The notes under the pieces: generated by a model
Databases searched by the model: none
Told to the model about the DNA's origin: nothing
Seen by the model: only the letters and a program-made list of their open reading frames with translations
Source: Deltaproteobacteria bacterium
GTDB taxonomy: Bacteria > Desulfobacterota > Syntrophia > Syntrophales > Smithellaceae
Length of the DNA: 35,205 nt
Direction of reading: 5' to 3'
Assembly: GCA_025361065.1 (NCBI GenBank)
Contig: JANYAY010000150.1
Coordinates: forward strand, 1 to 35,205
Translations under genes and position numbers: made by a program
In this document: positions 1 to 35,205 of the stretch, piece by piece
Layout: each line of letters begins with the position of its first letter
Numbering within the stretch: position 1 is the first letter of the stretch

Positions 1-164
1 AGCCGTACCTGCCTGGCTCTAGATGGGCCGCAGGCATGGCTATGGATAACTCTCACATGGGGGAGGGAAACTTTCTTCTGATAACAGCTTAATAATATAG
101 ATGTTTCAATGAAAATATTAAAGAAATTTTGACATTACGAACTTTACGGGCAGGAGATACTGTA
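1..164 (+). promoter_or_regulatory. Leader region of the PEP-CTERM gene, possible 3' part of a structured RNA
   Basis: No gene is seen. Bases 14-38 can fold into a hairpin (arms GCCTG/CAGGC extended by GCTC/GGGC with one wobble), followed by a GC-rich then purine-rich stretch. Leaders of PEP-CTERM genes in deltaproteobacteria often carry c-di-GMP-I riboswitches, and the order of short motifs here loosely recalls the 3' half of one. The window begins inside the region, so the diagnostic 5' half cannot be seen. The ribosome binding site of the next gene, GGAG, lies at about 153-156. Confidence 0.25.
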
Positions 165-1088
165 ATGAAAAGGATGCTATATGTTTCTATGCTGGTTGTC
201 ATCTTTTTCACCGTTTCAGAAAATGCTCTTGCAAACGACCTCCCCTTCGTAACTTCTGTCACTTTTGACCAATCTACGATAATGCCTAATCTCGGAGGCA
301 CCAGAGATGTTCTTTTCAGTTTAGGAGTATATGATTCAGACGGGTACCAGGATATAACAAACTCAGTGAATTTTACATTGACGGGGCCAAAGGGTAATAT
401 TCTCCCTGTTGACAACAAAATTACACTATTACCTGGTAACCAGACTTCCCCATCGTCAATGAGTTTTTCAGGTAAATTAAAAATGGAGTTTTATGAAACC
501 CCTGGAACGTATATTTTGGAGGCTGCGCCGGTTGATAGTATGGGAGCAATAGGGGGAAAGGGAAATGGTAATTACGATTATTCACCCCTATTAGGGATTC
601 AAACAATGGAGCAAATGGCAGCATTTGGCAGCGTTAACCCAGGAGAAAAAAGTCAAGTTTCTCAAATTAATATCCAAAATATTGGAAATGTTGCACTGGA
701 TGTATTAATAGCCGGAACTGATTTAATTGGCCCCAGTGGGGGAATAATAGATGTCAACTCTTTTAAATATCAATTTGGTTCTTTGTTCAACAATATAGAT
801 TCAAAAACTTTAAGTGAAACTCCGATTCTTAATGAAATAAATCTAGTACCAGGTATTAACTCAACTGAAATGCTTAATTTACAAATCACTTTACCAGTAG
901 ATATTCCAGCCGGAGCTTATTCAGGTACTTTATCATTGTACGCAACTGCCAGCAGTAATATAAGTGGCGACCCATCGGTAGCTCTCACGGTCTCAGTGCC
1001 CGAAACCGTCCCTGAACCCACCACTATGCTGCTTCTTGGGCTCGGTCTTATGGGGTTAGCAGGAGTTCGCAGGAAGTTAAAGAAGTAA
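165..1088 (+). CDS. Exported PEP-CTERM sorting domain protein
   Basis: A 307-residue secreted protein of unknown function. The ATG at 165 is preferred over an upstream TTG at 129 because it follows GGAG with good spacing and begins a clean signal peptide: MKRM, a hydrophobic core, and a likely cut after ALA at residue 23. The C-terminus (about residues 282-307) is a textbook PEP-CTERM tail: VPEPTT, a glycine/leucine-rich membrane segment, then the basic end RRKLKK. Such tails are recognised by exosortase and direct proteins to the envelope or exopolysaccharide matrix. The middle is rich in Ser, Thr, Asn and Gly and looks like beta-sandwich surface material; no catalytic motif is visible. No exosortase gene is in the window. 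A hairpin with a T-run follows the gene. Confidence 0.9.
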   Translation: MKRMLYVSMLVVIFFTVSENALANDLPFVTSVTFDQSTIMPNLGGTRDVLFSLGVYDSDGYQDITNSVNFTLTGPKGNILPVDNKITLLPGNQTSPSSMSFSGKLKMEFYETPGTYILEAAPVDSMGAIGGKGNGNYDYSPLLGIQTMEQMAAFGSVNPGEKSQVSQINIQNIGNVALDVLIAGTDLIGPSGGIIDVNSFKYQFGSLFNNIDSKTLSETPILNEINLVPGINSTEMLNLQITLPVDIPAGAYSGTLSLYATASSNISGDPSVALTVSVPETVPEPTTMLLLGLGLMGLAGVRRKLKK

Positions 1089-1118
1089 TCAAACGCAAAA
1101 TGCAGTTTATTACATAAA

Positions 1119-1146
1119 GGCAGGGGCAGAAATGGCTCTGCTTTTT
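1119..1146 (+). terminator. Rho-independent terminator of the PEP-CTERM gene
   Basis: Arms GCAGGG (1120-1125) and CTCTGC (1136-1141), with one G-U pair, are followed by TTTTT at 1142-1146. It lies about 30 bases after the stop codon. Confidence 0.6.
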
Positions 1147-1421
1147 GTGTGCATTTCAAACCGTAATTAGCAGACAGCAATGGTATTCCGGAACGTTTGT
1201 TAGTAGGTGAAACAGATAACCAAGGTCGGACTTGTTTTGACGTTGTCTGTCAAGATAGATCAGGGCATATCAGCTATGGGGGTAATACTGAGAAGATTAA
1301 GGGCATCCCCCTTCTTTCGCCTGGATCATTTCACTGAACTTGGCCGCCCCGTAGCTTTTAGGCCGATGATTGATTATTAAGCCATTTTTGCTATTGGCTA
1401 TGACATGGAGGAGGCAAATGT
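1147..1421. other. Intergenic stretch with no recognisable gene
   Basis: I see no coding potential, repeat or convincing promoter here. The only clear signal is a strong ribosome binding site, GGAGGAGG at 1407-1414, belonging to the broken antitoxin gene that follows. Confidence 0.5.
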
Positions 1422-1608
1422 ATGCCTACAGCAATAATTAAAGAAGAAGCCCACAAAATCATCGACCAGATGCCTGCAGGTGCTACATGGGATGATTTGA
1501 TGCAAAATATATGTGCGTGAGGTAATCGAGCTGGGGTTGTCAGATAGTAAAGCAGGCCGAACAAAAGATGTGAAAGAAATCCGGGCAAAGTATGGCCTGC
1601 CGGAATGA
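1422..1608 (+). pseudogene. Frameshifted antitoxin gene of a ParDE/RelBE-like pair
   Basis: The ATG at 1422 follows GGAGGAGG. The frame reads MPTAIIKEEAHKII... for 32 codons, then stops at TGA 1518-1520. Around 1500-1515 the homology jumps frame and continues as IYVREVIELGL... through ...AKYGLPE to a TGA at 1606-1608. A single small indel in an A/T-rich stretch therefore splits one roughly 62-codon antitoxin. Its end overlaps the following toxin start as ATGA, the usual coupling in such modules. Family assignment rests on size, position and the partner; the DNA-binding fold is not certain. Confidence 0.6.
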
Positions 1609-1907
1609 AAGTTCACGAAACAAGTACGGCCGAAGGACATCTCGATGCAATCTTCAACTATATTGCACAGAATTCCCCCGAATATGCCAAGCGCATGGTT
1701 GATCTCATTACCCGGTGATCCCAACAGATTGCCGAATATCCCCTCTCCGGCCGCAGAGTTTCTGAATACGATTTTCATCAGATTCGCGAAGTGATTGAAG
1801 GTTCCTACCGTATTATTTATCACATAAAATCAGACCAGGTCGATGTCCTGGCAGTTATCCATGCTGCCTTGAATCTATTGCACTCCTCGGAAAATGTTGA
1901 TGATTGA
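1605..1907 (+). pseudogene. RelE/ParE-family toxin with an internal stop
   Basis: Reading from ATG 1605 gives a 100-codon frame interrupted only by TGA at 1716-1718 (codon 38), which could arise from CGA (Arg) by one C-to-T change. The readable parts match ParE-type toxins: an N-terminal helix region (LDAIFNYIAQNSPEYAKR) and, after the stop, a typical second half (YPLSGRRV, then REVIEGSYRIIYHI, VDVLAVIHAA). ParE toxins poison DNA gyrase and RelE toxins cleave mRNA; which applies cannot be decided here. With the frameshifted antitoxin upstream, the module looks dead, or the stop is a sequencing error. Confidence 0.75.
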
Positions 1908-2278
1908 GACGTGCTAATCTACTAAATAGTAATGGTTCTATTTAATAATTGCCCAACCTCTAAAGCCGATTGCAGCCCGCTGGACTACTCCGGCCAGCCT
2001 TTCTATTAGTGAGGAAATGACATGCCATTCAAGCTGAATTACACGATTATTGCCCGCATTTGTGAAGAAAAATAGCCAAGATAACAATGCTTTTGAGAAA
2101 CCTGAAAATATGGTATATGTATATCTAAGTGCAGGCTGGAGACCAGTTGGGGAATTTCTGTATCATCAGAAGTAGACCCTAAAACCGCTGGTTCAACAAA
2201 AGACGATTGGTCTACACTCGCAACCCGGGACATTGTGCGTGAAACAGATGAATAAAATCTAAATTATGGGGAGATACT
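1908..2278. other. Intergenic stretch with possible decayed coding remnants
   Basis: No intact gene. A 17-codon frame begins at ATG 2022 after GAGGAAA and stops at 2073. In the same frame, 2139-2255 reads as a 38-codon open tail that ends in VRETDE just before hicB, but several stops separate the two. They may be ends of one decayed gene. I recognise no family. Confidence 0.3.
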
Positions 2279-2500
2279 ATGCAAAAACAGCTCACAGCAA
2301 TTATTGAGCGCGAGGGTAACGGTTATGTTTCGCTTTGCCCGGAACTTGATATTGCCAGTCAAGGTGATACTATCGAGGAAGCCCGTATAAACCTCCGGGA
2401 AGCTCTAGAGCTTTTCTTTGAAACAGCGTCACCTGCAGAAATTCAAACAAGATTACATACGGAAGTATATGTAACACAGGTGGAGGTTGCGGTTGGGTAA
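2279..2500 (+). CDS. hicB: HicB-family antitoxin (short form)
   Basis: A 73-residue protein with the HicB partial RNase H-like fold signature: a first strand (MQKQLTAIIE), then GNGYVSLCPELDIASQGDT, then the helix EEARINLREALELFFE. HicB binds and neutralises HicA. This copy ends right after the core and lacks a C-terminal ribbon-helix-helix or helix-turn-helix domain, so any DNA binding would need another route. The ATG follows GGGGAGA. Its end overlaps the start of hicA by eight bases, so antitoxin is made first and translation is coupled. The order hicB-hicA is the reverse of the classical E. coli arrangement but is common. Confidence 0.88.
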   Translation: MQKQLTAIIEREGNGYVSLCPELDIASQGDTIEEARINLREALELFFETASPAEIQTRLHTEVYVTQVEVAVG

Positions 2501-2714
2501 ACTTCGTGTTCTTTCTGGAAAGCAAGTATGCAATATTCTTTCCCAACATGGATTCGTGGAAGTGCGCCAGCGGGGCAGTCACATTGTCATGCAAAAAAAT
2601 ATTCTAAACACAACGATCACCGTACCAGTTCCTGATCATTCGGAACTGCGAATCGGGACACTTCAATCAATCATTCGCCAATCTGGTATTGCAAAGAGTG
2701 AATTTGAATCTTAA
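2493..2714 (+). CDS. hicA: HicA-family mRNA interferase toxin
   Basis: A 73-residue protein with the HicA double-stranded-RNA-binding-like fold: LSGKQVCNILSQHGFVEV, then RQRGSHIVM with the likely catalytic histidine at residue 30. HicA toxins cleave mRNA and tmRNA. I chose the TTG at 2493, giving MGKLRVLSG as in relatives, because GGAGG at 2482-2486 is well spaced from it. An earlier TTG at 2487 touches the ribosome binding site. The pair with hicB appears intact, unlike the broken module upstream. Confidence 0.88.
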   Translation: MGKLRVLSGKQVCNILSQHGFVEVRQRGSHIVMQKNILNTTITVPVPDHSELRIGTLQSIIRQSGIAKSEFES

Positions 2715-2727
2715 TTCCAAGTCGCCA

Positions 2728-2761
2728 CACCCGCTCGCAGCACCAAGCGCTGCTCCGGGTG
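2728..2761. terminator. Possible bidirectional hairpin between convergent genes
   Basis: CACCCG/CGGGTG arms enclose an inner GCAGC/GCTGC pairing, and ATTTCTT follows. It lies between the ends of hicA and the glutamate synthase operon. The T-run is weak. Confidence 0.35.
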
Positions 2762-2807
2762 ATTTCTTCGTTGAACCTAATAAAGAAATTCAGAATCAAT
2801 CGCCGCT

Positions 2808-5432
2808 TTACTCTTCCAGGCCGTCATCATCTTCCACAGGGTGAGCCGTTGCCTTTTTGGGGATGATTTTCCTGTAAACCGTTTGCGGTGTTCTTATTTT
2901 TCCGTTAACCTGCAGCAGTCTTTCTATGGCAATACCGAAAAGTTTTTCATTCTCCTCGAGGTACGGGAGAATCAGATCCCAGTCGGCATCGGTAATCGTG
3001 GCGAACTCTCCACCGTTGAGTTGTTCATCAACAAGTTTTTTCTGCGGATCCCGGACATAAATAGCGCCGCCGGAAGCCAGGGAGAATATATTCGAACCAG
3101 GGTAAGGCGAATCGTACTCACGAATCGACCCGTCGTTATCGTCAAATCCAATGCCGTTGAGGATCACAAATCCGCCGCCATTGAGCGGATCTCCGGCCAT
3201 AAAAGACTCCGCCAGATAATCGAGAGCAGTGCCGTTGATTACGACCCGCGGCTTGCCCACGGCATTAATTAAAGGCCGCCCCGCGGCATTGCCCATGATA
3301 TAAGCCGAACCGCCTTTGGCCCCATACATGAATGTCTGGCCGACATCACCAAACACCACAAGCTTCCCTTCTTTCATTATCTGGCAGAGTTGATCCTGGG
3401 CATTGCCGTGAATATAAATTTCCATGCCGTCAATGCCGGAGGCTATATAATCGCCGGAAGCGCCGTAAATATCAATCCGCACTCCCAAAGTTCCCGGACC
3501 AAAACCACAGCCCGTGAAACGCTGGCCGCGGTATTTGTAAATAATGAAACGCTTCCACCCGAGTTTAAAAGCCTTCACAATCATCACGGCATCGCAATTG
3601 TCGCCTTCCGGCTCAAAATGTTCGGCATTAACAATCAGCGTTTTCTCATTATTCTGTGGGGCGCGCAACTGATCGCGGCAGGCCCAATCAATTTGGCTGA
3701 ACCGGGAATTGGACATTTCCGTGATCAGCGGTGTGGCGTTAAATATTTCGTCTAAACTTATTTTCAGAACATGCAGCAGTGAACTTCTCTTGATTGAGCC
3801 TGTATTATAGCGCTGGTCATTTAAAATCGTCAGGGCGTTGATGGCTATCTGTTTGCAGTCATCTTTTTTCCGGGCATAATCCTGAATTGTCTCTATGCAG
3901 AAGCGGAATGAATCAGGACTAAAGCCGCTGACGCTGTCCCGGACATAGGTAAATATATTCTGAGCCGCTGCCTGGGCATCTTTTTCAGCAAATAAAGTAC
4001 CGAGTTTTTCTTCAATCGGCTGGAATTCCTCCGTGCGTGTTATCTTCGAAGCTACGTCACAGACAACCTTATCCTGCGGAGTCTGAATAACCTTCCCGAA
4101 TTTATCAGAGCAGATCAGCTTTTTGCCGCTTTCCGTATCTGCAAGACTGAAAATAAACGCACCGCCATCGGTATGACTGCCGCCACGGGCATTCCAGTAT
4201 TTATCGGCAATCGGCCCGAAGCGCGGGTCTTCTCTTTCCAGCGAAATGAGTGTTGCATCAATGGCCTGCTTTTCCGAACAGATCAGGCCAATCTGTACTT
4301 CCCCTTCCTGCAGAGCAAAAACCTGGGGACGCAGCATCGCTGTATCCGTAATGCCGATCAGCTGAAACTGATTATTCTGCACGTCATTTTTCGCAATAAT
4401 AAAGAACCACGGCCCATCCGGTGACGCGCCGACATGATGTGTTTGAATAGCTTTATACAGTTCCTGCTTTTCTGCAGGAAGCATATCAAAATCCATTTCC
4501 GACGTGGGCGCCAGAGCCTCGATGACGTATTCGAGCGGATATTTATAGACCCTGCTCCATAAATCGAGAAGCAGCGCTGCTTCTTCGGTATCGGTAAGAA
4601 ACAACGGGGTGTAGTTCCGCTGCCTCAAATACTCGTTGATAGCCTGATAATTGGCAAAATCACCGTTATGCACCAGTGCTTCATTGAGTGCGGAAAACGG
4701 ATGGCAACCACCGGGATGCCAGACACGGCCGCGGGTCGGATAGCGCTGATGGGCCACCCAGACATGAGCTTTGAAATCATCCAGCTTATAATAGCGGACA
4801 ACATTTTCCGCATAGCCCACGATTTTCAGGATCATCATATTCCTGCCGTGAGACATGACAAATGCCCTTTTTTCACCGAGAGAGGCATAATAATGAGTGT
4901 TGATCTTAAAGCTGTTCTGATAAACAAACTCATCCTCCGCATCCCGTCTGGTAAGCGAAGAAAATTTGTTGTCAGCAATAAACCGATCGAGCACATCTTC
5001 CTTAACGCGCACAAAATAACGCATGATATCCGGCGGACGGACATCCAGGCCGATGCTGCGATGGTCATCAATAGTCGCCAGTTTTTCCGCCTTATCAATT
5101 TTAAAATACGGCTTGATGTAGGTATCTTCAATCTCCGCCATTGCGCCGGCATCCAGCAAAGCAATATGCAGCATGTAGTCGTCATCAAGGATCTGCCGGG
5201 AAACACCGAGCGCCTCGGGGACAAAACCTACGGCGCCGATGCCGCCGCCTTTCCCGTTGCCTCTGTTGTGCATCTGCACGGACGGCTCAAAGATGTTTTT
5301 CCCGGTTACAGGGATAGAACAAATAAAACCGGTAACTCCACAACCGCCTTCTTCTTCCGTATTCTGATCCAGAGGCGGCACCTGACTGCAAATCTCTGTC
5401 CGTGATCCGATTATTTTTTCAACATTATCCAT
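2808..5432 (-). CDS. Glutamate synthase subunit: class II glutaminase fused to GXGXG domain
   Basis: An 874-residue protein and the last gene of the minus-strand operon. After a short leader, Cys31 (EEEGGCGVTGF) is the predicted N-terminal nucleophile of a class II glutamine amidotransferase; RYPTRG, HNGDF and the DTEEAA segment further along fit that domain. A linker of about 200 residues follows. Residues about 627-760 form the right-handed beta-helix GXGXG domain of glutamate synthase (GCGFGPGTLG, YGASGDYIASG, GDVGQTFMYGAKGG, MGNAAGRPLINAVG). The protein should release ammonia from glutamine and pass it to the FMN subunit. It lacks the FMN synthase domain, which is encoded next door. Classical GltB carries all domains in one chain and archaeal-type enzymes split them into separate genes; this two-domain fusion lies between those designs. 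ATG 5432 follows GGAG with seven bases between. Confidence 0.85.
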   Translation of the reverse strand: MDNVEKIIGSRTEICSQVPPLDQNTEEEGGCGVTGFICSIPVTGKNIFEPSVQMHNRGNGKGGGIGAVGFVPEALGVSRQILDDDYMLHIALLDAGAMAEIEDTYIKPYFKIDKAEKLATIDDHRSIGLDVRPPDIMRYFVRVKEDVLDRFIADNKFSSLTRRDAEDEFVYQNSFKINTHYYASLGEKRAFVMSHGRNMMILKIVGYAENVVRYYKLDDFKAHVWVAHQRYPTRGRVWHPGGCHPFSALNEALVHNGDFANYQAINEYLRQRNYTPLFLTDTEEAALLLDLWSRVYKYPLEYVIEALAPTSEMDFDMLPAEKQELYKAIQTHHVGASPDGPWFFIIAKNDVQNNQFQLIGITDTAMLRPQVFALQEGEVQIGLICSEKQAIDATLISLEREDPRFGPIADKYWNARGGSHTDGGAFIFSLADTESGKKLICSDKFGKVIQTPQDKVVCDVASKITRTEEFQPIEEKLGTLFAEKDAQAAAQNIFTYVRDSVSGFSPDSFRFCIETIQDYARKKDDCKQIAINALTILNDQRYNTGSIKRSSLLHVLKISLDEIFNATPLITEMSNSRFSQIDWACRDQLRAPQNNEKTLIVNAEHFEPEGDNCDAVMIVKAFKLGWKRFIIYKYRGQRFTGCGFGPGTLGVRIDIYGASGDYIASGIDGMEIYIHGNAQDQLCQIMKEGKLVVFGDVGQTFMYGAKGGSAYIMGNAAGRPLINAVGKPRVVINGTALDYLAESFMAGDPLNGGGFVILNGIGFDDNDGSIREYDSPYPGSNIFSLASGGAIYVRDPQKKLVDEQLNGGEFATITDADWDLILPYLEENEKLFGIAIERLLQVNGKIRTPQTVYRKIIPKKATAHPVEDDDGLEE

Positions 5433-5450
5433 TATTAACTCCGTAAAAAA

Positions 5451-5529
5451 AGGCTGAAGGCTGAGGGCTGAAGACTGAAGGAATAAAATATCTTTCCTTT
5501 AGTCTAACTACCTTAAGTCTATCTACCTA
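5451..5529. repeat. Inverted-repeat element A of the GGCTGAGG family
   Basis: The left arm at 5451-5481 is built of AGGCTGAAGG-type units. A degenerate complementary right arm spans about 5496-5529. It is related to elements at 5561-5636 and 8545-8628. Confidence 0.6.
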
Positions 5530-5560
5530 TATTATTTGAAATATTAAAAGCTCCAAAGAA

Positions 5561-5636
5561 AGGCTGAGGGCTGAGGGCTGAAGGACAAGAACAATTATTG
5601 TTCGTCTTTTCCTTCAGCCTATCCACCTTCAGTCTA
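5561..5636. repeat. Inverted-repeat element B of the GGCTGAGG family
   Basis: Left arm AGGCTGAGGGCTGAGGGC at 5561-5584 and right arm 5611-5636 (CCTTCAGCCT, CCTTCAGTCT) are complementary. The loop holds a further small palindrome, AACAATTATTGTT. It lies within the same intercistronic gap as element A. Confidence 0.7.
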
Positions 5637-5646
5637 TTTACCTATT

Positions 5647-7128
5647 TTATTCACTGTAATCTATATGCTCCAGTAAATCCGTCCGGCCAACAAGTTCTCT
5701 TACGCTCTTCATGCCAAACTTCTGGAGTATTTCGACTAGCTGAATATTCCAGGCATGATACATATTGGTGAGACGCTGTGTAGCCCATTCTTCATTAAAC
5801 AGATCGGCAAGCTCCGAGTCGGTGGAGGCAATACCCCGCGCACAACCTCGTCCTGATTCACAATTTCCGCAGCGGACACATTCGAGGGAAACCATCTCCG
5901 CCGTGCCGATAACCGCCCCGTCAGCGCCCAGGCAAATTGCTTTGACCAGATCATGCGCGCTTCGAATACCGCCGGAGGCAATGAGCGTTATTGCATCCCG
6001 CGCACCCTCGTCCTTTAAAAAATTATGAACCTTTGTTATGGCATATTCTATGGGCATGGCAATATTTTTCTTGGCAATATCCGGCGCTGCACCCGTGCCG
6101 CCGTAGCCGCCGTCAATATGAATGATATGGGCGCCGGCATAGTAGGAACCGACGGCAACCATGTCCACATCGTTGGGAGTGGAAACCTTAACGGAAACCA
6201 GCGCATGAGGATTGATCTCTTTAATCCAGTCAATGTGCTTCTTGTGATCTTCGATAGAATAGACCGAGTGAAAGGGAAATGGTGAAAACAATGATGTCCC
6301 CTTGACCGCTTCCCGCATCCGGGCAACACTGGCCGTGTTTTTTTCTCCCAGCAGATGCCCGCCCAGTCCCGGTTTGGCACCCTGGGCATATTTGAACTCT
6401 ACTATTTTTACCCGCTGGATGGTTTCTTCGCGTACACCAAACAGACCGGTCGCGACCTGGGTAATTACGTGGTTGTCATATGGTTCGAGCACTTCCGGGT
6501 ATCCACCTTCACCGGTACAGGTAAAAGTATTCCATATTGTTGCATTGCGGGCCTTGGAAACCATGGTGGGCAAACTTACCGAGCCAAAGGACATTCCGCC
6601 GCCATAAACAGGTGTGGAAATAACAATTTCCGCCCGCCCGTCATTTCTCCGGTTCAGGGGAATTTCCGTGGATATTTCAAACTTATCAATTTTGGGCCGG
6701 CCGGCCGGGAACTTGAGACGCAGCTTGTCGAAGCCACCGCCGGAATTACCTGTATTATACTCCAGATCTTTGCGCTCCGGAGGATAACCGGTTTCCGCCA
6801 TGATCCAGGTTGCAGTAATCATGTCCGCCGTCCAGCGGTAATCACCCAGCGTTTCATACATGGGGTTAACTGTCAGGCTTAATGCTTTGCGCGGACATTT
6901 GGCCACGCAATAGAAATCATTATTCTGGCATTCAAAGCCGATGCATTTATAGTCAATCGGCGGCTTCACCTTATTGTGCCCTTCAGTCCGTTCATGAACT
7001 CCATGAGGACATGCTTCGGCACAAGTACCGCAGCTGATGCAGGCACTCGACCGGACAACTTTGTATTTAGGCACCTGGTGCTTAAATCGCGAAGGCATTT
7101 TTTTAATTTTCACAGTTGATGGTTTCAT
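5647..7128 (-). CDS. Glutamate synthase, FMN/Fe-S synthase subunit (archaeal type)
   Basis: A 493-residue protein. The N-terminus carries a ferredoxin-like module with two Cys sets: C30, C33, C36, C40 and C62, C67, C74, C78. The rest is the TIM-barrel glutamate synthase domain that binds FMN and 2-oxoglutarate: VYGGGMSFGS, EGGYPEVL, GAKPGLGGHL, HIDGGYGGTGAAP, IASGGIRSAHDL. A further Cys cluster at C417, C420, C423 and C429 occupies the place of the [3Fe-4S] site of GltB. It should reductively aminate 2-oxoglutarate with ammonia from the glutaminase subunit, taking electrons through its Fe-S chain. No NADPH-binding GltD is nearby, so the donor is probably ferredoxin or the FAD protein of this operon. 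Its ATG overlaps the stop of the upstream paralogue as ATGA, implying coupled translation. Confidence 0.9.
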   Translation of the reverse strand: MKPSTVKIKKMPSRFKHQVPKYKVVRSSACISCGTCAEACPHGVHERTEGHNKVKPPIDYKCIGFECQNNDFYCVAKCPRKALSLTVNPMYETLGDYRWTADMITATWIMAETGYPPERKDLEYNTGNSGGGFDKLRLKFPAGRPKIDKFEISTEIPLNRRNDGRAEIVISTPVYGGGMSFGSVSLPTMVSKARNATIWNTFTCTGEGGYPEVLEPYDNHVITQVATGLFGVREETIQRVKIVEFKYAQGAKPGLGGHLLGEKNTASVARMREAVKGTSLFSPFPFHSVYSIEDHKKHIDWIKEINPHALVSVKVSTPNDVDMVAVGSYYAGAHIIHIDGGYGGTGAAPDIAKKNIAMPIEYAITKVHNFLKDEGARDAITLIASGGIRSAHDLVKAICLGADGAVIGTAEMVSLECVRCGNCESGRGCARGIASTDSELADLFNEEWATQRLTNMYHAWNIQLVEILQKFGMKSVRELVGRTDLLEHIDYSE

Positions 7129-8534
7129 ACGTTTTTTGTTTCTCTTTTTTTAAATAATTTTCCAAATGTTTCGTTATCAATTTCTTCAAAGAAGATTGCT
7201 CTTCCTGTTTCACCGCGCAGACGGCGCGCTTCACGAATACCCATAGCGCCCATCACCTCGAGGAGCTGCGAGTGCCATGCACTCATGAGATTTATCATCC
7301 TCTGTTTAACTGTTTTAACCGTAATTTTTTCCAGTCCATCGGGCAGAACAATTATCTTCTCCGGTTCTTCATAAATCCTGGCGCCCAGAGCAATGAGCAG
7401 GGGTAAATCTATCGCCGTTAAATCCGCACCACAGAGCATTGCTTTAGGTACATGCTCGGCCATGGCAATACCTCCGGAGGCAATGATAGTAACTTCATCG
7501 CGGATCCGGTCATCCACCAGTTTCAAGTGCACGGCACGGATAATATCTTTGATAATCCGGTAGCTTTCGCCTGCCGATTCCGGAATTTCCCTGCCGTGGT
7601 AATCAGCTACAATATGGATTATTTCCGCGCCGCCCTGCGCCAGCCGCGAAACAATACCTTCCACAGATTTCGTAACCGGAACGCGGATGATCGTCAGCGC
7701 ATTGCCGGCCTTTTTAATTTTGTCTTTTAAGGCCGGCAGTTGTTTTTCCAGTTTGCCGGTATATTCCAGTGCCACAATTCTGGCATTTTTTATCAATCCC
7801 TGATGTTTGTCAATTTCTTCCGGAGTCAGGAGAACAATGATGTTGTTTATATATTTTCCAATCTTCGGCGTAATTTCTTTTACCGGCAGGACAATAAATG
7901 TGTTGAGCTCTGCCGCCGCCTTTACCTGTGCCATCTTGACATTCGGACTCAGATTATCCAACGGAATATCAAAGATGATAGGGATCGGAACATCAACAGT
8001 CGGATGAATCTGCGACAGCAATTGCCCCTTGTCGCCAAAAGTCAGGTGATTGAGTTTCCTGCCCAACTCCACCGATGTACTGATATATTCCCGCCCATGA
8101 ATTCCGTCCCGTGTCGGACGAACAATCTCCGACATATCAGTCCACATGCTGTCAAACCCGTCTCCGGTAAATGGTCCGCGGTAGCCGGCGCCGGTAACGG
8201 GAACCTTGCCGTCTTCAGCCTGCTTCCACAGGGTGATAAATATATCCGATTTCCAGTATGAACCACCGATATTTAAAAAATCCTTGTCCAGGGATTTTTC
8301 GAGCGCTCCCCGCGGGCATTCCTGAATGCACCGGAAACAATTTCTGCAGACCATGGTGTTCGGATCGGCCATTTTTCGGGGATCATCTTTTCCCCGCTTA
8401 TGTGCTTCATAGATGCATACCTTTGTACATTTACCGCAATTGATGCAGTTTTCTCCCCGTTCAATCTTGAATTTGAACAAAGAATTCAGATTAAGCGGCA
8501 TTAACTTAGGGTGAATATGATATTTTTTCGGCAT
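7125..8534 (-). CDS. Degenerate glutamate synthase-like FMN/Fe-S paralogue
   Basis: A 469-residue protein collinear with the subunit encoded next to it but lacking key parts. The N-terminal ferredoxin module is intact in cysteines (C30, C33, C36, C40 and C63, C66, C69, C73), although the Pro usual after the fourth Cys is Ile. The barrel keeps a likely FMN phosphate-binding stretch (IIASGGIAMAEHV and CGADL). The glycine-rich GGYGGTGAAP motif is replaced by IVADYHGREIPE, and the Cys cluster expected near residue 400 is absent (GARIYEEPEK instead). It is therefore unlikely to be a second glutamate synthase; an electron-transfer or structural partner is more plausible (inference). ATG 8534 follows GGAGAAAACT, and its stop overlaps the next start as ATGA. 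Confidence 0.75.
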   Translation of the reverse strand: MPKKYHIHPKLMPLNLNSLFKFKIERGENCINCGKCTKVCIYEAHKRGKDDPRKMADPNTMVCRNCFRCIQECPRGALEKSLDKDFLNIGGSYWKSDIFITLWKQAEDGKVPVTGAGYRGPFTGDGFDSMWTDMSEIVRPTRDGIHGREYISTSVELGRKLNHLTFGDKGQLLSQIHPTVDVPIPIIFDIPLDNLSPNVKMAQVKAAAELNTFIVLPVKEITPKIGKYINNIIVLLTPEEIDKHQGLIKNARIVALEYTGKLEKQLPALKDKIKKAGNALTIIRVPVTKSVEGIVSRLAQGGAEIIHIVADYHGREIPESAGESYRIIKDIIRAVHLKLVDDRIRDEVTIIASGGIAMAEHVPKAMLCGADLTAIDLPLLIALGARIYEEPEKIIVLPDGLEKITVKTVKQRMINLMSAWHSQLLEVMGAMGIREARRLRGETGRAIFFEEIDNETFGKLFKKRETKNV

Positions 8535-8544
8535 AGTTTTCTCC

Positions 8545-8628
8545 AGGCTGAGGTCTGAGGGCTGAGGGCTAAATAGGGGGAAAATTATTATTTTTCCCCT
8601 TCGGCCTTCAGTCTTCAGCCTTCAGCCT
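8545..8628. repeat. Inverted-repeat element C of the GGCTGAGG family
   Basis: Left arm 8545-8570 (AGGCTGAGG, TCTGAGGGCTGAGGGCT) and right arm 8605-8628 (CCTTCAGTCTTCAGCC, TTCAGCCT) pair around an inner hairpin of GGGGAAAA and TTTTCCCC. It fills the gap between two genes of one operon, so it would be transcribed as a long stem-loop. Confidence 0.75.
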
Positions 8629-8632
8629 TATT

Positions 8633-10483
8633 TTAGTTATTTCGCTCCACCATCTCCCAGTAATCCTTGCTATCGTCAACCTTTTTAAGAAATGCACTGA
8701 TCTTATCTTCAGGACGGCCAAATTTAGATTCCACCCTCTTTTCCAGCGCATCCCAGAGCGTCATCAGTTCCAGATTGGTCTGACAAATCTCTTCGCAGCC
8801 CTTGCAATGCATGCACATAAATACATTTTCCGCCTCTTCTTTAGTCACCGGCCGGCCTTCAATGAGTTTTTTCGCCAGAGCAATTTTACCTTTTGCCGTG
8901 ACCTCCTCATTTTTGGTGACAAGGTAGGCGGGACACACTGCAATACAGTTCCCGCATTTGGCACAGGCATGAGTTGTCAACTCAAAATCGAGACTATCTA
9001 TTTTCTCATCCTTTCCCAGAAGCAGCGTCGCAACTTTACCGATAACAGGCGACAGCAATATCATCATTTTCATGGAAATGCCGAAGATTGCGGGCCGGAA
9101 GACGAGCGCCGGAATATTCATAAATTTTGATTGAATGCCGAAAAACTTGCCCGGATTCATGATGTTATTCGGATCAACTTTTGCTTTATAAGCCACAAGA
9201 TCATGTTTCTTTTCGTTGTTGTAAAGATGATTAATGAAGGCGGCATTCCAGATACCCAACCCATATGGTTCTGCGCCAAAGTCAATGGCCGTGGTAGTGA
9301 GCATGGAGACAAGCGGCATACTTATAATATACTTCTTCTTCCTGGAATCGCAGAGGAAGTTAGTCATGATGAGTGCTATTTTTTCATCAATGATGTAGGA
9401 ATCAATAAATATTTCTACGCCGAAATCGGCACCCAGCTTTTTCGCCTTGGCAATAAAGGCCGCGGCCTTCGTTATGGGAATAATACTTTCGCTGGCCAGA
9501 ATCGTCGGTCCCAGACGCTTTGTTTTCATGCCGAAGAGGCGTTCATTCCATAAATAACTGGCGACATAACGGGGTGCTTCTTCCATATTGCCGGATTGCT
9601 CTATATATTTCATGAACTTTTGATCTTCTTCAATGCTGCCGAACTCCAGCAGAACTCCGGCACTCTTCTTAAACACCGAGGAATGCATGAGTTGGTTTAC
9701 ATCGGTTAGGTGATTGGCATCCAGAAGCCGGATGACATTAGCGTTAATGTTTTGGACATCTTTTATTTTGACAAATTTTTCAATAAAGGAGAATCCGGCT
9801 TTTTCGTCCGGAAAATAAAACAGGTGAGGATAAGAACCTTGCGGAACATCCCGTAATTTAAGATTAACTTCAGCAATAATTCCCAATTCTCCTTCCGTAG
9901 ATACAAAGTATTTAAACTCCGGATCATTGGGAGTAATCTTTTTAGTCTCACCGGACGGCATAATAACCGTCATCGATACAATCTGCTGGGACAAGTGCCC
10001 GTAACGAAAACTATTGATGCCGTAGCCGCCAGTGGCAATCCAACCGGCCACTGTGGAAAACTTACTCGAGGGATAGGTCATCAGACATAAACCCTCTTTT
10101 TTGGCCAGAATATCAATATCGCTCCACCTTGCGCCCGCTTCCACGGTGACAGTCTTTTGCGGTACGTTAAGATAAAGGATTTTTCTAAAAGGAGACAAAT
10201 CAACGACAATCCCGGCCCTGGTCGGAATTACGCCGCCAAAACCCCATGATGCAGCACCTCTCGGTATTACCGGAATTTTATTATCATTGGCAAAAACCAG
10301 TACTTTTTTTATCTCTTCGGCATTTTTCGGCTGGACTACAAAATCGGGTTGGATTTCAAAAAATGTTTTTGTCATAATCGCCGGAACGTCGCCGATGTCC
10401 TGACTGTACATTTCTTTTTCTTCGACTTTATCGATAATTTTTATATCGCCGGCGATTTTTCTAAATTTATCTGCTAGTTTCAT
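8633..10483 (-). CDS. FAD-linked oxidoreductase fused to 2x[4Fe-4S] domain (GlcD-GlcF-like)
   Basis: A 616-residue protein and first gene of the operon. Residues about 45-210 form a PCMH/FAD_binding_4 domain (VQPKNAEEIKKVLVFAN, IPRGAASWGFGG, VVDLSPF, ATGGYGINSFRYGHLSQQI). A FAD-oxidase C-terminal region follows. Residues 504-616 carry two [4Fe-4S] motifs, C507/C510/C513/C517 and C557/C560/C563/C567, resembling GlcF or heterodisulfide-reductase-type modules. Relatives oxidise 2-hydroxyacids such as glycolate or lactate and pass electrons to Fe-S partners. Here no lactate or glycolate genes are near and all downstream genes are glutamate synthase parts. It may be the electron-input subunit in place of GltD, but this is inference from context; a separate 2-hydroxyacid dehydrogenase remains possible. 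No membrane anchor is evident. Confidence 0.8.
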   Translation of the reverse strand: MKLADKFRKIAGDIKIIDKVEEKEMYSQDIGDVPAIMTKTFFEIQPDFVVQPKNAEEIKKVLVFANDNKIPVIPRGAASWGFGGVIPTRAGIVVDLSPFRKILYLNVPQKTVTVEAGARWSDIDILAKKEGLCLMTYPSSKFSTVAGWIATGGYGINSFRYGHLSQQIVSMTVIMPSGETKKITPNDPEFKYFVSTEGELGIIAEVNLKLRDVPQGSYPHLFYFPDEKAGFSFIEKFVKIKDVQNINANVIRLLDANHLTDVNQLMHSSVFKKSAGVLLEFGSIEEDQKFMKYIEQSGNMEEAPRYVASYLWNERLFGMKTKRLGPTILASESIIPITKAAAFIAKAKKLGADFGVEIFIDSYIIDEKIALIMTNFLCDSRKKKYIISMPLVSMLTTTAIDFGAEPYGLGIWNAAFINHLYNNEKKHDLVAYKAKVDPNNIMNPGKFFGIQSKFMNIPALVFRPAIFGISMKMMILLSPVIGKVATLLLGKDEKIDSLDFELTTHACAKCGNCIAVCPAYLVTKNEEVTAKGKIALAKKLIEGRPVTKEEAENVFMCMHCKGCEEICQTNLELMTLWDALEKRVESKFGRPEDKISAFLKKVDDSKDYWEMVERNN

Positions 10484-10568
10484 GTTTTATCTATCTCTTC
10501 CGTAACCATAATTAATAATAAATCATTGAGGCTCTCTTGATCAATGTTGCGAGCGACACTTAACAAGC

Positions 10569-10584
10569 AGCAAAATGAATGCCA
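10569..10584 (-). promoter_or_regulatory. Sigma-54 (-24/-12) promoter of the glutamate synthase operon
   Basis: Read on the minus strand the sequence is TGGCATTCATTTTGCT, matching the sigma-54 consensus TGGCAC-N5-TTGCW with one change. The start would be near 10558, giving a leader of about 75 bases to the ATG at 10483. Sigma-54 control fits nitrogen-assimilation genes. Confidence 0.7.
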
Positions 10585-10695
10585 ACGGATAACTTTAAAT
10601 GAAGGAGTGGCTGATAATATAACAACAAAGTGAATTATTTTAAAGAAATTTAAATTTAGGAAGAAGAATCCGCTAACTATTAATAATTACATAGA

Positions 10696-10746
10696 CACAA
10701 TATTGTTCTTTTGCTGCATTCACAATACATAATTGTTCTTTTTTTG
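10696..10746. promoter_or_regulatory. Paired repeat, candidate enhancer (activator) sites
   Basis: Site 1 contains the perfect palindrome ACAATATTGT (10697-10706). Site 2 contains ACAAT-N5-ATTGT (10722-10736). Both run into TTGTTCTTTT, at 10703 and 10733, a 30-base offset close to three helical turns. They lie about 160 bases upstream of the glutamate synthase start and about 200 upstream of the glnN start, the usual range for a sigma-54 activator such as NtrC. They do not match the NtrC consensus, so the activator is unknown. Confidence 0.45.
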
Positions 10747-10895
10747 TGTTTCAATGTGTGTATATTATCCACATTAAGCCCAATGCATACAGTTGAATAT
10801 TGATACCTGAATATAATGATATGCTCGCATTTAACCAATTATTAAGGTGGACGAATGGCGGTAACTTGTTATATCGTAGCAACAGAATAAAGGCG

Positions 10896-10911
10896 TGGCA
10901 TATTTTTCGCA
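10896..10911 (+). promoter_or_regulatory. Sigma-54 (-24/-12) promoter of glnN
   Basis: TGGCATATTTTTCGCA keeps the invariant GG and GC with correct 10-base spacing, and departs from TGGCAC-N5-TTGCW at two positions. The predicted start is near 10923, about 114 bases before the glnN ATG. Confidence 0.55.
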
Positions 10912-11036
10912 GTAAGCAAATCAGTTAAATTAATGCGATCTTTTTAGAAGCTGAGCGTGTTTCTTAAAGATTTGATCGAAAATACCTTGTTGGAAAAATT
11001 TTAAAATATTTTTCAAGATAACTCAATGGAGGAATT

Positions 11037-13205
11037 ATGAAAAAAGCAAAGCCAATCACCGCAGCGGAAAGAAACTACTTAATTGAAAAAGAAAAATTCG
11101 TTCCCGTCTCCGAATACTACGGCGAGGACACCTTTAATAATAAGGTAATGAAAGAAAAACTTCCGAAAGATACTTATAAAAAACTTATGGAAGCAATTAA
11201 TGAAGATAAAACCCTGGATATTGCAACAGCGGATATCGTCGCTCATGCAATGATGGAATGGGCGCTGGAAAAAGGCGCCACCCATTTTGCCCACTGGTTC
11301 CAGCCGATGACAGGCATCACCGCGGAAAAACACGATGCTTTTGTTGATCCGGTTGGTATCGGAGAAGTCATGGAAAAATTCTCCGGAAAGCAGCTTGTTC
11401 AGGGTGAACCGGATGCCTCCAGTTTCCCCAGCGGCGGTATCCGGGCAACGTTTGAAGCCCGCGGCTATACTGCCTGGGACATGTCCTCGCCGGCATTTAT
11501 CCGCCGCAACGGCATCTCCACTACTTTATGCATTCCCACAGCCTTTATTTCCTTTACCGGTGAGGCCCTGGATAAAAAAACTCCCCTCCTGCGGTCCAAT
11601 AAAGCGGTTAACAAAAGCGCCGTGAATATGCTGAAACTTCTGGGCAATAAAAGTGTAAAAAAGGTTTTTTCCAACCTGGGGCCGGAGCAGGAATATTTCC
11701 TGATCGATATGGATTACTTTTTCAACCGTCAGGATCTGGTGCTTGGTGGACGAGCCATAGTTGGCGCACCACCGGCAAAAGGCCAGGAACTGGAAGATCA
11801 GTATTTCGGCAGCATCAAAGAAAGAGTATCCTCCTATATGCATGACGTGGAAGAGGAACTCTTTAAACTTGGCGTCCCGGCCAAAACGAGGCACAATGAA
11901 GTTGCGCCCAGCCAGTTTGAAATTGCTCCGGTATATGAAGAAGCCAATCTGGCCGTTGACCATAATCAGATCGTTATGGACACATTGAAGTCAGTAGCAA
12001 AAAAGCACCATCTGGCCTGTTTACTTCATGAAAAGCCATTTGCCAAAATAAATGGCTCCGGCAAGCATGTCAACTGGTCACTGGCCGACAACAATGGAAA
12101 CAACTTGTTGAATCCGGGTAAAACACCTCATGACAACATTCAATTCCTGGTTTTTTTAATTGCCACAATTCGCGCTGTCTATAAAAATGCCGACATACTG
12201 CGGGCATCTGTAGCAACTTATGCTAATGACCACCGGCTGGGTGCTAACGAGGCTCCTCCTGCCATTATATCTATCTTCCTTGGCGATCAGCTTTGCAATA
12301 TACTGACAAATATCGAAAAGGGAATAGTTACCAAAGCAACTAATGCGGAAATCATCGATCTCGGAATTTCATCGCTGCCTATTGTCAGCAAAGACAATTC
12401 CGACCGCAACAGAACTTCGCCGTTTGCCTTCACCGGCAATAAATTTGAATTCCGGGCAGTAGGTTCATCGCAATCTATTTCTTTCCCGGCTACGGTAATC
12501 AATACGATTGTTGCGGAAAGCCTGGATTATCTGTCTGAAAAAATCAAAACCAAAACCGGCAATATCAACCAGATTGTCTTCGAAGTATTGAAGAAAGAAA
12601 TTAAGGAGATCAAACCGATCCTTTTCAATGGTGATAACTATACAAAAGAATGGGAAAATGAAGCTGCCAAAAGAGGGCTGCCGAATGATAAGACCACCCC
12701 TGTTGCTCTGAAGGCTCTAGTTACCGACAAAGCCCTTAATCTTTTCGAAAAATATCAAGTACTTTCCAAAGTCGAACTCAAATCAAGATATTTAATTTAT
12801 CTCGAAAAATACATCAAAGAACTGGAGATCGAAGTAAAATGTCTGAACAATATCTGCATTAATAAGGTGATCCCGGCGGCCATCGCCTATCAAAAAAATG
12901 TGGCCGGGACAATTAATGAAACGAAGGCTGCTCTGGGCAGCTCCGCTGTTCTTTCTTCTGAACTGGAAATCCTGAAAAAAATAGTTGACCTGATCAATAA
13001 AATATATGCTGCAAATAAAGATATTCTGACTAAAGTAGAGGCGGCCAATGCCGTTCACGATGAGCAGAGAAAGGCCGAGATGCTTTGCAATAAAGTAAAA
13101 ACATCCATGAACGAACTGCGCGATGACGTTGATGAACTCGAAGGCCTGGTGGACGAAGAAATGTGGCCCATGCCGAAGTTCTGGGAAATGCTGTTCATCA
13201 GTTAA
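11037..13205 (+). CDS. glnN: Glutamine synthetase type III
   Basis: A 722-residue enzyme that makes glutamine from glutamate, ammonia and ATP. The length of about 720 residues and motifs are those of GSIII, not GSI: HFAHWFQPMTG near the N-terminus, SSFPSGGIRATFEARGY, LGPEQEYFLID, HNEVAPSQFEIAPVYEEANLAVDHNQ, HEKPFAKINGSGKHVNWS, and GNKFEFRAVGSSQS. GSIII proteins form dodecamers and are often induced under nitrogen limitation. The C-terminal 200 residues are largely helical with coiled-coil character. The ATG follows GGAGG with short spacing. It is transcribed from the sigma-54-type promoter upstream, divergently from the glutamate synthase operon, and is followed 72 bases later by a second, unrelated-class glutamine synthetase. 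Confidence 0.95.
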   Translation: MKKAKPITAAERNYLIEKEKFVPVSEYYGEDTFNNKVMKEKLPKDTYKKLMEAINEDKTLDIATADIVAHAMMEWALEKGATHFAHWFQPMTGITAEKHDAFVDPVGIGEVMEKFSGKQLVQGEPDASSFPSGGIRATFEARGYTAWDMSSPAFIRRNGISTTLCIPTAFISFTGEALDKKTPLLRSNKAVNKSAVNMLKLLGNKSVKKVFSNLGPEQEYFLIDMDYFFNRQDLVLGGRAIVGAPPAKGQELEDQYFGSIKERVSSYMHDVEEELFKLGVPAKTRHNEVAPSQFEIAPVYEEANLAVDHNQIVMDTLKSVAKKHHLACLLHEKPFAKINGSGKHVNWSLADNNGNNLLNPGKTPHDNIQFLVFLIATIRAVYKNADILRASVATYANDHRLGANEAPPAIISIFLGDQLCNILTNIEKGIVTKATNAEIIDLGISSLPIVSKDNSDRNRTSPFAFTGNKFEFRAVGSSQSISFPATVINTIVAESLDYLSEKIKTKTGNINQIVFEVLKKEIKEIKPILFNGDNYTKEWENEAAKRGLPNDKTTPVALKALVTDKALNLFEKYQVLSKVELKSRYLIYLEKYIKELEIEVKCLNNICINKVIPAAIAYQKNVAGTINETKAALGSSAVLSSELEILKKIVDLINKIYAANKDILTKVEAANAVHDEQRKAEMLCNKVKTSMNELRDDVDELEGLVDEEMWPMPKFWEMLFIS

Positions 13206-13215
13206 CTGGCAAGAT

Positions 13216-13249
13216 GCCGGGGAATTGATATAATTATCAAAACCCCGGC
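13216..13249 (+). other. Intercistronic stem-loop between glnN and glnA
   Basis: Outer arms GCCGGGG and CCCCGGC, a symmetric AA/AA internal loop, and inner arms TTGATA and TATCAA around a TAAT loop make a near-perfect 34-base hairpin. No T-run follows, so it is unlikely to be a terminator; an mRNA processing or stabilising element, or an operator, is more likely. Confidence 0.6.
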
Positions 13250-13277
13250 CACTATCCAACTAAGGAGGTAATGAAAA

Positions 13278-14609
13278 ATGATTATCTGCTGGACTCCGCA
13301 AGATGTCTTAAAGGTTGTGAAAGAGAAGAACGTAAGCTTCATTCAACTCTGGTTCACAGATGTTCTGGGAATGCAAAAGATTTTCAGCATCAGCCCCTCC
13401 GAACTGGAAGAGGGAATGGCGGAAGGGATGGGCTTCGACGGCTCATCAATTGAAGGATTCTGCCGCATTGAAGAAAGCGATATGATCGCCCTGCCCGATC
13501 CCACGACTTTTCAACTAATCGCCTGGCGGCCGAGCGACCGTCCGGTGGCCCGCATGTTCTGTGACATCCAGACTCCCGACGGCATTCCTTATGAAGGCGA
13601 CCCGCGTTATGTCCTGAAACGGATGCTCGAGAAGACAAAAAACATGGGCTATACCTTCAATGTGGGACCGGAACTGGAATATTTCTATTTTGCTAATGAT
13701 TCCTCCACCGAATATCTGGATCATGGCGGGTATTTTGACGGACTGCCCGTTGATCGGGCTACCGATTTGCGCCGGCAGACAATTTTTGCCCTGCAGGATA
13801 TGGGGATTCGCGTTGAGTATTCGCATCATGAAGTAGCGCCGAGCCAGCACGAAATTGATTTGCGTTATGATGAAGCACTGGCTATGGCGGATAAGGTTAT
13901 GACTTATCGCACAACCGTAAAAGAAATTGCCCGGCAGAACGGCGTTTACGCTACTTTTATGCCTAAACCGGTTTTCGGGGAAAACGGCAGCGGCATGCAT
14001 ACACATCAGTCTTTATTCCTGGATAACAGTAATGCCTTCTTTGACGGCAAAGATAAGTATCATCTTTCCTCGCTGTGTAAACATTACATTGCCGGTCTGA
14101 TGAAGCATGCACCGGAAATTACGGCAATTTGCAACCAATGGGTAAATTCCTATAAGCGCCTTGTTCCTGGTTACGAAGCGCCGGTTTATGTTTCCTGGGC
14201 CCGTCGCAACCGCTCCGCCCTGATTCGCGTCCCGATGTACAAACCGGGAAAGGAAAAAGCAACGCGCATTGAATTTCGTTCACCCGATCCGGCCTGTAAT
14301 CCTTATCTGGCCTTTGCCGTTATGCTGGCAGCCGGTCTGAAAGGTATCGAAAAGAAATATGAATTGCCTGACCCGGTGGAAGAAGATATCTATGAAATGA
14401 ATGAGAAAGCACGCCTCAAGGCCGGAATAGTATCGCTCCCCGGCAGCCTCCAGGAAGCAATCTCGCTTACAGCAAAAAGCACGCTCGTTCGCGAAACTCT
14501 GGGCGAGCACATTTTTGAGAAGTTCATAGAGAACAAGAAACTCGAGTGGGACAATTTCCGTATTCATGTCAGCAAGTTTGAGATCGACCGTTACTTGCCA
14601 ATGCTTTAA
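13278..14609 (+). CDS. glnA: Glutamine synthetase type I, alpha class
   Basis: A 443-residue glutamine synthetase. Signatures in order: GFDGSSIEGF (53-61), GPELEYFYF, HHEVAPSQHEIDLRYDEAL, KPVFGENGSGMHTHQSLF, NSYKRLVPGYEAPVYVSWA, RIEFRSPDPACNPYLAFAVML. The length and the absence of the NLYDLP-type tyrosine loop near residue 390 (here KKYELPDPVEEDIYE) mark it as GSI-alpha, which is not controlled by adenylylation. Arg63 in FCRIEESD matches the B. subtilis Arg62 used in glutamine feedback inhibition. The ATG at 13278 follows TAAGGAGGT with good spacing; an ATG at 13271 opens another frame. It probably shares a transcript with glnN and ends at a terminator. Confidence 0.96.
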   Translation: MIICWTPQDVLKVVKEKNVSFIQLWFTDVLGMQKIFSISPSELEEGMAEGMGFDGSSIEGFCRIEESDMIALPDPTTFQLIAWRPSDRPVARMFCDIQTPDGIPYEGDPRYVLKRMLEKTKNMGYTFNVGPELEYFYFANDSSTEYLDHGGYFDGLPVDRATDLRRQTIFALQDMGIRVEYSHHEVAPSQHEIDLRYDEALAMADKVMTYRTTVKEIARQNGVYATFMPKPVFGENGSGMHTHQSLFLDNSNAFFDGKDKYHLSSLCKHYIAGLMKHAPEITAICNQWVNSYKRLVPGYEAPVYVSWARRNRSALIRVPMYKPGKEKATRIEFRSPDPACNPYLAFAVMLAAGLKGIEKKYELPDPVEEDIYEMNEKARLKAGIVSLPGSLQEAISLTAKSTLVRETLGEHIFEKFIENKKLEWDNFRIHVSKFEIDRYLPML

Positions 14610-14642
14610 TCATTGACGAGCAAGGAGAAAAAAGATAGAAAG

Positions 14643-14680
14643 CTCCCTCTTGTTGAAGCAGGCCAGAGGGAGATTTTCTT
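14643..14680 (+). terminator. Rho-independent terminator after glnA
   Basis: Perfect 8-base arms CTCCCTCT (14643-14650) and AGAGGGAG (14665-14672) are followed by ATTTTCTT. It separates glnNA from the carA gene cluster. Confidence 0.75.
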
Positions 14681-14769
14681 ATACGGATTAATTGTTTTCC
14701 CACTCCATTTTCCGGCAGCTAACAAAATCCTGCAACAAGCCCCCGGATAGGGAGATTAGAGACAAATAA

Positions 14770-15911
14770 ATGCCCCTGTTAAATAAAAACCTTAGCGCCT
14801 TGCTGGTACTGGAAGACGGCAGTTTTTTCGAAGGTTTCGCTTTTGCCGGAAGTGGCGAAACCATGGGAGAAGTAGTTTTTAACACAGGCATGACCGGTTA
14901 TCAGGAAGTGATTACCGATCCCTCCTATAAAGGCCAGATAGTGGTAATGACCTACCCCCTGATTGGCAATTACGGCATTAATGAAGAGGACATGGAGTCG
15001 GCCGGCATTCATCTGGAAGGTTTTGTTGTTAAGGAATATCAACGAAGCCCCAGCAACTGGCGGATGCGCCAGAGCTTAAAATCATTTTTAGAAGATCAGG
15101 GTAAAATCGGCATGGAAGGGATCGACACCCGTGCGCTTACCCGACGCATCAGGCTTTCCGGTGCCATGAAAGGGATCATTTCCACCGAAACTAAAGATGT
15201 TGCGGCGCTGCTTGCAAAAATCAGAGCATATCCCGGTTTGGTTGGCCGTGATTTAGTATGGGAAGTAAGTTGCCCCAAACCTTATTTATGGAAAAAAGGT
15301 GCACCGAACAGCGGGAAAATCCCCGTCAAAAAGCCGGGAAAAAAGTTGCGGGTGGTTGTCCTGGATTGCGGCGTTAAATACAATATTTTAAGACTTCTGG
15401 AAAATAACGGTTGTGAGGTTATCGTTGTGCCGGCTGTTTCTTCCGGAGACGATATTCTGGCCTGGAAACCGGATGGAGTTTTACTCTCCAATGGCCCGGG
15501 CGACCCCTCCGCCCTCCCCTACATTGTGAGACCGCCCGCGCACTCGTGGGAAAGCTGCCCGTGTTCGGCATTTGTCTGGGACAGCAAATTATCGGTCAGG
15601 CGATAGGCGGTTATACCGAAAAACTCAAATTCGGCCACCACGGCATCAATCAGCCGGTAAAAAATTTACGCACCGGGCGTATCGAAATAACTTCACAAAA
15701 CCATGGATTTGTTGTTGCCCCCGCTTCAGTAAGCACCAAAGCCAATAATACTTATAATAACTTAAATGATAAAACTTCCGAAGGCATGCAAATGTCCAAG
15801 ACAATAAGTGTGCAGTATCATCCGGAGGCGGCACCTGGTCCACACGATTCCGAATACTTATTTTTGCAGTTTGTGCAGATGATGAAAGAGGAAAAGGAGA
15901 AATCATCTTGA
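14770..15911 (+). pseudogene. carA: Carbamoyl-phosphate synthase small chain, split by a -1 frameshift
   Basis: CarA hydrolyses glutamine and channels ammonia to CarB for carbamoyl phosphate (arginine and pyrimidines). The first frame runs from ATG 14770 and carries the N-terminal domain (FNTGMTGYQEV, YPLIGNYG, GIDTRALTRRIR) and the start of the class I amidotransferase (LDCGVKYNILR, LLSNGPGDPSALPYIV), then derails to a stop at 15606. The homologous sequence resumes one frame over at about 15529 (ETARALVGKLPVFGICLGQQ), with catalytic Cys codon 15573-15575 and HPEA near the end, stopping at 15909-15911. One missing G (GTGGAG read as GTGAG at 15526-15530) explains it exactly. Both halves are otherwise well conserved and the neighbours are intact, so a sequencing error or very recent mutation is likely. 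The stop overlaps the guaA start. Confidence 0.9.
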
Positions 15912-17437
15912 TCTTAATCATTGATTTTGGTTCTCAATATAACCAGTTGATTGCCCGCCGGGTGCGGGAACATCATGTTTACTGCCAAATTGAACCGCCG
16001 AATATTTCTCTTGCCGCCATCAAAGCACTCAAGCCCGAAGGCATTATCTTATCCGGAGGGCCGGCCAGCATTTACTCCAAAGGCGCACCGCGTGTCGATA
16101 AAGGCATCCTTAAACTGGGCATTCCTGTTCTGGGTATCTGTTATGGCCTCCATTATATGGTTGATTCTCTGGGAGGAAAAGTTATCGGGTCCAGCAAACG
16201 CGAATATGGTTTTGCCGAGCTTCTAGTGAAAAGTCAAAAAAGAATTTTCTCCGGTGTGAATAAAAAAACGCAGTGCTGGATGAGCCATGGCGACACAATA
16301 GGCAAGCTTCCGACCGGATTTGTCATTACTGCAACAACGGAAAACACTCCGGTTGCCGCCGCCGAAGACGTCAAACACAATTTCTACATCCTGCAATTTC
16401 ATCCGGAAGTTGTTCATACATCGGCCGGTAAAAAAATACTGGCGAATTTCCTGTTTGAAATCTGCCATTGTAAAAAATCCTGGTCAATGAAATCATTTGT
16501 TAAACATACCATTGCCGAAATAAGGCAGCAGGTGGGTGACGGCAAGGTAATTTTAGGCCTTTCCGGCGGCGTTGATTCTTCCGTTGCGGCTGTTTTGCTG
16601 CACCGGGCCATAGGCCGTCAGTTAACCTGCGTTTTTGTCGATAACGGAGTGCTGAGAGCCGGTGAAGCCGAACGTGTCATTCAAATGTTCAAGAAACATT
16701 TGCAGATTAATTTGCACTTTTCCCGTTCGGGCCGGTTGTTTTTAAGCAAACTCAAAGGGGTGACTGATCCGGAAAAAAAGCGAAAAATAATCGGCCGCAC
16801 TTTTATTGAAATTTTTGATCAGGAAGCCCGGAAAATAAAAAATGTGAAATTTCTGGCGCAGGGAACTCTTTACCCTGATTTAATTGAATCGCGTTCCGCT
16901 TTCGGCGGTCCCAGTGCGGTAATTAAATCTCACCACAATGTCGGCGGCCTGCCTAAAAAAATGAATTTGCAACTGGTCGAACCGCTCAAGCATCTGTTCA
17001 AAGATGAAGTGCGGCTTTTGGGCAAAGAGCTGGGGCTGGCCGATGATGTGATTTTGCGACAGCCTTTTCCCGGGCCGGGACTGGCTATCCGCATCATCGG
17101 AGAAGTGACTGCGCAACGTTTATCTGTCTTACGCAAAGCCGATACGATTTTGATCGAAGAAATCCGGACCGCGAATCTGTACTACAAATTATGGCAGTCT
17201 TTTACCGTATTGCTGCCTCTCAAAAGCGTCGGCATCATGGGCGATCAGCGCACGTATGAAAACATCGTGGCCATCCGTGCAGTCAACAGCGACGACGCGA
17301 TGACTGCCGATTGGACCAGATTGCCGCAGGAACTTCTGGCACGTATATCCACCCGAATCATTAATGAAGTGCGCGGCATCAACCGGGTTGTCTATGATAT
17401 CAGCTCCAAGCCACCCAGCACAATTGAGTGGGAGTAA
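15908..17437 (+). CDS. guaA: GMP synthase (glutamine-hydrolysing)
   Basis: A 509-residue enzyme converting XMP to GMP with glutamine amide nitrogen. Residues 1-190 form a class I amidotransferase: [25 protein letters not shown], nucleophile Cys78 in [10 protein letters not shown], and QFHPEVVHT. The ATP pyrophosphatase domain follows with the P-loop [12 protein letters not shown], then the dimerisation domain ending in the family signature PPSTIEWE. The start is TTG 15908, overlapping the carA stop as TTGA and preceded by AAAGGAG. It is unusual in sitting between carA and carB, but every gene of this cluster uses glutamine. Confidence 0.96.
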
Positions 17438-17442
17438 AGCGT

Positions 17443-17529
17443 TCCCCCTCCCCTCAATCCCCTCCCGCGAAGGGGAGGGGAAGTACAAGACGTACAAAAT
17501 ATTTCCCTCTCCCTTATGAGGGGAGAGGG
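17443..17529. repeat. Two C/G-rich hairpins after guaA
   Basis: First hairpin: CCCCTCCC (17459-17466) with GGGAGGGG (17473-17480). Second hairpin: CCCTCTCCC (17505-17513) with GGGAGAGGG (17521-17529). The first, with its leading TCCCCCTCCCCT, recurs as an imperfect direct repeat at 17883-17922, so the two copies bracket the DUF559 gene. Confidence 0.7.
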
Positions 17530-17551
17530 TTAGGGTGAGGGTGATTAACAC

Positions 17552-17938
17552 TTGTTCAAGCCCATAACAACAGCGAGAAATCTTCGAAAAAAATCGACGT
17601 GTACGTAACAGCTATTATGGTCACGGCTTAGAGCAAGACAAATTGAGGGATGTAAATTTAGAAGACAGACACCGATCGGTAAATATATCGTAGATTTTGT
17701 TTGTCATGAGGTGCGGTTAATTGTTGAAGTGGACGGCGGACAACATTTAGAAAATGTACAACAAGACAAGATAAGAGATAAATGTCTTGGAGAGCAAGGT
17801 TACAAGATTTTAAGATTCTGGAATAATGAAGTATTAACGAACATAGAGGGAGTATTAGAAGTAATCAGAGATAATTGCAAATCTCCCCCTCCCCTTAATC
17901 CACTCCCATCAAGGGAGTGGAAAATAACAGTTAGGTAA
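17552..17938 (+). pseudogene. DUF559 (PD-(D/E)XK-like) protein with an internal stop
   Basis: Reading from TTG 17552 gives ARNLRKKS, a TAA at 17606-17608 (codon 19), then QLLWSRLRARQIEGCKFRRQ, TPIGKYIVDFVCHEVRLIVE, VDGGQHLENVQQD, and GYKILRFWNNEVL. This is the full DUF559 domain, related to very-short-patch-repair-type endonucleases, with the D...E...DGxxH pattern present. Relatives have TDAEKLLW where the stop lies, so the N-terminus has decayed. The last 15 or so residues (PPPLNPLPSREW) are encoded by the C-rich repeat. The frame ends six bases before the carB GTG. Such genes often travel with these repeats. Function is unproven; it is probably a passenger. Confidence 0.75.
17883..17922. 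repeat. Second copy of the C/G-rich hairpin repeat
   Basis: TCCCCCTCCCCT followed by CCACTCCC/GGGAGTGG arms. It is an imperfect direct repeat of 17443-17482, about 440 bases away, and overlaps the end of the DUF559 frame. Confidence 0.7.
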
Positions 17939-17944
17939 GAAGAA

Positions 17945-20900
17945 GTGCCGAAAAGAACCGACATAAAAAAAATACTGCTTATCGGCTCCGGGCCGATCAT
18001 TATCAGCCAGGCCTGCGAATTCGATTATTCCGGGACACAAGCCTGTAAGGCCCTGCGCGAAGAAGGCTATGAAGTTATTTTAATCAACAGCAATCCGGCG
18101 ACAATTATGACCGACCCGGAAATGGCCAACCGCACTTATGTAGAGCCCATTACCCCGGAAGCAGTCACAAAAATTATTGCCCGCGAAAGACCGGATGCGC
18201 TCCTGCCTACACTGGGCGGGCAAACTGGGTTAAATACGGCCGTAGCACTGGCCGAAAGCGGCGTTCTGGAAAAGTACGGCGTGGAAATGATCGGCGCTTC
18301 GCTCCCTGTTATTTACAAAGCGGAAGACCGGGAAAAATTCCGCAATGCCATTGAAAAAATCGGTTTGAGAATGCCAAAGAGCGGTTTTGCCCACAACATA
18401 CCAGAAGTAATGAAAATTGCCGGGGAAATCGGTTTTCCGATAATTGTCCGGGCATCTTTTACCCTGGGCGGCACCGGCAGCGGAGTGGCTTACAACCGTG
18501 AAGAGCTCATGGAAATTGCCCAAAGCGGCCTGGATGCCAGCATTATCCAGGAAGTAATGGTTGAAGAATCCGTCCTCGGCTGGAAAGAATACGAGCTGGA
18601 AGTAATGCGCGACAAAGCGGATAATGTTGTTATTATCTGTTCTATTGAAAATTTCGACGCGATGGGCGTGCATACGGGCGAATCAATAACTGTTGCTCCG
18701 GCCCAGACGCTGACTGATCGCGAATATCAACATATGCGCGATGCGGCCATAGCCATCATGCGGGAAATCGGCGTCGAAACCGGCGGTTCCAATGTCCAGT
18801 TTGCCATCCATCCCGAGACTGGCGAAATGATCGTCGTGGAAATGAATCCCCGCGTATCGAGATCATCAGCTCTGGCTTCCAAAGCAACGGGTTTTCCGAT
18901 AGCGAAAATTGCCGCCAAACTGGCGGTGGGTTATACGCTGGATGAAATTCGCAACGACATTACCCGGGAAACAATGGCCTCGTTTGAACCGACTATCGAT
19001 TACTGTGTCGTGAAAATACCGCGCTGGACATTTGAGAAGTTCCCGGAAACGGAAGATTTATTAACAACATCGATGAAATCGGTTGGCGAAACTATGGCCA
19101 TTGGCCGTACTTTTAAAGAAGCGCTGCAAAAGGCCGTCCGTTCACTGGAAATCGGCCGTTTCAGTCTGGTATATCCGCTGCCTGAGGATCTATCGGATAA
19201 TAAAGAATTATTAAAAAGCAAACTGATAGCACCGAACTCATTGCGTTTATTTTATATAGCCGCCGCCCTCCAAAAGGGGGTAACCGTAACTGAAATACAG
19301 CAACTGACAAAAATTGATCCCTGGTTTTTACATCAGATTCGGGAAATTGTTGAGGCTGAGGAAGAATTAAAAAATTCCGTGCCTTCCGTGGAATTGCTCC
19401 AAGCGGCAAAGAAAATGGGCTTTTCCGATCGCGCTCTGGCCTATGTCTGGGGAAAAACTGAAGCGGAAATTCGCCGCTGGCGAGAAGAGGAAAAAATCAT
19501 CCCGGTATACAAGCTGGTGGATACCTGTGCCGCGGAATTTGAAGCTTATACTCCCTACTATTATTCTACCTATGAGACGGAAAACGAAACACGCCCTTCC
19601 GTCAAAAAGAAAGTGGCCATTATCGGCGGCGGCCCTAATCGCATCGGTCAGGGTATTGAATTTGACTACTGCTGTGTTCACGCTTCCTTTGCCTTGAGGG
19701 AAGAGGGCATAGAGAGCATCATGATCAACTCTAATCCGGAAACAGTCAGTACCGATTATGATACTTCCGACAAACTCTTCTTTGAGCCGGTTACACTCGA
19801 AGATGTTTTACATATTTTGCAGGCAGAGAAACCGGAAGGGGTAATCGTCCAGTTTGGCGGCCAGACGCCCCTGAATCTGGCCCGCGGACTGGAAGCCGCA
19901 GGAGTTCCTATTCTCGGTACTTCACCCGATGCTATTGACCGGGCGGAAAATCGCGACCGCTTTCAGGAAATTGTCAGAAAGCTTAATCTTAACCAGCCGG
20001 ACAATGACACGGCAAGAACAATAGAAGACGCACTGATCGCGGCCGAACGAATCGGCTATCCGGTGCTGGTACGTCCTTCTTATGTGCTGGGCGGCCGTTC
20101 CATGGAAATCGTTTACGACCCGGAAACGCTGACATCTTTCATGGGTAAGGCAATGCTGGTTTCTCCGGATCATCCGATACTGATCGATAAGTTTTTAGAA
20201 GACGCCATTGAAATTGACGTCGATGCCCTGAGCGACGGGACAAATACGGTAGTGGCCGGTATCATGGAGCATATCGAAGAGGCGGGAATTCATTCCGGCG
20301 ACAGCGCCTGTATTTTGCCGCCGCTCACCATACCTGCCGGTTTACTGGAGTTAATCGAAAAGCAAACAATAATGCTGGCCCGTGAATTAAAGGTCGTCGG
20401 CCTCATGAATATTCAGTATGCCATTAAAGAGGGGACATTGTATGTTCTGGAAGTTAATCCCCGGGCATCCCGCACTGTACCCTTTGTCAGTAAAGCTATT
20501 GGCGTTCCTCTGGCCAAGCTCGCCACCAAGGTCATGCTCGGGAAAACTCTTCCCCAATTGGGTTTTACTAAAACCATCAAACCGGAATATGTTTCAGTCA
20601 AGGAGGCTGTCTTCCCTTTTAACCGCTTTCCCAATGTAGATATTCTGCTGGGGCCGGAAATGAAATCCACCGGTGAGGTCATGGGTATCGACCATTCTTT
20701 CGGGTTAGCTTTTGCCAAGTCGCAAATGGCGGCCGGTTTCAAAATGCCTGTTGCCGGCACTGTATTTATCAGTGCGCACGATTATCATAAAGACAAAATA
20801 GTGCCGGTTGCCAAGATCTTCCAGGAGATCGGGTTCAAAATACTGGCCACGCGCGGGACAGCCGAACATCTGGAAAAGCATGGCATTAAAGCGCAGATGG

Positions 20901-21157
20901 TTTTTAAAGTCAGCGAGGGCCGGCCGAATATTATTGATCACATTAAAAACGGCGATATTTCCATGGTAATCAATACCAGCCTCGGGCGTAAATCTACCCG
21001 CGACGCTTATCATATCCGGCGGGGCGCGCTTACTTATAACATTCTTTACACGACGACCATCGCCGGCGCACGCGCTTTATGTGAGGCCACGCAGGCAATT
21101 ATTAACGAAGATTGGCAGGTGTGTTCGTTGCAGGAATACCATAACAAAGGTTGCTAA
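17945..21157 (+). CDS. carB: Carbamoyl-phosphate synthase large chain
   Basis: A 1070-residue enzyme that makes carbamoyl phosphate from bicarbonate, ATP and the ammonia supplied by CarA. It has the duplicated architecture of the family: a first ATP-grasp half ([20 protein letters not shown], then [26 protein letters not shown]), an oligomerisation segment around residues 400-550, a second ATP-grasp half ([48 protein letters not shown]), and a C-terminal MGS-like allosteric domain (about 935-1070). GTG 17945 is the only start after the in-frame stop of the DUF559 frame six bases upstream, and [11 protein letters not shown] is the usual CarB beginning. No strong ribosome binding site is visible, perhaps because the DUF559 cassette replaced the original leader. 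Confidence 0.97.
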
Positions 21158-21160
21158 GAT

Positions 21161-22588
21161 ATGAACGAAGATTATAATTCAAATGAGTCCGGCCGTCCCC
21201 GCGAGGAATGCGGCATTTTTGCCATTTACGGCCATGAGGAAGCATCGCGGCTGACATTTTTCGGGCTTTTTGCCTTGCAGCACCGCGGCCAGGAATCGGC
21301 CGGTATTGTCAGCTCCGACGGCTGCCAGGTCTGGGATCATAAGGGCATGGGGCTCGCTTCCGAAGTTTTCAAGGAACCTACCCTGCAAAAACTCCCCGGC
21401 AAATTAGCCATCGGTCATGTCCGCTATTCCACAACCGGTTCTTCCGTTCTTTCCAATGCCCAGCCTTTTCTGGTACATTTTGCCGATGAGTATTATGCCC
21501 TGGCGCATAACGGGAATATAATTAATGCCCAGCAATTGCGGCAGGAGTTGGAAAGCAGCGGGTCGATCTTTCAATCGACAATGGACAGCGAAATAATTAT
21601 TCATCTGATGGCGCCGCACTTGAAGGATGGCTTGGAAAAAGCTCTGGTTGTCGCTCTTTCCCGGGTCGAAGGAGCATACAGCATCATCATGCTCACCCGT
21701 AATAAAATCATTGCCGCCCGCGATCCCAGGGGGTTCAGGCCTCTGGCGCTGGGCAAACTCAACGGCAGCTTCGTTGTCGCCTCGGAAACCTGTGCCTTTG
21801 ATCTTGTTGCCGCCAAATATATCCGTGATGTTAATCCCGGTGAAATAATCATTATTGATGAAGACGGCTGCAAAAGCCTGCAACCCTTTCCCGTGGTAAA
21901 ACCATGTCATTGTATCTTTGAATTAATTTATTTCGCCCGCCCCGACAGCCAGATTTTCGGTCAGAATGTATATTTGTGCCGGAAACGCTTAGGCCACGAA
22001 CTGGCGCGCGAATATATTCCCAATGTTGATATTGTCATGCCCTTCCCCGATTCCGGCAACTATGCCGCGCTGGGTTACGCCGAAGAGTCCGGCATTACCT
22101 TTGAAATGGGAATGATTCGCAATCATTATGTCGGCAGAACATTTATCCAGCCGACCCAGCTCATGCGTGATTTTGGCGTGCGGGTAAAACTCAATCCCGT
22201 GCGGCCGCTCCTGGCCGGCAAAAAAGTATTAATAGTTGAAGATTCAATTATTCGCGGCACCACCAGCCGCAACCGCGTCGAGAATTTACGGGGAATCGGC
22301 GTTAAAGAAATCCATATGGGCATCAGTTGTCCGCCCACTACTCACCCCTGCCCCTATGGCATTGATTTTTCTTCCAAAGGAGAATTGCTGGCGGCAAAAA
22401 AGGGTAATGAAAAAGACATTGCCGATTTCATCGGCCTGGATTCTCTGCATTACCTGACAGTGGAGGGCATGGTTCGGGCCACCGGGATGAATGAAGACTG
22501 TTTCTGTCTGGCCTGCTATACCGGCAATTACCCTCTCGCTCCCCCGGAGGCCATCAATAAGTTTTGCCTGGAGCAGAAATTGCTATAA
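21161..22588 (+). CDS. purF: Amidophosphoribosyltransferase
   Basis: A 475-residue enzyme of the first committed purine step, moving glutamine amide nitrogen to PRPP. A 16-residue propeptide precedes the N-terminal nucleophile Cys17 (REECGIFAIYG). Further motifs: LQHRGQESAGI, GHVRYSTTG, HNGNI, and the PRPP loop VLIVEDSIIRGTTSRN. Cys residues in KPCHCIFE, GISCPPTTHPCP and CFCLACYTG correspond to the [4Fe-4S] ligands and propeptide processing of the B. subtilis type. The ATG lies three bases after the carB stop, so the two are in one operon. Confidence 0.96.
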   Translation: MNEDYNSNESGRPREECGIFAIYGHEEASRLTFFGLFALQHRGQESAGIVSSDGCQVWDHKGMGLASEVFKEPTLQKLPGKLAIGHVRYSTTGSSVLSNAQPFLVHFADEYYALAHNGNIINAQQLRQELESSGSIFQSTMDSEIIIHLMAPHLKDGLEKALVVALSRVEGAYSIIMLTRNKIIAARDPRGFRPLALGKLNGSFVVASETCAFDLVAAKYIRDVNPGEIIIIDEDGCKSLQPFPVVKPCHCIFELIYFARPDSQIFGQNVYLCRKRLGHELAREYIPNVDIVMPFPDSGNYAALGYAEESGITFEMGMIRNHYVGRTFIQPTQLMRDFGVRVKLNPVRPLLAGKKVLIVEDSIIRGTTSRNRVENLRGIGVKEIHMGISCPPTTHPCPYGIDFSSKGELLAAKKGNEKDIADFIGLDSLHYLTVEGMVRATGMNEDCFCLACYTGNYPLAPPEAINKFCLEQKLL

Positions 22589-22620
22589 ATGTGTCCCTAC
22601 AACTTAGTATGTCAATAATT

Positions 22621-22708
22621 AAGTATACTGCTCAGGAATTCCCCTTTCAGCTTCGTTATAATCTAGTATACTATACCCGGAATTCTTAGTATACTGTCCC
22701 GGAAATTC
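22621..22708 (+). repeat. Three short repeats with GTATACT core upstream of the CoA-transferase gene
   Basis: Copies at 22621-22641 (AAGTATACTGCTCAGGAATT), 22664-22685 (TAGTATACTATACCCGGAAT) and 22687-22708 (TAGTATACTGTCCCGGAAAT). The last two are in tandem at a 23-base period. A TATAAT at 22657-22662 has no convincing -35. They may be operators or a decayed repeat array. Confidence 0.5.
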
Positions 22709-22730
22709 TTAGACAAAAAGGATAAAAATT

Positions 22731-24593
22731 ATGTGGAAGGATAAAATCGTTTCTCCAAAAGAAATTCTCTCTAAAATAGAACCGGGCATGACGATTTTTA
22801 TCGGCACGGGAATGGCCGAACCGCGGACGCTGGTTAAGAATCTCATGACTTCGGAAGAATATAACCTGCAGGATTTGGAATTAATTCAACTTGTAAGTAT
22901 CGGGGATACGATACCCATTGATGAAAGATATTCACGGAAATTTCGCCTGAGGACATTTTTTTCCGGCTGGATTGCCTCGGAGGCCGTCAGCGCGGGCAGA
23001 GTTGATCTTATTCCCAGCAGATTTTCCAAAATCCCTTCGCTGTTCAAATCGGGGGCCATCCATATCGACGCGACCTTCATTCAAATTTCACCGCCGGATG
23101 AAAACGGTTACGCCTGTCTGATCGGCGTGGATGTAGAACGGCAGGCTATGGAATCCGCTCATCTGGTTGTCGGCGAGATTAATGAACGCGCTCCCCGCAT
23201 CATGGGTGATACGCTGGTTCACGTGGATGAATTCAACTATTTTGTCAATTCCACGGAGCTTCCCCTTTATATTCCCCGTTGGCCGCTGGCGGATGTATTT
23301 TTGAAAATCGCCGCGAATATAGCAACTGTAGTTGCAGACAGAAGTTGCATATCTTTTGGCATAGGGCCTCTCTACGAAGCCCTGTCCGTGCAATTGGCCA
23401 CAAAAAAGAACCTGGGTGTCCATTCGCCTTTTTTCACCGATTCCCTGATGGACCTTGTAAAGAGCGGTGCCGTAACTAACCGTTACAAAGGTGTTTTTCG
23501 CGGCAAATGTTCCTCGTCTTATCTGATGGGCAGCGAAAAATTAATGCGCTGGCTGGATCGCAATCCGCTTGTCGACTTTCAACCGGAAGACGTGATTACC
23601 GATCCGAAGGTAATCGGCAGCAATGACCGGATGATCGCCATTCTTCCGGCAAGAAGAATTGATTTGACGGGGAATGTCGCCCTCCACAGCGGCAAGGGAA
23701 ATGTTACCGCCGGTCCGGGGAATGTGCAGGAACTTTTTATAGGTGCGTCGCTTTCGAAAAACGGCCGCACAATCTTCGGCCTGCCCAGCCGCAACCTCAA
23801 AGGCATGCCGAATATTGTCCTGTCTGTTGATAATATGCCTTTTCAGTTTACCAATCGTGAATCCATGGATCTGGTCGCAACAGAATACGGAGTCGCTTAT
23901 CTTATTGGAAAGACAATGCGTGAGCGCGCGCAGGAACTGATTGATATTGCGCATCCCGATGACCGGGCAGAACTGGTCTCGCAAGCCAAAGAAGCAAAAT
24001 TGCTTTACGCCGACCAGATATTTTTGCCCGAATCAGGGTCTCTTTACCCTTCTAAAGTATGCGTTACCCATGAATTTAAAGACGGTCTGAAGGTTTGTTT
24101 CCGGCCGATAAAACCTTCTGATGAAGAAAAGATGCGCGACCTGTTCTATCGCTTTTCGGACCAGGCCGTTTATTCCCGGTATTTCAGTTCGATAAAAACA
24201 ATGCCCCATAAAAAAATGCAGGAATATGTTAACGTGAATTACCGTTTGGTGATGTCTATTGTAGGCGTTGTCGAGGTCTCTCCCGGCACGGAAAAAATCA
24301 TTGCCGAGGCGCGTTACGCCCGCATGAAACAGGATATCTTTGCCGACACGGCATTTATTGTTGACGAAGAGTATCAGGGCCAGGGCATCGCTTCGTATCT
24401 TTTTGAATTATTGATTCGCACAGCTCGCGAGGAGGGCATTGCGGGCTTCACCGCCGACGTTCTGGCATCTAATAAATCAATGTTGAAAGTATTTGAAAAG
24501 GCACCATTCCCCGTTCAGACTGTTCTTTCCAGGGGCATCTATGAATTAACCATACCCTTCACTCCTTTGTCGGATTTGCAGGAAAAAGATTAA
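22731..24593 (+). CDS. Acetyl-CoA hydrolase/CoA-transferase fused to GNAT acetyltransferase
   Basis: A 620-residue two-domain protein. Residues about 1-435 match the acetyl-CoA hydrolase/transferase family (Cat1/4-hydroxybutyrate CoA-transferase-like): GMTIFIGTGMAEP, FIQISPPDENGYACLIGVDV, a second half with FGIGPLYEAL, GGxGN-type NVTAGPGNVQELF, and TEYGVAYLIGKTMRERA. Residues about 450-610 form a GNAT N-acetyltransferase with the acetyl-CoA loop EEYQGQGIASYLF. The first domain would move CoA between acyl groups; the second would acetylate a protein or small molecule. Coupling them suggests acyl-CoA sensing or autoregulation (inference). It stands alone after purF, with its own 142-base leader containing GTATACT repeats. 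Confidence 0.85.
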   Translation: MWKDKIVSPKEILSKIEPGMTIFIGTGMAEPRTLVKNLMTSEEYNLQDLELIQLVSIGDTIPIDERYSRKFRLRTFFSGWIASEAVSAGRVDLIPSRFSKIPSLFKSGAIHIDATFIQISPPDENGYACLIGVDVERQAMESAHLVVGEINERAPRIMGDTLVHVDEFNYFVNSTELPLYIPRWPLADVFLKIAANIATVVADRSCISFGIGPLYEALSVQLATKKNLGVHSPFFTDSLMDLVKSGAVTNRYKGVFRGKCSSSYLMGSEKLMRWLDRNPLVDFQPEDVITDPKVIGSNDRMIAILPARRIDLTGNVALHSGKGNVTAGPGNVQELFIGASLSKNGRTIFGLPSRNLKGMPNIVLSVDNMPFQFTNRESMDLVATEYGVAYLIGKTMRERAQELIDIAHPDDRAELVSQAKEAKLLYADQIFLPESGSLYPSKVCVTHEFKDGLKVCFRPIKPSDEEKMRDLFYRFSDQAVYSRYFSSIKTMPHKKMQEYVNVNYRLVMSIVGVVEVSPGTEKIIAEARYARMKQDIFADTAFIVDEEYQGQGIASYLFELLIRTAREEGIAGFTADVLASNKSMLKVFEKAPFPVQTVLSRGIYELTIPFTPLSDLQEKD

Positions 24594-24602
24594 AATTTAA
24601 GG

Positions 24603-25094
24603 CTATTCTTTTGCTGCAGAGCGGCTGATAACAACTTCGCAATAAGCGTCACCCCGATTGAGATTCTTCGTGTGGGACACGGTCAGCGGAAAATCTTTGC
24701 CGAAGAGACCGCGGGCAAGACCCTGGTAGGTTTCAACTGTCGCAATGCCGCAATCGGCAACGCCCGCTTTGGCGATTGCTTTCTGCGTTTCACAGTCCGT
24801 TACCTTTACGGTGATGATATCGCCGTTTACAGCAACGCTTCTTCCCTCAATCTTCATGACCGTACTGAAAATCTCCAGGGCATCCAGAAAACTCCCGGGC
24901 CATACCGGGTCTGGTAAAAACCTCTCTCTCATATTTTTCCCGATGACATAGGAAAAACGTTTCCAGGCCGCCACGTCCACATCCCATGCGACGTCCTTGC
25001 CCATTTTTTCCGCCAGCGCGAGAAACCAGGCTCCGTCCAGCCGGACAAGGGCCAACCGGGAAATATCAAATAATTGTTCTGTTGTCAGATGCAT
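24603..25094 (-). CDS. Uncharacterised 163-residue protein (DUF6125-like)
   Basis: A soluble protein with no signal peptide or membrane segment. It recalls a family of small anaerobe proteins (DUF6125, related to L-2-amino-thiazoline-4-carboxylate hydrolase-like sequences), but I am unsure of the assignment. Visible features: an N-terminal helical part (LFDISRLALVRLDGAWFLALAEKMG), a conserved-looking W/R stretch (AAWKRFSYVIGKNMRERF), and a C-terminal beta-rich part with two cysteines (VTDCETQKAI, VADCGIATVE). The ATG at 25094 follows GGAAGGAGAT. It converges on the CoA-transferase gene with nine bases between stops. Function unknown. Confidence 0.65.
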   Translation of the reverse strand: MHLTTEQLFDISRLALVRLDGAWFLALAEKMGKDVAWDVDVAAWKRFSYVIGKNMRERFLPDPVWPGSFLDALEIFSTVMKIEGRSVAVNGDIITVKVTDCETQKAIAKAGVADCGIATVETYQGLARGLFGKDFPLTVSHTKNLNRGDAYCEVVISRSAAKE

Positions 25095-25382
25095 CGCGAT
25101 TATCTCCTTCCCTTACAGCAATCGTACGGGCGACTCTGATCTATTTTCCTATCGCCTCGATATTATCCTTGTTGGATAAGTGGAATAATGCATTCTCTAT
25201 TACATAAACCGGCAGCGGAGTCAATCCGCCCCACAAAGTTTGTGCCGGCAACATTTTTCTTTCATTGATTTATTCAGGAAAGTCCCTCTTTTGGGTGACA
25301 TGCGGAAAGCTTTGCACAAAGTCTCTAATTGTCATACCGGCGAAGAGGCTGTGTCAAATTAGGATAAAACAGCTTCAAAATT

Positions 25383-25409
25383 GTCATACCGGCGAAGGCC
25401 GGTATCCAG
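25383..25409. repeat. CCGGC-type palindromic repeat
   Basis: ATACCGGC-GAAG-GCCGGTAT palindrome flanked by GTC and CCAG. Another copy is at 34875-34901, and a half copy is at 25331-25346. It is of the widespread class that reads as VIPAKAGIQ when translated. Confidence 0.75.
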
Positions 25410-25426
25410 ACGTCGTCCCGACGAAA

Positions 25427-25585
25427 GAGACTGTGTCGCAATTACTTTTTGGTCATTCCGGGCAAGCGAAGCGCGACCCGGAATCCAGTATTATCAGTAT
25501 GTTCTGGATGCCGATTCGCGTGCCCTTTAGGGTATTCATCGGCATGACGCTATTGATAGCACTTTTTCTATTACGAAACAGTCTC
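25427..25585. mobile_element. MITE-like element, copy 1
   Basis: 159 bases bounded by GAGACTGTGTCGCAAT (25427-25442) and ATTACGAAACAGTCTC (25570-25585), which match as inverted repeats at 14 of 16 positions. The inside has no reading frame but contains a GGTCATTCCGGG/CCCGGAATCC-type palindrome. Confidence 0.65.
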
Positions 25586-25747
25586 GCGGGTCGGCATCCA
25601 GGCCTTATTAAATATACTGGATTCTCGCTTATCAAGTACGGGGCAGGCTCAAAGTCGCGCTTTGCTGGAATATAATCCGGCGCATGCTGGACGGAATGAC
25701 TGCGAGAGCTTTAACTTAAATAATTTCCACACAGGAGGAATAGAATA

Positions 25748-26950
25748 ATGGCTGGTGCAGAGCTAATTGGAAAAGAAGAAATTAAGGAAGTAATGGATGT
25801 GCTCGAAACGGGCATCCTGATGCGTTACAATTTTGATAAGGAAAGAAACGGCGTTTTTAAAGTTCGAGAATTTGAAGAGGCGTTTGCCAAATATTGTGGC
25901 GCTTCTTACGCTCTGGGTGTTACCTCCGGTTCGTCGGCGCTGAAAGTTGCGCTCACCGCACTTGATGTTGGTCCCGGAGATGAAGTGCTGGTGCCCGCCT
26001 TTACATTTCTGGCGACTTATGAAGCAGTTATGGAAGTCGGGGCCATTCCCGTTATGGTGGATATTGACGAGACACTCAATCTTGATCCAAAAGAAATTGA
26101 AAAGAAAAAAACGCAATATACCAAAGCGGTCATTCCTGTGCACATGTGCGGTTCGGCGGCCAACATTGATAAAATTATGGAGGTTGCCCGCAAAAATAAA
26201 CTGCTGGTTTTGGAGGATAACGCCCAAGGGTGTGGAGCAAGCTTTCAGGGTAAAAAGCTGGGCAGCTTCGGCGATATGGGAATTTTCAGTTTTGACTATG
26301 TGAAAACCCTGACTACCGGTGAAGGTGGCATGATTATTACCAACAACCTTGATTTGTATCACCGTGCGGAATGGTATCACGACCACGGCCACGATCATAA
26401 TCCCAAAGTTGGCCGGGGACTGGAAGGGAGAACTATTCTTGGTTTTAACTATCGGATGAACGAGTTGCAGGGAGCGTTGGGTCTGGCGCAATTGCGCAAG
26501 CTCGATTATATTGTTGCCGAGCAGCAGAAAAACAAAAAGATTATTAAAGATGCTCTGGCGCAAGTCCAAGGTATGGGTTTCCGTCATCTGCCCGATCCCG
26601 CAGGAGATTCCGCCACGTTTTTAGCATTTAATCTGCCGGATGAAGATAAAGCGCAAAGATTCCAGAATATGCTGAGTGCTGAAGGTGTCGATACCGTCTG
26701 CTACAAGAGAAATGCCTGGCATTATGTTCCGAACTGGGAACACTTCCTGGCGCGCTCAACGGCGAATTCCAAAAAATATCCGTTTACGGATCCGACATAC
26801 AAAGGCAAGGTTCAATACTTAAGAGAAAGTATTCCTCAGGCGGAAGATATTTTAGGCCGCACACTGGTAATGGGTTTATCGGTGAAGATGAGTCCGGAAA
26901 AACTGAATCAGATTAAGAAGGGGATAGAACAGGCCGCGAAAAATATGTAA
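25748..26950 (+). CDS. kdnA: DegT/DnrJ/EryC1/StrS aminotransferase, probable KdnA
   Basis: A 400-residue PLP-dependent sugar aminotransferase. Motifs: GVTSGSSALKVALTAL, GDEVLVPAFTFLAT, PVHMCG, LEDNAQGCGA (Asp157 for the pyridine nitrogen), PLP lysine Lys186 in FSFDYVKTLTTGEGG, and GFNYRMNELQGALGLAQL. The HDHGHDHNP stretch near residue 210 is, in my recollection, typical of KdnA, which transaminates 8-oxo-Kdo to 8-amino-8-deoxy-Kdo (Kdo8N) for lipopolysaccharide. The nearby kdsB supports this; a KdnB dehydrogenase is not in the window. Other nucleotide-sugar aminotransferase roles remain possible. AGGAGG precedes the ATG. Confidence 0.75.
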   Translation: MAGAELIGKEEIKEVMDVLETGILMRYNFDKERNGVFKVREFEEAFAKYCGASYALGVTSGSSALKVALTALDVGPGDEVLVPAFTFLATYEAVMEVGAIPVMVDIDETLNLDPKEIEKKKTQYTKAVIPVHMCGSAANIDKIMEVARKNKLLVLEDNAQGCGASFQGKKLGSFGDMGIFSFDYVKTLTTGEGGMIITNNLDLYHRAEWYHDHGHDHNPKVGRGLEGRTILGFNYRMNELQGALGLAQLRKLDYIVAEQQKNKKIIKDALAQVQGMGFRHLPDPAGDSATFLAFNLPDEDKAQRFQNMLSAEGVDTVCYKRNAWHYVPNWEHFLARSTANSKKYPFTDPTYKGKVQYLRESIPQAEDILGRTLVMGLSVKMSPEKLNQIKKGIEQAAKNM

Positions 26951-26988
26951 TTTCCCCTTTCCCAATCAAGCGCTACCTTTGTTGGCGT

Positions 26989-27090
26989 TGTTGACGGCTT
27001 CCTCAACGTATGTATAACGCGTGACCTTCAGGTTATACGTCTCGTCGCCCTCCTCCTAGCCGCCGCGGTATCATCTATGATTTGGAAAGG
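26989..27090 (+). repeat. Dispersed repeat CCTCAACGTATG, copy 1
   Basis: Contains GACGGCTTCCTCAACGTATG, then CTCGTCGCCCTCC, then CCGCCGCGGTATCATCTATG. Related copies are at 31458-31642 (same strand, with extra sequence inserted) and 35005-35060 (opposite strand). It lies between the aminotransferase stop and the terminator. Confidence 0.65.
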
Positions 27091-27134
27091 GAATAATTTG
27101 GGATGTGCCATTACAGAGACAGTATAATATAAAT

Positions 27135-27171
27135 AAAGAGCCGAACTGGAATTACTAAGTTCGGCTCTTTT
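27135..27171 (+). terminator. Rho-independent terminator
   Basis: Perfect 13-base arms AAAGAGCCGAACT and AGTTCGGCTCTTT with a TTTT end and a 10-base loop. It is probably the terminator of the aminotransferase gene, displaced to 185 bases after the stop by the dispersed repeat. Confidence 0.8.
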
Positions 27172-27389
27172 GTCATTTCTACCTCGAAGAGGGCTATCAT
27201 TGGTTTATCAACTCTACGGCCTGACGGCAGGAGAAATAAAAATAGTCGAACAGTCTTAATGTTGATTAAATGCCCGATTTATCAGCACAAATTAATTTCG
27301 CTGCAACAGAGGGAGACTTCATCTGCGACTTTGTAATTCCAATTCTCCATCACGCGCTATTTTTGTTGAGAGATGGAATAAAAAGTAAT

Positions 27390-27418
27390 TTGACAGGCCT
27401 GTCCCTATAATGTATACT
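27390..27418 (+). promoter_or_regulatory. Sigma-70 promoter of vapBC
   Basis: TTGACA (27390-27395), a 17-base spacer, and TATACT (27413-27418), a near-consensus promoter. The start would be near 27425, about 26 bases before the vapB ATG. Confidence 0.75.
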
Positions 27419-27450
27419 TACAATTACAACCCCTTTATTGGAGGTAGTTT

Positions 27451-27687
27451 ATGGCGCAGAATTCCCGAAAATTGAACTTTATGATTGACAACGACGTTGC
27501 TGACGAGTTGGAGAAAATAGTTCCGGTGGGACAAAGAAGCAAGGTTGTCACTCAGGCTATTATTCACGAACTGGCCTTGCAACGCCGTAAAAGCATTACC
27601 AATAGTCTGCTGGATCTCCGTTCGCAGAATCGGCAAACGACGGGGGAAAAACTCATTTCCGAATTGGCGCAAGACAGGATGAGGTAG
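27451..27687 (+). CDS. vapB: VapB-like antitoxin
   Basis: A 78-residue protein whose first half resembles a ribbon-helix-helix DNA-binding domain (KLNFMIDNDVADELEKIVPV, then RSKVVTQAIIHELAL). A hydrophilic C-terminal half would wrap the toxin. It neutralises the PIN-domain toxin encoded four bases downstream and probably represses the promoter at 27390-27418. GGAGG lies shortly before the ATG. Assignment rests on size, fold and partner. Confidence 0.8.
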   Translation: MAQNSRKLNFMIDNDVADELEKIVPVGQRSKVVTQAIIHELALQRRKSITNSLLDLRSQNRQTTGEKLISELAQDRMR

Positions 27688-27691
27688 TAAT

Positions 27692-28120
27692 ATGGGCGCC
27701 TCTAATCTCTATATAATGGATGCCTCTGTGATTCTGAAGTGGGTTTTTAATACCTCCCAGGAAGTTGACGGTGATAAAGCATTGATGCTTTTGCATAGTT
27801 GGGTCAATGGGCAATGCGAATTTGTTCTTCCCTCTCTCTGGATCTATGAAGTCGGCAATATTATCGGAAGAAATATCCCCGATAAGGCCTCTGAATTTAT
27901 GAAGATGCTGATTGAATATCGAATTGAAGAGGCACCGCTAACGGTGTCGCTTGCCCAGCGTACACTATCAATCATGGCGGATTGCGCAGTTACGTTTTAT
28001 GATGCAGTTTATCATGCCGTTGCCCTGGAACGGCATGGGACGCTGGTGACTGCCGATGCGGCATATCTAAAGAAAGCCGGTAAAATGGGTAATGCTGTCT
28101 TACTTGCTGATTTTGATTAG
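27692..28120 (+). CDS. vapC: VapC-like PIN-domain ribonuclease toxin
   Basis: A 142-residue PIN-domain protein. The four acidic metal-binding residues are visible: Asp10 (IMDASVILKW), Glu53 (WIYEVGNII), Asp104 (TFYDAVYHAVA) and Asp122 (TADAAYLKKA). Such toxins cut tRNA or rRNA until bound by VapB. It starts four bases after vapB (GAGG within the vapB end supplies the ribosome binding site) and appears intact. The pair is inserted between the aminotransferase gene and kdsB. Confidence 0.9.
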   Translation: MGASNLYIMDASVILKWVFNTSQEVDGDKALMLLHSWVNGQCEFVLPSLWIYEVGNIIGRNIPDKASEFMKMLIEYRIEEAPLTVSLAQRTLSIMADCAVTFYDAVYHAVALERHGTLVTADAAYLKKAGKMGNAVLLADFD

Positions 28121-28135
28121 TCTTACGGAGAAAAT

Positions 28136-28882
28136 ATGAAAAGAGATGTAATTTGCATTATACCATCGCGTTACGAATCGAGCCGTTTTCCAGGCAAGCC
28201 TTTGGCCGACCTTTGCGGGAAGCCGATGATTCAGCATGTCTATGAACGGGTGGCTAAGGCCAAAGCGATTCCTTATGTTGCTGTAGCCACTGATGATGAA
28301 CGAATTTTTGCCGCAGTTACGAAATTCGGCGGTAAGGCCGTCATGACTGCGGCAACTCACCGGTCCGGCACAGATAGAATTGCCGAGGCCGTGGCGGCGC
28401 TCAATCTTGCGCCGGAGGCGATTGTCGTCAATATTCAAGGCGACCAGCCGATTTTTGAGCCGGTGCAGGTAGATGAAGTCATCGGTCCGCTGCAGGATGA
28501 TCCGTCAATAAACATGTCCACGTTAATTTATAAAATTATCCTGGATGAAGAAATTACTCATCCCAATGCTGTAAAGGTTGCTTTTGACCACGCAGGCTTT
28601 GCCTTGTATTTTTCGCGGGCGACCATTCCCTATGTCCGCAGCAAAACGATGAAAGCCGATTACTACAAACACCACGGCATTTATGCTTACCGCCGTGATT
28701 TTCTGGATATTTTCACCGGACTTTCTGAGGGAACGTTAGAAAAGCTGGAAGCTCTGGAACAACTCAGGGCATTGGAGCATGGCTATAAAATCAAAGTAGT
28801 CATTACTCCTCATGACTCCGTGGAAGTGGATACTCCCCAGGAACTGGAGCGCGTGCGTCAGATTATAATGAATAAATTGTAG
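28136..28882 (+). CDS. kdsB: 3-deoxy-manno-octulosonate cytidylyltransferase
   Basis: A 248-residue enzyme that activates Kdo (or Kdo8N) with CTP for lipopolysaccharide inner-core synthesis, marking a Gram-negative host. Motifs: IPSRYESSRFPGKPL near the N-terminus, CGKPMI, THRSGTDRIAEA, VVNIQGDQP, KHHGIYAYRRDFL, LEALEQLRALEHGYKI, SVEVDTPQELE. The metal-binding Asp103 of the GDxP loop is kept, but the next residue, usually Glu, is Gln104. In Shewanella a KdsB relative prefers Kdo8N, and the aminotransferase gene upstream makes that possible here. GGAG precedes the ATG. The TAG stop is part of a REP palindrome. Confidence 0.95.
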   Translation: MKRDVICIIPSRYESSRFPGKPLADLCGKPMIQHVYERVAKAKAIPYVAVATDDERIFAAVTKFGGKAVMTAATHRSGTDRIAEAVAALNLAPEAIVVNIQGDQPIFEPVQVDEVIGPLQDDPSINMSTLIYKIILDEEITHPNAVKVAFDHAGFALYFSRATIPYVRSKTMKADYYKHHGIYAYRRDFLDIFTGLSEGTLEKLEALEQLRALEHGYKIKVVITPHDSVEVDTPQELERVRQIIMNKL

Positions 28883-28906
28883 GGGCTGCTCGCGAGCAGC
28901 CCCTAC
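28879..28906. repeat. REP palindrome 1
   Basis: Perfect 28-base palindrome, half-site GTAGGGGCTGCTCG. It contains the kdsB stop codon. A smaller hairpin, CGGTTCACGAACCG, follows at 28909-28922. Confidence 0.9.
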
Positions 28907-28940
28907 TACGGTTCACGAACCGCCCTGTTAGAGTAATTTT

Positions 28941-29456
28941 ATGGTTATTGAACATAATCGTAAATCACTGCGATTAAAGGGTTATGATTATTCATCGGCA
29001 GGTGCGTATTTTGTGACGATATGCACGCAAAATAAGGAAAATAAGTTTGGTGCTATAGTCAATGGCGATATGCAATTGAACGAATTTGGATATATTGTTC
29101 AGGAATCATGGATATGGCTGCCAAAACAATATGAATATTTGGAATTGGATGAATGGGCAATAATGCCCAACCATTTTCATGGGATTTTAAAAATAAACGA
29201 ATTTGGTAGGGGCGGTTCGCTAACCGCCCCTACGTGTGACATAAGCCACATTAAATCATTAGGTAGTTTGGTCGGTGGATTTAAAACAGTAGCGGCGAAA
29301 CGTGTTAATGAATTACGGCATATGCCTAGCAGCGTTGTTTGGCAGCGTAATTATTATGAACACGTTATTCGCAATGAGGACGATCTCCATCGTATCCGAG
29401 AGTATGTTGTTAATAATTCGCTGAAGTGGGAAAATGATGAATATTACAAATTGTAG
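28941..29456 (+). CDS. REP-associated tyrosine transposase (RAYT, Y1/HUH family)
   Basis: A 171-residue IS200-like Y1 transposase domain. The N-terminus has the RAYT form (NRKSLRLKGYDYSSAGAYFV, then TICTQNK). The HUH metal site is His78 and His80 in IMPNHFHGIL. The catalytic tyrosine is in RNYYEHVIR (Tyr138 or Tyr139), followed by YVVNNSLKW. RAYTs cut and join single-stranded REP DNA and are domesticated relatives of transposases. Four 28-base REP palindromes surround it, and one is read inside the gene as residues about 89-98 (RGGSLTAPT). The TAG stop lies in another REP half-site. Confidence 0.92.
   Translation: MVIEHNRKSLRLKGYDYSSAGAYFVTICTQNKENKFGAIVNGDMQLNEFGYIVQESWIWLPKQYEYLELDEWAIMPNHFHGILKINEFGRGGSLTAPTCDISHIKSLGSLVGGFKTVAAKRVNELRHMPSSVVWQRNYYEHVIRNEDDLHRIREYVVNNSLKWENDEYYKL
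29206..29233. repeat. REP palindrome 2, inside the transposase gene
   Basis: 12-base arms GTAGGGGCGGTT and AACCGCCCCTAC with a CGCT loop. It lies in frame within the RAYT coding sequence, so it is both REP DNA and protein code. The core differs from the other copies (GGCGGTT rather than GGCTGCT or GGCTGTT). Confidence 0.9.
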
Positions 29457-29500
29457 GGGCTGTTCGTGAATCGTAGGGGCTGTTCGCGAACAGCCCCTAC
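29453..29500. repeat. REP palindrome 3 with preceding half-site
   Basis: A half-site GTAGGGGCTGTTCGTGAA (29453-29470) is followed by a full 28-base palindrome with half-site GTAGGGGCTGTTCG (29473-29500). It lies between the convergent transposase and exported-protein genes. Confidence 0.9.
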
Positions 29501-29508
29501 AGGGAAGA

Positions 29509-30120
29509 TCAATAATCGCTCGGATCAATTTTGCCCTGTACCATAATTTTGGTCAGTACCCAGGCAATGTTATAGGCAGCGGTGTTCAGGCGGGCGGCAA
29601 AACCGGCTCCCCAAACCTGGGCATAAGGATTGCCGGATCTGCTGTTTACATTGACAATACCGGAGAAAAGTTTTTTCCCATCGGCGGCATTGGTGAAAGT
29701 AACATTGCATATAAATTCATCAGGCCGGGCCATCATGAAACTCCAATTCAAGATAATCTTGGTAACAGCCACCTCAACAATTATTCCCCGGCTGACTTTA
29801 TCCTCACGATTAATCATGACCACCTTTTTGTTATTAATATTTGCTTCTTTCAACAAAATAGGGAAGGCATCGGCAAATGATTTGGGAATATCTTTGTTGT
29901 CGGTATCCCATTCTCCGGAATTTGCATAACCCAGGTCCTTGGGGTTGATGGCACTGAAATCAATTGGTTTGATGTTGAACTCATTTGCGGACTGAATCAT
30001 ATTTGAAGCCGTGGATGGTTGCTCCATCGTCGTGTAATAGGCGGCAGCTCCACATGATGTGGCAATACCCCAGACCAAAAGACCTGTAAACAGAGCGATT
30101 ATTGTATGATTTTTTTTCAT
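29509..30120 (-). CDS. Exported protein of unknown function
   Basis: A 203-residue protein beginning with a signal peptide: MKKNHTIIALFTGLLVWGIA, then TSCGAAAYYTT. Cys23 could be a lipoprotein site, but the preceding residues (ATS) are a poor lipobox, so ordinary cleavage near GAAA is also possible. The mature part has no motif I recognise. It includes SFADAFPILLKEANI and a region of alternating strands and ends in KIDPSDY. The open frame extends 85 codons further upstream, but that part runs through REP repeats and the end of proC in antisense-like composition; ATG 30120 with AGGAG before it is the sensible start. It is encoded downstream of proC on the same strand, with a REP pair between. 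Confidence 0.7.
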   Translation of the reverse strand: MKKNHTIIALFTGLLVWGIATSCGAAAYYTTMEQPSTASNMIQSANEFNIKPIDFSAINPKDLGYANSGEWDTDNKDIPKSFADAFPILLKEANINNKKVVMINREDKVSRGIIVEVAVTKIILNWSFMMARPDEFICNVTFTNAADGKKLFSGIVNVNSRSGNPYAQVWGAGFAARLNTAAYNIAWVLTKIMVQGKIDPSDY

Positions 30121-30151
30121 TTTTCCGGTTCTCCTTTTATTAAATTTCTGA

Positions 30152-30201
30152 GTAGGGGCTGCTCGCGAATTTGGTAGGGGCTGCTCGCGAGCAGCCCCTA
30201 C
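30152..30201. repeat. REP palindrome 4 with preceding half-site
   Basis: Half-site GTAGGGGCTGCTCGCGAA (30152-30169) plus a full 28-base palindrome (30174-30201) identical in its half-site to copy 1. It has the same half-plus-full layout as copy 3 and ends two bases from the proC stop. Confidence 0.9.
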
Positions 30202-30203
30202 GA

Positions 30204-31022
30204 CTATTTTCCCGAGGCCAGTTCTCGGGAGCGCTTTGTTGCCGCCTCTACTGCGGATATCAGCGTTGCCCGGATTTTTCCTTCTTCCAGCACTTTGAGG
30301 CCGGCGGCAGTAGTTCCGGCCGGTGATGTAACCATATCTTTTAATTGCGCCGGATGTTTGTTTCCCTGAAGACAAAGCTTGGCGGATCCCAGCATCGTTT
30401 GTGCAGCCAACTGCAAAGATAATTCCCGGGGCAAACCCATTTGAACACCGGCATCGGAGAGCGCTTCAATGATGACAAAACAATAAGCAGGGCCGCTGCC
30501 ACTCAACCCGGTCACTGCATCCATCAACTTTTCTTCCACTTCCACCGTAATTCCTACGGCATCAAAGATGGCTCGTGTCAGCTTGATATCAGCAGCCGTG
30601 GAATTAGTCCCTTTGGCCACTGCAGTCGCCCCCGCCGAAGCCAGTGCCGGAGTATTGGGCATTACCCGGACTACACGAACTCCTTTGGCTAAATATCCTT
30701 CCAGAAAACCGGTAGTGATACCGGCGGCAATGGAAATCACAATTTTTGATTTATTAACAGCAGGAGCAATCTCCTGTAATGTTTGAGCCATATTTTGCGG
30801 TTTTACGGCCAGGATAATAATGGCGGCATTTTTTACCGTTTCCTTGTTTGCACCGGACACCTGCAGTCCCATCTCGGAGCTGATAAATTTCCGGCGGTCC
30901 GCATCAACATCGGTAACAGTAATATCTTTTGCGGAAATAATTTTCCGGGAGATTAATCCCTGGGCGATGATGCTCCCCATTTTCCCGCCGCCAATAATGG
31001 CGATTTTTTTCCCTTTGAGCAT
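30204..31022 (-). CDS. proC: Pyrroline-5-carboxylate reductase
   Basis: A 272-residue enzyme for the last step of proline synthesis, reducing pyrroline-5-carboxylate with NAD(P)H. The Rossmann motif IAIIGGGKMGSIIAQGL is at the N-terminus, followed by ILAVKPQNM, the RVMPNTPALASAGATA signature, and the C-terminal helical dimer domain with the PROSITE-type stretch LSGSGPAYCFVIIEALSDAG and MVTSPAGTTAAGL. The length is typical. The ATG at 31022 follows a GGAGAT. The glutamate-derived proline pathway fits the nitrogen theme, but the gene is not near proA or proB. Confidence 0.96.
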   Translation of the reverse strand: MLKGKKIAIIGGGKMGSIIAQGLISRKIISAKDITVTDVDADRRKFISSEMGLQVSGANKETVKNAAIIILAVKPQNMAQTLQEIAPAVNKSKIVISIAAGITTGFLEGYLAKGVRVVRVMPNTPALASAGATAVAKGTNSTAADIKLTRAIFDAVGITVEVEEKLMDAVTGLSGSGPAYCFVIIEALSDAGVQMGLPRELSLQLAAQTMLGSAKLCLQGNKHPAQLKDMVTSPAGTTAAGLKVLEEGKIRATLISAVEAATKRSRELASGK

Positions 31023-31242
31023 ATTGCGATCTCCTGCGATTAGGGTCAGGCTCCGTTTTTCATGCGCACTCCCGCATGATGTCCGACCAGCGCTGCGCGG
31101 AAAGTTGCTTGCGGAACAATCTCCGTCTTCCCGGCAAATAAGTTATACGAAAGACACACTTGCTCTGTCAACACAAATCAGCTTTTTTATTCCATTTCCA
31201 CATCTCTCGCTGGCTTTGTTGGCAAATCCTGCCCCTGCGCAG

Positions 31243-31447
31243 GAGACTGTGTCGCAATAGGATAAATTGCCATTTCGTGTCCTCCGCTGGCGGAGGTGTC
31301 ACGGGGTGACGGAGGTGGACTAAGGAGTGCCAATGTGTAAATTATTAATATTACAGCCACTTAAAAAACATCCACCCCCTTGCCCCCGCCAGCGGGGGAC
31401 ATTGCGAATAGACTGCAATCAGCATCTGTCAATTGCGACACAGTCTC
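31243..31447. mobile_element. MITE-like element, copy 2 (complete)
   Basis: 205 bases bounded by perfect 16-base inverted repeats, GAGACTGTGTCGCAAT (31243-31258) and ATTGCGACACAGTCTC (31432-31447). Inside are nested palindromes CCTCCGCTGGCGGAGG, GTCACGGGGTGAC and CCCCCGCCAGCGGGGG, and no coding frame. Bases 31243-31383 match 35065-35205 with only two differences. Confidence 0.75.
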
Positions 31448-31457
31448 GCAGGCCGGG

Positions 31458-31642
31458 GTCGACGGCATCCTCAACGTATAACCTGATAACCTGAAGGTCT
31501 CTCGAGGTCACAAGTGTGCAAAATACGCCTCGTCGCCTCCCCCTAGCCCTGCTGCTGCTGAATAATTCAACTAACGATTTTCACTTCACTGCGTTCTTGA
31601 AAATCGAGTTTCATTACCGCCGCGCTATCATCTATGATTGGA
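31458..31642 (+). repeat. Dispersed repeat CCTCAACGTATG, copy 2
   Basis: Shares CGACGGCATCCTCAACGTAT, CGCCTCGTCGCCTCC and CCGCCGCGCTATCATCTATG with copy 1. About 65 bases, including a CGATTTTC/GAAAATCG hairpin, are inserted before the last block. It abuts the right end of MITE-like copy 2. Confidence 0.6.
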
Positions 31643-31658
31643 TTATGATATTCTTCCA

Positions 31659-31686
31659 TTGCATAAAAATATGCTTTTGTTATAGT
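31659..31686 (+). promoter_or_regulatory. Candidate sigma-70 promoter of the hydrolase operon
   Basis: TTGCAT (31659-31664), a 16-base spacer, and TATAGT (31681-31686). It sits 25 bases before the start codon at 31711, so the leader would be short. Confidence 0.4.
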
Positions 31687-31710
31687 AAAGGCCTCAGGAG
31701 TAAACAAAAT

Positions 31711-32487
31711 ATGATTAAGAAATTCAGCATCGATAACACAGAAATAGCTTGCTGGCTAAATCCCGGCGATTTTGGAGGGCATCAGAAGAGTCTTGTTTTT
31801 CTTCATGGCTCCGGTAGTGACCATAGCTGCTGGTCGTATCAATATTCCCAGCTGCATAAGCAATTTAACATTGTCGCCGTTGACCTTCCGGGGCATGGCT
31901 CATCAGCGGGCGGAGGGGAAAATGATGTTGATCAATACTGCCTCTGGATAAAAAAACTGCTGGATGTTTTGCAGCTCAAAAATCCGGTTTTAGTCGGCCA
32001 TTCGCTGGGTGCGGCCATGGCAATGAAATTGGCTTTGCGTTACCCGCAGGACGTTGCCGGGATTGTTCCGGTCGGCGGCGGCATAAAAATGCCTGTGAAC
32101 CCTGATTTGCTCGCCGGTCTGAAAATAGATCCCGCATTAGCTATGGATCTGATCTGCAAATTTTCTCTTGCGCGCGAAAACAGGCCGCAACTTTTTGATT
32201 CTTTAAAGAAAAGCATGGCCAAAACCAATGTTGATGTGCTTTATGGCGATCTGTCCGCCTGTGATAAATTGGATTTAACCACTGACATTGGTAAAATAAA
32301 TACGCAGGCTCTGGTCATTTGCGGGATGGAAGATAAAATGACACCGCCCGATTTTTCCCACCGGATTGTTGCCGGCATTAGCGGTGCAAAAATATGTCTT
32401 ATCGCAGGCGCCGGACACATGGTGATGCTGGAAAAACCAGCGGAATTTAATAGGGCATTGGCCGATTTTGCCTCTTCAATTTCCTGA
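31711..32487 (+). CDS. Alpha/beta hydrolase
   Basis: A 258-residue alpha/beta-fold hydrolase. Oxyanion region HGSGSDHSCW, nucleophile Ser98 in LVGHSLGAAMA, acid Asp208 in VICGMEDKMTPP, and His236 in AGAGHMVMLEKP form the expected triad. Substrate unknown; the family covers esterases, C-C hydrolases and haloperoxidase-like enzymes. The open frame extends 65 codons upstream but that part is repeat sequence with a lysine/cysteine-rich nonsense composition; ATG 31711, preceded by CAGGAG, gives the normal N-terminus. It is followed by yggT 26 bases later. Confidence 0.88.
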   Translation: MIKKFSIDNTEIACWLNPGDFGGHQKSLVFLHGSGSDHSCWSYQYSQLHKQFNIVAVDLPGHGSSAGGGENDVDQYCLWIKKLLDVLQLKNPVLVGHSLGAAMAMKLALRYPQDVAGIVPVGGGIKMPVNPDLLAGLKIDPALAMDLICKFSLARENRPQLFDSLKKSMAKTNVDVLYGDLSACDKLDLTTDIGKINTQALVICGMEDKMTPPDFSHRIVAGISGAKICLIAGAGHMVMLEKPAEFNRALADFASSIS

Positions 32488-32513
32488 AAAGATTTAATAC
32501 TTGTGAGGTTTGT

Positions 32514-32810
32514 ATGTTCGTTCTTAGTAACTTTATTATTGCTCTGGCCAGAATTCTCGAGATTGTCTTGACAATATATATGTGGATTATAGTTTTTCGC
32601 GCCGTGATCTCCTGGGTAAATCCTGACCCCTATAATAAAATCGTTGTCCTGCTGTATCGCGTAACCGAACCGGTGTTGAGTCCTATTCGCCGTAGATTGC
32701 CCTGGCGCAACACGGGAATTGATCTTTCTCCCATCATAGTCATGCTGGTAATCCTCTTCTTGCAGTATTTTTTAGTGGAATCAATAATTGGGCTGGCCCG
32801 TCGTTTATAA
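32514..32810 (+). CDS. yggT: YggT-family integral membrane protein
   Basis: A 98-residue protein with hydrophobic segments at about residues 3-32 and 68-95 and the family core FRAVISWVNPDPYN followed by EPVLSPIRRRLP. YggT proteins are small inner-membrane proteins; roles in osmotic or cation tolerance and in envelope or division-site organisation have been suggested, but the molecular activity is unclear. GAGG precedes the ATG. It is followed by the DUF167 gene, a frequent companion in bacteria. Confidence 0.92.
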   Translation: MFVLSNFIIALARILEIVLTIYMWIIVFRAVISWVNPDPYNKIVVLLYRVTEPVLSPIRRRLPWRNTGIDLSPIIVMLVILFLQYFLVESIIGLARRL

Positions 32811-32831
32811 TCTACCGGAAAGGCAAAACGC

Positions 32832-33146
32832 TTGACCAATACCTTGCATATCCGCGAAACAAAAGACGGATTATCCTTTGACATTCATGTCAACCCGCAC
32901 GCATCGCGAGCTCAAATTGCCGGTATCCAGGAGGGGTTGCTCAAAGTGAAAGTAACCGCTCCGCCGGTGGAAGGGGCGGCCAATGAGGCCTGTATCGAAA
33001 TGCTTGCCAAAAAACTGGGACTGCGGAAAAGCCAGATGAAAATATCTGCCGGCGTCAGGGGACGCAAAAAAACGATCCTGGTCAGTGATATCAGCAAAGC
33101 CCTTTTGGAACAGAAGATCAATAAACTGGATATCGATCAGCAATAA
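32832..33146 (+). CDS. yggU: DUF167 (YggU) family protein
   Basis: A 104-residue protein with the DUF167 signature: FDIHVNPHASRAQI, KVKVTAPPVEGAANEACIEM, LAKKLGLRKSQMKISAGVRG, RKKTILV. Structure is known in the family but function is not. The start is TTG 32832, preceded by GGAAAGG; no ATG or GTG lies in a better place. The conserved yggT-yggU order supports a single operon. Confidence 0.9.
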   Translation: MTNTLHIRETKDGLSFDIHVNPHASRAQIAGIQEGLLKVKVTAPPVEGAANEACIEMLAKKLGLRKSQMKISAGVRGRKKTILVSDISKALLEQKINKLDIDQQ

Positions 33147-33200
33147 TATAATCCGCAAACGATTCGCCGACAGTTGGGACGCGGGATCTGAAATTAGACA

Positions 33201-34784
33201 ATGGACAATCAAAGCACAAAATCGGAAAATGCCCGCGTCGCCAAAGCTGCCGGAATTGTGGGCGCAGCAACGCTGGTCAGCCGGGTTTTCGGATTGTTGC
33301 GTGATGTGGTTATCGCCGCCTTTTTCGGCGCAAATTGGATGACTGATGCGTTCTGGGTGGCTTTTCGCATCCCCAACATGCTCAGACGATTACTGGGTGA
33401 GGGCTCGCTCACCGTTTCCTTTGTTCCGGTTTTTACCGAGTATCTGCAAAAAAAATCAAAAGAACAAGCCCTCGAACTGGCGTCCAATGCTTTTACTATC
33501 CTGTCCATCATACTGGCCTTTGTATCGGTGCTGGGTATTTTCCTCTCGCCATTAATCGTCGGGCTGATAGCACCCGGTTTTATTTCCGATCCCCGGCAGT
33601 TCGCGTTAGCTGTTTTTTTAAACCGCCTGATGTTTCCTTATATCTTTTTTATTGCGCTGGTGGCTTTATGCATGGGTATTTTAAATTCCTTCCGGCATTT
33701 TACGGCACCGGCTTTATCTCCCGTGATGTTAAATATCGCTATGATCGCGTCTGCGCTGACCCTGCGCTCCTTCTTTGCCGAACCGATTACAGCGCTGGCT
33801 GTGGGCGTCCTTGTCGGCGGTGTTTTGCAATTGGCCATGCAGTGGCCGGTTTTGCTGAAATTCGGAGTTAAGATAAAATTTCGCTGCAACTTGCGGCATC
33901 CGGGCGTTAGGCAAATCGGCTTGTTAATGCTTCCGGCGATTTTGGGTGCGGGCGTAACCACCATCAATGTTTTTGTCGGAACGATTCTGGCTTCCCTGCT
34001 GCCGGGCGGCAGTGTTACATATCTTTTTTACGCCGACCGGATCATGGAATTGCCGCTGGGAGTTTTTGCCATCGCCATCGGTACGGCCACACTGCCGAGC
34101 TTTTCTCGGCATGTTGCCGCGGGCAATATGGATGAGTTAAAATCCAGCATTGCTTTTTCACTGCGGCTGATGCTTTTTTTGACCATCCCGGCAATGGTTG
34201 CGTTAATGGCGCTGAGCTTGCCGATCATTTCCGTTTTGTTTCAACGGGGTGCTTTTGATGCTCAGGCCGCCATTTATACCGGTCAGGCATTGTTCTGTTA
34301 TGCGCTGGGCCTCTGGGCGGTTTCGGTTCTCCGGGTGTTTATTTCCTCTTTTTATTCTCTGCAGGATTCTAAGTGGCCGATGAAGGCGGCAATTATCACA
34401 CTGATCGTCAATGTTGTTGCCAGTGTCGCGCTGATGTTTCCCTTAAAACACAATGGCCTGGCGTTGGCTAATTCCCTTGCTTCGATGGTCAATGTTATTA
34501 TTTTGATTATCGTTTTAAAGAAAAAAATCGGCATTTTTTTAGACCGTGGATTTTATGTTTCCACCATTAAAATAATTATATCCTCTCTGGTGATGTGGGG
34601 CTCAATATTGCTGGTTGACTTTGTCCTTCCCTGGGATACGCAGGCCCAGGCTAAAGCAAGGCTGATATACCTGCTTGTTGCGATTGTGACAGGAGCAACA
34701 ACTTATTTTGTCTGCGCTTATCTTTTGAAGAGTCCGGAAATCCATAGTATATTGGGGCAAATAAAAAGAAGATTTAATCGCTGA
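33201..34784 (+). CDS. murJ: Lipid II flippase MurJ
   Basis: A 527-residue polytopic membrane protein of the MOP superfamily that moves lipid II across the inner membrane for peptidoglycan synthesis. The N-terminus carries the MurJ signature AAGIVGAATLVSRVFGLLRD, then FFGANWMTDAFWVAFRIPN, LRRLLGEGSLTVSFVPVF, and about 14 hydrophobic segments follow. Conserved charged residues in the first helices (R in VSRVFGLLRD, D in TDAF) fit the central cavity. The ATG at 33201 has only a weak ribosome binding site 54 bases after yggU. It is the last gene of the cluster and is followed by repeats with no clear terminator. Confidence 0.95.
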   Translation: MDNQSTKSENARVAKAAGIVGAATLVSRVFGLLRDVVIAAFFGANWMTDAFWVAFRIPNMLRRLLGEGSLTVSFVPVFTEYLQKKSKEQALELASNAFTILSIILAFVSVLGIFLSPLIVGLIAPGFISDPRQFALAVFLNRLMFPYIFFIALVALCMGILNSFRHFTAPALSPVMLNIAMIASALTLRSFFAEPITALAVGVLVGGVLQLAMQWPVLLKFGVKIKFRCNLRHPGVRQIGLLMLPAILGAGVTTINVFVGTILASLLPGGSVTYLFYADRIMELPLGVFAIAIGTATLPSFSRHVAAGNMDELKSSIAFSLRLMLFLTIPAMVALMALSLPIISVLFQRGAFDAQAAIYTGQALFCYALGLWAVSVLRVFISSFYSLQDSKWPMKAAIITLIVNVVASVALMFPLKHNGLALANSLASMVNVIILIIVLKKKIGIFLDRGFYVSTIKIIISSLVMWGSILLVDFVLPWDTQAQAKARLIYLLVAIVTGATTYFVCAYLLKSPEIHSILGQIKRRFNR

Positions 34785-34836
34785 CCACCCGCAAATTATT
34801 CCAATTCTAAATCAAAGATGAGGTCGCAGCCGCTAG

Positions 34837-35004
34837 GGGACTGTGTCACAATAGCAAGAAGCGCCATAAAAGCAGTCATACCGGCGAAAGCCGGTATCCA
34901 GAACTTACTGAAAATACTGGATTCCCCCGTATCGAGTACGGGGCAGGCTCTTCATCGCGCTCCGCTTGTACGGAATGACGAAATGGTGATTAAGACATAG
35001 TCTC
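34837..35004. mobile_element. MITE-like element, copy 3 (diverged)
   Basis: 168 bases bounded by GGGACTGTGTCACAAT (34837-34852) and ATTAAGACATAGTCTC (34989-35004), related to the 16-base termini of copy 2. The core holds the CCGGC palindrome (34875-34901) and the ATACTGGATTC to GTACGGGGCAGGCTC stretch (34913-34950), which also occur side by side with copy 1. Confidence 0.6.
34875..34901. repeat. CCGGC-type palindromic repeat, second copy
   Basis: ATACCGGC-GAAA-GCCGGTAT palindrome, one base different from 25383-25409. Confidence 0.75.
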
Positions 35005-35060
35005 CAGGCGGAGGCGACGAGGCGTATTATACATACATTGAGGAAGCCGACAACCCCGGC
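35005..35060 (-). repeat. Dispersed repeat CCTCAACGTATG, copy 3
   Basis: On the minus strand it reads GCCGGGGTTGTCGGC, TTCCTCAATGTATGTATA, then CGCCTCGTCGCCTCC. It lies between the ends of two MITE-like elements. Confidence 0.65.
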
Positions 35061-35064
35061 ATAC

Positions 35065-35205
35065 GAGACTGTGTCGTAATAGGATAAATTGCCATTTCGT
35101 GTCCTCCGCTGGCGGAGGTGTCACGGAGTGACGGAGGTGGACTAAGGAGTGCCAATGTGTAAATTATTAATATTACAGCCACTTAAAAAACATCCACCCC
35201 CTTGC
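35065..35205. mobile_element. MITE-like element, copy 4 (cut by window edge)
   Basis: Begins GAGACTGTGTCGTAAT and matches 31243-31383 over 141 bases with two differences. Its right end lies beyond the window. Confidence 0.75.

Follow-up and report, generated by a model that had tools for sequence, protein, structure and literature searches.

Precedents for sigma-54 control of ammonia assimilation

In Escherichia coli, glnA is transcribed from tandem sigma-70 and sigma-54 promoters (glnAp1/glnAp2), and paired NtrC sites lie approximately three helical turns apart; NtrC is a response regulator with the site TGCACC-N5-GGTGCA. The locus described here resembles this arrangement in its paired sites three turns apart and in a sigma-70-like element preceding the sigma-54 box of glnN, whereas the E. 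coli system has NtrC as its activator, a different site and a promoter facing one way.

Closer lineages provide partial precedents. In Desulfovibrio vulgaris, the predicted DVU1949 regulon comprises nine operons labelled nitrogen metabolism and transport in the accessible part of its description (PMC4641369). As described there, DVU1949 is, like the candidate activator reported below, a one-component sigma-54 activator with a GAFTGA motif and proposed autoregulation. In contrast, its own neighbourhood consists of ior genes rather than glutamine synthetase (GS) and glutamate synthase (GOGAT) genes, and that part of the account describes no shared divergent GS/GOGAT control region. In Geobacter sulfurreducens, RpoN promoters were placed at GS (glnB-glnA, by primer extension) and, by prediction, at GOGAT (GSU1235-1239) (PMC2725144). 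Both enzymes are thus under RpoN control, as proposed here, although GS and GOGAT occupy separate loci and the activator is unnamed in the accessible text of that study. A literature search on GnfM of Geobacter, another candidate precedent, found nothing. The divergent orp operons of D. vulgaris, controlled by the activator DVU2106 together with IHF (PMC3897727, PMC4641369), share with our locus two back-to-back sigma-54 promoters, one cognate activator and a related lineage; they differ in that the genes are unrelated and IHF sites have been demonstrated for orp only.

Gene organisation of the locus

The whole 35,205-nucleotide stretch that was analysed (hereafter, the window) is part of a Syntrophales genome: its GlnN protein shares 94% identity with that of HGW-Deltaproteobacteria-12, and Smithella sp. 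M82 was among the close matches. The minus side carries a split ferredoxin-type GOGAT operon led by an FAD/FeS protein, with glutamate synthase domains distributed over three polypeptides, and glnN followed by glnA is transcribed divergently on the plus side.

2808-5432, minus strand: class II glutaminase and GXGXG domain, the remaining GOGAT part
5647-7128, minus strand: ferredoxin and glutamate synthase FMN-barrel domain (PF01645)
7125-8534, minus strand: ferredoxin domain and partial glutamate synthase domain
8633-10483, minus strand: FAD-binding/4Fe-4S protein, first gene of the GOGAT operon
11037-13205, plus strand: glnN, type III glutamine synthetase (PF12437, PF18318)
13278-14609, plus strand: glnA, type I glutamine synthetase (TIGR00653, above cut-off)

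Downstream of glnN-glnA, carA, guaA, carB and purF (14770-22588) form a run of glutamine-consuming enzymes, and the same carA, guaA, carB order was found downstream in two relatives (G001 and G014). In the window, carA (14770-15911) is broken into a 278-aa reading frame and a 121-aa reading frame in another frame, the frameshift lying near 15540-15600; it is intact (380 aa) in relatives, and the split represents either an assembly error or a pseudogene. Further along (22731-24593), an acetate CoA-transferase-like domain is apparently fused to a protein acetyltransferase (Pat-like) domain.

Two predicted outward-facing sigma-54 promoters conserved among relatives

The initial annotation had placed a sigma-54 box on each strand between the two operons, and both were found exactly at the positions claimed:

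10569-10584, minus strand: sigma-54 -24/-12 box of the GOGAT operon, TGGCATTCATTTTGCT; predicted start near 10558, leader of approximately 75 nt
10896-10911, plus strand: sigma-54 -24/-12 box of glnN, TGGCATATTTTTCGCA; predicted start near 10922, leader of approximately 115 nt

Both have GG at -24 and GC at -12 separated by a 10-bp gap, and the genome contains an rpoN gene. These were the only two matches to the pattern TGGCAYNNNNNTYGCW in the 35-kb window (0.22 expected); genome-wide, the pattern matched 25 times, including these two, and the reversed-pattern control matched six times.

Conservation across relatives, the check proposed in the initial annotation, was found for both the boxes and the repeats with their 30-bp spacing. 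Among 29 relatives with usable DNA upstream of glnN, eight kept both outward-facing boxes (G001, G003, G004, G008, G010, G012, G016 and G053) and none kept one box alone. Across eight genomes belonging to a single family, the glnN box was invariant at 16 of 16 positions, more strongly conserved than any other 16-base stretch of the region; 69% of columns were invariant in the GOGAT box and only 9% in the remainder. The glnN box reads TCGC where TTGC is usual, which could be taken to mean that the boxes arose by chance in intergenic DNA rich in AT. However, when the nine intergenic regions (the window and the eight relatives) were each shuffled 1000 times with dinucleotide composition retained, any box appeared in 1-6 shuffles per 1000 and both boxes in none of the 1000 for any region. 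Together with the invariance of the glnN box, this refutes the chance explanation, to which we attach a negligible likelihood.

The sequence upstream of the glnN box contains a further conserved element:

10848-10875, plus strand: putative sigma-70 promoter, TGGACG-16-TATATC, recognised by alignment and conservation; candidate start at approximately 10882

Most relatives have TATAAT in place of the TATATC of the window. A consensus sigma-70 scan returned no score at 10848-10875, so the assignment is based on conservation. This element may also feed glnN with basal transcription in the manner of glnAp1/glnAp2 of E. coli.

The control region appears to have been kept while the enzymes it drives were replaced. 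In G001, a canonical gltB-gltD operon takes the place of the FAD/split type on the divergent side, and the box and both sites described below are retained. In G014, the opposite side encodes a type I glutamine synthetase that has an outward box to itself, and downstream lies a 72-codon fragment similar to the tail of glnN. Since the enzymes differ in these two genomes and the control region is kept, synteny suggests that the region outlasted enzyme changes on either side.

Paired palindromes between the promoters

The initial annotation had also reported TTGTTCTTTT twice, exactly 30 bases apart, as is indeed the case (10703-10712 and 10733-10742). The repeats are more aptly viewed as a pair of palindromes, ACAATATTGT (10697-10706) and ACATAATTGT (10727-10736), the latter imperfect in the window, and the putative sites were delimited as follows:

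10697-10708, no strand assigned: putative activator site A, palindrome ACAATATTGTTC
10727-10738, no strand assigned: putative activator site B, ACATAATTGTTC, 30 bp from A (three helical turns)

The consensus of the palindrome is ACAAWWTTGT, and the spacing between A and B was 30-31 bp in all nine genomes. A conserved AT-rich block, GTGAATTATTTTA (10615-10645), lies between the GOGAT box and site A, a position at which IHF would be anticipated; no clear IHF match was found in this block.

The position of the pair relative to the two promoters was markedly asymmetric. The centre of site A lay 142-144 bp from the GOGAT start in seven genomes, 136 bp in one and 218 bp in one, the last being seven helical turns further than usual. 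Site B, by contrast, lay anywhere between 108 and 314 bp from the glnN start, and the phase was not constant. The fixed distance on one side and the variable distance on the other imply that the site pair was built around the GOGAT promoter. Accordingly, glnN would use the pair at varying distances, which is permissible given that sigma-54 enhancers tolerate variable distance, and the variable distance and phase imply that glnN might depend less on it. Taken further, the sites might serve the GOGAT promoter only; the sigma-54 promoter of glnN would then receive its activation from weak sites or from another location and be supplemented by the sigma-70 promoter. The conserved distance and helical phase to the GOGAT start, the sigma-70-like element before the glnN box and a site pair at a lone GOGAT gene in another genome (G052) are all consistent with this alternative. 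However, no other conserved palindrome was found near the glnN box, which is itself the most strongly conserved part of the region, and the distance tolerance of enhancers weakens the argument from spacing. We therefore consider restriction to the GOGAT promoter unlikely and favour shared use of the pair. One bound activator would then drive both promoters, a reading tempered by the fixed distance being kept to the GOGAT promoter only and by the conserved sigma-70-like promoter that may also feed glnN.

A NifA-like protein as the candidate activator

When twelve genomes were searched for paired sites, the GS/GOGAT region and a few other loci were recovered. Among these, a carbamoyl-phosphate synthase operon in G052 carries paired sites and lies directly behind an enhancer-binding protein gene. 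The counterpart of this protein in the genome of the window (G000) showed 73% identity, whereas the others showed approximately 52% or less over shorter stretches:

G000:C110:34487-36121: candidate activator, NifA-like enhancer-binding protein with GAF, AAA+ and Fis helix-turn-helix (HTH) domains, approximately 530 aa counted from its likely ATG

The protein has the domain layout of NifA, with a GAF sensor, a sigma-54 AAA+ domain with GAFTGA and a Fis HTH, and its best NCBIfam match was TIGR01817 (494.9 bits). However, this score falls below the nifA cut-off (528.85), and nifH was absent above cut-off from G000 in a profile search of 59 genomes, four of which contained it. The candidate was therefore rejected as NifA proper.

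Orthologues of the candidate were found in 43 of the 59 genomes, often 3-14 kb from glnN. With a scoring matrix derived exclusively from the GS/GOGAT sites, all 22 scorable orthologues gave 12.7-20.4 just before the activator start codon at a nearly constant offset. The candidate gene of G000 itself scored 17.6, compared with ≤ 11.2 at the 22 other enhancer-binding protein genes; of the 23 enhancer-binding proteins of this genome, it is the only one to carry the site. The initial annotation had suspected an activator other than NtrC, and this is supported by the association of the motif with the NifA-like GAF-AAA+-Fis protein. NtrC itself is disfavoured as the activator: no TGCACC-N5-GGTGCA occurs between the promoters, where the conserved sites are ACAAWWTTGT, and the best TIGR01818 (NtrC) match in the genome (448.5 bits) was below the cut-off of 558.6.

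Some NtrC-like response regulators in this genome nevertheless score fairly high, and the palindromes might be bound by such a regulator or by a repressor, the NifA-like protein being merely another target. A motif may co-occur with a regulator gene without being bound by its product, and a single site right at the activator start codon is what a repressor target would also show. Several features argue against this reading: the site offset is nearly equal in all scored orthologues, the activator gene lies directly 5' of a two-site target operon in many genomes, and none of the other 22 activator genes of the genome carries the site. A different regulator thus seems improbable, and the NifA-like protein remains our preferred candidate.

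Other loci carrying the motif

At amtB-glnK of G000, a sigma-54 box is accompanied by the palindrome GAACAAAATTGTTC at a distance of 83 bp, and paired sites were found at the amtB genes of G010 and G053. A lone site precedes an acyltransferase-like gene in G000 (L285:2650; G000:C127); in G008, the same acyltransferase-like gene is divergent from amtB with a site between them (L288:2796; G008:C50), and the lone site resembles the remnant of a relocated amtB.

Immediately after the activator gene, sister genomes have a site pair with 29-bp spacing and then a sigma-54 box, TGGCAYGRCTYTRGCA, conserved in 16 of 17 aligned sequences. The strict sigma-54 pattern missed these promoters because their -12 element reads TRGCA, and alignment recovered them. 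The first gene of the operon behind this box is glutaminase-like and is joined by a ferredoxin-like gene, the assignment of the opening gene to GOGAT reflecting weak similarity; gltD-like genes lie directly 5' of glnN in these genomes.

In G052, a site pair is also present at an operon containing a true NifA, a separate protein near nifH that passes the NifA cut-off. The pair is located at L218:3926-3967, upstream of a porin-NifA operon. This arrangement suggests that NifA expression in G052 is turned on by the nitrogen activator, much as NtrC switches on NifA in Klebsiella.

A locus search for the site pair among distant relatives with type III glutamine synthetase (GSIII) found little. A kiritimatiellial locus (L056) has a site pair upstream of glnN and a 46% identical activator downstream, another locus (L038) has a pair near glnN, and a third (L074) has one pair. 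The module may extend beyond Syntrophales.

Proposed mechanism

The best explanation of these findings, and one that we regard as likely on the basis of comparative sequence evidence, is that the region controls ammonia assimilation in both directions through sigma-54 and is served by a NifA-like activator at paired palindromes. RpoN-RNA polymerase would wait as a closed complex at the two outward-facing promoters of the split GOGAT operon and glnN-glnA, and the one-component enhancer-binding protein would bind the paired ACAAWWTTGT palindromes 30 bp apart. When nitrogen is scarce, the activator might oligomerise at the paired sites, and looping of the DNA could then allow either promoter to be opened. 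The same activator probably controls amtB-glnK and, via the single site at its start codon, its own expression. Counting against this explanation are the variable spacing to the glnN start, the imperfect site B of the window and the number of enhancer-binding proteins encoded in the genome (23), some NtrC-like response regulators scoring fairly high. The sequence features reported in the initial annotation were thus confirmed, and its interpretation was largely supported.

More broadly, it is somewhat probable that this NifA-like one-component activator is the general nitrogen-assimilation regulator of Syntrophales, replacing NtrC. Its two-site enhancer between divergent GS and GOGAT genes would then have outlived enzyme swaps on both sides (G001 has canonical gltBD, G014 has type I GS, and sister genera have a third type of operon), always as paired sites with a sigma-54 box.

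Biological significance

Given the precedents in Desulfovibrio and Geobacter, the Syntrophales system represents a well-supported new variant. It offers a concrete nitrogen-control system for syntrophic bacteria, which are hard to grow and manipulate, and since the candidate activator, its site, the promoters and the likely targets are all named, the proposal is testable. The locus is also a case in which a control region appears to have been kept while the enzymes it drives were replaced, and its relatives provide a natural set of distances with which to probe the limits of spacing and phasing for a bacterial enhancer acting bidirectionally.
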